Positions 1-64,000 of a stretch of 64,000 nucleotides of DNA are shown piece after piece. Position numbers and translations under genes: made by a program. Within the stretch, counting starts at the first letter, position 1; the number at the start of each line of letters is the position of its first letter. Origin of the DNA: Cheilinus undulatus (Eukaryota > Chordata > Actinopteri > Labriformes > Labridae). Location: NCBI RefSeq assembly GCF_018320785.1, contig NC_054885.1, positions 11,902,421-11,966,420 of the forward strand. Reading direction: 5' to 3'. The notes below the pieces were generated by a model that was not told the origin of the DNA, ran no database searches, and saw only the letters and a program-made list of their open reading frames with translations.

Positions 1-789
1 AAAGAAACTGCATCACTATAACCAGATGGGAACCCTGGATGCAGAGCTCTCTGTGTCTCTCTCCTCCCCACTCCCTCTCTCTCTGGCAGGGGTTCAGCAG
101 TTTTGTCGAGCAGAGGGAGGAAGTATGGAAGCTGTCAAGGGCCATATGATGCTGCCTCTGCAGTTTACACACACAAACTGAAAGAGAGATTGATGACAAG
201 GACAGGGAGACTCCCAAAGGGCGGTGGACCTAATATACAGAATAGTTATAGGTGGGCATAAAAAGCACAAATAAACTCATCCTTTAAGTGGCGTGTGTCC
301 TTTTCATACTTTTTGTCCTGTAATGTGTTTGTGTGCTGTAAAGGTCAGCACTGTCTCTGCCACTTGGTTGACCCAGATTCTGACGGCCTTTTCTGTGTTT
401 CGTGTAATTGTGTGATGTATTCATATGTGTGGGAGTGTGTCTTTTGCCTGCCACTGTCTGTATAATCCCCCTGGTAGCGTTTGGTTTCAAGCACTAGTCA
501 GAGAACAGTCAGAGTCTCGCTCTGCAATATGCCTGACCTACATCGGCTGCTAACTGTGCGCTTAAGATGACACGTGAAGTCACATTTACTCTGTCTTTCT
601 ACAAAACGTCTGCGTTCGAGTGTTTGTACACGGCCTGCTTAGTAAGACACTCTGTAGCTCAACAGTTTAGTAATGATGCTAGTTTCACGGAAAATGCTGT
701 TGTCACATTAAGGCAGGGATTAAATTCTTCTTAAGCTTCTCTCAGCAGGCTGCCTCTCTCCAGGTGGTTAACAGGAGAGGTATAATCTC

Positions 790-820
<31 letters not shown>

Positions 821-1190
821 CGCACACATTTCCTGACAGGAGCACAAAAAGCATCACAGACGCTGAAACTGTGATTCAACATGCAGAAACTGTTTCGTAG
901 ACACGACACAGGGAAATCTCATCTTGTGCATGATTAAATACGCTACACACGAATATATCTACATTACGCAAGCACTCTTTTCCTTCATTTTGTGCTATTT
1001 GGAGCAATATGGCAGCAGGAATTAGAGGTGCGACAGCCAGACAGGTAGAGGTGATGAGCTATTTCTGTTCTCTTCACCTCTCTGTCTCAGTTTCATATAT
1101 TTTCTCACCCAAAAGCCTGACTCCAGGCAGTCCAGGAGGGACTGAACTATACCTTCACACATATGAACAGAAATGCAAAAAAATACATTT
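1..1190. other. No gene recognised
   Basis: The stretch has scattered stops in all frames. It contains a (CA)n microsatellite at 790-818. A possible exon-like segment after a pyrimidine tract near 90 is listed under rejected items. Confidence 0.5.
790..818. repeat. (CA)n microsatellite
   Basis: About 14 uninterrupted CA units. Confidence 0.95.
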
Positions 1191-3377
1191 ACAGTGCTGT
1201 GAAAAAGTATCTCCTGCCTTCCTAGTGTCTTTTTTTCACTGCATATTTGCCACATTTAAATGTTTCAGATCACCAAACATTTTATTGTAAGACAAAGATG
1301 GCCTGAGTAAAGACATTATTGAGTTTTTAAATTAGGATTTCTTTTATTAAGGGAAAAAGCCATCAAAACTTAACAGCTCTATGTGAAAAAGTAATTGCCC
1401 CCTAACCCTAATAACTGGTAGTGCCACCCTTGGGTGAAATTTAGAAGTTGTCTAGAAGTTCACCTACCTTGGCAGCGTAGTCCATTGATCGGCTGACTGC
1501 GATGCTTAGATCAATTTCCACATACGATGACTGCCACACACTGAAGCGCTGCAGGTTTGCCCTGACCGAAGAAGAGCGACCACGCCCAAAGGACGTGTGT
1601 GTAGAGCGCTGCACAGCTGCACAGCGGCACGCAGCCCTGATCAGTGGGCACAGATCACAGGAGAACTGTGTGTGTGTTCACACAGGAATAGTATGTCAAC
1701 AGTGGACGACTTTACCTTTGGGGCTTAATTTATCATCCTTTCCGTTATAAGTCCATGATATTATTGCTTACACTATTGGGTGAGTGCATTAGGAAATTAA
1801 AGGGTTAATGTTTGCTTAAAGGATCTGTGGTTTTATGTAAAATTCTGGCTAAATATTCTCACAAATTAACTTTTCTTTATCAATGGCGCTGTTGTAGCTC
1901 TGTGACCCACTGACCTCTCTGTGACCCATCGCTCTTGTAACGTTGATAAAGTGATGATTTGTGATCAGGAGTCCGTGCATTGTGTTGTATTTTGAAAGAA
2001 CCAGATGTTCTATGCTTGTGACTTCCTGTTTGGAGCTTTCTGGTCCGTACAGACCCTTTAGGGTTTGGGTGCCTAATCCTATCCAGCTTTGGGTTTTCCG
2101 TAGTTTGTGGTGTGTTTAATTGAAATTTTTCCTCCAAAGTAAATTTTCAATTTCTATTCATAAAAGTCTTCTGCTGTGAATAATAGCCACTTAATGTAAC
2201 CTCTGACAGCAAGCGGAAAATAAATGACATTCAGTTCACCATATTGGTTCCAGCTTGGGTATTGTACATCATTTCCCACCCCAAGGTTGAGGTCACCTCA
2301 TTGTGGAGGTCTGCAATGGATAAGCCAAAGTGCCCTACCATAGAGGTTTGTAGCCAGATCCTCTTGCTTGGTCCTCTTACTATACCTACTCTTGTGAGGT
2401 CTGAATGTTGACTGATGGCGCTGACTGAACTCCTTTGTGACAGCTTCTCTGCATATCTTTGGGTATCATAGTAAGACCGTGTGTCTAATGCTGACATGCT
2501 CAGGCGAGCAGGGATGGGAAGGGTCAGCTGCCTGACACAGGAGTGGCAGCTGCACTTTTACAGGCATCTGGCACTCTTTCCTGGGCCTGATCCAGCTCAC
2601 TGCATACTGGTTGCAGAAGACCCAGATTGGTCCAGATGTTAGGGGGGACCACGTGTGTCGTGGAGGTCACAGCTGGGAGGATACCTGGAGAGATGGGGCA
2701 TGGCCTAGTGCAGGCCCGGAGGATGGCCATCAGGAGGCCAGAGCAGTACAGGACCAAGGTTGATGTGGCCAAATGCTGAACCGGCATATGCCACCATACC
2801 TGACCAGACCTGACCCCTGGCGGCTACAACTGCAAGCAAGCATTTTTGGTAACTGGGAATGAGGAGAAATTTGGCCCAGTCTTCTTTACAGAATTGTTTT
2901 AACTCAGCCTCCTTGTAGGTTTTCGATTCTTTTTAAGATCATGCTACATCAACTAATTCAGAGTTAAGTCCAGACTTTGCCTAGGCCACTCCAAGACCTT
3001 CATAATGATGTTTTTAAGCCATTCAAGGACTTGATTTGGTAGGCTGGCCACTCCTGTGAAGGTTTACCACTGCTTAAAGTTTTCTCCATTTGTGGATTAG
3101 GGCTCTCGCCATGGTTTACTGGAGTCCCAAAGTCTCAGAAATGGCTTTGTAACCCTTTCCAGACTGAATCAGTGACTTTGTTTCTTATCCTTGTTTTTGT
3201 TGTGTTGCTTTCAGAGATCTTTTAGCCTTCTTCGCTTTGTCAGACAGGTTCTCTTTAAGGGATTTCTTTGTACAACCGGCCTGGCAGATATCAGGCTTTG
3301 GCGTGGCTTATGAAATTAAACTCAGCTTTCCAAAAAATGTGGTTGATTACAGTTAATTCATCATTTAATGGGAGGGG
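1191..3377 (+). mobile_element. Fish DNA transposon (ACAGTGCTGTGAAAAAGTA family) split by a 1.4-kb insertion
   Basis: The terminus ACAGTGCTGTGAAAAAGTAT at 1191 and the subterminal GTGAAAAAGTAATTGCCCCC near 1385 belong to a high-copy fish element. The text breaks at CACCCTTGG (about 1430) and resumes near 2821 with the expected interior, including CTCCATTTGTGGAT and AGGCCACTCC. The intervening 1.4 kb is a later insertion. Further copies lie at 18934, 19805, 48174 and about 60500. Superfamily assignment is from memory and unconfirmed. Confidence 0.7.
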
Positions 3378-6300
3378 GGCAGCAAGGCAGTTGAGTTGTA
3401 CAGAGTAAAGCTGCAAGACAGAACCAGACCCTGTGATGGATATCTATCATTGGAAAGGTGAAAGAAAAGGGATAGAGAAGCAGAGGGATGAATGGAGCCC
3501 AACAGTTGGAAAGACGGACAAGATTTAGGTAGCAACCAGAAAAGAAACAGATAAGACTGACTTCCTTTTGGCAAGCCTCTGATAATAACAGAAATATGAG
3601 GATATCCATTGTGATGTTAATTCAGGACCACAGGAGCTTTCCTGTGTGTCTTATATTATGTCTGTGAGCTTCCCGCCAGGTTTTGCGCATTAGCATGTGA
3701 ATCTGACAGCTGCTGTCAGCATTTTTGTCCGTACATGCAGCTGGAGCCGTAATGTGCCAGTTCAGTGTGTTGTGTGTGTGTCAGTATGAACATTTCATCA
3801 CAGCGGGCTTCCATGAAAGCTGTCCAGATTTAGCATATTATCTGTCATGTGGAGGTAGCCTGCTCTGACCTTGAGGATCTTGCGGCACTAAGAAGACGTG
3901 TTGAACACTTTTCTGCTCAGGTGTTCCTCTCTCTCCTCATTCATTTGTCCCTTTTTTCTCATTTCTTCCTCCAGCTTGAAAGGATCCTGCCTCAGTTGGA
4001 GGACGCCCCTCCAAACCTCTGTTGTTAGCCTCAAATTAATTTCCCTCCATCAATGTGTCGAGATGTTTTGTCTGTAAAACCCTGAGCTTTCAAAAGACTG
4101 TCATGTCTAATCAGGGAGGACAGCAGCTCCACATTTGGTCTTATACCTTTATACTCTCTGACAGTGGAGGCCTCACGTCGGGAGTTTGGTGGGCTTAGTC
4201 ATCGCCAAAGGCATGCTTTCGCAGGTGGGCTTATTGTTGTTTTGACAGCACTAACATGAGTGTAAATGAACCTGCAGCGAAAAGGTAAAGTTCTGAGTTT
4301 GCCTCAAGGAACACCTCAGTTGAAAGAAAAATAAGTTAATGATGTTGCAAATGAACTAGAGCTGGATTGGTGTTATTTTCTGACATTTTTACTGAACTTT
4401 TTTTCATATCACCTTTATGAAATTTTTGATTCTTTCATCTGTGAACATACACAGAATTATTAAATCAAGGTTGGCAAAGGATAAGAAAAACAAACATTTT
4501 TCTTATTCAGTGAAATCACATCAGTACTAATTCCTCTCTTGGGCTCATGTATTCATCCTATAACCCTTTATTTCCACAGGGTCCGTGTTCTAAGTGTTCT
4601 GCCTAAGTTTCACTCTGGCCAAGGGTGCGCACCCTTGTCCACTGGATCCTGAAGTGCAGCAGGAGACTCGAGGTCACATGGTCACCTGAGAGCTACAACT
4701 TTACTTGGGAATTATGGGATCAAATAAAGTTGAAACAACATCCTGGAGAAGGCCTACAATTGTGTCCCACAGGGGTCATGTGGGGGGCACTGCGGTAATA
4801 TAGGGTCCTGGGGCGGCTGCAGTGAGCCATCAGGTCACTGTATATGAGAGCTGTTTTAGCATCCTAGGCACAAAGTCAGACACCTTCTGCTCTCTTATTG
4901 GCCCTGTAACACCAGCTGTAAAACACGTGGGATGGCAGAAGTGGAAGATTAGATTCCCCCCTTCACGGAAGTGTTTGAACCGCATTTCTACAATGTACAA
5001 AGATATTAATAAAAACAAAGTGTACACGTTGTGAAAATGCTGCGGCATGTGCGCCAACCTCAGAGGGTTAATAAAGAAATGTGGTCCAGCTCTGATAAAA
5101 CTGCTGCTATACTATAGCTACATCCAAGCTAAACGCTACATTGGCGGCAGCCAATGCGATCTGCTTCTACCGCACATAACCATATACACAACCCCGCCAG
5201 TAGCTACCACCTTATTCTCTTGAAATAACATTGATTGGTCAGGTCTGATCTCTGATCTGACACAATCATTTCAGATTGGAGCCTTACAAGATGGGTCTGC
5301 CTGATGACAGACGTGGAATCTGGACAATCAGTCTGTTTCCAAGGCTAACATGGTGCCATCTCACATGTTAAAAAAAATGAGTTGTCTGATTCAGCCATAA
5401 GTTGAGGCTGCTACATGTGCAAGCAAGTGTTCTCCTGTGTGTTCGAAAAAACTTAGAGATCACAAGGAGACCCCCCACTGTTGTTCCGAGATTCATCAAA
5501 GGATCTGTAGAAAGACTTCAGGCAGCCTCATGGCAAAAGTCCCTCTAAATCCAGTCCAGATTGTGTGTATATGTGTGTGTGCTTTTAAAGGTGTATGTGT
5601 GTAAAAGCTGGATAACAGGTAGGACACAGCAGAGCAGAAAGTTATAAGACATAGGGCCGTCACTGCCAGGTTTTTAATCTAGTTCAGTATGGTTCTAGTA
5701 TGCAGAAAAACTCACAAACAGTCAGATTTGTGCAAACGTGTATTTGTGCAATATAGACATTTGTTTGTGACAGCTTTAGGGAAAAGGTGTAGATCAGTAT
5801 TTTTCTGTTAGTCTGGGCATATTTCCAAGTTATCAGTTAGCACTAAAAGGGATTGTATTGATTGAAAACACCAGATCTAGAACCAGGCTGATAAACATGA
5901 ATTCCACCATAAGAGCACTCATTACCACATCATTTGCATGTGATATAATCTACTTAATAATCCATGGAAAGCCAAAGTTCTCCTTCTTTTCAGTGCTTGT
6001 TTGTTATGAAGGAACTCAAAGATGGATGAGCAGAACATGTGGATAAGAAGGATCAGTGAGTCAGCTGCAAGTCTGCCCTCATAGTTCACATAACTATTTC
6101 AGATTTAAACAACATCTGACATGAGTGGATGAGCTCAAATGTACATTTAGGAGTTGTTTATTCACCCACACCTACCCTCTCTCTTTTGTTATGGGCTCCA
6201 GTGGGAAGCATGGGATGCCCACTGTTACATAGATGTTTCTACTCTACCCCCATTATCAGCCAAAGAGTTTTTATCAGCCAATCACACGCCTCCTCCATAA

Positions 6301-7383
6301 GCCCACCCATGTCCTGTTTTCCGCCCTCTTGTGACTCACTTTGTTCACAGCACATTTGAACCGCTGTGTTTGTGCCTAAAAGTGTAGCTTTGCTGACGCT
6401 TATGCAGGTTTATGGATGCAGTCAGAGGACTTGCCTGGGATTTATATATCTTTCAAAGATGAACAGCAAGGTTTCAGGTGAGAAGATAAACAACATATAC
6501 AACAAAGAAAGTTGATTACAGCTCATTGTCCTGGAATTTTAATAATTTAAAATGTGAGGTGTTTTTCTTCACTATCAAATGAGACAATATGGATGAATGA
6601 AAAAGAAGAAGCTCACTTAGCTGGATCTGTAACTATGCCCCATTAACAAGACTCAGAGAAGGCTCCAATAACACTTCTCAGATAATCAGAAACATTTTAC
6701 TCCAATAAATGAGCTATTACATGCATGTAAATAGATTTCCTTTCACTGTACCTTAAGTTATTGATTATCTGCATCTTTTCCTGTAGTGGTGAATATTGAT
6801 TATTGTTACTACAAAAGGCAGCGAAGGAGTTACACTCCAATTAGACAAAGGTCAAACAAACAGATCGACTTTTTCCTCTGTACCACGGAGTCACACACAA
6901 ACAAGAAAACACAACCAATATAAAAGATTCAGGACATACTATAGGAACAGCAACTTTAAACACAGTAACACACTGAACAGTTGATCACTCTAACACACGT
7001 GAAAGTTGACTCATGAATAAACACAAAGGAGGATGTAAAATGTCTTTTACGAAAAAAGGAAATATATCTTTTGGTCTGTTTTACTTCAGCTTTTTATTTG
7101 ACACTTAAAATTCTGTCTCTTTTACATTCATTTCATCAAAGCATGTTCATTGGAAGTAAAGATCAAAATAAATAAATTTTAAGTTACATATTCATGGCTC
7201 AGTTAAAAGCATCTTGAAAGCTCCCTTTCCCCTTCTGAGGTTTTGAAAAGTTTCTACAAAAACAAAGAAATGAACTCCTGTTTCTCAGTTAGCCTGTACT
7301 TATGCTGCTCTGTATGACGGGATGATCACTTTGATTACATTGAAAACCTGCAGCCCTGAAGGATCCTTGATGAAACTAGGATC
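3378..7383. other. 4-kb stretch with no recognised gene
   Basis: No open frame above about 80 codons shows conserved motifs. There are short GT-rich runs near 3770 and 5560. A pyrimidine-rich tract with cag at about 3975 precedes a 17-codon open segment that I could not connect to other exons. Confidence 0.5.
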
Positions 7384-8765
7384 TACAATGCCAGTCCCGT
7401 AAAAGTTAGGATGCTATGTATAATATAAATAAAAACAGAATGCAATGATTTGCAAAGCTCATAAACACATATTTGATTCACAATAGAACAGAAGCAACAT
7501 ATCAGATGTTGAAACTGAGACTTTTTTGCATTTCAGGAAAATATGAGCTCATTTTGAATATGATAGCATTAACAAGTCTCATAAAAGTAGGGACGGGGCA
7601 ACAAAAGGCTGGAAAAGTGGGTGGTACTAATTAAAAACAGCTGGAGGGGCATTTTGCAATTAATAAGGTTAATTGCCAACAGGGCTTAAACATGACTGGG
7701 TATAAAAGGAGCATTTTAGAGAGGCACAGTCTCTCAGAAGAAAATATGGGAAGAGATTGACCAAAAAAAAACTGTGTTTAAAAATTGTGGAATAATTTCA
7801 TAAAAATTCTTTTGATATCCAAACTTCTACAGCAGTGGCCATGGATTAGTACCAGGCCGTGGGTCTTTTGGCACTGGGTCGCACAGAAAAAGTAAAGTGC
7901 TTATTCTATTTCCTTTGATAGTCTGAATCAGAATCTGAAAGATGTTTTATTTGATAAAATAACTCTCATCTGTCTGTGCCTTTCGGCCTTTTGACATGTC
8001 AAGACATCAAGGTGCTTATCTTGCTCATGTGATAACCAAAAATTAAGCCCACAAACTAACTAAAAAGTAAAAAACAATCATACTTCAGGTGTAATTGGCT
8101 CCCATCATCCCTAGATGGGACCGTGTTGTTGCAGAGAAACAAGCTCAGGGCTCCCAGTGATTCAGCATTATTCCTCTTGTTTTATTATTATTATTATTTT
8201 CTAAGCCTTTTGTATCATTTTGTTTCAGCGTATTTATCCCCCACACACTGATGGCTGGTCCAAGAAAATTGTCTTTCATGAAACCAGTCCTCAACACAAA
8301 ATAAGTTCGGGACTACTGATCTACAGCAAACAATGTAGAGATCTCTGTGTGCAAAGGCTTGTGATCTCCAGGCCCTGAGGCGGCACTGCATTAAAAACAG
8401 GCATGATTCTCTACTAGGAAATCACTGCATGGGCTCAGGAACACATCCAGAAATCGTTGTCTGTCCACAAAATTCGATTTGCCATTCACAAATGCAAGTT
8501 GAAGCTGTTTCATGCAAAGAAGAAGCCATGTGTGAACATGATCGAGAAAAGCCAACACCCTCTCTGGGCCAAAGTTCATTTAAAAAGAACTGAAGCAAAA
8601 TGGAAAACTGTTCTGTGGTCACATGAATCAAAATTTGAAATTATTTCTGGAAACCATGGATGCCGTGTCTGGTGAACTAAGAGAAGAGGGACCATCCAGC
8701 TTGTTATCAGCGCACAGTTCAACAGCCTGCATCTCTGATGGTATGGGGTTGCATTAGTGCCTATG
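7384..8765 (+). mobile_element. Tc1/mariner-like element with nested hAT-like MITE
   Basis: The 5' part (ACAGAATGCAATGATTTGC, CACAATAGAACA) and the 3' part (about 8330-8765) belong to one degenerate fish transposon. A decayed transposase fragment, WKTVLWSHESKFEI, matches the DDE-family VLWSDESKFE block. The segment at about 7829-8326 (starting CAGCAGTGGCCATGG, ending near GGGACTACTGATCTACAG) looks like a hAT-type MITE inserted later. No intact coding capacity. Confidence 0.65.
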
Positions 8766-8789
8766 AAAGAAAATGTGGAAGAAAGATCT

Positions 8790-9290
8790 TGCAATAATGA
8801 GGTCCCATTCAAGTTCTTGTGAAAAAATGTAACTTTTTTTTTTAGAAAATATCTTACAATTAAAGATAACATAATCATAGAAAAAGGCTGTGTAATAATA
8901 AAAAATGTATTGTTATTATAAGACCCTAAGCCAAAAGTTCTGCTAAACAATCATGAGGAAAGAGCTTGTGTAAGGAAATATCCCTTTGATTTTGATAAAA
9001 GATACCACTTTAAATGTGCTGGTTTGGTTCAGTTGGTAGAGTGGGTGCCCAAAATAATGGATTATTATGAAAAAAATCATGTTATTATGATATCCTAATA
9101 GCATAATTATGAGAAAAGATCTTAGAAAGCTGGAAAAAGAGCTCATAATCTTGTCTAAAAGTGGAATTTCAGGAAAGGATGTTATTATTAAGGGAAAGAG
9201 CTTGTTATTGTGGGATGCTCATTCTGTAATTATGAGAAATTATCTGAAAGAGATCTTGTATGATGATATACTAACTATGAAATGAGGGTT
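8790..9290. repeat. Degenerate AT-rich array (TAATTATGAGAAA-like units)
   Basis: Units such as AATTATGAGAAA, GAGCTTGTTATT and TTATTATGA recur irregularly. It is the same style of array as at 31980-32890. It lies just beyond the MRTF 3' end. Confidence 0.6.
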
Positions 9291-9296
9291 TCAGTT

Positions 9297-9302
9297 TTTA
9301 TT
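9297..9302 (-). terminator. Candidate poly(A) signal of the MRTFA-like gene
   Basis: An AATAAA hexamer on the minus strand lies 279 bases past the TAA stop. The surrounding DNA is AT-rich and next to a degenerate AT array, so a chance match is possible. Confidence 0.4.
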
Positions 9303-9580
9303 TTCTGTGGTGAATAATTAAATGAAATAAAAATAAAAAATGAAATAAAGTTGTCTGAATCCTAATCTGAATGGGAAGGGTTTCAGTAGAACTGTAGTAG
9401 ATGTAGGTCCTGCCTAATAAACAGTATTTGAAAAAAAAAAAACAGTATTGCTGTGTTTAAATGAAGCAAATGAATGAAGGTCAAAGTGAGTTAAAATCTG
9501 GTAAACCACACAGTTTCTAATGACAAACTGATCCTCATGTGTCTATAAGTGCATTGCCTGTAATGGATGTTTTTCCGCTG

Positions 9581-10083
9581 TTAAAGGCAGGAGTCCCAGT
9601 GGATCTGAAGGTCACAACTATCCAAGAAATCTGTAGAAAAGACACTAGGGGGCGTTTGAGGTCCCAGAGGGTCCAGAGTCATGGCTTCCTCCTCCTTTTT
9701 TCCTCCCACATCGAAATCCAACCAATCCATACTGTCCGCACCTCGCTCCCTCTCAGCTGCTATATCGAGGGTATCCATCGGGGATGGGGGAGGGTCCAAG
9801 ATACTAGGAGTGCACAGCATTTCACTGTGGAGGTCATCAATTAACGTCAAAGGACCGCCGGGCTCCACCCCGAGGAGAGGCTTTCCCATGGTGCTTTCTA
9901 GAAAGTCCTCGAGACATCCACTCCCAGCATTACTGAGGTGCTGCTCCTCTTCTGTGGGAACTAACAGAGTCTGGGGCTCTGAGAGGGGAAACTGTGGGAT
10001 GTTAAGACAGGGTGAGGAGGAGGGGTTTGGATTCAGTTCATCTAGTGGACGGGTAGAGGATGGTTTGAAAGCAGACAGAGATT
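9581..10083 (-). CDS. mrtfa-like: MRTFA-like exon 18: C-terminal transactivation tail and stop
   Basis: The last exon encodes residues 963-1129. Conserved blocks are CLEDFLESTMGKPLLG, PLTLIDDLHSEML, PPSPMDT, DSMDWLDF and the terminal FSTDFLDSCDLQIHWDSCL, all characteristic of the MRTFA tail. The stop is TAA at 9583-9581. A minus-strand AATAAA lies at 9302-9297, giving a plausible 3' UTR of about 0.3 kb. Confidence 0.97.
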
Positions 10084-13000
10084 CTGAGGTAAAGAAATAC
10101 AGAAAGCTGAAATTAAACATTGCCCCCAAAGCACTGTTATACTGGTAACATACTATTATCATATTATGTATGATTAAAAGGTTGTAAGAACAAGGCTTTT
10201 GTTCTGATATTCAGTACAACAGCACATTCTGTTCACTTCAATGTGTGTTTATCAGGCAACCAGTGAAATAGAAGTGTGTTGATTGTTGCTTTGGTGTACC
10301 AGATGTTCTGGCCTTCTGTTGTATATCATTGCATCTTACCTCCTCTCTGCAAAGTGCTGTCAATAAAATCATCTTCATGCTCTCTATCCTGAAGAAAGAA
10401 TCACAAATCAATCAAAACATTAGTTCTCCAAATAATGAAACGAAATTGATTAATTTTGCACTGCGATACTATCATAAATGTTGTGTTCATACTTTTTTAT
10501 CCGGTGATGGAGCAGACAATTTAATCGAAGCCGAAGACAGCGGACTCAACAAATCATCTCTACAGGGACAAACCTAAAGAAGAAGAGAGGGAAGTGAATA
10601 AACTTTCACTTTCAGCAACCAGATGGTTACAAAAATCCCTTTGCAATGAGGCTGAGTAGTTCATTCATTCAAGATACTCATTAGCATGGGCTACTTAAGT
10701 GTGAAACCATGGTATATGCTCCTTAAGAGGACATGGTTGTGTATTATGGCTCTGGCTGAGCCAATGCAGGACATTCACAGAGTCGTCCCTAGGCACAGTC
10801 TGAGTTCCTGAGCGCTGCAGAGCAGGTTTTCATTGAGGATATCTCTTTACTTTGCTCCATTCAGCTTTCCCTCAACCCTGACCTCAAACACCCCACAGCA
10901 TGATGCTGCCACCACCATGCTTCACTGTTGGGATGGTATTGGGCAGGTGATGAGCACTGCCTGGTTTCTTCTTGACATAACGTTTAGAACTGAGGCCAGA
11001 CAGTTCAATCTTGGTTTCATCGGACCAGAGAATCTTGTTCGTGCTTTTTCGCAAATTACATGCTGGCTGCACAGGAGAGGCATCCATCCAACCACTCTGC
11101 CATAAAGCCCAGATCGGTGGAGGGCTGCAGTGATGTTTGTCCATCAGCTATGGGTTGCGCCAGCTATGCGAAAGTTCTAACATAGCCTAGTTTGAACAGT
11201 TCCTACTTAAAACTGAGTTTAAACGCTACTAACTTTAAGGTGTTGCACCAGCTGTGATAGTTTCAACGTAAGCTTAATTTCCTCTGGCCACTGTTAAATT
11301 TTCCTGTGTTATTCACCTAGGGGCGTAGCACGGGGGGGAAAAGGGTACTGATTACCCGGGCCCACAGTAAGGGGGGGCCCTTGAGGAACCTGCAATTAAA
11401 AGTGTGTTTTTATTTATTTTTTCTTAGTTATAAGTGTCATTATTTAATCAAAGGTGAGAAAATGAATCAGTCGACAGACTGAAATTTGTATCAAAGAGAG
11501 TAAAATAAATACTCCTCCCTTAAAAATGTCCAAATGGTATAGTCCAGCGCTGTGAAATAATGCAAGTAAATTCAGTTTAATCATAGTGAAAATATTGCTC
11601 ATAAATGTGGAAATTATGCTTTAAAAATACATTAAAATGCATAGATATTTGTTAAAAAGGTCATATCTGCTTAAAAATTTTGGTTAGTTCGGCTGTAAAT
11701 CTCTACAAGTTAATTCAACCTTCAACCTCTGTGGTGCAACCAAACAATTACACAACTTAAGTTGCAACTTAACTCGTTTCGATGTAGGGTTTAATGTGGA
11801 CTTAGCATCATAACTTAAGACAGAACTTACACATAGCTGGTGCGACAGGCTACTGGAGCTTTGTCCCATTGCCACACAGAATCTCTGAAGCTCAGGTTGT
11901 TGGTCACTAGTCTTACTAAGGCCCTTCTCAACAGATTGCTCAGTTTGGAAGGGTTGTGTCAAACTTCTTACATTTGAGAATTTTGGAGGCCACTGTGCTC
12001 TTGTTAACCGTCAGTGCAGCAGAACCATTTTTGGAGCCTCCCCCAGATCTGTGCCTTGCAATAATCCTGTCTCTGAGCTCTGCAGGCAGCTCCTCATGGC
12101 TTGGTTTTTGCTCTGGAGTGCATTATCAGCTGCGAGGCCTTCAATAGAGAATCATATCCAACTGTTTAACTTCCCACAGGTGGACTCCAATCAAGGCGCA
12201 GAAACATCTCAGCGAATATCAAGAAAAATAAGAGGAACCTGGGCCTTTTTTGAGGGTTGTTTTTGTGCTGAATCAAATGCAGTATGGCCATGAGTATGGT
12301 CATTGTTGGTTGGCTTGGTTCTTATAAAAATTAATATAAGGATTTCATAAATGTCAGTGGAAGATTTGAATGAAGACATTTACTTCCAGAATTCTATTGA
12401 CAAAAAATGGGGAGTCACTCTGAATGATTATGCACTTTATCTGAAGATTACTCACAATATTTTGGGAGGAAGGCGATAATGTGTTTCTGCCTGAGAGCGA
12501 TGTCTCCTGGTCCTTGAGAAAAGACTCCAGGGTAGAAGGGTGAGGCACAACTTCCTGTTCAGGCTGTTCAACAGACACCTGTGGTCCACCATTCTTCACC
12601 TTAAATATTTAACATAGCAGAAAAATGAGGACTACATCCACAGCATACTTCGTTTTAAAAGCTTTTTCATATTTAACGGCATCATTCCCAAATTATAGTC
12701 ATGTGCATAAGTTGTAGGCATGTGGGGCAGCCAGCATTGAGCTTGACACATGTTGACACACGTGTGTTGTTCGGCAGCCAAGGTCTAGCTCAATGGCCTC
12801 TCTTTTGTCTGGGCCTTTTCTGCCCTGGGCATACACCTGTGGGCCTTTGAACATCCACAGTACAACCAGGGGTTGTGGTAACCCTACTACCCACCCAGAT
12901 GGGAACCTAGGCCATGCTTAGTCACTATGCCCAACTCTTACCGTGCCCTGAAGGTGTGAACTTTGTGATTTTTTTCAACTGATCATTTTCCCATGCCCCT

Positions 13001-13850
13001 GATAATATGCAAGGACATCCAGAGAACAACCTGGGTTGTGTCAATCCTCCCTCACCTGATGGTACCCTCAGGTGGGCATACTCACCATTACATGACTTAC
13101 TTCAGCCTCAATTATGTGGAGATAATTTAGTTTATCAGATTTACACATCAACTCCATTCTTTAGAGTAAATTCTGTGCCCCCCAGTCTTTATAATTGGAT
13201 GGGTAAAAAATGACAAGGATTGTTCATAACAGCAGTTGCGGCGGCCATCCCACATTGTTCCAATAAATCACCACACTTTCAGAGGAAGATTTTCCTCAGG
13301 CACACCTGCACTCCATGAGAGCTTCTGTATATTTCTGTCAGCAGAGCCACAATGTCGTCTTTGTTCATCTTCGGTTAACAGCATTAATCACATTAATGGA
13401 GGATGTCGTCAGACTAATTAGTCAAGCAATAATTATCAGCGTCATGACAATGTCAGACACCATTATCAAGTGATGCTGTCACTGTCTCAAGCAGCATACA
13501 TCATTAATTTCCTCTGCTATTGGACTCGCTGGAGCACTTCTCTGTCATTCTCATGTTGGGCTCTTTTTATGGAGCATTAGCAGTCTGCTCGGTTGTTGAG
13601 AGGGAAGTGTTTGTTTACAATAGTGAGGTGAAATGTATACAATTAACTGTCGCATTTGAGAATGACTTAATTAAACTTGAAAGATCTGTTGATTTGTGAC
13701 TTTTTAGTGGGAAAATTTCTCTGGCGTTGCAGCAAAGTTGATTGGTTTTGTTTGGATATTGACTTTTATGCTGCCATCCTTGTCCAGTGAGGGCAAATGA
13801 CCTTTGTTTATTGCACTCAATGCTTCAAGGCAGTAGTTCACAACCTTATT

Positions 13851-13887
<37 letters not shown>

Positions 13888-16800
13888 ATCCTCCGAGGGC
13901 CCACTTGGTAAAGTTAAACATCAATTTTAAGTGTTTTCATTGACAAACTCCCAACATAATAGGCCTACATAAACTTAAAATCTATGTATAAACTATTCCT
14001 TATTATGACAGTGTATTAGGGGGACTTTAAGTTTAAAAAGTCCTTAATTTACAAGAAAAGAATCTGTATTTTTTACTTTAAAAGTTGTAAATGTGAGTGA
14101 AACAAACATAGTATTTTTGAGATTATAGAGTCAAAAAGGCAAACATCCAACCACTATTTTCAGCTCAGTTTCTTGTCAATTTTTGCTTAACACTGCTGAA
14201 AAGGTAGGATCTTTAAAACATATTACTTTTGAGTTTCTATTGTCGAAATTTAAGTTTTTTAAAACTTGGGATTTGCTTGTTTTTCTTGTAAATTTCCAAC
14301 TTATTAAACTCTGAAATTCTGAGTTTGTTTTCTTGTACATAAACAACTTTGATTTTTACCCCCTAAAAATGTTAACATTTTTGCTAAAAATTAAGTTTCT
14401 CACAATTATTTTAATCTTTAAGTTAGCCTCTCTGCATTATGTTTCTGATCATGATTTTTTAAAAATAATTGTACATCTAATTTTAACAACCTCAGAAAAC
14501 ACAGGGTCACACCTGAGATCTTTGGCACCCCTTCCAAGGGTGCCCGGACCCCAGGTTGGGAACCAGTGCTTGATTACTGTTGAACATGGAAGTTCACAGA
14601 CTCATTACTAATGTCAACTTACAGGCATCAGCAGGACTGAACCGCTACTGTACTTTGGGGTAGTGGTGATATCTTTCCCTAAAAAATGGGCTGACCCATC
14701 AAGACCCTGCCATTATCATCAGTAGTTTTTAACAGCATTTATCTAAACAGACACAACAGTGTTATTAGATAACATGCTATGACCAAGTTTTAAACACTTA
14801 GTTGAAATAAAGGACCATAATGCATCAGGACAGCATTAAAGTAGCATAAGCCCAATAGTATCCTGACTAAATATGCCTTTAACTTTTGTTATTACGGATA
14901 TCCCATGTGCTAACCATGTTTGGTTTATGAGCTCTAAAGGCAGAATAAAAATGTTCAGAGGGTTTAGCTGAAGTACAATGCTAACAGCATGGTGGATTCG
15001 CCATTGAAAAAGGACTGGTATAATAAACAAATAAGAAATTAGCTTCTTTCTACGATCACATACCTGTGGAATATGATTGGCTGCTTTGCTCCCAGGTGCG
15101 TCAGATCTTTGGTTCCCTGTGATGTAATTGGTCAGTGTAATTAGAGAGCTGTTACTGTTGCCATCGCTGACCAAGGTTGGAGTTAAGTCCCTCTTGAGGA
15201 GATTCAACTCTAACCAGCCTGTTACCTGGTTGATGTTTACTTGAGGCACCTGTGGAAAACAAAAAAAAAGGAAAAAAAAAAAAACACATGGCTTGATGAG
15301 ATATAACTTTAAATTTCTGATGAAAAATAACAAAGTGGCTGATCCTCTATGCTCTGTAAAATCTGCATAGCAAGCACGAATGTAAAGACACTCAACTCAC
15401 GAAGATATGTGCCATGATTGATTACGATATGATTTTACACCAACTTTTGTCTACATATGCTACAATTCCAATTCCATGCACTGGAAACATATCAAATATC
15501 ACCACCCTTACCAGGGCCTGAGCATCAGCCTTGGAGCAAGGACGCTACTGAAACCTTAGTCACTCCTTGATTATTATTATTTCTGCCATTCATGACATGT
15601 TTTGGGAGCCTTGACATAACTCATTACTTATATGACATTACATATTTTTATTTGGTTGATTTTACTTTGTAGAAATCTGTTTTCACTTTGACATTAATCT
15701 GATTTTTTGGATTATTTTGTCAAAAAACAAAAACAAAATGGATGTTGATCATGATTGAGTTATAAAATCAATAAAAGGGTGAAATATCCAAGGGGGTGAA
15801 TACTTTTATAGGCACTGTAGGCTTGTGATTTTGAGTCTGCTTATGGACTTTGAAAAAACCTACAAAAAAAAAAACTCTTGGGCCCATGAAAATATCCCAA
15901 CAGGAAGTCCACCTGCTTCATCTCAATTTTAAAATAAGGCATTTTTGCCTTGTAAGTTGTTATAATTTTGTATAAATTATTCTGTGCTTCGACATTTTTT
16001 CAAAAGAGAACAGCAACAAACAACACTGACATATATCATAACCCCACTGGCGATGGCAGGCACTCTAAATGTCGCCAGTGTCACAGGAAGTTGGCATAAC
16101 TCTTACATGAAACATCTTATTTCATTCAAATTTCACACATATGATACTGGTCTGCCCCTCTTTCAAAATTTAATTTTATGGTTTTGTTGTAGCGCCACTT
16201 AATGGGAGAAGCCAGTAACACTTCTAACATAGAAGGTTATTTTGAATTTTACATGATAAATATCACGTCTGCTCTGATCACATCTACATATTAGCATTTT
16301 GCTTTGACATACGGCCACCTAGTGTTAACAACTATTACTACCGCATATTCAAAGTGTAACCCTGCGGTTGCCATACACCCCCAGCATGCATTGGGATGCA
16401 AGGGGCTTCAGTTTAGCTTGCAGCCCTAGTTTTTCTTCTTTATAACTACAGGTTTCACTCTGACACTGAAGAAAAGAAACCCAAAGCAGATAGCATCCTT
16501 AGCTATATCATATAGCTACAAGGCAATATCTGGGATAGGCAACCTTAGCTACTAAAAGGGCCACATCAGTTTTCTTTCCTTACTGCTGGAGGTCCAAATT
16601 TCTAGGAATTGCAGGACACTCTTAGTTTAACAATTAATATTACCTATAATTATACATAAGGGACAAATGTATAATTTTTATCATTATTAAACAAAATTTT
16701 GTATTTTTTTTCTAAAATGCAAATAGTAGTACGTAATTTAATCAGCTAAACACTGAACTTAAGTCCATGTTAATTTCTTTTAAATGCATTAATACTGTTT

Positions 16801-17050
16801 ATTTTAATATGTCTTACTTGCATATCTGCCTTTTTTTCTGCATTTATGATGCATATTAAAGATCTCTACTGTAATAGTTACAGCCAGTTGTGTGTCTAAT
16901 TTCTAATAAAGAATCTAATATATATAAATAATAGAAATGTTTCTATTTTTCATGTGTTAATAACACATGTGATCATGTTTTCCTCATGTATACAATTTCT
17001 TGATATTTGAAACCAACTTGATGGCCATACGTGGCCCCTGTGCTGCCAGT

Positions 17051-17090
<40 letters not shown>

Positions 17091-20000
17091 ATGTATCATC
17101 AGACAACTAGATAAGCGCTAAACAAGCTTAAATATATTAACCATTCATCATTACATCCCTAAGAACTAGTATAATGGCAAAAAGGAAACTGTATTGTCAA
17201 AAATATTGATACATCCTGACCTGCTGTTGCTCCTGTTGCTGCTTTAGAAGCATCTTGGTCTGTACTTGGGTTCTTTGCAGCTGTTCAGACTTCTGCGGCT
17301 GCATACACAACTTTTGCTGCTTTAATGAAGTTTGTTGCTTCAGCTGCATCTCTTGTGGGTGTTGCCTCAAAAGTTGCTTCTGCTGTTTGAGCTTTGGTTT
17401 GTGTGATTTCGTCTTTTGCTGATGAGAAAGTTTGGGCTCACTCTCCAACCTCTGAGGCGTTTGTTGTGGGCTCTGACTGTTGTGCCGTCGCTGTAGCAAG
17501 TGTTTCTCTATGGCTTGATGATGAGCCAACTTTGGAGTGGTTTGCTGGAGATGTAAGTGTTGTTTTCTCAGAGTGCTTGTCTGCTCTGGCTTCATTTGGA
17601 GTTTAATTTGCTCCCGTGCCTCCGGAGTTTGGGTTGAAGGTTTTGGTAATCTGTAAGCATCTGGTATTTGCACAGTTGTCTCAGAAACAAATTCCTCCGC
17701 CTCGATGGTTTCCTGTTTGACAGAAACTTTTGTAACATCCATCTCACGTCTAAAGGGCGCTGGTGCAGGAATTAATGGTGGGTTGTGGAATGAAAGAGGG
17801 ACACTGGGCTTATCTGGAGGCTCTTGTTTAACTCTTACAAGAACATGGGTCTCTGGCACATGTCCTCCTCTTTTACCACACTCCAGCTGCATCCTCAGCG
17901 CCTCCACTACCCTCTGTATCTGCCTCAGCATCCGGGTTAATTCCTCTATCTGCTTGTCTTTTTCCCTTAGCATTTTGTCTTTGTCCATAGTCACTACTGG
18001 AGCTGAGGCTGTGGTGCTGGGGCCAGTTAATGAGACTGGACGATGTTTCTGCAGACAGGCTGGCTTTGAAGTGAATTGACAAGGTGCTGAGGTGGAGCAC
18101 ATCTGCTCTTCTTTAATATTTGGGAGTGGAGCAGCTGAACACGCCTGAAGGCTCAGCTGGGTGTGAGGTGAACTCATCTGGACAGAAAGAGAGGGAGGAA
18201 AAAAGGTAAACATAGCAAGAAACCTTCAAACAGCAAGCGGTTCAGATGGCTAACCTCATCATTGTTGGCATGTTATAACAGTAAACGTCCTCGTAGTCAT
18301 GCCAGCGCTCAAGGCTTTGCCTATATTCAAGATAGCAATTTCAACATGCTAATGTTTAACTAGTATCTGTTTCCCATGTTTGTCTTTTTGGGCTCTGAAT
18401 TGACATGTAAGAAAATTCCAATTTCAACAAAGTAATGCTTAGCTAATTTAGGTCTATGCTGGCTAACATGTTCAAAATGAAAGTATTGTCAGCATACAGT
18501 ATAAAGTCTTCACTCCCTTGGAAGTTTTACACCTTGGTTGTTTTTATAACTCAACATCTTTTGGCTTCTGACTAAAAGAATAACAACAAAAGGCAAACTT
18601 TCATGGCAACTGAAAACAGACCACTGTGGCCTAGTTCAAGGCTGTTGTTGCCATGATAATGAGGCTAGGCCAAGCAGCAAGGACAGCACAGGAGAGCATA
18701 TTTGTTCATAGCTTGGCATTTATTTTTTATTCTCCACTATTATTAATTCTTAGCTGTCAGCAGTGTCACTTTTGGAGGTGATGAGGGACAGACTGGCGTC
18801 AGTCCTGCAGATGATGAGCAAAAAAATGGAGCAGAAACCAGCAAAACAAACACAGACAAGTACAGGTGCAATAGGCTGGCAAGGAAATCATATTATAAAT
18901 AGAATTAGATGTACTTAGATTGAGTTATATATTTACAGTGCCGTGAAAAAATATTTGCCCCCTTCCTGTTTTTTTCTTTTTTTTTGCATATCTATCACAC
19001 TTAAATCTTTTTGCTCATCAGAAAAAATATCAGACAAAGACAAGCAGAGTAAATGAAAAAAAAATAGTTTTCAAACGATGATTTCATTTACAAGGGGTAA
19101 AAAGCCATATAAACCTATGTGGCGCAATGTGAAATAGTAAATACTGCTCCTTTTGCACAAATAACTTGCTCCACTCATGTCAAATTGCTTGTATGCGTGT
19201 GCCAAAAAGACATAATTGGGAAAGGCCTTGCTTCTCTCACATTCAGCATGTCAGTCCGTTGTCAACAAACCAAGGTGCTAACTTGGTAGTAGATGGCTGA
19301 AATCAAGTGACAGACAAACATTTTCACAACTTAACAGGCGATCTGACTTCCTCTCTAACTTTCCTCCATGCGAGCTCCTTTATAATTCTGTGCCAGTAGA
19401 ACAGGCACATCGTGTCGTATAGCTTGGGGTAGCCACAGACAGACACCACAAGTTTCCCCTCCTTTTTCCAGTCTAATTAACCGCCTCCCCCCAGGCTGGT
19501 CCTTCAGGGATCCGCCAGTGACGTATTTCACATGGGACACCGGCGGATCTCTGAAAGACCATGCTGATTGGCCATCGCAATGCAAGTGACTGCTTGAGTT
19601 CATATTTTTCAACTTTCCCGAATAAGCAAATGAAGCGAACAGCACGTTGAACTCAACATGAATTTGCCTCATTTATGCAAATTAAACGAGCAATATGCGC
19701 TGCACATTTGCAGCATTCGCGCTGCCTGAGGCGAGCATTTGTCCACATTGACTTTTCATGTAATCAACTCACACAAGTGATTTTACTTGTGTCTTGTGTG
19801 AACACACAGGCTTTGGGACTCAAACCACAAACCAGTCTGAGAGCCATTATCCACAAATGGAGAAAACTTGGAACAGTGGTTAACCTTCCCAGGGGCAGCT
19901 GGCCCACTAAAATTACTCCGAAGCACATCGATTACTTATCTAGGATGCCAAAAAAGAACCCAGAACTTTTTCACAGCTCTCTATTTTCCAAGTTTAATCC

Positions 20001-23000
20001 CACAGAGAACAGCAATGGTTATGTGTAGAGTGGTGCTGAAAATGCATGAGTTCACACACTGTATATTTCATAAAATGCTATTTTCTATGGAATAATCAAA
20101 TATTTGCCAAAGCTCCTGACCTAAGAGTAGGCCCCCTCTATCTCAAAGTCCCAGGCTGAATTTCATGCAGGATGTGTAAGAAGCTTTAAGTCAGTGCCAA
20201 ATGTTTAAGATTGATTTTCAGGCTTTTTATGATCAGATTTATGTACAGAAACAACTATAGGAGAAAAATTCTGACCCTTTCCTGTTGTTGGTCACAGTTA
20301 AAGCCTGTGTCCTCAGGGCTCATACAGCCCGGCGAGCAGTGGGAGGGGGCGAGTGTGACGGATGTGGAGGAGAATGAGGCTGCAACAGAGATAAAGAAAA
20401 ATCTTAGCCAAAATGTAATACATTATCCACCCTCTTTTCCACAGCTCCCTTATCTTTAAACACTTCAATACTTAATTCAGTGAAGAGCTGTGATTGATTC
20501 AATCTCCCGACTGACCGCTCAGAGATGTGTGATGCTGTGATGTGTTGTTGTTGATGGTAGCGGCTGCAGCAGTTTTGGAGGATTTTCCTTCTTCTCCAGT
20601 CGTCAGCCCTGTGGTACCCCCTGCTGTCAGAAAGGAGGTAGTGCTGCTCCCTTCATTCAGTCCCTGGTAGGTCCTCAGCCTCTCAATGAGGTCGATTTTG
20701 GTGCCGGAGACGGGCAGGCTGCGCAGCTTCAACTCAGATTTCAGCTCTGCAACCTGACAGGCGATAAAGTCAAAGACAAATTATGATTGAAGGGAAGAGG
20801 GAGGAGATGAGGATAAATTTAAGAGGGAATAAGGAAGGAAAAGGGTAAGATGACAACAAAAAGACACAGTGATGCATCACTGCCCTTTGCTTTGTCAGCT
20901 TTAGCTTTTATTTTACTCTTGTTGGTCCTGGCAACACTAAACTAACAATGCCATTTTTAAATGTGGATGTTTGACCTTCATTTCATCCAGGTTCGGAGGT
21001 AAAGTCGCTGGTTTTGTCCAAGCTGTAGAAGCAGAACTCAGATTCTTATGACAGCCCTGGTTTGACAGGACTGTTGAAGGGGTGGAGACAGGTGGAGTGG
21101 AGGAGGATGACTGCTGATCCATCTGAGGTCTGTTGTAAAGAGTGAGAGAAAACAACACGGCAATTAAACCAATATAAAAGAAACCACGCTTTTCTTAAAG
21201 CATGCTCTCAGACAAACACCCCAGGCGTCAAAGCATTCAGTTTCCAAAGGTTTAACCACACACAGTGAGCTTGCTCATGCACAACAATAAATAAAGATGA
21301 ATAATTACTTCAGTGTTGCAGGCAGGATGGCGTGGTAGTTCTGCTGTTGCTGCTGATTAATGATCTGGAGCTGCAAGACGAGCTGCTGCTGCTGGACGAT
21401 CTTGGCATAGGGTGAGTCCAGACAGATAGAAGGCTCCTTATCTCCCCTTTGGTCAGGGGGAACATACTGATGGTACTTTAACTTTTTAATCTAGAAAGCA
21501 GCACACAAACAACATGATGAGAAATGTTTTAAACAGTAGCATGAGCACTGGGAAGGAATTTTCTACAACCTGAAACCAAAGCTTACCTTTGGTTTGTCAT
21601 CCTTTACTTTCTTCTGTTTCTGTGCGGAGTAGTCAGCATTTGGTTTAAGCTGGGACTGAAAAAGAGTGGAGTACTGGTAAGTGTACAAACTTATACCGAT
21701 GACTAAGATGGCAGAGGCTGCATACAGCGACTGTTGCCCCGGTTCTTCACTAGTCAGTTGAACAAAAACTTGCCAAAAGGCATGTTGGAGACTAAGCGAT
21801 GAAACGTAGCGTCTTGTCTGATGACACTGAAATGGTGCTTTTTGGCCATCAGACAAGACGCTACGTTTGGCAGACGCCAAATACTGCACCATCCCCACTG
21901 TGAAGACTAGTGATGTCAGCATCATGCTGTGGGGATGCTACTCAGCAGCCAGCCCTGGAGGGCTTGTACAGGTTGAGGGTAAAATGAATTGGATAAAATA
22001 CAGGAAAGTCCTGGAGAACAATCTTATTCAGTCTGCAAGAGAACTATATCGTGGGAGAACATTTATTCTCCAGTCAGACAATGACCCAAAGCATACAGCG
22101 AAAGCTACACAGAAATGGTTTAAAGGTGATTTTTCACCTTTATGAATGTTCTGGAGGGGCTAAGTCAAAGCCCAGACCCCAATCCGATAGAAAATTGGTG
22201 GACGGACTTAAAAAGGGCTGTTCACACCTGATCCCTGTGCAACCTGGCCTAATTCTATTATATATATTATATTTAAAATTAATGAAAGGGTAAAAAATTC
22301 AAGGGGGTGAATACTTTCATTGTATCAAAAAAATGTAAATCCTTTATTTCTAGGTAGGGGCAGCAACGAAATGTAAGCAAGAAGATAGCGGATCAAAAAA
22401 AAAAATTGCCATCTTATGTCACAAATTCAAATGTTTTACAGGTCACTGTTTGGTTGGCTTTCACCCATGTCACTTACCTTCTTCTGTGATGTCACACATG
22501 TACTCTGTGTTGATGGTGTGACTAATTGATCAGCCAGCTTCAATAATGGGGAGGATCCAGAGATTTGGGTAGTTTGAGAAGGAAGTGTGACCTAATGGAT
22601 AACATAAAAAAATGCACACACAATATTAATATTTACATGTCAGCTTATATGCAACAAGTAATTACAGGATAGAAATGCAAAGATTGGTGCAAAGTGATTT
22701 GAAAACCAACATTTTATAAAGTTGGAAATATATGTAGATCAGAAAGACTTTTTTTAAACAAATACAACCCTAATTTAAAAAAAAAAAAAAAAAGTTGGGG
22801 CATTGTGTAAAATATAAATAACAGAATAAAATGACTATAAAAGAACCAAGGCATACAGAGGTGGCTTTATGAAACAAATAAAAAAAGGCAGACATGAATT
22901 AATGACAACAGCTAATGCTAGCAATCAACCGCTGTCTTACTAGCATTGCCTTTAGCCGAGAGTTTTTACATTACATGTCAAAAGGAAATGTTAGCAATCT

Positions 23001-26000
23001 GTGTTAGCTAGATGAGGGCTGACGGTGTAAACCTAAAAATCTAAGAACTTGGAAGTACTGAAAGACTTAACTTAGAGATAATACACAAAACTAATAACTC
23101 TTTGGACAATTCCTAATAATCACAAACAATGGCTTTCTTGCTAACGTCACCTTTAGCTTTAGTTTGACATTAGACAACAGCTAATGTTGGCGATCAACCT
23201 CAGTCCTAATGGCATTACCATCACTTGAGAGTTTAATGTACATTGTCAAAAGGTAATGTTAGCAAGCTGTAACTTGACTGTTAGCTAGGAAGAGGCTAAT
23301 AATGTAAACCTGAAGATGTAAGAAGTGGGAAGCATTGAAAAACTTCAAGAAAATGGACAAAACTAATAACTTACAACTATTAGAGAACTTCTAATGTTAG
23401 CAAACAACTTTCTTGCTAACATTACCTGTAGCTATAGTTTGTGCATTTTATGGTATATAGGCTACAGTGCTATAAAAGTCTGCTAACTGTATGCTAAAGC
23501 TACTGTTAGCTAGGAGAGGACTAAATTTTAGCATTGTTTTAAGAACACCTCAGCAATAAAGATAGTGAGAACTCATTCGCTACCATTAGACCAGTGTTAA
23601 CTTTAGCAATGAACCTAAAACAGTTGTTCACTGGGAAGTTGCTGTTCACTGGGAAGCTTATCTTATTTTATCTTAACCCTATTTTTAAGCCAAGAAGCAC
23701 TACCTCCCACAATGCTAGTGTGACCCTACCTGCGTACAAGGTGGGGGTGAAGCCTGAGGAAGGAGGATCAGCGAAGATTCCTGGTTCACCGGCTGTTCTG
23801 GAGACAGACTGTAGCCACTGTCCTCGTCACAAGACCAGTTATCAAGAGCAGCCTTTGGAATCTCCGTCTCTAAGATGGAAAGAAGGGATGTTCACCAGGG
23901 AATTACCACCATGTAAGCTCAGGCTATCTTTATGAAGAGTAGACAACAAACAGAAACTTTATTTTTATGTTACTAAATTTTGTCTGTGTTACTCATGCAG
24001 TTCTTTATTGTTTTGATGTATCTTTTAATAAAGTCTCTTGATTTTCTCTTATCTTCTGATTCAAAGCCTCACACTGAAAGACGGAGCCACTCAAAACAGC
24101 ATTGTTAATATCTTTTAAGACCATGTAGGTCATGAAAACATGAATAAGAATTGTTTTGGTAATAAGCAAATCTTCCATAAAGCTTCCATGGACAAATGCT
24201 CCTAAAGCCATTTTCAAATATGTAATTTCTGGCAGCCTGAAATCTTCCTGAGTTAGCCATTCACAGATTAACCTCACAGCAGGAGACTTTCTCTCTCGGC
24301 TGGGATGGGATGGGGTCTCAGAAAGCATAAAAAGGACAACCAAGAAATGGCAGATAAAGCAGCAGGGTCTCGGGCTACTAGGACATTTTTATGTCAGTCT
24401 TTATCTGTGGTAAATTTGCCATATCATCAAAGGAGCAGAGAGAAATGGTGGTGAACAGCAACCAGAAGCAGCAGTTTCATAGCCTGCATAGAGAAAGCAC
24501 TAGAGATGCACCCATGTTATGATCAGTGGGGGTAAGTTATCTGTAAGAGTACTCTGAACACTTTTGTGTAGTAATGCACCCATGGACTACCTTTATGTCT
24601 AATTTATTGAAAATTCTGTTAATATTCACGTCTTAAGTAACAATGTGTGAGCGTGTGGAGAAGAGATAGCACCTGTCCAGGAGAGGAGAAAATATCGTGT
24701 CTACAACTATGACTATGGTGACTATGGCATCAGGGTCTGACCTTGCAAAGCAGATGGATTCGCCAATTTCTGTGTTTCTCACTGGCGAATCCATCCTGCG
24801 AAGCTCCCATCTGAACCTTTTGGGCACGGTTAGAGAGTGACGGGATCAATCAGTGTTGAGGGGCAGTACTTTCGGGAGCGGCAGAGTTGTGACGTATGCA
24901 AGCAGCAACAAGAGGCCAGTGCAAATATTGTGGAAGACATTAGCGTGGATGCTGCTAAAGCGCCAGTTTTATCAGAACTTGACGACGTTTTTTTCGTTAA
25001 AAGAAAAACAAAGAGCAGCATTGAGTTGTTTTCTATTCAAAAACGACAAAAGTCGTGCACGGACATGTCTACAGTTGCCATGGTTTGCGTTATGCACTTC
25101 TCTATGGAGTTTACTTGTCGGTTTGGGGCTGCGACATCACGTGTTTTGTTGCTCTGATCGGCCCGTGAAGATGTGACAGAACGTTCATCCAATTACTCTC
25201 CAAGTTTTTTTTCAAAGGCTCTGCCCTTTCCCAAATGCCGTCTATGGAAGGTTTACCAGATGGATGTGTGAAACCTTGCCTGGAAGGTTTCACCACTACC
25301 CTCTTGTCACTCTGTTTTAAGGGGTCTTGGAAAACCCTAAAACAAGGGCTAGGTTTAGGGATATGGGGAAAAAACTGAGTCTTTGAGTCAAATACAGTAG
25401 ATGCATAAATCCTATCTTAAATATAATCAAAACAGGTGAGTTATAAAAACATAGTCCCCAATTCAGTGTGCACCAGTAAAAAAAATAAACAAATTATGCG
25501 AAAAAAAATTGATGAACAAGTCTGTAAACATGTTTATTCCAGCTGTAAATATGGACATTTTATATGGGTGTTAATGGGAGCTTCAGAGTTTTTGGAAACA
25601 GCCTCAAGTGGACACTTGAGGAATTGCAGTTTTAAAACACTTGCATGTTGGCTTGGTTTTTTTTGTTTGTTTTTTACAACAGAGGTTGCTGCTTGTTTAC
25701 AACATGAGATACTGTCCACTGGCTGGAACAAACTTTACCATGACAACATTTCAAAAACAGGTCAATCTTATATCCATTTTTTGGGAGGCTTTGGTGTTTG
25801 ACCAGTAAACAGTCATAGTTTTAATAACTCAGTACTACGTATTGAAATATGTAACTAAAAGATGAATGTACCCATATCTGTCAGCTTTAGTAGTTCCAAG
25901 CTCTGGTCCTGGGTTAATTTTCCCCTCAGGGATCATATAATCATTTCATTACTATGCAGATTTGGGGATTTTTATAGGGCTTTAAGGAGTAAAAGCATGT

Positions 26001-29000
26001 GCTAAGATGCCACACACTGATGATAGAGACTATTCCTTTGCAGGTGGGTGTGAGTTATTTCATTACAAGAGCTGCTGTGGGCTGCTGCAGACGGCTTTAT
26101 AAAATGACCCGCTGGTCATTAATTCAGCATCAGCAGGCGATGATGAAAAGACAACATGGGGCTGATTTAACAGCCTTAAATCCAATAATGCGATGACATT
26201 CCTGCTGCAGCCATGTGGCTGTGTGGGTCTGCGGTTTGAATGTTTGTATCTTTACGTGTCAGCTCTGTGTAACTCAAATTTAATGCAATTGTGTTTGTTG
26301 TTCAGCGGTGACAGAGATAGATAATCCCCTGATACTGGACGTTATTGAATCTCAGCGTTCTTCCCTGTGCACATCAATCAGGCAGGCATGAGCCTCTGTC
26401 TCTGATGGTCTCACACAAAACACTGGAGCCAAAGATGCACAATTACATGAGACAGTACCACATTTGTCTTTCCTCTTTTCTTGTATGTAGCTGTGCTGTC
26501 CTATTCCTACCCTCAGGGTCTTCGAGGATCCTTGAAAATTCTTAATAAAAGTCATTCAATTTAGATTGTGATGTTCAGATTCTGATTTAGTCAAAACGCC
26601 CAGGAAACAGTCAAAACTGAGCTGATTTATTTAAGACATGATCATCATAGCAGTCGGATAATCATGTGTAGTTGGTTTGCAGAAATCAGCGTAATTAAAG
26701 TAGGCAATGCTAGCTCTTCAGGTTAACACCTTTAAGTTTCTGGGATCCACAATCTCCCGTGGCCTGACGTGGACCTCCATCAAAGATTCTGTTCAGAAAA
26801 AGGCCAAACAAAGTCTGTACTTCCTTAGAAAGCTTAGGAAGAATAATCTGCCTCATCGTAGAGTCTGTTCTCTGCACGTCCATCACCGTCTGATATTGGT
26901 CTGCCACCAAAAACGACAGGAACAGCTTGTAACAGATGATCAGGTCTGCAGAGAAAATTATTGGGACCGACATCTCTCCATCCATGACTTGTACTGGTCC
27001 AGAGTCCGGAAGTGACAAATGAGGTAACAACTCTGCAGGCACCACAAATCCTGGACACAAACTGTTTAAACTCCTCCCTTCTGGTAGGCGTTAGCAGGTA
27101 CTCTGCTCCAAAACAATCCAACACAGAAATAGTTCTTCCACAAGGCTGTTACTCTGATGAACGCTTAACTGTCACAGAGTGACTCTGAACAACACTCAAC
27201 AGTCACAGAGTCACTATGATGCAATGTTAATTTTGGCAGTTATTTTAAATTTTAGTCTTAGTTTTAGTCTTTAAATGAAATGCATTTTAGTTTTAGTTTC
27301 ATTTTATTTATTTCTACCCATTTTAGTTTGACTCAACAAAAACTCAAAACATTTGAGTCTAGTTTTAGTCCATATAGAGTCCTCTCATTTTAGTCTTTAC
27401 TTTTAGTCTGAGCATTTATTTTCTTGCCTAAATCTGGTACCAAATCAATGGTAGTGTGTTCTATGTGCTCTGCTAAACCTGGGGTCCCTGCTTTCTACAG
27501 CTGAGAGGCAGAATAGCTACAGCTGCATTGTTTTTTGACAGACCCACAGTGGAGAAATATCACAGATTTTGACTGCCAACAAAAACTACATTACATTTTA
27601 GTCCAGTTTTAGTCATCTTGAGGAAAACTAAACTTAGTTTTTGTCAGTTTTAGTCATCACAGATCTGTTCTTGTTAGTCTTAGCCTAGTTTTCGTCAGGG
27701 AAAAAAAAGGCTGTTGACGAACATTTTTAGTCATAGTTTTAGTCGATGACATTAACACTGCTTTGATGACCGCTCAACAGTCACAGAGTCACTCTGATGA
27801 CCAGTCTCTTACTGCTTGCCTGTATCTTTAATACTGTAAGAAAGATTACAGTGGTAAAAATTTCACTTCATATGGCCATTAACTGGAGTTACAGTGGCTG
27901 CTACTAGTGGGTTGCAACATCACAGCTCAGACAGTGTTTGATTGGGATTTTGGGGCTGAACTGATTCAAAATGTTCAGAATTTCTTTAACTGACAAGTAA
28001 TTCTAGTGCTGGCCTTAGCCATTTAGCTGGATAATTGCCCGCATCCCTGGATTGGGGCAAAGATGGTCTAGTAGTTTGGTTTTGCCCCATGGATGCAGAC
28101 GGCTGCTTCAAGTCCAGCCTGTGGCTTTTTTTCCCCACTCTCTAAGAAAAATCTCAGAAAAAGATTTAATCCTGAATGTAAAGCCTTCATTATTGACAAA
28201 ACTTTGGGAGAGCTTTTCTGAGTTTGCTGGCAGATCTCTAAAGTGATGCTCGGCACTTATTTAACTCTGGGTTTTGCCTTGTTATGTGAGCTTCTGACTC
28301 ACTCTGGAAGTGATTCTCTTTGTTTATCAGATTTAGCATTTATTCTACATTACCCGGGGACTGTAGAATCCTCGTGTTCTAACACTGCTGGTCCATAAAC
28401 AGTACAGGCAGAGTGTTTGTATGTCAGACACAGTAGTCCATTACCAGCAGTACATTTAATTGATTCATAACCATAGTAATTAATTTTTGGCAGTTCTGAA
28501 GGGACTCGATTTTTTCCGGCACCTCTACTCCACACAAAGCTGGGGCCACACTGCTCCCTTCCAGGGTTTCTTTTGTAGCTCATTTCTGCCAATTTTGTGC
28601 TTCTGGTGAGTGAGATAAAAGGCTCACAGTAAGTCTTATCAAACAAAAATAACTGAACAAAAAAGTCAAGCTTATAATTGGTTCCACTTGTCAGAAATAA
28701 TAGTGAAAGAGGAGTTATCTACAGTCCAGCTTAAAATGGAAAACAGTCCAAGATAAAATTAATTTGGTGGAAAATAATTTCAGAAACACTGAATTGTTTG
28801 GGCGGTTTCTGTGTGTCGTTTAAGCTCCACGCCAGAGTGTAAGTGACAAACTGAACAAGCCCGCACTGCACCATGGTTCAGCTTACCTAAGATAGCCTGC
28901 TCAAGGCTGGGGGGAACAGGTAGGATGTTGTTGTGGATCAGCTCCGCAGGCTGGTGTGAGATCTTATCGCTCAGATCATCAGCGAGGCGAGCTCTCTTCA

Positions 29001-32000
29001 GCTGCAGCTGCCTGGCCTGGAGCGATGGCTCTGCGGACGTCTCTGGATGCAAACAGAAACAAAGGAAATACTTCTACCGGTGTGCTGGAATACTTAAGAG
29101 TTGGGCAGGCAGGAGGATGTACTGTATGAGGCTCTCACCCTCCAGGACGTGCATTTGGATTGGTACAGAGCTTCCAATCTGTCTCTTTAGGTAGTCCTCA
29201 GTCTGCAGAAAAACAACTGTTCACGGCAATCTCTTACTTCTTAATTCACACCACATGATTATCAATTCACCATAACTCACTCTTTATCTAACATAAATCT
29301 GCCCTGACCTTTGGAGTCCAATCCCTCTGCACTATCATCCATGCTAAATGGCTCACTTTGTTCTATTTATCATCTTAAATACATGTCATTTCATTAGCTA
29401 TTTAAACTACTAAGCTACAACCCCAATTCCAAAAAAGTTAGGGCACTGTTTAAAATGTAAACAAAATCAGAATGGAATTATTTGCATATTTCATTCACAA
29501 TAGAACATAAATGATATTTCAGATGTTGAAACTGAGACATTTTACCATTTCATGAAAATATTAACTCATTTTGAATTTGATTGCAACAACACATTTCAAA
29601 AAAGTAGGGACAGTGTGATGTTCACTCTGTAAACATCTGGGAAGTAAGGAGACCAGTTGATGGAGATTTGGAGAGGAATTTTGTTCCATTCTTGTCTGAT
29701 GGATTCTAGCTGCTCAATAGTTCTGGGTCGTCTTTGCTGTATTTTCTTTTTTTGATGCAACAAATGTTTTCTATTTGTGAAAGGTCTGGACTGCAGGTAG
29801 GTTAGTCCAGCACCTGGACTCTTCTATTGTGAAGCCATGCTGTTGTGATGGATGCGGTACAAGGTTTAGCATTGGCTTACTGAAATATTCAAGGCCTTCC
29901 CTGAAAGAAATGTTGTCTGGATGGGAACAGTTTGCCATTTTCCATTTTGCCTCGCTCCATTTTTAATGAGCTGTATCCCAGGCAAGACAGCGGCATTCCT
30001 GGATCGTGTCCACACACGGCTTCGTCTTTGCATGATACAGCTTTAACTTGCATTTGTAAAAGGCATGGCCAACTGTTCTTGAGCCCATGCAGTGATTTCC
30101 AGAACAGAATCATGCCTGTTTTCAAAGCAGTGTCATCTGAGGGCCTTAAGATCATGAACATCCAACAGGAAATTTAGGAGATTTCTTCAGATTCTCTGAA
30201 TCTTTTGATGATTTTATGTACTGAAGATGGTGGGTTATTCAAAGTTTTTGCAGTTTTACCCTAAGGAGCATTTTTGTGAACATTTTCCACAATTTTTGGA
30301 CCCAGTTTCTCCCAGATTTATGAAGCTTTTCCCATCTTTACTTCTAAGATGCTCTGCCTCTCGAAAATGCTCCTCCGGCTGTTTTTCATTAGTACCACTT
30401 ACTTTTCCAGCCTTTTCCTGCCCCGTCCATACTTTTTTGAGATTTGCTTTTGGTTTTCAAAACTTTTCAACACTCAATTTATTAGTTCAAGCTTTGGCAA
30501 TGCCACAGTTTTAAACATGTCAGTATTGACAGGACAGGGGTAATGTTCAATATGAGTAATGTTTCATGCTGATTACTGCTTGAATGCTTTTGTTATTTCT
30601 GGTCGCTCTGTCTCACATTCTTATTAATGACAGAAGGTCATCTTGAAACAGGGCAGCTTTTACTGTGTGATAACTGCTCACCTGAGCTGGCTCCAAGCTC
30701 CGTCTGTTCTCATGGATGGCAGCTGAACTTTTCAAAGCTTGAAGTTTGATTGATGAAAGCAGAGCATAAGAGAGATAGAGGAGACAATAATGTGGTAGTG
30801 AGTGCATGTGAAGTCACTGAAAGACCATAGAGGTTTTGAATTGTTCAGAACCAGGGCAGATCAGATAGTTTACTGATACTGAAGATCTGCCTTATTACTA
30901 AAGCTTTTGTCAGAGCAGTGATGCCTGCTATTAATGAAGACACTTATGTATTTATAATCCATGACTGAAGTAAATGGACAAGAGCCTAGGCAGTGGATCC
31001 AGGCTCTGTGAAAGACCACATATCTGAGGGTAAAGGAAGAAACATATAGAGGGTTCCAGACCAATGAGCCTCTCTGTATCAGTGGATTTAATGGTGTCTG
31101 TTCATAAATGGCTCAAGCAAGGCTTTCTGAAGGCCTGTGATTATGCAAAAACCAAGGGATTAGGGCTGATAGAATTCTTAAACCCTTAAGGGTTGTGCTG
31201 ACACCAAAAATGCTATGTTAAATGCAGCATCACAGAACACTCAATATTAATCTGCTTCTAAAACAAGACTCACAACCTCAGACTATCTAATGATGTTTTA
31301 TTGCATGCAAGATGATGTAATATAGATGGGAAATTGGGTGGGAAACTACACAAACGAGGCTTGGGCTCTAATGTATCTGGGGAAGGAAAAGCCATCCAAA
31401 CCTACATGGCGCTGTGTGAAAAAGTAATTACTCCTAAAACCTTGCTCTGAGCATTGCTCCTTTAAGAAGGATTCACTGGTTGTACCAGCCAGGGAGCTAG
31501 GCTATACAGTGTAACAGATGGGTACAGTGTCTCGCCAGAATTTAGCACGTTTTTGGTTAAAAAGGGTCACAAATCAATGTTGGCTCAAATGTAAACACTA
31601 ACAGAGAATTTTAAGCATTTATTTCATACCCAGAAAGCCCAACTTCAAAAAAACTAAAATGTCCCTTTGAAATTTGTTTGGTGATCTGAAACATTTCAGT
31701 GTAACTAAATTAATAACAATCTCACAGCTGCCAACAAATTAACACCGACTAATGTGAGGATAGCGAGGTCTCCATCCACATTTTGGCCAAATTGTTGACT
31801 TCATAATTCTTCCAGAGGCTGATAAATTGCTGAAATTCCAGGTGTTAAAGCATGGTGTCTGTGCAGGGATTTCTGATGATGATGTTTATCATGTGGAAAT
31901 TTTTTTTTTAATGTGTTCATTGCAAATTGTATTGAAGCCTATGTCCGCCTCTTAAAACTGAAAAATTTGAAAGTTAAACAATTCTAAAAATAATAATGAT

Positions 32001-35000
32001 AAAAGGTCATAGTTATGAAATAAAAAGTCATAATTTTGACATTTTATCTAATCGGTTAGACTTTTCATCTTATAATTATGAGTTTTTAAATCATTATTTT
32101 GACCTTTTATCTCATAATATTGACTTTTAATCTCACAATTTAGACTTTTTTTCTCATAACTATGCCTTTTTAGCATATAATTTGGATTTTTAATCTCATA
32201 ATTATGACTTTTTAATCTGATAATTCAACCTTTTATCTCATAATTTTGACTTTTAATCTCTAGTTTTGACTTTTTAATCTCATAATTATGACCTTTACCT
32301 CATAATTTTGAGTTTTTAATCTCATAGTTATGACTTTTATCTCATAATTTTGACTTTTTAACCTAATAATTCAGACTTCTGATCTCATAACTATGACTTT
32401 TAATCTCTATTTTTCACTTTTTAATCTCAATTTGACTTCTTATCTATTAAAATTTGACTTTATCTCATAATTTTGACTTTTTAACCTAATAATTCAGACT
32501 TTAAATCTCCTAATTATGACTTTTAATCCTTAGTTTTCACTTTTTAATCTCGTAATTTTGACTTTTTATCTATTAATTTTGACTTTATCTAAGAATTTTG
32601 ACTTTTTAATTCCCCATTATGACTTTTCATTTCATAATTTCAATTTTTTAATCTCATAATTATGCCTTTTTATCTCACAATTTTGACTTTTAATCTCATA
32701 ATGTCAACTTGTTAGTGTCCCAATTTTGACTTTTATTCCATAATTTTGACTTTTTAATCTCATAATTATGGCTTTTTATCTAGTAACTATGCCTTTTAGC
32801 CCATAATTCTGACTTTTTATCATATAACTATTGCTTTTTATTTCATAATTAAGACTTTTCATCTCATAATTATGATTTTGGATTCTTTTTATTAATTTTT
32901 AGAACTGCCTAACTTTCAAAGTTTTCTTTTTTAAGTGGTGGAAATGGATTTCCATGCTATTGTCGTAATGCAGTCAGCTAAAAATGTATTATAGATTTCC
33001 ATAGATGTTCTGTGATAACAAGCAAATTTTGGTTGTTATATTCCCAGGATAATGTGATAAATATGTTAAGATCTTATAAAAATTAAAATGCATTTGATTT
33101 TAGAGGAAAGCTCACTTTGGGCTTCCATAGAAGGCAACAAGAAAAAGCTCATAATAGGCCACATAACTCATTTTAATACAATCTTAACAGTGTGAAGTCC
33201 AATATTACAGAACTGAGAGAAAATATATTGCTGTTTTAATGCCTTGTGACTGTGCTGCACACACGTGTTTGTGACTAGATTAGCAACCCTCGGGGAAGAC
33301 TGCTGGTACCTGCACAAGCCTGAGTTCACGTCGCTGAACACTGTCACAGTGCTGGTACACTCTCACTCCTGCACACCCCAGGGACATTAACCCCTCTCAG
33401 ACCTTTCACCCCACCACAAGGGTGCTATGTGACCCGCTTGTCAGTCAGCTACGTCTGAAACGAGTGCCGAGACGGAAGGAAAGGATGAATGAGCGGGTAC
33501 GGAGTGAAAGAGACGAAGAAGATGACGGAGAATCGAAAAACAGATGGAGGGGAGACGGGGAAAGGAGATAAATGGAGGGAGGCAGCTGGAAGAAAAATGG
33601 AAAAACAGACCAAAGGGCGAATGAAGAGGAGGAAACAGAGAGTAGTGGGATGAGGTCAGAGAGAAAAGACCCTATTATGTGCATGAGTGGCTGCATCATG
33701 GCTTCTTGCCACCCTGCTGAAGCTAACCAGCATCCTGCGTCTGTACACCATGGAGCAGCATCGCCTACGGCTCTTTAAACTGTGCCTTCGCATGGAGTCA
33801 AAGTCCGGGCCTCCCAGTCCACCCCTGAACACAACACTGCTCCTGAGATATTCAGCACCTCTTAAGCAGAGTTAAATAACCCCGTTTGAGTCCAACATGG
33901 TGGACACATTTTCATAAGAATGGCACAAAGAAGACTGCAATGGCATATTCAGAGATCAACATTTATCTCCACAAAATAGAAATGGCTGTCTACTTACGCG
34001 GCATGACCATGCCTCCTCTGGACCGTCTCTGTTGAAGTTTGAGCTGGAGAACTGAACACAGACAAAAGGAAGAGACAGACACAGGGAGCCTCATTAAACA
34101 GCAATACATCAACTCTACCTCCAGACAAAGGAAACCACTGGAGCAGTGACATTACTCATAACTTTAAATAGCTTTGAATAAAAAGCTCTGTCTGTGAATA
34201 TTAGGAGTAAAACTGTGCTGTAACATCTGAGCTTCTCTGCAGAGGTTTCATGCTCCTTGTTTGCCTAAATTGGTTCTCTGTGGGATGACATACAGCATTC
34301 AGACCAACGAACACTTCTGAGAATGCCTGTGAAGTTTGTTGCTGAAAAAAAAAAACACTCCAGTATTGGATTTTTGCATGTCTAAAAAACCCTCTGTTTC
34401 ACCTCTGCTCAGAAGGAGCTGTTTCTGTGGTTTTAAATGTTACTGAGCTGTCTGACTCCGCCCATCTCAGGAAATGGATGTGGTTTAACGGATGTTGCTC
34501 ACCTGACCATCCTCTCAGCTGAGGATCAGGAGAGGAGGGCGGAACTTTCTTCCAAGCAGGGAGGGCCAACGAAACCTGGGGGCGTGGCTAACTCCCCAAA
34601 TGACATCATCAGGGGAAAATCTGAGATTGGCTTGGGCAGAGAATGGATTTTTCTGACTCTTGGGGGGCACATATTTTTGTTAGAAAAGCCTGAAAAAAGT
34701 GAGATTTGTATAATATGTCCCCTTTAAGAAAAACACGCAAAAATAAGGAAAATGGATTTTTTTCTTTGGTTAAATTTTACCTAAGAAGACACTCCAATGT
34801 TTGCATTTTCTATATAATAAAGCATTTCTGCTGCAAAAAAAAAAGGATTACAGTTGTTTTAATGCTTGCAGGATATTGAAATATTAAACCTTCTGCGATT
34901 TGAAAATTGCAGCATGCCATACCGCGATTTAATCTAAATGTCGATTACTTTCCCAGCCCTATGCTCGACCATGGAAACCCCTTCCATGAAACTCCCACTG

Positions 35001-38000
35001 CACAGATCTGTGCTTACATTAATGTCAGTGGAAGTTCTCTGTGATTTTACTAGGGCAGTCAAGATTGATTGCACTTATCAGGATTAACTACAATTCACAA
35101 TTAGTGCACTAAATTTGTTTTAATTGCTTGATTTATTGTCTCTTTTAGCACTCTTTTGTTAAGCCACTGCAGCTTCTCCCTGCAGCCACAGTGATGCAAA
35201 TAAGTCCACCACTGCTCCTTTATATCTTATTTCACTTTGAAAAATCACAGACAGCTCAATGGACAATTTAAAGTCATCTGCACCTAATAATTTTCAACTT
35301 TATACCCTTTTATTGTCACCTCCATTTCAATACATAACAAGTTCTTTCTTCTGTGGTTAGATTTAGGTCATATCTTCAATTTATCCATAAAAGTAGGTCT
35401 GTATCCAAACAGGAAGTCAGACCCTCAGTTTAAGATGGTTGAAAAATCTAAAATGACACAATAATAATTTTAAATGCAAAAAAAAGAATAATTTTTACAT
35501 GTGATTAATGGCGCGCGATTAATCCCGATTAACTAAGTTTTTAAACTTCTGACAGCCTAAGATTTTACATGGTTGCTGTTGTTCCTAAACGCTTCTATTT
35601 TCTAATAATCCCACAGTTGACAGTGGAATATCCAGCAGGGATAAAATTTCACAAATTGTCTTACTGCAAAGGTGGCATCCTTCACAGCACCACTCTTGAA
35701 GTCACTGAGCTCTCCAGAATGACACATTTAATATCAAAAATGTTTTCAAATGGAGACTGCATGTCTAGATGATGGATTTGATACACATGTGGCAACAGGT
35801 CTGATTGAAACATCGGAATTCAATGCTTAATGGGTGTGGCCAAATACTTTTGTCCATATAGTGTATATTATGGACAAGCCTATATGTGGCTTTCGTACTT
35901 ATGTACAGACAGACATTCTTGTGAATACAATGTCTAAAGAGAACTTCTGGGATTTTCTTCAAACATTGCAAAAAAAAAAAAAAAAAAGAAAGTCAAATCT
36001 TACAAGAAGCCACTGAGTAGATTTTGGAGGTAAAGGGTCAAAAGAAAGCTCAGTAGGCCTCATGTTCATCCCTTGCTTGCAATCAGGATATATCAAGAGG
36101 ACCTCAGGGATTTTCTTCCGTTTTTGCTCAAAGCTTCACTCTGATTTAAGAATGAACTGACTGGATAAACAAGTCAAAGGTCAAAAGTCAAGGTCATTTG
36201 GAATGCCTTGGAATGATATCTCAAGAGCATTTAAAGCATTTTCCTCAAACTTTGCACAAAGCTTCACTCTCAATCTTTGATGACCAATTATATCTGGAGG
36301 TCAAAGGTCAAGGTTACTGTGCCTTATATCTATTCTTTAGAGTTATCAACTCCATAACATAATAGTGTCTTTTCTTCAAGGAAATTAAATCAAAGTTTAA
36401 CGTAAAGACCAGCACACTGTATTTAAATCTCTCAAGAGTACCAATTTTTCTATTTTAAGATCTCGCCCCCACCTGTTAAAAAAACAGAAAGAAAGAAAGT
36501 ATAAAACTTGTTCTGACTCACCGTGTCCTGAGCCAACCCCACATTTTCTCAGAGGACATATCCGCAAAAAAGTTTCACCACTAAACTTTCAAAAGAAAAA
36601 TATGACTTCGCCAGGAAATGATCTTCTGCAGATCAGCAACTGCTCTATATCTGGGTCAGGAAATCAGCATTTCCGCGGTGTCACAGCATGTGGTAACTGG
36701 ACACATTTAGCTCTTTTTTTAACACCATCAGCGGTACATCATCAGCTCACACTGCGGTGTTAACAGATCGAGACTGAGGTATTACAGTGACTCACACATT
36801 AAGGAAAAGATAGTTCAACTTTATATTACATGCCTCCAAGTATAGAGCATTTTTATCAGAAAAATTCTAGAGCGTGACATTTTTATACACAAATATGCAA
36901 AGTAAGCTTAAAATTGTTGATTTAGACTAATCTAAGGAACATCAGGGTGATGTGTCATAACAAATCACATTTTTCATTTACTACTGGAAAACACAGACGC
37001 TTCTTTGTCAGTAAGATCAGATTAAACAGAATGTAAATGTATTTAAGAAGATGACTGATGAAAAGAGGGGAAGAAAATGGAGACAAAGAAGGACACGCAG
37101 GAGACGAAGAAGAACGTGAAAACAGGAGAAGAAAAAGAAAAAAGAAAAGGAGATAAAGGCAAAACAGTCTGGCCGTACATCTCTGACGGTTCCTCTCGCG
37201 GAGAAACGCGCTAAAACTTTCAGAATAAGGGAGGGTTAGGATACCAAAAATTAAAAGTTAAAAAACCCGACCTGCAAAACCTTAAATAAAACTTTTCAGA
37301 AAGCAGAGTTAACAGTTACAGTCGCTTACAGCTTAAACATGTTAGCTACATGGGTAATGTGGCTACATAGCCATTGTAGATAAAGCTATAGACCCCTATT
37401 TGGAGTGATAAACCATGGGTTAATCTGTGTTAGCCTTTGCTAATGCTAACCCAGCCACACAAGCTATGTAATTAACATAACTACATAGGCCAATGTAGCT
37501 AAGTTAGCTTTGGCAATGTGGGTTTTATCAAATGTAGCTAAAGCTAAGGTAGCTATGTAATTTATGTAGCTGCTTTGTGAGTTTAGCTTTAGCTACACTA
37601 GCTACATAGGTACTTAGCTTATGCAGCTAATGGAGCTACGTAAATTACAATTGCTGCATAAGAATGTTTTGATGGAGGACGAGCTTTTTTGCTTAAGCTA
37701 ACATGGAAACATTATGTTAAGTAGTAATGTAAACTGTTGAACCAGCGTAGCTTTGTTAGCTAAGCTATAGGCAGCAAAGAAAAAGTGAGCCATTGTTCAC
37801 GTAACTACTTCTTAAAGGGTTCTACACATGATATAATCCCAGATTAGACCTCTGACCTTTTCTCTCTTTTATTTATTAAGTGTTGCTTGGCCTGTAATGT
37901 TTGCAATGTGGTTATTCATGAATGAAATGTCCATTCATTGTTTCTGAATTAAGTTGATTTGTTTTAACTTGTATAATTGGAAACACATACTGGCAAGTTA

Positions 38001-41000
38001 ATTGCATCCTGACAGAGGGGGCATCTCTCTATAGTGGTCTACAAAAGGGGACGTCTGAGTCCTGCGGGCTGCTATCTGACTGTCTTGTTTTTGTGTCCTT
38101 CATCACCTTCTTCTTCTTTGTCTCCTTAGGTTAAAAGTTTAAACCCATATCTGCAAAACCTTATTTCAAAACATTAATGAGGTAAACAGTCTGCTTACAG
38201 GAAGAAGGATTTACCTCCATGGAAACACTCTTACACTAAGTCTGAAGCTAACAAAGCTATGCTAGCTATGTCAGTTACATAGCTAACAAAGCTATTTAGC
38301 TAAAGATAAAGCTAACAAAGCTAAATTCGCATTTGTTAAGTAAGCTTAAGCAAACATAGCTATGTTTGCTTTAGCTTTATCTATGTTACCTACATAGCTA
38401 CTTTTTCTTTGTCGCTATCTTAGCTTACATAGCTACACTAGCATTAGCAAGTAGTATTTCATGTTGCTAAAGGTAAAATAGCTACATTGACTTACATAGT
38501 AACGTTAACTATATAGTTAGCTTAGCTACCCTAGCTAGGCAAAAGCTAAAAAAGAAAAAGCAAGAAACTCTTCATGTAGCTAATTTTAAAACCAGTCTAT
38601 GAATACGTTTATCCTTCATTAGACCTCTGACCTCATTCTCTGTTTTATTTATGACATGCTGCTTGGCCTGTGATGTTTGCAATGTGGTTAAGTAAGCTTA
38701 AGCGAACGTAGCTAAGTTGGCTTTAGCTTTATCTATGCTTCTATGTCGCTAACAAACCTACACTAGCATTAGCAAGTATTAGTTCATGTTGCTAAAGGTA
38801 ACATAGCTACTTGACTTGCATAATAACATTAACTGCATAGCTAGCATAGCTACACTTGCTAAGCTAAAGCTCAGAAAGAAAAAGTGAGAAACTCTTCATG
38901 TAGCTAATTCTAAAACCAGTCTACACATACTTTAATTATACATTAGAGAGCTGATATTTTTCTCTGTTTTATTTATGTCATGTTGCTTATCTGTAATGCT
39001 TGCAGTGCGGTTATTTCATGACAGAATTGGCCAGACTTTGTAAGTTAAACCTTATAAAATGGGGAACACATTGTACAGGCATGATGGCCCTGCTGGTCAG
39101 ACCAGCCTTGCATAGACTGCCTGGTAGTTAAATGCTTCCATCAAGTACACAATTTCCCAACACTGAATCATTAATTGTAAACCTTATACAACAGCTTTAG
39201 CTATGTTTAGTTTCCAGGCTTCCTTCTTTTAATATTCTTCTTTATGCTTTGTGTGATCACAATCATCTGATGAATTTATGAGGTGCTTAAGCAGATAAAT
39301 GTTCAACTGTTTTGTTAGCTGCTGTATGGTGCCGTGAAGGTGCAACATCTGTTTTCCTTTCATAAAACAGCTGCCTGCTGTGTGGAGAAACACAGATGAA
39401 AGCTTTGAGAGTGCAGCGTTCATTATGTGGGAAGACAAGCAGTCTACATTTGGCACTGTCCCCATTTTCCTCAAAACTGGCATGGAAATTTCCCTCTCCT
39501 CAATCTCCCATAGATGTCCTTCTTTTCATGTACCAGCCAAGAGAAATTAACCCACTCATATCGAAACACAGCGTGCTGCTTTTATGTTGGGAGTTCCAAA
39601 TAAGAATTTCAACATGCAAACACATCCTGCTAACAGAAATGAAGTCTTCATAAAAAATGCACTTGCCTCACAGTCTCCTTACACTTTATTTTTTAGTACA
39701 GCCGAGGTGACATTTTCTGGTTTCTCTTTTCATCTACGTATTGTTTTAAAATGTATGCTTTTTCTGCTCAGTAGAAAGGAGATGTGTTCCAGAGTTTCAG
39801 CATTAATGCACACATTTTTACATCTGTAATAATGAAAGCGGGCTCTGTTGCTGCTGCTGATTGATGTCAGACTCAGCAGACGGTCCCTCTGTGTGTCCTG
39901 CAGTAGCCCGAGATAAAACGCTCATCTGCCTTTGATTCTGGTGATGTGGACACTGCTGACGCACGATGGTGCAGTTTCTCCCCTTGGCAGGAGGAAAGAT
40001 TTAAGCAGCCCCTGCAGCAAAACCGAGCAGACTAACAAACTCTAGCACTGGTTCTTAATACAGGCCTGTTTTTCTGCAAATACACACAGGGCTACTCTAT
40101 TAAACACACACGTTAATACAGAGTGGGCATAAACAAAACCTGTTTTTCACTGAGGATGATTTGTGCCAAGAGGGGACAGGAGAGTGATGCAATGTGCTGA
40201 TACACAATCTATTCTGGGAAAGTCGGCTCATTACTCAAATGTCACTACATGACAGCAAGTGCAACTTCACTCAGCAACAGTTTAATGCATTACTGATAAA
40301 CACACCGAATATAAGCTGCACAGATATGGAAACTTGGAATCCTTGTTCCAAAAGTTAACTTTGTAAACACTCTAAGAATAGACCTAATCAAAGATTACTG
40401 AACTCCTAACACATATTAAAAAAATCAGGCAACCCCTAATTGACTGACATAATGGTAGCTGAAATAGTTTTACTCCTATCATTGGTTAAACATGACTTTA
40501 GATCTACTAGAACTACTGCCTGGTGATTACATGCCTCTGTGAGGTACAACCAAACCGTGAACGTACAGCAGTAGGCCCGAGAGAAGAGCTAGTGGTAGAA
40601 GAAGGAGTGATAGAAATCATATAAGCAGAGTGAAAACCCCAGTGAATGGGCCTCCCCACTTCTGATTTATTGATGATATCAGTGTTTATGTCGTTTGCAT
40701 CAGTAGCATTGGTGCTAGCGTCCTGGCAAACAAATTATTCCCACATCAGTTCTGATGTGGGAATGATTTGTTTATGATACTTTTTAACCACTTTTCCCAT
40801 CCATTATGGCCACATCTTTTTGCCACATTTACCTATTTTTGCTGCTTTTGCCAATTTTTGCCACAAATTTAAAACATTTCTAAAAAACTGCATTTAAACT
40901 TTTAGGCACTTGGTGCCTTTTGCCACTTTCTGCTCATTTCCTAACACTTTTTATCAATTTCTTTTACACTTTTTGCCCATTTTTGTCACTTTGAGCCCAT

Positions 41001-44000
41001 TTTGCACATTTATGCTACTTTTTGACAATTTTTGCCCTTTTCACCCTCTTTTAGCAAGATCTTTGTGCAACTTTTTGCCTACTTTGACTGCCTTTTGGCA
41101 TTTCCCCCCATTTTAGCCATCTTTTTTAATGTAGTTGTTCCACTTTATGCCCATTTTTTAAACTTATTTAACCATTTTTGCTTTTTACCAATTGCTTTCC
41201 ATTTCCTCCCACTTTTTGTCTCTTTTTTTAACTTTCGCCTATTTCAGCCCATTTTTGACATTTATGCCACTTTTTGACCATTTTTGCCCTTTCAACCATT
41301 TCAGCAGAAATTTTTGGCAACTTTTTGTGTACTTAATTTTGCTATTTTTCCACTTTTTTTTTTTATCTGTCTTGCCACTTTTTTCCTGTTTTAGAAACTT
41401 TTTTGCCACTTTTATCCCGTGTTTGCCCTGTTTCACCCATTTTTGTCACTTTTTTAACCACTTAATCACTTTTTTTTGCCCATTTTTTTAGCTCATCTCT
41501 TTTTGCACATTTCAACCATTTCAGCAACATCTTTTTGTTACTTTTGCCTATTTTAGCTGCTTTTTGCCAGTTTTTGTTAACTTTTGCCAGTTTTTGCCTT
41601 ATGTAACACAGTTTTTTTCCACTTTTTGCCCATTTCCTGCCACTGGAATTGAAACTTCAATTCATTTAGCAATTGTTGCAACTACATTGTTTTTTGGCAC
41701 CTTTTGCCCAGTTTGGCTAATTTTGGTCCTTTTGCCACGTTTAACCCTTTTTTTTTTTTTTTTTTTTTTTCTTTAACCATTTAAGCCCTTCTATGCAAAA
41801 TTTGATCCATTTTTGGACTCTTTTCACAATTATCCAGTTTCTTCTGTTTTATTTTCTGTCACCTTGACATTCATGCACATCAAGACCTGTCTATAAAAAT
41901 CAAGCTGTTTATCTAAATACAGTCTTTTGTTAGCCGATGCCACAGCCTTCATTGAAAAATATTAGCTAGCTAGATGCTGTTTTTTTGTTCATTGTGGGGT
42001 GAATTTGCACAGATTTATCTGCCACAATGGCCTACAGATCATTTAAAGCATCAAATCAGAGAAATTTGTACCAGAAAACAGTAAATTGAATCCAGGACTT
42101 ATGCCTCTCAGGTAGCCACGCTCTGGCCATAGTTCAGTGCAGGGTCAAGGAGAAGGCTAATTGCCGGAGTGCTTGGCTATTTTTCACTTGAACCGGATGC
42201 AGCAGGAGCAAACATCTAACCTACTGAAGATGTTTTTTAATCCACATTTATTTGTCTTTAGTCCTGGATGATTAAAAGAAGCAGACCGTAGCTTTGTCTC
42301 TCTCAAAGCAGCAACAATTCAACCCCCTCTCTAAGCGTTGTGATGCTTAAGTTTACTTAAGTATTTGACGGTAGACACATTCTATTCCTGTCAAGTTTGT
42401 AACGATAAAAGTCTTGTTAAAAGAGCAATGGTTAGTTATTTATGTTGAGCTGTAAGGAACAGTTTAACACTTTTATTATGTAAAACTAACTTACATACAG
42501 ATAAATAAAGAATGTCTTTCCTCAGTAATTTCTAAGGTCTGGTCATGTGTAATATGTGTCTAATAGGCTGTGATACCAGGGTAACAATTACTCAGGTTTA
42601 TAGTAGGGCTTGTTTTTTAATATCTTTGAGAGAAAAATGCATCCCTAGTCCAACTTTAGCGCAAACATGAAACTGTATCAGTGTATTTTGTGCTTTATTG
42701 CTGTTAAATGCAGGTTATTGGTCACATATGGCTATCTAAGCAAATGTCTGGTAGTTGTTCTAAATGGCCGGATTTCTTAAGGACTGCTAGCTATTTTGGC
42801 CAGAGTCATAAAGTCTTCTAGAAGCTTTGAGCCAGAGCAGACAATTGTGTGAAGTTTGAACAAAATCTCTTCAAGTGTTCTGAAAATATCTTGTGTACAA
42901 GAAAGGAATGAACATGAGGTCCAATGACCTTGACAACTGACCTCAACAATATAATAGACCAGCCCGCATGGACAGACAGAACTTCCAGGCTCTGCTATCA
43001 CTGTTGAGAAGGTGTAACATGTAGTGACACTGGCTAATTTATGTTCCACCAACAGTAGAGTAATGTTTGCATGTATGGGGAATCCAGCCAGGGTGCATAC
43101 AGTGAATATAAGCTAACACTTCAAACTGTATTCTGAAAAACGTGTGTCGGCCTCTTAAAACACACATGCGAAACCACATTTTGGTTTAAGTGCACAGTAA
43201 TACAACACTTCCTGTCCTTTGTTTTCTAACCTTTGCTTCTCCTCTTCCTCCCTCTCAGGCTCTCTAACAGTTTTCTATTTGTGTCCACGTTGTAACCGCA
43301 AGGAACCCGATCCCCCTGGACAGGCCGTGGTATTAAAATGACTCTACTGTAAATTGCCTGAACGCGCAAAAACACACACACACTCCTGAGGGGTCAAACA
43401 GTTCAGAAGTGCAACTGGAGAAAAAGAAATGTAGTAGAAGGACAGGTTGATTGATGAAATCCGTCTTATCATTTATTTCCTTATTGGTGAAAGTAGGAAG
43501 TAGTAGGAAAGATAGTCAGAACCACAGTCATTTGAACTAATTATGGTTAGGTTTTATTTTTAGATGCCACCATTCTTTTTAGGACTTTCTTTAAGGCTGT
43601 CAAAAGGTTAGCATTTTTAACCAGAATTAGCAGAAATTTTGTAGTTAATCGTAAGTAATTGCTTCCTTTATATCACTTTTTAAAATTCCACTATTTTGCA
43701 TTCAAAAGTGTTTTTGTTTCACTTTTGATTTTTCTACTATCTTACGATAAAGGTAACAGATTTCCTGTTGTTTAGAGACCTGCTTTTACAGGTAGAGTCA
43801 AGATTATAACATGAACTTAACCATTGAAAAAGGAACTTGTGATGGATTGAATAGGAAAAAGGGGATAGTAAAGAGATAAATGTTTGAACAAAAGGAGCAA
43901 ATGACTTTTGACTTATCCACTGAGCTGTCTCTGAATCTGTTTTTAACACCAAGGCCGACAGTGTTGTATATGACAAGAAGAGACACAGGATAGTCAAAGT

Positions 44001-46190
44001 TAAAAAACTTTTGAACCTTAAATCGTAGCCTATTATGGCACTTTTCCACTACAAAGTTCCAGCCCTACTCGACTCGACTCGGCTCTACTCTACTCGGTTT
44101 GGGTACCTTTTCCACCAGCCCTAGTACCTACTCACGGTGGGCGGTGGTCAACCACCTCCATTTGCTGTATAGTCCTGTTGTCGTTTTCTAAAAATGGTGG
44201 GTTTGATTCCTGTGTCAGGCGTCGCACTCATGACTCTTCAGTGACGACATTCTGACCAATCAGTGGCCGGCAGTCGGTCAACGTCACCTTTTAGTATCAA
44301 CTCAGCTCACTTGGAACCAGAGCAGAGCAGTTACTAAAAAAATAGTATCTGGTATGAGGTACCACGCCCGTTGAAACGCAACACAAACCGAGTAGAGTCA
44401 AGTCAAGCCGAGTAGAGTATGGCTAAGACGGGCTGGAAGAAAAGGGCCATTGCTTTTTACTCTGAAAGCCCTCTGTTGTGCCGTTCTACTGACGCTATCC
44501 AGCCTTTGTAGCTCTTACAGAACGTTTTCTAGCAAGCCTGGAACTCGTGTGACTTTCTGGCGTCTTTAAAGATTAAATCCACACCAGCAACTCAGATTTT
44601 TAACATCTTTTTGTCCATTTTATAATCCGTTTTTCAATGTTTCTGCAGCTAGAGGCTAATGCCGTCCACCATATTGTCTGTTTTATATCCCACAATGCAT
44701 TGCGACTGGTCTGTGACAACCAATGGCAGGTTGTTCTATAGTCACATCATGCTTTGCCAATCAGTGCCTGTGCAAACTGGATGAGAGATCCTGAATGACT
44801 CATAATAGAGAGAAAAAGACAGAGAGGCTGTGATGTGTTCCTCGGAGTCACTCCAGACAGGAACTGCTTTGAATAAGGACTCAAATTCCCCAAAGTGCAA
44901 GGGCTTTTTGTAAAAATGAGAACATTTGAAAGCCTTTTTGACACAGAATTATAATTTTTTCACTTTTTGATCCTTAGTTTGAGCAAAAAAAAACACCTCA
45001 ATAACCATTGTTTACTGTGTGTAATGCATAACAGTAATTGAGTTTTGATTTTTGTTCTTTTGTCTTTATAGTCCCATAACTTTTTAAAAATTCAATTGGC
45101 ATTGTGGCAACACAAATGCTCTTCAAGCCAAGGTCATCCTGGAAAAAAAAGGATGTTTAGAGCTTGACTTTGCACCACAGGGTTGATGTTTTACAAGCTT
45201 TTTAAGACAAAAAGTCCAGGTGAGACACATTAGTCAAAAAAAAGTTGAGGGCTCAGAGGTCTAAATAAAATTAGACATTAAGGAGCAGTGAGGGACTTAT
45301 TTTACATCACTGTGGATGAAGGGAGACATTGCAGCGGTAAGTATGCTAAAAGCATGCATTTTATTGGAAATTTAAAAATCTACCAATTGTGGATTCGCAG
45401 TGAAAATGATTTATCTTGTTAGACAGAGTTACATCCTTGCATGATACTCATAATAATAATTATGAGGTTACTGTTTCCTCATGGAAAAATTAAGAAACAA
45501 AAAACTAAGCATGTTTAAAAATATTCTAACTTACAACTATATTAGCTGAAAGTGTGTTATAATAATCAGAATTCTATCATGTTTTATATTTCACAATTTT
45601 CTGGATGTCTTGAGGAGTTTGCAGCTTTTGTCCTTTGCTCAGAAGCTCCACGCTGATTTCAGTGCAGCTACATTTCACCACAGTCAACAGGTTGCAGGGT
45701 TCGTGAGCTCAGGGCGAAGCGTGCCACTCTCAGACTGGCTAAGCTCCAACTGTAACCCTACCACTTGTGGATTATTTGATCCACCTAAACGCTTAGCATT
45801 GAAAATAAACATGGAAAAATCTGGGAAGGCCTCTTACTTTAAAAGTCAATGCAGTTAAAAAAAAAAAAAAGTTGTTATTTTGGAAAGTTGGCAAATAACA
45901 GCTGAGTGTGCACAGTTTCTTTTCTCAATGACCATTACTGACATCAGAGCTTTATTAAAAATGGCTAAAGTACATTTTAAAGCACCAGATATGTTGCCAT
46001 GTGCTTGCAGAAATCCTTGTCAATTATCAGAGTAACAAATAGGTGTCTCACCTTGTCTGAGACTCTGGCAGGCCCGGCGCTCCAGCTCAAACCGTACGGC
46101 TCTATCAGCAACGCTCCTGCTTACTGACGGAGTCCTGATAGGTGCAGGGTCAGTGCGGACACAAGGCAGATGTTCCAACATGGCCGACAT
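9581..46190 (-). CDS. mrtfa-like: Myocardin-related transcription factor, MRTFA-like (whole gene, 18 coding exons)
   Basis: Coding exons, 5' to 3' on the minus strand: 46190-46052, 34051-33998, 30737-30682, 29202-29139, 29042-28887, 23869-23730, 22591-22478, 21655-21587, 21490-21309, 21129-20976, 20753-20516, 20379-20276, 18177-17221, 15249-15064, 12599-12456, 10573-10493, 10388-10340, 10083-9581. All junctions are GT-AG, every phase matches, and the sum is 3390 nt (1129 residues plus stop). Domain order is that of an MRTF: RPEL region (47-156), basic KKLKYHQY block (about 264-272), glutamine run (about 295-320), SAP (about 370-410), leucine zipper (about 558-592), acidic activation tail ending HWDSCL. 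Family members bind SRF and activate CArG-box genes in the nucleus; MRTFs are normally held back by G-actin through RPEL motifs. SAP wording (LRSLPVSGTK) and the C-terminus favour MRTFA over MRTFB or myocardin, from memory. The RPEL motifs are damaged. Which teleost paralogue this is remains open. Confidence 0.93.
10340..10388 (-). CDS. mrtfa-like: MRTFA-like exon 17
   Basis: This 49-nt micro-exon encodes DREHEDDFIDSTLQRG between ttcttcag and gtaaga, entering in phase 0 and leaving in phase 1. EDDFIDSTLQRG resembles a second copy of the DDLFDILIQSG activation motif. Confidence 0.85.
10493..10573 (-). CDS. mrtfa-like: MRTFA-like exon 16: DDLL motif of the activation domain
   Basis: It encodes VCPCRDDLLSPLSSASIKLS and ends SPDKK before gtatga. 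DDLL sits where other MRTFs carry MDDLFDILIQSGEI. The acceptor cttcttctttag was chosen over a tag 14 bases downstream because it has the better pyrimidine tract and is the only one that keeps phase 0. Confidence 0.85.
10830..12310 (-). mobile_element. Tc1-like transposon remnant with nested insertions, in MRTF intron 15
   Basis: The minus-strand frame at 11144-10884 gives NKILWSDETKIELSG and HGGGSIMLWG, classic Tc1 transposase blocks. The rest of the element resumes at about 11854-12310. Between them lies a MITE with terminal inverted repeats GTTGCGCCAGCTATG (about 11153) and CATAGCTGGTGCGAC (to about 11852), which itself carries a G-rich insertion from about 11318. No intact transposase. Confidence 0.8.
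12456..12599 (-). CDS. mrtfa-like: MRTFA-like exon 15
   Basis: The 48 codons from VKNGGPQVSVEQPEQEVVPH to SPSSQNI are bounded by atttaag and gtgagt, phase 0-0. The sequence is P/S/E-rich activation-domain material with little residue conservation. Exon status rests on phase, open frame and splice sites. Confidence 0.78.
12600..15063. other. MRTF intron 14 content
   Basis: The intron holds a MITE-like element at about 13830-14570. A 27-base poly(A) run at about 13857-13883 and a TTCTTGTAAATTT-style degenerate array sit inside that element. No coding signal was found outside repeats. Confidence 0.55.
13830..14570. mobile_element. hAT-like MITE with CAGTAGTTC/GAACCAGTG ends
   Basis: Left end GGCAGTAGTTCACAACCT and right end AGGTTGGGAACCAGTG are imperfect inverted repeats of the CAGNGGTTCCCAACCT type seen in hAT MITEs. 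I could not confirm a target duplication. Confidence 0.55.
15064..15249 (-). CDS. mrtfa-like: MRTFA-like exon 14
   Basis: The 62 codons include LLKRDLTPTLVSDGNSNSSL then ITLTN, aligning with the APPTLITDSTGTHLVLTVTN segment of MRTFA in the activation region. Acceptor tttccacag, donor gtatgt, phase 0-0. Confidence 0.9.
15640..15822 (+). mobile_element. Tc1-like terminal fragment
   Basis: The right end reads CAAGGGGGTGAATACTTTTATAGGCACTGTAG, where GGTGAATACTTTTAT and GGCACTGTA are typical Tc1-like fish termini. Confidence 0.7.
17055..17088. repeat. (AT)n microsatellite
   Basis: About 17 uninterrupted AT units in MRTF intron 13, close to exon 13. Confidence 0.95.
17221..18177 (-). CDS. mrtfa-like: MRTFA-like exon 13: leucine zipper and K/Q-rich segment
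   Basis: The 319 codons begin MSSPHTQLSLQA, matching the VTSPLTQLTLQA lead of MRTFA. The leucine zipper (KMLREKDKQIEELTRMLRQ and following heptads, residues about 558-592) mediates dimerisation. Three SUMO-type sites follow the psi-K-x-E rule: NIKEE, RVKQE and SVKQE. The C-terminal 120 or so residues are an unusual lysine/glutamine-rich stretch (repeated KQQ, LKQQ, HQQK) with no human counterpart I recall. Acceptor ctgtccag, donor gtcagg, phase 0-0. Confidence 0.96.
18178..20275. other. MRTF intron 12 content: transposon fragments and a hairpin
   Basis: Fragments include a Tc1-like end at about 18498-18600 (AGTCTTCACTCCCTTGG), the ACAGTGCCGTGAAAAA family at 18934-19160, and an inverted piece of the same family at about 19805-20030. 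A 19-bp imperfect hairpin lies at 19498-19560. No further exon is needed for the gene model. Confidence 0.6.
20276..20379 (-). CDS. mrtfa-like: MRTFA-like exon 12 (short linker exon)
   Basis: This exon was inferred from phase. Exon 11 ends in phase 1 and exon 13 starts in phase 0, and the 104-nt segment after ctgttgcag restores the frame. It encodes ASFSSTSVTLAPSHCSPGCM and on to QQQER before gtcaga, in the position of the GSTGSTPPVSP linker of MRTFA. Conservation is weak, so the support is splice sites, phase and length. Confidence 0.82.
20516..20753 (-). CDS. mrtfa-like: MRTFA-like exon 11: SAP domain
   Basis: The exon opens with VAELKSELKLRSLPVSGTKI then DLIERLRTYQ, completing the SAP helix-extension-helix (residues about 370-410). 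SAP domains bind AT-rich DNA, and in MRTFs the domain affects target choice. The remainder is a G/T/S-rich linker. The exon ends in phase 1 at AGCG|gtcagt. Confidence 0.97.
20976..21129 (-). CDS. mrtfa-like: MRTFA-like exon 10: S/T-rich linker to SAP
   Basis: It encodes a serine/threonine/proline-rich stretch (PQMDQQSSSSTPPVSTPS and on) and ends with LPPNLDEMK, the conserved start of the SAP module. Its first base completes the lysine codon left open by exon 9. Donor gtcaaa. Confidence 0.93.
21309..21490 (-). CDS. mrtfa-like: MRTFA-like exon 9: basic B1 block and glutamine run
   Basis: It encodes IKKLKYHQYVPPDQR, a linker, then AKIVQQQQLVLQLQIINQ with further glutamines and NYHAILPA. Each block has a direct counterpart in MRTFA. 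The exon ends in phase 2 before gtaatt. This is among the best-conserved parts of the protein. Confidence 0.96.
21587..21655 (-). CDS. mrtfa-like: MRTFA-like exon 8: lysine-rich lead into the basic region
   Basis: It encodes SQLKPNADYSAQKQKKVKDD followed by KPK. The lysine-rich end continues into exon 9 as IKKLKYHQY, reproducing the KPKVKKLKYHQY basic block that serves SRF contact and nuclear import in MRTFs. Acceptor tttttcag, donor gtaagc, phase 0-0. A Tc1-like transposon with a 22-bp inverted repeat lies just upstream in the intron. Confidence 0.92.
21802..21868. repeat. Perfect 22-bp inverted repeat with 23-base loop
   Basis: AAACGTAGCGTCTTGTCTGA plus TG at 21802-21823 is exactly complementary to 21847-21868. 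The right arm is part of the Tc1-like transposase frame (HQTRRYV); the left arm is an inverted duplicate. Confidence 0.9.
21845..22330 (+). mobile_element. Tc1-like transposon, 3' half, in MRTF intron 7
   Basis: The decayed transposase shows SIMLWGCYSAASPGGLVQVEG, then LQSDNDPKHTAKATQKWFK, and PNPIENWW is recoverable across a frameshift. This is the second and third catalytic neighbourhood of Tc1 DDE transposases. The end GGGGGTGAATACTTTCAT is the typical terminus. The element is broken by frameshift and truncation. Confidence 0.85.
22478..22591 (-). CDS. mrtfa-like: MRTFA-like exon 7 (low-complexity linker)
   Basis: The 38 codons run from VTLPSQTTQISG to CVTSQKK between acceptor ccattag and donor gtaagt, phase 0 at both ends. 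The content is S/T/Q-rich and poorly conserved, as expected of the linker before the basic region. It is accepted because the phases fit and the frame is open in an otherwise stop-rich intron. Confidence 0.8.
22905..23560. repeat. Tandem duplication, period about 269 bp, TTAGC/GCTAA-rich
   Basis: ACAACAGCTAATG occurs at 22905 and 23174, followed in both copies by related text (ATCAACC, GTCAAAAGG-AATGTTAGCAA, GTTAGCTAG, TGTAAACCT). A partial third unit follows to about 23560. It sits in MRTF intron 6. Confidence 0.75.
23730..23869 (-). CDS. mrtfa-like: MRTFA-like exon 6
   Basis: It encodes ETEIPKAALDNWSCDEDSGY then SLSPEQP, corresponding to the acidic DEDSS-ALSPEQ segment that follows RPEL3 in other MRTFs. 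It starts in phase 1 after ttag and ends in phase 0 at ACGCAG|gtaggg. The rest of the exon is proline- and serine-rich linker. Confidence 0.9.
23870..28886. other. MRTF intron 5 content (5 kb)
   Basis: It contains a composite repeat at about 24620-25320 with a perfect 12-bp palindrome pair (ATGGATTCGCCA, 24754-24765 and 24783-24794) and a retrotransposon 3' end at 26700-27860. An unexplained minus-strand open frame lies at 28646-28350. No spliced exon is required here by the gene model. Confidence 0.55.
26700..27860 (+). mobile_element. Non-LTR retrotransposon 3' remnant, interrupted by a TTTTAGT-rich insertion
   Basis: The plus frame from 26707 gives FKFLGSTISRGLTWTS, KKAKQSLYFLRKLRK and a later LLPSGRR-like text across frameshifts, as in the C-terminal part of fish LINE (Rex1/CR1-like) reverse-transcriptase proteins. 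A following tail carries direct repeats of CAGTCACAGAGTCACT. Between about 27230 and 27760 this tail is interrupted by a degenerate (TTTTAGTC/TTAGTTTTAGT) insertion. Confidence 0.7.
28887..29042 (-). CDS. mrtfa-like: MRTFA-like exon 5: RPEL3 remnant and basic B2 block
   Basis: It encodes ETSAEPSLQARQ, the basic stretch LKRARLADDL, and a third RPEL reading ISHQPAELIHNNILP. The canonical form has an RP-xxx-EL spacing; here the arginine is replaced by glutamine and only one residue separates P from EL. Of the three motifs this is the least eroded. Donor gtaagc, phase 1. Confidence 0.95.
29139..29202 (-). CDS. mrtfa-like: MRTFA-like exon 4: degenerate RPEL2
   Basis: It encodes TEDYLKRQIGSSVPIQMHVLE. 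The flanks (TEDYLKR and MH-x-LEE) are typical of MRTFs, but the RPxxxEL core is absent. Seven residues separate the KRQI and MHVL blocks, against about eleven in human MRTFA as I recall it. The exon starts after ttctgcag and ends in phase 1 before gtgaga. Confidence 0.92.
29418..30560 (-). mobile_element. Tc1/mariner-like element (AACCCCAATTCC family) in MRTF intron 3
   Basis: It begins ACAACCCCAATTCCAAAAAA at 29418. The interior, in reverse orientation, contains ACGGCTTCGTCTTTGCATGA and other text shared with the copies at 7384 and 46715. No intact reading frame. Confidence 0.75.
30682..30737 (-). CDS. mrtfa-like: MRTFA-like exon 3: RPEL1-RPEL2 linker
   Basis: It encodes PLKSSAAIHENRRSLEPAQ, matching the conserved PLKSPAAFHEQRRSLERA linker of MRTFs. 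The first base completes CCG C|CT proline with exon 2. The acceptor is cttcaag and the donor gtgagc. The linker is better conserved than the RPEL motifs on either side. Confidence 0.9.
31065..31979. other. MRTF intron 2, left part: MITE fragments
   Basis: Fragments include CCATCCAAACCTACATGG and GTGTGAAAAAGTAATTAC at about 31390-31430, matching the family at 1191. A CTTTAAGAAGGATTCACTGG segment at about 31455-31610 has a related copy at about 59540-59660. Confidence 0.55.
31980..32890. repeat. 0.9-kb degenerate array of TTTTAATCTCATAATTATGAC units
   Basis: Roughly 40 imperfect units of 20-25 bases built from TCTCATAAT, TATGACTTTT and TTTTGACTTTTTAA follow one another. The array carries frequent substitutions and length changes, so it is old or gene-conversion-scrambled. 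It sits in MRTF intron 2. Confidence 0.85.
33998..34051 (-). CDS. mrtfa-like: MRTFA-like exon 2: degenerate RPEL1
   Basis: The exon encodes LQLKLQQRRSRGGMVMP with acceptor ttcag and donor gtaagt. The LQLKLQQRR lead-in is exactly that of MRTFs. Where other MRTFs have an EEL-containing RPEL core between RR and MPPLK, only six residues (SRGGMV) remain. The exon also contains two ATG codons in frame that could start a short isoform like the human form beginning MPPLKS. Confidence 0.9.
34440..34735. mobile_element. MITE-like element ending in ATATGTCCCCTTTAAG
   Basis: The right end TTGTATAATATGTCCCCTTT is the common end of a high-copy fish MITE, and the interior has CCGCCCATCTCAG and GGGGGCGTGGCTAACTCC. 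The left boundary is uncertain. It accounts for the 96-codon open frame seen here. Confidence 0.5.
34960..35870 (-). mobile_element. Tc1/mariner-like element split by a hAT-type insertion
   Basis: The outer element shows TGGAAACCCCTTCCATGAA, TGTTGTTCCTAAACGCTTCT and the terminal ACTTTTGTCCATATAGTGTA. At 35051 it is interrupted by a 510-bp element starting TAGGGCAGTCA and ending TGACAGCCTA. The interruption is flanked by an 8-bp direct repeat GATTTTAC (35043-35050 and 35561-35568). Confidence 0.88.
35051..35560. mobile_element. hAT-type MITE nested in a Tc1/mariner-like element
   Basis: Ends TAGGGCAGTCA and TGACAGCCTA(A) are imperfect inverted repeats, and the interior has GCGCGCGATTAATCCCGATT. 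Both features are typical of the TAGGGCTGTCAA hAT family in vertebrates. The 8-bp duplication GATTTTAC fits hAT insertion. Confidence 0.85.
35871..37330. other. MRTF intron 1 segment with GGTCAAAGGTCAAGG-type repeats
   Basis: Between about 36030 and 36320 the phrase GGTCAAAGGTCAAGG and its neighbours recur two to three times, with TTTCTTC-AAA text between. At 36522 a good minus-strand donor (ACACG|gtgagt) follows a short open segment; see findings. No gene otherwise. Confidence 0.45.
37331..38900. repeat. AGCTA-rich region with tandem duplication, period about 352 bp
   Basis: GTTAAGTAAGCTTAAGC occurs at 38335 and again at 38687, each followed by AACATAGC/AACGTAGCTA and TTTAGCTTTATCTATG. Both copies continue to GAAACTCTTCATGTAGCTAA and CTGTTTTATTTATG. 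A more diverged third copy precedes them (about 37785-38030). Dense TAGCTA/GCTAAC words suggest origin from a short repeat. Confidence 0.75.
40690..41830 (+). repeat. Degenerate CCATTTTTGCCACTTTTTG array, left copy
   Basis: The segment GCATTGGTGCTAGCGTCCTG GC at 40706-40727 leads into a 28-bp near-perfect hairpin (ATTCCCACATCAG arms, 40737-40764), then about 1 kb of irregular CCATTTTTGCCAC units. Phenylalanine-rich open frames here are by-products of the repeat. A copy in the opposite orientation ends at 52175. Confidence 0.85.
42000..44034. other. MRTF intron 1 segment without a supported gene
   Basis: No conserved frame was found. One plus-strand exon-like segment at 43259-43341 with a strong acceptor is discussed as a finding. 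Confidence 0.4.
44035..44450. mobile_element. Fold-back MITE with GGCACTTTTCCACTAC ends
   Basis: The left end ATGGCACTTTTCCACTACA and the right end GGAAGAAAAGGGCCAT are inverted repeats. Internal CTCGACTCGGCTC (left) and GAGTAGAGTCAAGTC (right) also pair, so the whole element can fold. Confidence 0.75.
46052..46190 (-). CDS. mrtfa-like: MRTFA-like coding exon 1 (start codon)
   Basis: This exon encodes the N-terminus from MSAMLEHLP to ACQSLRQ and ends in phase 1 at CAAG|gtgaga. The G joins TT of exon 2 to give valine, producing SLRQVLQLKLQQRR, the usual entry to the first RPEL region. A second in-frame ATG at 46181 is an alternative start. The frame is open upstream to 46298, so a longer N-terminus or an upstream splice cannot be excluded. 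The first 45 residues do not match any MRTF N-terminus I recall. Confidence 0.75.
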
Positions 46191-46714
46191 GAGGAAATCA
46201 GGAAAGATATCCAAGGTAAACTCAATAAAAACAGACCAAAAACTGAAGTCTGTTACAGTTTTGTCCAGGTGTCTGTACATCCACAAAAAAAAGAGCAATG
46301 CTGGCCCAATCCTCTTCCACTGAGGTTACAGCTAATATTTGGATGAATGCTAACAGAGCTGCAGCAGAGCTGAAGAAGCTGCAACTACAGAACTGACTCA
46401 GGCTGGTGTGTGCTCGAGCCGGGTTTGTGTGTGTCAAATATCGGTGAATATGTGATCCAGCAGTCAGTCACAGCTGTTGAGTCAGTCAGCCGCTGACAGA
46501 CACTCACACACATGCATAGCACCTGTGATCCGAGCTCAGTGTGGTGTCAGTGAAGTGCACCTGTGTGAGAGCCTCTCTGTCGTCGTGGCTTTAGTCCTAA
46601 AAACATCAGAGTGACATACAAAAACATGAGAACACCTGCTGACATGTCCTCTTTATTGTCTGCCTTTTCACTTTCTGATTAGCTTCTTCTTTTTGTGTTC
46701 TACCAAGAGACCCT

Positions 46715-47335
46715 CCTCAGGCACTAATACAACCCCATACTATCAGGAATGCTGTGCACTGATAACAAGCTGGATGGTTCCTCTTCTCTTTAGCCCATAG
46801 GACACGGCGTCTGTGGTTTACATAACGAATTTCAAATTTTGATCCATCTGACCACAGAACAGTTTTCCATTTTGCCCCAGTCCATCAGAGAAAATAGGGG
46901 TGTTTCTGGATTGTGTTCACACATGGCTTCTTCTTTGCATGATACAGCTTTGACTTGCTTTTGTGGATGGAACAGAAAACTGTGTTGACAGAAAAGCCTT
47001 TCTGGAAGTGTCCTGTAAAGCCAGTCATGTTACTAAACTGTTGCAAATTTCCTTTATTAATTGTAAAATTCTCCTTTAGCTGTTGTTCATCAGTACCACT
47101 TACTTTTCCAGCTTTTTGTTGCCCTGTCCATACTTTTTTGAGATATGTTGCTACCATCAAGTTAAAAATGAGCTTATATTTTTCATGAAATGGTAAAATG
47201 TCTCAGTTACAACATCTGTCGTGTTATGTTGTAGTGCGAATAAAATATGGGTGAGATATTTTTTTTTTAATCATTGTATTCTGTTACATTTTACACAGCA
47301 CCCCAAGTTTTTTGGAATTGGGGTTGTATTTATAT
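46715..47335 (-). mobile_element. Tc1/mariner-like element (AACCCCAATTCC family), truncated
   Basis: The right end reads TTTTTTGGAATTGGGGTTGT, the inverse of the end at 29418. The interior repeats GCATGATACAGCTTTGACTT and ACACATGGCTTCTTCTTTG. It lies in the MRTF/ccdc97 spacer. Confidence 0.8.
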
Positions 47336-48173
47336 AAAACCTCAACATGAAACTGCAAATTGTATGACACATCCAGATAAGTCTGAGGTGTATATGAACC
47401 GCTGCTTGAATATTATTTGGTAAAGGAAACAACATTATGGTTAAAAATCAAAACTATTCCTTTCAGCGTATCTGTCCGAGTTTTATTTCTTTCTTCAAGG
47501 TCTCTCCAAAATCTCCCTGTCTTTAAAAATTAGCCCAAACAGCGGCAAAAAATAAGGGTGAAACTGCTTCCATCGTCAAAAGCTTATCTGTCCTCTTCCA
47601 TTATGAATATAAAGCATACCTGTCTGCTTACCTGCCTTTAAGCTGCTTTTATCTCTCTTTTTTCAGCCTGCCTGTCGTCTCCTCTCACTGTCTGCGTTTC
47701 AGAATGAAACACCTGTCCCTGTCCATAGACGGTTTCATTCATCTGCATTATTAAGGCCTGTCCCAGCTGACATCAGACGATACAACATGACGTTAAAGGT
47801 TAGAGAGTGCTCTTTGAAAAGCAACGCTGAGCAATCTCTTCTAATACGTCAGTTACTGTTACCAACTGCGCTTGTCATGTTTACATAATACTGATGCAAA
47901 AATGTGGGAAAAATAGATGAAGTGAGCTGATGAAAGCGAGTAACAGCCCGTGAAATGTATGCAGGACGATGTGTCTGTGGGCGCATGCTGTATCACAGGG
48001 TGTTTATATGCGAAGGGTGTTGTCCCCATGGCAAAAACCTCAAATCAGGACTCTGATCTGATGGGACTTCTGATAAGACTCCAGCTCAACACCGGCAGCC
48101 ACAGGCTTGCTTTGCTGTGCATGTGTGCTTGTTTGTGAATGCCGTCACTCTACAAACTTCATGTTTCCTTATA

Positions 48174-49840
48174 CAGTGCTGTCAGGGATATTAGCCAAAG
48201 ATAACCTGAGTAAACGCAAGATGCAGTTTTTTAATGATTTAATAAATGAAGGGAGAAAAGCCAGAGGAATTTTGGCCCACTCTTTTTTGCAGACTGGAGA
48301 ATTTTGGAGCATGAATGGCCTGTTTAAGATCATGCAACAGAACCCCAATCCGAGTTAATCCCGACTTTGACGAGGCCACTCCAAAATCTTAATTTTTTTT
48401 TTTTTTTTTGACCATTCAGAGGTGGACTTGCTGGTGCATTTCAAATCATTGTCCTGCTGCAAAACCCAATAATGCTTTAGCTTGAGGTCACCAACTGATG
48501 GTCGGACATCCTTCTTCAGGATTTTCTTGTTGGGAACAGAATTCATGGTTCCATCATGGTCCTGATGGAGCAAAGCAGTCCCAGACCTTCACACTACCAC
48601 CCCTGTTTGACTGCTGGTGTGGTGTTTCTATTATGAAATGCTATGCTAGTTTTACGCTACCAGATGTAACAGGATGCTGCCTTCCAAAAAGTTCAATTTT
48701 TGTTTCGTCAATGCATGGATTATTTCCCATTAAGCCTTGGGGATCGTCAAGACATTTTCTTCGCAAAAGTGAGGTGAGCTTTGGGTTCTTTTTAGTCAAC
48801 AGTGGATTTGGCCTTGAACTCTCCCTTGGATGCCATTATTGTCCAGTCTCCTTATTGTTAAATCATGAATAATGACCTTAACCAAGTCAAGTGAGGCCTA
48901 CAGGTCTTAAGATGTTGTTCTACATTCTTTTGTGACCTCCTGGATTAGTCTCTTTGAGTAATTCTGGTAGGCCAGCCGCTCCTGGGAAAGTTCACCACTG
49001 TTCCAAGTTTTCTCCATTTGTAGATAATGGCTCTCACCATGGGTCACAGGAGTGCAGGTCTTTAGAGTTTGTTAAGGGTTCTTTTTAGACCTACTACATG
49101 AGTCATCAATGCACTCTTGGAGTAGTTTGGGTGTGCTGACCACTCCTGGGAAGGTTAACCACTGTTCCAACTTTTCTCCATTTGTGGATAATGGCTCTTA
49201 CCATGGTTCGCTTGAGTCCCAAAGCCTTAGAAATGGCTTTGTAACCCTCTCCAGGCTGATAGATGTCAATGACTTTGTTTCTCATTAGGCTATCCTTGGA
49301 TGTGTTGCTTATTGAGTATTTTAGCCTACCTCAATTTGTCAGACAGGTTCTATTTAAAGGTGCAGTGTGTAATATTTAGCCTAATAGCATTTAGCCGAAC
49401 AAACTTGGTAAAATAAAGCAAAACATTTCTAAGACGGTCTATCTAAATAAGTGTTTAGTCATCTAAATTAAAAAATAGCTATTTTGAAAAAAACAACTCA
49501 GAATAAACCTTTGATTCATACATAGGGAGGGCCCCCTCCATGGATGCCGCCATCTTGGATTTTTACACGTTTCCATGGTGACATAGAGGAAAAAAGGATA
49601 AATAAAGTTATTGTATTGTATTGTATTGTATTGTATTCACATTACAGATACACATTAAATTCAACTGGTTGCCACAGTTTCCAGCAGAGAAATGCAATCT
49701 AGAACCCACTTCTAGATGTTGATATTCAATTTTACACACTGCACCTTTAAGGAATTCCTTTAAGAGGGGGGCCAGTACCGAAAACCGCATTTTGTATTCT
49801 TGCGGGTTGTCTTTTTCCAATACCAATTTTTTTGATGATC
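48174..49840 (+). mobile_element. ACAGTGCTGT-family DNA transposon with nested TTAA MITE
   Basis: The element starts ACAGTGCTGTCAGGGAT. Its interior carries two copies of the CTCCATTTGT-GATAATGGCTC block (near 49015 and 49177), so it is internally rearranged. At 49354 it is cut by a MITE at a TTAA and resumes at 49751. Confidence 0.75.
49354..49750. mobile_element. TTAA-flanked (piggyBac-type) MITE
   Basis: It has ends TTAAAGGTGCAGTGTGTAA and TTACACACTGCACCTTTAA, long inverted repeats, TTAA at each edge, and an internal (ATTGT)n run near 49612-49638. A related uninterrupted host site at about 3248-3276 lacks it. Confidence 0.85.
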
Positions 49841-49899
49841 TGAAATATTCAAGTTGCCAAATATGCAAAAAAAAAAAAAACACAAGAAAGAAAGAAAAC

Positions 49900-50420
49900 A
49901 GGACATACAGATGTGGGTAAGACGTCAAAAACAACACAGTGGGATAACTTAAATACTAAGGATTTGGTTGACTTTAAAAAGTTAAGCTGGAATAAAGTAA
50001 AGAAAATCCAAAGTTGAGATGACGTCATGAATATTCGTTGGGGTGACAAGAAAATCAGTCATTAAGTGAATATCAAGAAACCTCCACCAGAAGGATGCTG
50101 ACATCCATGTTAGGATGACTCCAGAATCTGACGTTGTTGACTGTCTGTCAGAATCCACCATGAGGTTCTGACATGAAAACCCTCTGCTGACTTGACAACA
50201 AAAACCCAACACTTTGATGTTAGCAATAACAGAAGTTAGGGGAACAAGGACATTTGATGCTTGATTGACACCAAAGAGCTGGCATTGAGATGATATGAAA
50301 CATGACATTGGCTGAACATCAAAACAGACTGATGAAAAGCTGATGTTTGCTTCGGACATCAAAAACAAAACTTCAAAAATGGACGCTGAGTTCAAGATAG
50401 GCTTGACATTTATGCCATAA
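49900..50420. repeat. Degenerate TGATGTC/GACATCA-rich segment
   Basis: Words such as GACATC, TGATGT, TGACAAC and TGATGA recur every 20-40 bases without a clean period. The 137-codon minus-strand frame here (50395-49982) has no recognisable domain and looks like a by-product. Confidence 0.4.
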
Positions 50421-50701
50421 CAGCCTCCTTGGTAAACCCAAATGAAGCTGTTCTCACGTCTTGGTGTTATTTCACATTGTTACAGCATTATGTTTGCCTA
50501 AGGCCTCAAACAAAAACAAACTGAATATTTTGTGGAAGCATAAGCTTTGATCCCCAAAAAGAGCTGAGCCAGTATCAAAAGCAAGATAAATTCTATTTTT
50601 ATGACCAAGCCTGCCATCGGTACTGTTTATATAACATCTAGTAGTCTAGCAGAGTAATAATACAACTACTAGTGCTAGATGTGTTAGCTATGGATTCACC
50701 A

Positions 50702-50734
50702 TTTTTTTTGTTTTGTTTTGTTTTGTTTTGTTTT
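50702..50734. repeat. (TTTTG)n microsatellite
   Basis: About six TTTTG units after a T run. Confidence 0.9.
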
Positions 50735-50939
50735 AATGGTTCTATTAGATTACTTTGCTTCCTTGTATTGGCAACGATTCAGCAGTTAGAAACTTAATGT
50801 TCAGTTAAAAAAGACAGAAGGAGCAAGGCCGCCCATAAGAGGGGGGATAGAGGGGAGAGCCTTCTGGGGCCCAGACAAATTGGGGACGATCATAGTCCAT
50901 TATAAAGTTAAGCTGTGATCAGCATATTTTACATCTAAC

Positions 50940-52175
50940 CTGAATAATAACAACTCTCATCAAGCAACAAAAGGCAGCATAAATGGGTTGAAAGTGGCAA
51001 AGAAATGGTGGAGAAGTGGTGAAAATAGGTCAAAGAGTGAAGAAAGGGTAAAAAGGGGGTAATAATGGGCAACTAAAATGCAAAAAAAGGGCAAAAACAG
51101 GTGAAAAAAACAGATAAAAATGGGTTTAAGTGGCACACGTTGGTTTAAAATGGCATGGAAAGGACCAAAAAGTGGCAAAATTGGTCAAAATGACTGAAAT
51201 GATTAAGTAAGAAATTACAGAAAAAAAAGCTGAAAAAGCATATAATAAAAAAATAAAAGAATGAGTTACAAAGAAATAAATATTAAAAAGGAGCTCAACA
51301 ATAGGTGAAAAAAATGTTGAATAGGAGTTTAAAAAGTGGCACAAATGGGTTAGAAGTGGCACAAAAAAAGGCCAAACAGTGGCATAATTGGTAAAACAGG
51401 CATAAATCTGTAAGAGGTGTTAAAATCAGGTTAAAAGTGGCACAAAAATAGCAAAAATGACCGAATAAAGTAAAGAAAGGGGTTTCCAGTTGCAAAAACT
51501 GGTCAAGCTGTGGCAAAAATTGGTAGAAAGTGGCAAAAATGGGTTTAAAATTTTGATAAAGGGGGCAACATGAACGGGAAAATGGTGAAAAGGGATAGAG
51601 GAGTGGCAGAAATGTGCGAAAGTGGCAAAAATCTGTAGCAAGTTGCAAAGCTGGGTTAAAAATTGCAAAAAATAAAGTTAAAAATGGCTAAATGAAATAG
51701 TGAAAAGGGGTTGCCAGTGGCAAAAAAATAGGATTAATGAGGCAAAATGTTATAAAAATGCAAAAAAAAAAGAGCACAAACAGGTGGAAAAACTAGTGAA
51801 AGGGGTGTAAGAGGCACAAATGGTTTACATGGGTTAAGAACATACATAATAGGGGCAAAAATGTGTGGAAGAATGGACAAAAGGGGGTTAAAAGTAGCAA
51901 AATTGGGTTTAAAGGGGCAAAATAATAGCAAAAATGACTGGTTAAAGTAATGAAAAGAAGTTACCAGTGGCAAAAAAAACCGGCAAACAGTGGCAAAAGT
52001 GGTTTAAAAAGTGGCAAAATTAGTGGAAACAAGTCAAATGGTGTTAAAAGTGGCATAAATGAATACATTTTAACATCAGAACCCAAAAACAGCTTGATAT
52101 GCTTTTATCCCCTAGACTGAGATAAGTGTTAGCCAGGACGCTAGCACCAATGCTCTTGATACAAACATGCTCGCA
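50940..52175 (-). repeat. Degenerate GTGGCAAAAATGG array, right copy (inverted)
   Basis: Irregular units AGTGGCAAAAATGGGTTTAAA run for about 1.1 kb. The outer edge, GCCAGGACGCTAGCACCAAT GC at 52132-52153, is the exact reverse complement of 40706-40727. Similarity extends outward (TTGATACAAACAT against ATGTCGTTTGCATCA). Confidence 0.87.
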
Positions 52176-52380
52176 TTAATAACTAAGGAGGGCACCTTCT
52201 CAGTGTTTTTGGGCGGTCAGGCAATTCTGTGGGCAGAAAAAAAGCTTACCGTGCAGTAATTTCTTCTTTAAAGTCCTGAAGTTACACTAGAGGGCGGCAC
52301 AGTTAAAGAGAATGACGAGTGTTTAAAATAGCAGGAACCTTTGATCGGTCGCAGAAAGGGGGTACATATTTTTGACGGAC

Positions 52381-52444
52381 CAACATGGCGGCAAAATAAA
52401 ACGCAAAACAAATGCGTGCGAAATGGAAAGTGGTCTATTAACCG
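52381..52444 (+). promoter_or_regulatory. ccdc97: Candidate ccdc97 promoter and 5' UTR exon with YY1-like site
   Basis: CAACATGGCGGC at 52381-52392 matches the YY1-type initiator found at many housekeeping genes. A likely donor ACCG|gtaata follows at 52444, and the next acceptor (ttacag, 52587) opens the start-codon exon. If transcription starts here, the ATGGCGGCAAAATAA makes a four-codon upstream ORF. The TSS is inferred, not visible. Confidence 0.5.
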
Positions 52445-52631
52445 GTAATAATTAAATTTAGTGTTTTACTGCGTGGAGTTTCACGATGGACAGGCCTGTA
52501 TTTTTAGTTTCTACTTTAACAGAGCATAGCAAATTTTTGAAACATAGCAATATTGTTTGTTAGCATATCGCTTTTTATTTGTTACAGGCACTGGAAATCC
52601 GTGTAGTCAGCTAGCTTGCTTAAAAGTGGCA

Positions 52632-52766
52632 ATGTGGGGAGAAATAGACCCTCCAGTTAAAACTGAATCGAGTTTACAGGATATTAAAGACAAGAGTAAA
52701 ACCCCAAAAGAAGGAGAGAAATGTTCCCAAACAACAGACACAGCGCAGCCACCGCAGGAAACCCAG
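52632..52766 (+). CDS. ccdc97: ccdc97 coding exon 1
   Basis: It encodes [14 protein letters not shown] through PPQETQ. The ATG at 52632 follows an acceptor (ttacag at 52587) in the same exon, so a separate 5' UTR exon lies upstream. The frame has an earlier ATG at 52557, but that is 5' of the acceptor and would be intronic. Donor gtgaga, phase 0. Confidence 0.88.
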
Positions 52767-55700
52767 GTGAGACTGGCAGGTTATTTTTATAAACCTTTTT
52801 GTTAAGGTCATTGTAACTAAGTTCTTGTTTTGCTGCACAGTGCTTTAGCCAGGAAGAGTCTTCCTGTATAAATGCCATGATAGAGGCCATAGCCAAGAGT
52901 GGGAGTCCAGTGAAGAGCCAGCAGATAGGAGAGGCTGAGCTCACCCTGAAGGAGCGCAGAGAGGAGCTGCTGAAACAGTACAGGAGCAAACCTCTGGTGT
53001 TCATGGAGAGGTACCATGTACGTGTACACACTTAAATTCACCCTTAAAATAGTATCAGCTGTGCTTTACGCTCAGTGTATCAGAGCTACAACCCTGAGTC
53101 CAAAAAAGTTGGGACGTTGTGTGGAATAAATACAGAATGCAGGGATTTCCAGATTTCATCAAAATATATTCCATTCACAATAGAACAAAATAACATCAGA
53201 TGTTGAATCTGAGATATCTTACCATGTCATGGAAAATATTTTCTCAGTTTGAATTTTATGTTCTTCCGTCTTATGTGTTAGGGGAAAAGAATGCTTGCTA
53301 AAAATCTAACATCTGTTCTTCTGTTTTTTTCCTCATTAAAGGCCTTCCTAAAGCCCCAAGACCTCTCAGCGTTCACCCACGTCAGCTCAGATCCCCGGGC
53401 CCAGCACTACAGCAAAGTGATCCAGAGAAGAGCGGCAGGTTGTACCAACAGGACCAGGGTCAGAAACCAGCGCTATGCTGCTCTCAGAGCCCTGCAAAGG
53501 GGTATGAATTACAACCAAAAATACAAATACTCATACAAGTTCTGACTTCCTTTTTTTGTTGCAATAAAATCACAGGCCAGGCAGTGTGAAATTGTTCTTA
53601 CCCTTCCTGTTTAAAACAATGGAAGTCCTTGAATGCTTTCGGTCCTTGCGCTGATTTTTTTGTAATTTTGTTTAAAAACCGATCTTAACTGTTTTAAACT
53701 TGAACCATGTGATTGTCCTGTTCTCCTAACTCATCATTCCTCTTCCACTCATTTAGAGGGTCAGTATTTCAGTGAAGAGCAGATGCGGATGAGGGAGCCC
53801 CTGCTGTATGAACAATATATCGGCCAGTACCTGACTGATGAAGAGGTGAGTGTGTGATACCATCACTGAACTAAGTTGCAAATTCAGAAAAAGTTGCCTT
53901 AAATTAACATAAAATGACTAAAACTAACCCTAACAAGCAGAACACCCTCCCCTCTCAGTGCCTAAGATAACCATTACCTCCTGTCTTTATTAAGTTTGCA
54001 TACTTCTCTTCTCAGTTTATTGTCTTATAATTTGTGACTGGTTTAGGTACTGGAGCGCTCCCAGGAGGCCATGCAGGATGATGCACAGGGAGCACCAGCA
54101 GGGGGCACAGGAGGGCTCGCACACCTCCTCCTCAACTCCTACCAGGAGCGCCTCATCCAGAACCGTCTTCAGGAAGAGCAGGAGAGAGAGGAGGGGGCCC
54201 AGGAGGAGGAGGAGGATGAAGAAGATGAGGGTGGGTGTTGATAGAACACATTTCTACGCTCTCTACACCATCTCATTCTGAACTCCTCCTTCTGATGTCA
54301 GCCACATTTTTTGTCTGTTTGCTTCAGAGGATTCTCCCCAGCAGAAAGGATGGGAGCCAAACCCAGAGGAGAAGGCTCTGCTAAGGGAGGAGTTCATCAG
54401 CCAGATGCACCAACGCTTCCTGGACGGCAAAGACAAGGATTTCAACTACAGGTCAGTTCTAGCAGAACTTGATGCAGTCTCGGGGCCTGATTTGTAAAAG
54501 GGTTGTTATGCTTTTTCTCTGTGCAAATGAGACAAAAGACGGGCTAATTCACAAAACCACTCACAGTGGGTCAAACAAGCCGTTGTGCATTCTTGTGTGG
54601 ACAAATTGGCCCCTTTCAGTGTAAAACGGTTAATTGCTAAGACACAAACACTTCTACCAAACACAACTAGATTGTAAAACTACAGTTGACAGTCAGAAAA
54701 CATAAACACTCTAGTGTTTATACAAACTTCTGGTGATTGGGAAAACAACCCTGCCTCTGCAAAAATAAATGATTGGTACTAACTGAAGGAACTTTGAGGC
54801 TGTTTGAGGCTTTCAACATTTAACTGCTGAGGCATATAGTTTATATTGAATGAGCGGTTTTATATTGGCAGGCACTGATTGAATTTTTTTGTACTATTAA
54901 TCATTTTCTTTAAGGATAACTGTTTTTTGTTGCCCTGAATTTTGGTGAAAAAAAGGTTACATAACTGAGCTTTGCCTTCATTCCTATTATAGCATGGATT
55001 CATCCAAGGCCTTAACTATATTATTTCTGCTCTGGCATTTAAAATGACAAGCTTAGTTACCTGTCTGGTGCCAAGTCTTGATTACAATATTTTCTGCCCT
55101 TCGTTATGCCACAAATTCAAGTCTAACTATTAGTTTGAGACAGCTATTATTGACATAACATAAAACAGGAACAAACTGAACCATGCATTCTTTGTGATTC
55201 AGGCCGTCAAACTCTGTAAAGGCTGCGTTTGACATACACATATTAAAAAAGCATTAACCTGGATTGAGCTCTAAGTGATTGATCACATTTTCAAGGACTG
55301 CCTGCTTTATTTTTTATATAACACTTAAGTGTTTCTTACATAAACTGAACCTGGCCGATCACCAAGGTACATTATATTGACACTAGTATTTGGCCAATTG
55401 TTTCAATCAGACCTGTTTGCACAGGTGTGTAAAATCAAGCAGCTAGCCAAGCAGTCTCCATTTACTAACATTTGTGATAATAAATGGGTCGTTATGACGA
55501 GCGCAGTGACTTGAAACGTGGTACTGTGATGGATGCCACCTTTGCAATAAGACGGTTTGGGAAGTTTCATTCCTACCTGATATTCCATAGTCAACTGTGA
55601 TATTAAAAGAATGTGGAAGCATTTAGGAACAACAGCAACTGAACCACAAAGTGGGAGACCGCCTAAAATCACAGAGTGGGGTCAACAACTGCTATGGTGT

Positions 55701-57417
55701 GTAAAAGTCGCCAACGCTCTGCTGATTCCATAGCTGTAGAGTTCCAAACTTCAACTGGCGTTAACGTAAGCACTAAAACTGTGCAGCAGGAGCTTCATGT
55801 AATGGGTTTTCATCAAGACCAATGCCAAGCATTGGATGGCGTGGTGTAAAGCACACCAACACCAGACTGTGGAGCAGTGGAAATGTGTTCTGTGAAATGA
55901 TGAATCGCGCTTTTCTGTTTGGCAGTCAGATGGGTGAGTCTGGGTTTGGCGGATGCCGGGAGAACACTTCCTGCCTGACTGCATTGTGCAAATTGTTACA
56001 GGGTATTGGAAAGTATTAAAAGGTGATAAATCAATTTTGGGAAAATTAAGACCCTTAAAAAGTCCTATCACAACTTTATAAAGTCTCAAATTTTTAAAGT
56101 ATATTTTCTGAATTAGCTGTCCAAGAGTTTGAGTCCAAAAAACATTGTAAGAGTGTGTGAATTTATTCATTTTTATTAAAAACAAAGATGAACAGGTACA
56201 TAAAAAACCTAGGCTATTGTAACATAATGGGAAAGTGCAAATTTGCAGCGTCCTGGCTGGAAATGCTGGACTTCAAAGACTGGTTGCAGCCAGTAGAGGG
56301 GAATGTCAGGGAGGTATATTGTACATTATGCAAGAAGAAGTTGTATCATAGTGGTCTATAGTCTTTATCACAAACTAAAACTGTTAAGTTAAAAATATCA
56401 CTGATGTAAATGGTTACAGCTTGAAGTGGTGGTGAGGTATTAAAAAATATTGAGAAGGTCTTGAAAAAGCCTTAAAAAGGTATTAAAATTAACTTCAAGA
56501 TTCCTGCATATACCCTGTGTTAAGTGTAGTGGAGGAGGGATAATGGTATCAGGCTGTTTATCAGGGTTTGGGCTAGATTTCTTATCTCCAGTGAAGGGAA
56601 TCTTAATGCTTCAGCCTACCAAGACATTTTGGACAATGCTATGCTTCCAGCTTTGTAGCTACAGTTTGAAGAAGGCCCTTTTCTATTCCAACATGGCTAT
56701 GCCCCAGTCCACAAAGCAAGGACTATAAGAACATGGTTTGATGAGCTTGGTGTGGAAGAACTTGACTGGTCCACACAGAGCCCTGACCCCAGCCCTATTG
56801 AGCACCTTTGGGACAAACTGGAACCGAGATTGTGAGCCAGGCCTTCTCGTCCAACATCAGTGCCTGACCTCATAAATTCTCTACAGAATGAATGGGCACA
56901 AATTCCCACAAAAATGACCCAAAATCTTCTGGAAAGCCTTCCTAGAAGGTTGGGGGCTGTTACAGCTGCAAAAAAAGGACCGATTTAAGCACTGGCACCT
57001 GAATATGCCTTTACACAGGTGACCAAAAATTGTCCATATAGTGTATATTCCAACCAATGTTTTTTCCTTTTTGCAAAAACAGCTTCTGATTGGTATATTT
57101 TCTCTAAGGCACATGCCAAGAGCAAGGTCTACACAGCTTCCTGGTATAGAAACATGCACAGATCTAAAAGACAGATTACACTACCACTCATTAAGTTTAA
57201 GTGTGTTCAAGTTTTCCTCAGAAATATTTCTGAGCTTTTATTGTTAAAAAAAAAAAAACAAATAATTTGTGTTCATTACAGTGAGGTGGATGAGAACCCA
57301 GACTACGACAACTTGGACATTGTCAGCAGAGATGCAGAAGATAAATACTTTGATGAAGATGATGAAGAAGAAGAAGAGGAGGTGGAAGACATGGAGGAGC
57401 AAAACATGACAGGATAA
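52632..57417 (+). CDS. ccdc97: Coiled-coil domain-containing protein 97 (whole gene, 7 coding exons)
   Basis: Coding exons: 52632-52766, 52841-53017, 53342-53501, 53757-53845, 54047-54230, 54328-54451, 57282-57417. The sum is 1005 nt, 334 residues plus stop; human CCDC97 is about 343. All introns are GT-AG with matching phases. The protein has the DUF2052 layout: KPLVFMERY, a conserved [14 protein letters not shown]-type block, [26 protein letters not shown], then an acidic coiled coil and the signature [20 protein letters not shown] followed by [10 protein letters not shown] and an acidic tail. CCDC97 is nuclear and, as I recall, has been found with SF3B/U2 snRNP components; its molecular role is not well defined. 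Intron 6 (2.8 kb) is mostly a Tc1/mariner-like element with a nested insertion. The gene diverges from the MRTFA-like gene and converges on the SAND gene. Confidence 0.96.
52841..53017 (+). CDS. ccdc97: ccdc97 coding exon 2
   Basis: It encodes [20 protein letters not shown] and on to [11 protein letters not shown], the start of the conserved DUF2052 region. Acceptor tgctgcacag, donor gtacgt, phase 0-0. Confidence 0.94.
53088..53270 (+). mobile_element. Tc1/mariner-like terminal fragment in ccdc97 intron 2
   Basis: It reads ACAACCCTGAGTCCAAAAAA then GTTGGGACGTTGTG and CACAATAGAACA, the terminus of the AACCCCAATTCC family. Confidence 0.8.
53342..53501 (+). CDS. ccdc97: ccdc97 coding exon 3
   Basis: It encodes [20 protein letters not shown] through [18 protein letters not shown], matching the R-rich RLRNRRYAALREL block of human CCDC97. 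Acceptor attaaag, donor gtatga, phase 0 to 1. Confidence 0.94.
53757..53845 (+). CDS. ccdc97: ccdc97 coding exon 4
   Basis: It encodes [20 protein letters not shown] then [10 protein letters not shown], the best-conserved block of the family. Acceptor catttag, donor gtgagt, phase 1 to 0. Confidence 0.96.
54047..54230 (+). CDS. ccdc97: ccdc97 coding exon 5
   Basis: It encodes [20 protein letters not shown], then [20 protein letters not shown] and a run of glutamate and aspartate. This is the predicted coiled coil; the acidic run has a counterpart in human CCDC97. Acceptor ggtttag, donor gtgggt, phase 0 to 1. Confidence 0.93.
54328..54451 (+). CDS. ccdc97: ccdc97 coding exon 6
   Basis: It encodes [20 protein letters not shown] then [20 protein letters not shown]. 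The [10 protein letters not shown] signature is diagnostic of CCDC97. Acceptor gcttcag, donor gtcagt, phase 1 to 2. Confidence 0.96.
55340..57050 (+). mobile_element. Tc1/mariner-like element filling most of ccdc97 intron 6, with a nested insertion
   Basis: The element contains TGAAACGTGGTACTGTGATG, AGCCCTATTGAGCACCTTTG and the terminal TTGTCCATATAGTGTA, the same family as at 34960 but in the opposite orientation. At 55999 it is interrupted by a 519-bp segment with CAGGGTA/TACCCTG ends. The transposase is broken by stops and frameshifts. Confidence 0.85.
55999..56517 (+). mobile_element. hAT-like MITE carrying a BED-finger-like fragment
   Basis: Ends CAGGGTATTGG and GCATATACCCTG are inverted, with TGTTA on both sides (55994-55998 and 56518-56522). 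Inside, a plus frame from about 56227 reads [20 protein letters not shown] then VYCTLCKKK before a stop. The SWLE-FKDWL-YC-LC-KK pattern is that of zinc-finger N-termini in hAT transposases. Confidence 0.7.
57282..57417 (+). CDS. ccdc97: ccdc97 coding exon 7 and stop
   Basis: It encodes [20 protein letters not shown] then [11 protein letters not shown] and an acidic tail ending EEQNMTG, stop TAA at 57415-57417. Acceptor cattacag, phase 2. AATAAA at 57515-57520 is a well-placed poly(A) signal. Confidence 0.96.
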
Positions 57418-57514
57418 CCTAGATTCCAGCTGCTGTAATGGAACTGTAAATATAAATGTGTGAATTAAGAGTGTTTGTGTTAAGTTTTGTTACACTTTAA
57501 CACAAACAGTTAAA

Positions 57515-57520
57515 AATAAA
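57515..57520 (+). terminator. ccdc97: Poly(A) signal of ccdc97
   Basis: A canonical AATAAA lies 98 bases after the stop codon, followed by a T/GT-rich stretch suitable as a downstream element. Confidence 0.7.
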
Positions 57521-58361
57521 TGTTTTGTTTTTATGTTTTCCACAGGCCTCAGCCTCCTTTAATGCCATTTATGCTTCCTTTTAGTTTGACACTTAAGAAA
57601 ATCCTCCATGTTTTGTCTCAAGCTGGAGACGCACAATGACGTTGTATCTTGCATGCTGAAACAGGCACAGCCGGATTTGTATTACACATAATGAAGCTAT
57701 TAAAATTACTGGTTTGCCAAAGTAAACCAGTTTGACTAACTGGAAAGATAACTTTAATCTGCCCTTTAGTTACCAGGCAGGCTGCACTTTTCTGTTAAAC
57801 TTCTTTCCTATGCCCTACAAAAGTAGACAGTGTCATTCATTCTTTGAATACCAACATAAACCAAGGAATATGAGCACCTTTTAAGAGGGGGTAGAGATTT
57901 TTCTGACATACTTGTGAAAAGATGACACAAAAAACCCACTTATACACTTTTTTAATATGTTGAATATTAAAATTTTGTCTCCAAAATCTGGACATTTTAA
58001 ACATTTTAAGAAAAACAACAGTAGTTCAGCAATTTGAAGAAAAGGAATTTACGTGATAAAACACTGCGAGTCGTACAATACTGTGACTTAAATCTGTTCA
58101 ACACCACCACATTTCATAAAACTGTTACCAGACAGTGAACCATATTAGTATAAATACATGAAAATATCCTCATGCATATAGAAAAAAAATAGTTTTTTTT
58201 GCATATCTGATAAGAAACTAAACATAAATAAATCTCCACTTTAACATTTTTTTTCCAACAACCATTACAATATTGTCAAATGTAATAAATATGTTACTAC
58301 ATGATCAAAGAACCATGTATTTGAAGGGTTGATGGCCGAGTGGTAAGGTTGTGCCCTGTAT

Positions 58362-59430
58362 ATAGGTGCATCTGAAAAATTGGAATATCATGTAAAAGTA
58401 ATTTTTTTCCCGTAATTTAATCCAAAAATTCAAACCTACACATGTTCTAGATTCATGGCACACAAAGTGAAATGTTTGAAGTCTTTTTTGTTTTAATCTT
58501 GATGAGTACAGCTGAAAACATCAGAATATTGAATATGTTAAAAGTCCAATTTGCAAAGATATCCTGAGCCTTCATTGTCTCTCTATGGTTTAGTTCACTC
58601 AACCACAATCATGGGGAAGACTGCTGACTTTGACAAATGTGCAGAGGACTATCATTGTCACCCCTCACAAGGAGGGTAAGCCACAGAAGGTCACTGCTTA
58701 AAGAGCAGTCTGTTTTCAGAGGTGGTATCAAAGCACGCTCATGGAAAGTTGACTGGAAGGGTGGTGAGAAAAGGGAGGAGCTCAGCCTTCAGAGGACTGT
58801 CAAACAAAACAGATTCAAGGGGAGCTTCACAAGGAGAGGATGAGGATGGAGTCAGATGATCAAGAGACACCTCACACAGATGGGTCCAGGAAATGGTCAA
58901 CATGGGTAGGGAGCCATTCCTGAACCACAGATGTCATAAGTGTCTTGCCTGGGCTAAGGAGCAAAAGAACTGGTCTGTTGCTTAGTGGTCTAAAGTCCTG
59001 TTTTCAGATGAAAGTATATGTTGCATTTCATTTGAAAATCAAGGTCCCAGAGTCTGGAGGAAGATCAGAGAGGCACAGAATCCAAGGTGCTTGAAGTCCA
59101 GTATTTTTAGTTTCCACAGTCAGTGATGGTTTGAGGTGCCATGTCATCCACCGTGCTTTATCAAGACTAGACTCAATGCTCAACAACAGACAAAAGGCTG
59201 AAGGCTGCTATCAGAGCAACCTTGGCTTCATAACACCCCAGCAGTGCCACAGAGTGATCAGCTCTGCACCATGTCACATAGATGCAGTAACTCATGCAAA
59301 AGGATCTCCAGTCAAGTAGTGAGTGCATAAATGAGCATCATTTTCCAGAAGGGCAACATTTCTGAATTATAAATCATTTTTGGACTGATGTATAACATCA
59401 GAGTATAACATAAAACTACAAACTAGAGCA
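58362..59430 (+). mobile_element. Tc1-like transposon (AGGTGCATCTGAAAAA family), decayed
   Basis: It starts TAGGTGCATCTGAAAAATTG. Interior blocks GTAAGCCACAGAAGGTCACT, CATGGAAAGTTGACTGGAAG and TCAGATGAAAG-then-CATTTCATTTGAAAATCAAG encode a broken DDE transposase (SDES-x-CISFENQGPRVWRK-like). It lies between ccdc97 and the SAND gene. Confidence 0.8.
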
Positions 59431-59449
59431 TATCCCAATGTGAGGCTTA

Positions 59450-59690
59450 AAGGGATAGTTTGATATTTTTGTAGTTTGGTCGAATGAGGTACTTGGCAAC
59501 GGCAGTGGCATTAGCCTCCAGGAATTTCAGTGAGCGATGCCCCTTTAAGAAGGACTCACTGGTCATACCGGCTATACCGATGGGTACACTCTATCCGTGT
59601 AATTTAGCAAGTTAAGGCAAACATGGGCCAAGAAACAGTGCTGACTCAAACGTACGCTCTTTCAAAAATAATAAACCATTTCTAAGGAAT
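59450..59690. mobile_element. TTAAAGGGATAGTTTGATAT MITE fragment
   Basis: It starts TTAAAGGGATAGTTTGATAT and runs to CTTTCAAAAATAATAAACC. The middle part is related to the segment at about 31455-31610. The TTAA start suggests a piggyBac-type MITE, but the right end is not clear. Confidence 0.5.
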
Positions 59691-59836
59691 GTGCATTAGG
59701 AACGTAAGGACAATTTATAGGTACATGTCTGTGCAAAAAATTTGACAAAAAAGTCACTTATTGATTGTTTGGTTATTTCAAGCTTAGTAGTCATGGAATG
59801 CATGCACCACATTTTCACTGGTTAAACATTTTTTTG

Positions 59837-60270
59837 TTATTTTTTATGTTTCTTTATTTCTAAAGTGTAGTATTCCTCCTGCAACTTCAAGACTTTCAAC
59901 TGCATTTTGATTTTCTCCCTCTTCAGTTGTTCAAGGTCCATCATGTCCTGATCACAGCTGGTCGAAGGTCTGGGGATGGATCCTCCCATTTTGGTTTCAG
60001 GCAGGATTTCAGAATTTTCTGCAGAATGAAGTAGAGAATCTGCTGGTTCAGTTTTTACGTCTCTTTGTCCGTCTTGCATCCTTGTATCACTTTGAGTTAA
60101 CTCCTCTGGAGCATTGTTTTCATCTGCAATGAAAGCTCTGACAGGCATCTGCATATTTTTTAAAGGAGATGCTTCTGCTGCTGAGTCCAGAGAGTCTTCT
60201 TGTGTTGATGTGATTAATCCTCTCTCTGCTTCTTTTTGTGTGTCCCCGTCCAACGGACCTCGCCAACTGC
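59837..60270 (-). CDS. SAND gene exon i: C-terminal exon and stop
   Basis: It encodes GSWRGPLDGDTQKEAERGLI through a polar region with a SUMO-type site (DVKTEP) and ends with a predicted helix MDLEQLKREKIKMQLKVLKL then QEEYYTLEIKKHKK. The stop is TAA at 59839-59837. The helix resembles C-terminal coiled coils of MADF/Myb-SANT-like and other transposase-derived factors (my inference). Acceptor gcgaag is atypical in its pyrimidine content. Confidence 0.85.
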
Positions 60271-63200
60271 CTTCGCATGACAAAGCAAAGAGAACATTGG
60301 TTTTTTGCTCAGGAGCAATAGCTTTTCTTTTAATTATATTACTATTCGAGTATCATTTACAAACCTGATGCTGAGTGCCCCATGGAGATGGACTGAGGAT
60401 CTAGTTTGGCCTGAAACCAGAAGACATTTACAAATAGCATGAGAGTGGAGCAACCCAGTCTTCACTGACAGTAAAAGAAAAGCAGCAAGGTTTTTTTTAT
60501 ATTTCTAACACTTCAATGTTTCAGATCATCAAACACATTTTGATATTGGACAAAGATAACCCTATCCAAGCCTACCTGATCCTGTGAGAAAGTAATTGCC
60601 CTCTTACCATGATAACGCATTATGACACCTTTGGTAGCAACAAATGCAAGTAAGCATTAGCACTAACTGCTGATATGGAGGAATTTTGTCCCACTCTCTT
60701 TACAGAATTGCTGTAATTAAGCCAAATAGGAGGGCTCTCCAGCATGAATGGCTTGTTCAAGGTCATGCCACTGCATTTCAACTGGATTTAAGGACAGACT
60801 TTGACTTGGACTTCAAAACCTTCATTTATTTAAGCCAAAAGGAGGTGGTCTTTCTGGTGTTGGTATGATGTTCTTCCTGTGAAATGTTGTGTTAGTTTAT
60901 GCCAGATGTAACAGGATGTACACCTTCTCAAATGTCTTGGGGTCTTTTTTTTTTTTTTTTTTGGAAAATGGGAGATGAGCCACTGTTTTCAGTTTGGTCA
61001 GCAGTGATTTTGGCCTTGGAACTCACCCATGGATGCCATTTTTGCCCAGTCTCTTTCTGATTGGTGAAACAAATTGGAAGCTACATATTGGCATAATTTA
61101 ATGTGTGTAAGACCAAAATGAACTCAGCACTACTAAACTGCATCAGTATATAACAGAACCTACTTTATCTCATTGTACTGGCATGTTTTACAAACTACGT
61201 ACTTTTATTAGCATGTTTTACAAACTACTTTGTATTTGGTAGCACTAGCTACATGTTAATATGAGTGTGCTTGAGAACCTAGGTATTTGTATGAGCATGT
61301 TTCAGAAACATTGATATTGCTGCAGTATATTTCAGTGTATATGCACTTTATAAGCCTTAGTCAGTTACAACATAAATGTTCATCTTACCACTGGAAGCCT
61401 CTTAAGCACAACTTTGGGTTCCCCCTTCAGTGCTTGTCCCATTTTCTCCTTTTTTGACAAATGTTTTCCCCTTCCTGAAAGAAGAATATGACATTTATTT
61501 TCTTAACCTGCTGAAATAAAGTCCAGTTACAGCATTTGTAAAAATAAATAGAAGTCACCTCCACAGTCATAAACGTCGTTAGCAGCTTCAACTTCAGATG
61601 AGTCTCCTCCCCCGTTTTCAGCTCCTGCCTTCTTGTTTTTATTCTCCACCATCAGTTCATCACTATCTGGAAGCCAGTCTTCATCTCTGGAGTCATCTTT
61701 GTCATTCTCCTCTGCAGAATGGCCTTCATACTCTTTAACAGGAACAAAACAACTTGAGGCAGAGCTGCAGCTCCAAAAATCAGAATTTTTAATGGAGAAG
61801 TTTTTTATTTATAAACACAGAAAGTGAAATTTCCTGTCTTGCTGAATTAGTCATACAGATCAGATTATATATCATATTACATTGGAGAGTAACAATGTAA
61901 AATATTTCAACCCCTTCATTTGAGTTTTTGACAATTCATTAAGATAATGAAGGATTTATATATATATATATATATATAAAGGAAAGAATTTATAACCTCA
62001 ATACTCCGTTGAAGCTCATTTCCATGAATTGCTGCATCAGTGCAGTGTGGCATGGAGAAGTCAGGCTAAAATTACATCTAACACTCAAACTTCATGACTA
62101 AGCCCTGAGACCCCCCCCCCACACACACACACACACACTTCATTTACTTCTTTTAAATTTGTGACTTTACTCATAACTTGTTGACTTTATTCTTGAAAAT
62201 TTAAAACTTTTTTTCACAGATTAAAAACTCTGATTATGTAAAATATCTACTCTTATTTTGTTTGGTTCTAACTTGAATTTCATAACTTATTAATTTTCAT
62301 CTTTGTAAAAGCACATTATATTCTGAATTAAAACTATGATCTTTTTAAATCACCATTTTAGTCTTGCAAATGTTTGATTTTATTCTTGTTAATTAACAAT
62401 TTTAATTACATATAATCACTTCTGTAATGTAAAGTTTCAACTTTGATTTCAGAATTTTATAACTTTTTTCTTGTTAATTTATGACTTTTCTCTGAACATT
62501 TTATTTGTCTTTGTTTTTTAAAATCCCCATTTATTTGACAACTAGTCTTGTAAATTAACTATTATATTCTTTCTCTAAGATTAAAACAAAAAAAAATGAT
62601 ATAAAAGTTTTATTTTTCTTTATATTCCTCTCATTCTTTCTTAGGTGAACATGCATACAGTAAGATAAGATATTCCTTTATTAGTCCCACAAGGGGAAAT
62701 TCCAGGAGGAATTTACAGTTGCTATTTTAAACATAAGACTTGACATGCACTCTACACACTGTAGCTTTGAATCTGGTTTAAGTGACAAAGGAAAGACAAA
62801 CCTTTAGATGAGCTGTCTGATGATGAAATTTTTCTCTGTTGAGAAATAACACCCAAAAAGATGTAATGTGTGTATTTTAAACCACATTAGCTTGTCTGAT
62901 GGCTTTTATTTACCTTTGTAGTCCCTGACGCTCTCCTTTTAAATCCTTTCGTACTAAGCAGACCTTTCTGTGGTAAAAGCCAAGACAATAAAGGAAGTTT
63001 ATTGAGTATTTGAACTGATTTCTTAAAGAGGGAAAAGTGTTGTCTGGTCAAAAATCTCACCTCAATCCAAAACTGCAGGGGGTTATTTTTATAGAGGATA
63101 GAGCTTTTCCATTTTTTCATTGCGCCTCTGCCACAGAAGTTTTCAAATCCACTCGGGGAAAACCATTGGCCCTCGCACTTGATGCATGACTCACCTTTAC

Positions 63201-63816
63201 AGAGTATTTGCACATGGGGATAGAAGGAACAGAAGAGGAATGTCAGGAAAGAAAAGCTAAATTAGGTAAAAGAATAAGTACATTAGAGCAGAGGAGTGTT
63301 GCTCTTCTAGAATAAATAAGTTTATCCTACAAGAATGAGTTTCTGCTTACCCTTTTCAAATTTTTCTTTATGCAGAGTGCCCTTTTTATTTTCACAAGTA
63401 ACAGGTAAGATGTATAGATTTTGCAGCGATTCGGATGTTTCTAGAAAAAAATGCACACAATCTTGACCATTTGCACATTCATAGGTAGGACATGGCAAGA
63501 AAGTGGAGGTTTGAAACACTGAGCAGCAGTAAAGAGAATTCAAAGCAACAATCAGTTTAAATATCGGCCACATAACATTGTTTTTTCATTCTCTTTTAAC
63601 AGTGATACCTTGTGCTCTCTGGTTAAAGCCGTTGGAAGGACCTGGCTGCTCGTCATCCTCCTCCATGTCCTCATCTTCGTCATCTTCGTCAACAACTTCT
63701 TCTTCTTCACAATAACTGATTCTCTTTAGATGTCTTCGGCTAACTTTTCTGCCTCTTACTTCTTCTTCGTCTGAGTCTTCCTCTTCTAAAAAACATTTTC
63801 TTCTCATTTTCTCCTC
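59837..63816 (-). CDS. SAND-domain nuclear protein, Sp100/Sp140/AIRE type (3' part or all of the coding region)
   Basis: Coding exons 5' to 3': 63816-63609, 63440-63351, 63194-63061, 62967-62914, 62835-62802, 61732-61559, 61474-61389, 60410-60365, 60270-59837. The sum is 1260 nt in one frame with all phases matching: 419 residues from the first in-window codon. Order: acidic N-terminal stretch with a basic RRKC/RRHLKR block, SAND domain (residues about 80-150), Ser/acid-rich linker, K-rich segment, and a C-terminal helix QLKREKIKMQLKVLKLQEEY. SAND domains bind DNA through a KDWK-type core; here it reads KKWK in CGRGAMKKWKSSI. LPVTCENKKGTLHKEKFEKG is very like the Sp100-family SAND start. No PHD or bromodomain follows. 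The first exon has an acceptor (gactgcag), so coding may begin at its ATG (63807) or further upstream outside the window. Convergent with ccdc97. Confidence 0.85.
60365..60410 (-). CDS. SAND gene exon h (46-nt exon)
   Basis: It encodes AKLDPQSISMGHSAS between tggtttcag and gtttgt, phase 0 to 1. Confidence 0.75.
60490..61080 (+). mobile_element. ACAGTGCTGT-family fragment in a SAND gene intron
   Basis: Phrases CAATGTTTCAGATCATCAAA, GAGAAAGTAATTGCCC and GAATTTTGTCCCACTCT match the elements at 1191 and 48174. It is truncated at both ends. Confidence 0.7.
61389..61474 (-). CDS. SAND gene exon g: lysine-rich segment
   Basis: It encodes GRGKHLSKKEKMGQALKGEP then KVVLKRLPV. The other two frames are closed; only the phase-1 reading is open. 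Acceptor tctttcag, donor gtaaga, phase 1 to 0. Confidence 0.83.
61559..61732 (-). CDS. SAND gene exon f: acidic linker
   Basis: It encodes EYEGHSAEENDKDDSRDEDW and LPDSDELMVENKNKK, ending VYDCG. It enters and leaves in phase 1. An alternative acceptor two bases downstream (at 61730) would break the phase. Donor gtgact. Confidence 0.83.
61957..61978. repeat. (AT)n microsatellite
   Basis: About 11 TA units. Confidence 0.9.
62111..62138. repeat. C10 run followed by (CA)n
   Basis: Ten C bases then about nine CA units. Confidence 0.9.
62140..62600. repeat. Degenerate TGACTTTATTCTTG-type AT-rich array
   Basis: GACTTTATTCTTG, AATTT and TAACTT words repeat irregularly in a SAND gene intron. The style resembles the 13.9-14.5 kb and 32 kb arrays. 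Confidence 0.55.
62670..62725. mobile_element. LINE 3' tail-like fragment
   Basis: The text TTCCTTTATTAGTCCCACAA, GGGGAAATT and GGAATTTACAG is typical of the 3' end of fish non-LTR elements. Only the tail is present. Confidence 0.5.
62802..62835 (-). CDS. SAND gene exon e (34-nt micro-exon)
   Basis: It encodes RKISSSDSSSK between ctcaacag and gtttgt, phase 0 to 1. The Ser/Asp cluster looks like a casein-kinase-2 target, inferred from composition alone. Support is the exact phase fit on both sides. Confidence 0.72.
62914..62967 (-). CDS. SAND gene exon d
   Basis: It encodes KGLLSTKGFKRRASGTTK, continuing WIE into WIEKGLL as in other SAND domains, then a basic patch. Acceptor taccacag, donor gtaaat, phase 0-0. 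Confidence 0.85.
63061..63194 (-). CDS. SAND gene exon c: second half of SAND with KKWK core
   Basis: It encodes GESCIKCEGQWFSPSGFENF, then CGRGAMKKWKSSILYKNNPL and QFWIE. WFSPSGFE and the KKWKSSI core match the SAND consensus (WFTPxEFE, KDWKxSI). The acceptor is ctgtaaag, chosen because phase 1 completes the glycine shared with exon b. Donor gtgaga. Confidence 0.92.
63351..63440 (-). CDS. SAND gene exon b: first half of SAND
   Basis: It encodes ETSESLQNLYILPVTCENKK then GTLHKEKFEKG. The VTC-x-x-KKGTLHKEKF string is the beta-strand opening of Sp100/AIRE-type SAND domains. Acceptor tttttctag, donor gtaagc, phase 1-1. Confidence 0.9.
63609..63816 (-). CDS. SAND gene exon a: acidic N-terminal segment
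   Basis: It encodes EEKMRRKCFLEEEDSDEEEV, a basic KVSRRHLKRISY block, a long D/E run, and QPGPSNGFNQRAQ. Acceptor gactgcag, donor gtatca, phase 0 to 1. ATG at 63807 could be the initiator if the preceding exon is untranslated. D/E-rich and K/R-rich patches suggest a nuclear, chromatin-associated protein. Confidence 0.8.
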
Positions 63817-64000
63817 CTGCAGTCATTAGAAAAAAAAAAACATAACAAACATGGAAATTCTGATGTGAAAACGATCAAGCCCATCTTTGTAACAGCTATT
63901 TCACCTGGTCACATTTACCTTATCAGTTACAATTACAATATCTCAAGAAGTTTTTCTTTTTTGGGGGGGGGGGTGTTAAAAGACATATTTTACCCATTAA

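Follow-up and report, generated by a model that had tools for sequence, protein, structure and literature searches.

Erosion of the three RPEL motifs in a duplicated MRTF-A gene of the fish Cheilinus undulatus

The defining control of MRTFs is the binding of actin by their RPEL motifs. The NLS is located between RPEL2 and RPEL3 and is blocked by G-actin, as described in an excerpt of PMC3928398. According to an excerpt of PMC4963197, mutation of L74/L78 in mouse MRTF-A abolishes RPEL1 binding, and MRTF-A mutants failing to bind G-actin are constitutively active; the role of the S98 site of the mouse protein is also described there. In the same excerpt, myocardin (MYOCD) is said not to bind G-actin, whereas another study credits it with binding of considerably lower affinity (PMC9900090). 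Even a sponge MRTF is predicted to have conserved RPEL repeats (excerpt of PMC9287330).

The gene described here resembles MRTF-A (MKL1/MAL), the actin-regulated SRF coactivator, in its tree group and in the ends of exons 2 and 4 (those checked). The RPEL-domain linkers, basic block, B1, Q-rich region, SAP, zipper and C-terminal end are common to both. It differs from MRTF-A in that in-frame deletions and substitutions have worn away all three of its RPEL cores, the Ser-Pro of spacer 1 is gone, and its QMDDLFDIL motif has diverged. Like the constitutively nuclear myocardin, it keeps the NLS and is predicted to lack effective G-actin control. However, myocardin has kept recognisable RPELs, whereas the present gene belongs to another tree group, carries three deletions and scores below the Pfam cut-off for RPEL. 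Constitutive activity, reported for laboratory mutants of MRTF-A that cannot bind G-actin (excerpt of PMC4963197), is predicted for this gene as well, which differs from them in being a natural, genome-encoded state with all three motifs hit. No report of an RPEL-less MRTF-A in fishes was found among the matches listed from titles and abstract openings of the open-licence literature.

Gene model and family placement

The gene lies in the window, that is, the whole stretch of 64,000 nucleotides analysed (Cheilinus undulatus, GCF_018320785.1, NC_054885.1, forward strand, 11,902,421-11,966,420), and the coordinates below are window positions. An MRTF-A-like protein is encoded on the minus strand, from 34051 to 9581, in a 17-exon model of 1083 codons running from exon 2 to the stop. 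Exon ends were chosen by hand at AG/GT sites; the model has 17 AG acceptors, 16 GT donors and consistent phases, with no stop, frameshift or broken splice site. A preliminary description, made from the letters of the window, had given an open frame of 1129 codons. The frame is indeed open, but the model, which begins at exon 2, is shorter. Tblastn with three N-termini entered by hand (among the matches listed) and a comparison of exons shared between the window and the neighbourhood of the sister gene gave, for the first coding exon, only known exons and repeat-like matches, as judged by eye.

33998..34051, minus: exon 2, RPEL1 remnant VLQLKLQQRRSRGGMV(-4)MP; N-terminal leucines kept, core EEL changed, four residues gone
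30682..30737, minus: exon 3, spacer 1 (PLKSSAAIHENRRSLEPAQ); the Ser-Pro mapped to mouse S98 is Ser-Ser here
29139..29202, minus: exon 4, RPEL2 remnant TEDYLKRQIGS(-4)SVPIQMHVLE (TEDYLKRQIGSSVPIQMHVLE); RPER missing and EL changed to VP in the sister alignment
28887..29042, minus: exon 5, spacer 2 (basic block LKRAR kept) and RPEL3 remnant KISHQP(-2)AELIHNNILPV (sequence, alignments)
23730..23869, minus: exon 6, DEDSGYSLSPEQP stretch (tblastn, model, sister comparison)
22478..22591, minus: exon 7, low-conservation linker (open frame and splice sites only)
21587..21655, minus: exon 8, lysine-rich beginning of basic region B1 (tblastn, model, sister comparison)
21309..21490, minus: exon 9, B1 (KKLKYHQYVPPDQ) and Q-rich region (model, sister comparison)
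20976..21129, minus: exon 10, linker toward SAP (tblastn, model, sister comparison)
20516..20753, minus: exon 11, SAP domain, 43.9 bits (Pfam, sister comparison)
20276..20379, minus: exon 12, linker with a weak match in the sister (model, sister comparison)
17221..18177, minus: exon 13, leucine zipper MDKDKMLREKDKQIEELTRMLRQ..., then Q/K-rich region (model, sister comparison)
15064..15249, minus: exon 14, LLKRDLTPTLVSDGNSNSSLITLT (model, sister comparison)
12456..12599, minus: exon 15, low-conservation region (open frame and splice sites only)
10493..10573, minus: exon 16, low-conservation region (open frame and splice sites only)
10340..10388, minus: exon 17, probable diverged QMDDLFDIL counterpart (DDFIDSTLQRGE) (correspondence by eye with the sister motif)
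9581..10083, minus: exon 18, conserved C-terminal end LEDFLES...FSTDFLDSCDLQIHWDSCL and stop (tblastn, model, sister comparison)

In the same genome, a sister mrtfa copy at C20:14.07 Mb has all three RPELs intact, and two mrtfb genes retain theirs. A myocd-like locus at C20:1.73-1.76 Mb has RPEL1 and RPEL3; RPEL2 was not seen within the stretches examined. In a tree calculated without the RPEL cores (9 rows and 190 columns, with three human rows entered by hand and the C8 row just 42% filled), the window gene belongs to the MRTF-A group (99/97), where it is paired with the intact sister (92/92). It stands outside the separate group formed by the MYOCD rows (100/100). This placement makes the loss separate from that of myocardin, as the preliminary description had held. 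This genome has two mrtfa (MRTF-A/MKL1) copies, the window gene being one of them, and they go back to an old duplication. This duplication was probably the teleost whole-genome duplication, since most synonymous sites have reached saturation and an mrtfa-like gene is found together with an mrtfb-like gene on both C20 and C21. No flanking synteny was seen between 114 kb of C21 and 100 kb of C20, among hits that passed filters on identity, stops and number of hits.

State of the RPEL motifs

The residues first quoted for exons 2, 4 and 5 were all recovered at their positions on the minus strand. Exon 2 (34051-33998, minus) reads VLQLKLQQRR-SRGGMV-MP and exon 5 (29042-28887, minus) reads ...KRARLADDLSDKISHQP-AELIHNNILPV. 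RPEL1, RPEL2 and RPEL3 are shorter than in mouse MRTF-A (PDB 2yje_M) by 4, 4 and 2 residues. These are net losses of 12, 12 and 6 nt with respect to both mouse MRTF-A and the sister, in frame and within exons, in agreement with the initial estimate; the exact gap placement varies with the aligner, the net loss being constant. No RPxxxEL is left in the gene. With the Pfam RPEL model (PF02755, cut-off 23), it reaches 13.0 bits over model positions 2-12 and no stretch passes, as compared to 79.6 bits for the sister and 91.5 and 85.1 bits for the mrtfb genes, with three stretches each. RPEL3 of the myocd-like locus scores 26.2 bits by itself, and the N-terminus of human MYOCD (sequence entered by hand) 48.5 bits over three stretches. 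On these comparisons, the RPEL1 and RPEL2 cores are destroyed and RPEL3 is crippled, by three in-frame deletions plus substitutions. The RPEL1 leucines, which map to mouse L74/L78 when counted back from S98, are still present, as are AEL and NILP of RPEL3.

Tblastn with a human MRTF-A query entered by hand found no substitute RPEL exon in the window. A scan of the genome with the Pfam RPEL model scored 63 candidates; among the 20 listed there was none close to the gene, the sole C21 match being at 22.3 Mb. For exons of the RPEL1 type this negative result carries little weight, since the intact RPEL1 exon of the sister is also absent from the matches listed. A query with RPEL1 and its spacer (E<=10) gave seven matches, none of them at the window locus, and window exon 2 was likewise not recovered. 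Mis-set splice sites, already set aside in the preliminary description, are not the cause of the losses, because exons 2 and 4 of the sister have identical ends.

Distribution of changes along the protein

With mouse as the outgroup, 22 window-specific and no sister-specific changes were counted in the RPEL cores, the 13-column core being the analyst's choice. Since deleted columns are not independent, each deletion was also counted as one event, giving 15:0. The corresponding counts are 9 and 2 in the RPEL-domain linkers, and 23 and 10 over 206 columns outside the RPEL domain (P=0.035, outgroup sequence entered by hand). Window-specific changes affect 22 of the 39 core columns as against 23 of the 206 columns elsewhere. 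Among columns invariant in four relatives, 14 of 32 are kept in the cores and 42 of 49 in the linkers (Fisher P=1.5e-4). The core-linker comparison gives Fisher P values of 0.0046 with a deletion taken as one event, 0.031 with substitutions only and 0.0037 with a broader motif span. Whole-exon dN with respect to the sister, deleted columns excluded, is 0.15 for exon 2, 0.17 for exon 4 and 0.10 for exon 5, as compared to 0.18 for exon 3 (spacer 1) and 0.11 to 0.15 for the other blocks. As dN of the RPEL exons is not raised, the signal rests on the deletions and the chosen core columns. Outside exons 2, 4 and 5, pooled dN is 0.13 over 223 codons with saturated dS; a dN/dS comparison by region gave an infinite dS in six of nine blocks and in the pool. 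In block TADb, one proline shared by both fish copies was omitted to match the human length, and the end of sister exon 5 was set one base before its GT, bases beyond NILSV not being counted.

The SAP domain (PF02037, 43.9 bits, cut-off 23.9) has evolved no faster than in the sister (1 window-specific and 2 sister-specific changes). Tblastn and an alignment with the sister gene both show conservation of the B1 basic block, Q-rich region, leucine zipper and C-terminal end. Between RPEL2 and RPEL3, the basic block QLQLKRARLADDL is identical to that of the sister, and its LKRAR is mapped here to the importin-binding basic block/NLS located between these motifs. Good conservation of the linkers, basic blocks, SAP and zipper, as claimed at the outset, is thus borne out by the alignments to the sister and the SAP score. 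The same claim for the activation tail holds for the C-terminal end (47% over a 190-column match with the sister; 39/48 and 24/32 in gap-free blocks) but not for QMDDLFDIL, diverged in exon 17 (DDFIDSTLQRGE, where the sister reads QQMDDLFDILLKSGG). In spacer 1, Ser-Pro has become Ser-Ser and two arginines are lost (SLERAR to SLEPAQ). Hence, the expression "otherwise intact MRTF" is right for the frame and the main other domains, and has to be qualified for QMDDLFDIL and spacer 1. Exons 7, 15 and 16 have no clear match in the sister.

Possible fates of an mrtfa copy with eroded RPEL motifs

From its sequence in this one genome, the gene would rather probably be a duplicated MRTF-A minus its G-actin sensor, and probably a constitutive SRF coactivator separate from myocardin. 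An RPEL domain free of actin would leave the NLS permanently accessible, and actin-assisted export would fail. The protein would then be nuclear and co-activate SRF without Rho-actin input, the sister copy retaining the regulated role. It may be imagined that failure of one or two RPELs made joint actin loading collapse and released the other cores from constraint. Core-centred erosion would fit such a course. A more ambitious proposal, held tentatively and with rather less confidence, is that the gene represents a second, independent actin-blind SRF coactivator. In such a model, an mrtfa copy would have shed its sensor and would stand as a myocardin-like activator under continuing selection, perhaps clade-wide, the two copies splitting the regulated and constitutive roles.

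Several other explanations, not mutually exclusive, may be envisaged. Intact RPEL exons could have been missed or garbled through an assembly error or mis-set exon limits, and it is true that one assembly only is at hand and that the first exon was not found. Three distinct exons are nevertheless affected, each with a net in-frame loss and clean splice sites, exons 2 and 4 end as in the sister gene, and no further RPEL exon was found (in genome searches that are weak for RPEL1-type exons), so that such an error is extremely improbable. With the leucines of RPEL1 and the EL..NILP half of RPEL3 still in place, weak actin binding has also to be considered. The remnants, the leucine helix of RPEL1 together with this half of RPEL3, might bind G-actin with low affinity or in a different register, the set-point being shifted and not abolished. 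Mutation of the leucines mapped to L74/L78 blocks RPEL1 binding (excerpt of PMC4963197), AEL and NILP persist, and Pfam still detects a residue of 13.0 bits. On the other hand, no RPxxxEL survives, and myocardin, whose changes are milder (48.5 bits and three stretches, human sequence entered by hand), is reported as non-binding (excerpt of PMC4963197) or of lower affinity (PMC9900090). Residual control of this kind is therefore viewed as distinctly unlikely.

Slow decay of a dispensable duplicate would account for the quicker evolution outside the RPEL domain, for whole-exon dN in RPEL exons not exceeding that of other exons, for the diverged QMDDLFDIL and for the three exons without a clear sister match. 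Relaxation would then be gene-wide, the sister would do the work, and RPEL loss would be an early step to a pseudogene. Yet the 1083 codons contain neither stop nor frameshift, SAP is no faster than in the sister, changes are focused on the RPEL core columns, and all three deletions are net multiples of 3; decay is considered unlikely, though less so than the other alternatives. Compatible with decay is the idea that the protein acts as a modulator, for instance as a zipper partner of the sister MRTF, instead of a constitutive activator. Retention of the zipper with a diverged QMDDLFDIL points that way, but conservation of the C-terminal end argues against it and makes a modulator very unlikely.

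If the gene is indeed an MRTF-A deprived of its actin sensor, a natural duplicate with a dismantled sensor would offer a ready-made experiment on the purpose of actin control and on its part in MRTF import and export. It would also bear on the question of whether duplication tends to give rise to actin-blind SRF coactivators time and again. As a separate observation, the faster evolution of the window copy elsewhere (23:10), the diverged QMDDLFDIL and the two lost spacer-1 arginines are compatible with a general relaxation.

The window gene and its RPEL motifs

On the minus strand of the window, an MRTF-A-like gene can be modelled as 17 coding exons, running from 34051 down to 9581. Numbering starts with exon 2, which carries RPEL1 (VLQLKLQQRR), and ends with exon 18, which contains the stop. 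The exons join to 1083 codons plus stop, a count that excludes any coding exon preceding VLQLKLQQRR, none having been found. Acceptors are AG (n=17) and donors GT (n=16), phases are consistent and the modelled frame is whole; the exon ends were of our choosing, and exons 7, 15 and 16 were placed solely from their open frame and their splice sites. An AT-rich tandem array (window 32028-32879), with a period of about 21 and about 41 copies, lies in the intron that separates exon 2 from exon 3.

A preliminary description had proposed a minus-strand MRTF with three eroded RPEL motifs, and the residue letters that it quoted match the sequence read in the window. The N-terminal part (111 residues) was compared with PDB sequences and matched chains of mouse MRTF-A, 2yje_M being the best (E=4.8e-36). 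Alignment to mouse MRTF-A from this search confirms that RPEL1, RPEL2 and RPEL3 are shorter in the window by 4, 4 and 2 residues, respectively. The second mrtfa copy of the same genome (C20:14.07 Mb), hereafter the sister, has KISH and LQLK in common with the window copy and reads VLQLKLLQRRTREELVSQGIMP, KIRSRPERSELVRMHILE and KISHRPGPIELVHKNILSV at its three motifs, and thus intact motifs are present in a close copy. Exon 2 measures 54 nt in the window versus 66 nt in the sister, exon 4 measures 64 versus 76 nt, and exon 5 has 6 nt fewer in the window, inside RPEL3. The exact positions of the gaps depend on the aligner; in one alignment to the sister, the four residues absent from RPEL2 are RPER, including the RP of RPxxxEL.

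Profile scores point in the same direction. With the Pfam RPEL model, the window RPEL region reaches 13.0 bits (E=0.088) with no stretch passing, versus 79.6 bits and three stretches for the sister, and 91.5 and 85.1 bits with three stretches each for the two mrtfb genes. For a myocd-like locus, RPEL3 taken alone obtains 26.2 bits. In a Pfam search of the full modelled window protein, no RPEL match was listed at E<=10, and SAP scored 43.9 bits.

Family members and descent

In the 1.17 Gb assembly, where the window corresponds to C21:11902421-11966420, the matches listed in genome searches include five other myocardin-family loci.

Myocardin-family loci besides the window gene (C8, C20 and C21 are contigs of this genome)
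C20:14.07 Mb, mrtfa-like (the sister)
C20:13.3 Mb, mrtfb-like
C21:22.3 Mb, mrtfb-like
C20:1.73-1.76 Mb, myocd-like
C8:31.5 Mb, myocd-like; weak in one search (E 0.05-0.9), clearer in another

An RPEL1 exon was visible at four of these loci, and its core is kept in each (4/4); the C8 locus was seen solely from B1 to SAP and is outside this count. The latter (C8:31.4988-31.4996 Mb) is compact, fast-evolving and myocardin-like, with B1/Q and SAP matches within about 0.8 kb and no RPEL match in the short stretch examined.

A tree was built from 190 columns, excluding the RPEL cores and including human rows. The window copy, the sister and human MRTF-A group together (99/97), the window copy pairs with the sister (92/92), and the MYOCD rows are separate (100/100). 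The RPEL loss in the window copy therefore occurred separately from the one in myocardin, as had been proposed.

Distribution of the changes

Retention was compared between the cores (13 columns per motif, chosen by us) and the linkers (the rest of the RPEL domain), at columns invariant across four relatives, namely mouse MRTF-A, the sister and the two mrtfb genes. The window retains 14/32 of these columns in the cores and 42/49 in the linkers (P=1.5e-4). The difference persists with one count per deletion (P=0.0046), with substitutions alone (P=0.031) and when the motif span is widened (P=0.0037). Lineage-specific changes within the RPEL domain, polarised by the mouse outgroup, are distributed 22:0 between window and sister in the cores, or 15:0 with deletions taken as events, and 9:2 in the linkers (P=0.065). 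Outside the RPEL domain, the ratio over 206 columns is 23:10 (P=0.035), using a human outgroup.

Over whole exons and with deleted columns omitted, dN is 0.15 in exon 2, 0.17 in exon 4 and 0.10 in exon 5, as compared to 0.18 for exon 3, which encodes the RPEL1-RPEL2 spacer, and 0.11 to 0.15 for five other blocks. At this scale, dN is not elevated in the RPEL exons, and this counts against a focused loss. Considering also the raised change outside the RPEL domain, the window gene is somewhat fast overall, and its distinctive signal therefore consists of the three in-frame deletions and of the substitutions clustered in core columns.

Constraint and possible consequences

The main alternative to the constitutively nuclear coactivator predicted below is a spare copy in decay. 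Apart from exons 2, 4 and 5, the 223 codons compared between window and sister give a pN of 0.12 with saturated synonymous differences; thus, the pair is old and has been under constraint. A recent relaxation of constraint would be compatible with this single pair. The view of an otherwise intact MRTF stands as far as the modelled frame is concerned, but not for QMDDLFDIL, which has diverged, nor for spacer 1, where Ser-Pro is Ser-Ser and two arginines are gone. At window 10340-10388, DDFIDSTLQRGE is apparently the diverged counterpart of QMDDLFDIL, a motif kept in the sister.

According to PMC4963197, importin and G-actin compete for an NLS in the RPEL domain, MRTF export requires intact actin sites, and MRTFs unable to bind actin are constitutively active, likewise myocardin. 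PMC3928398 places the NLS between RPEL2 and RPEL3, and the basic block between these motifs is retained in the window. From its sequence, we infer that the window protein would be a constitutively nuclear SRF coactivator. Constitutive activity after loss of actin binding is already known. Among the titles and abstract openings of the literature searched, none described a fish MRTF-A that lacks RPELs, and a natural MRTF-A copy without its RPELs appears to be new within that literature.

Upstream of the gene, window 59840-63822 shows open stretches rich in acidic residues, possibly exons of another gene or of a transposon-derived one.
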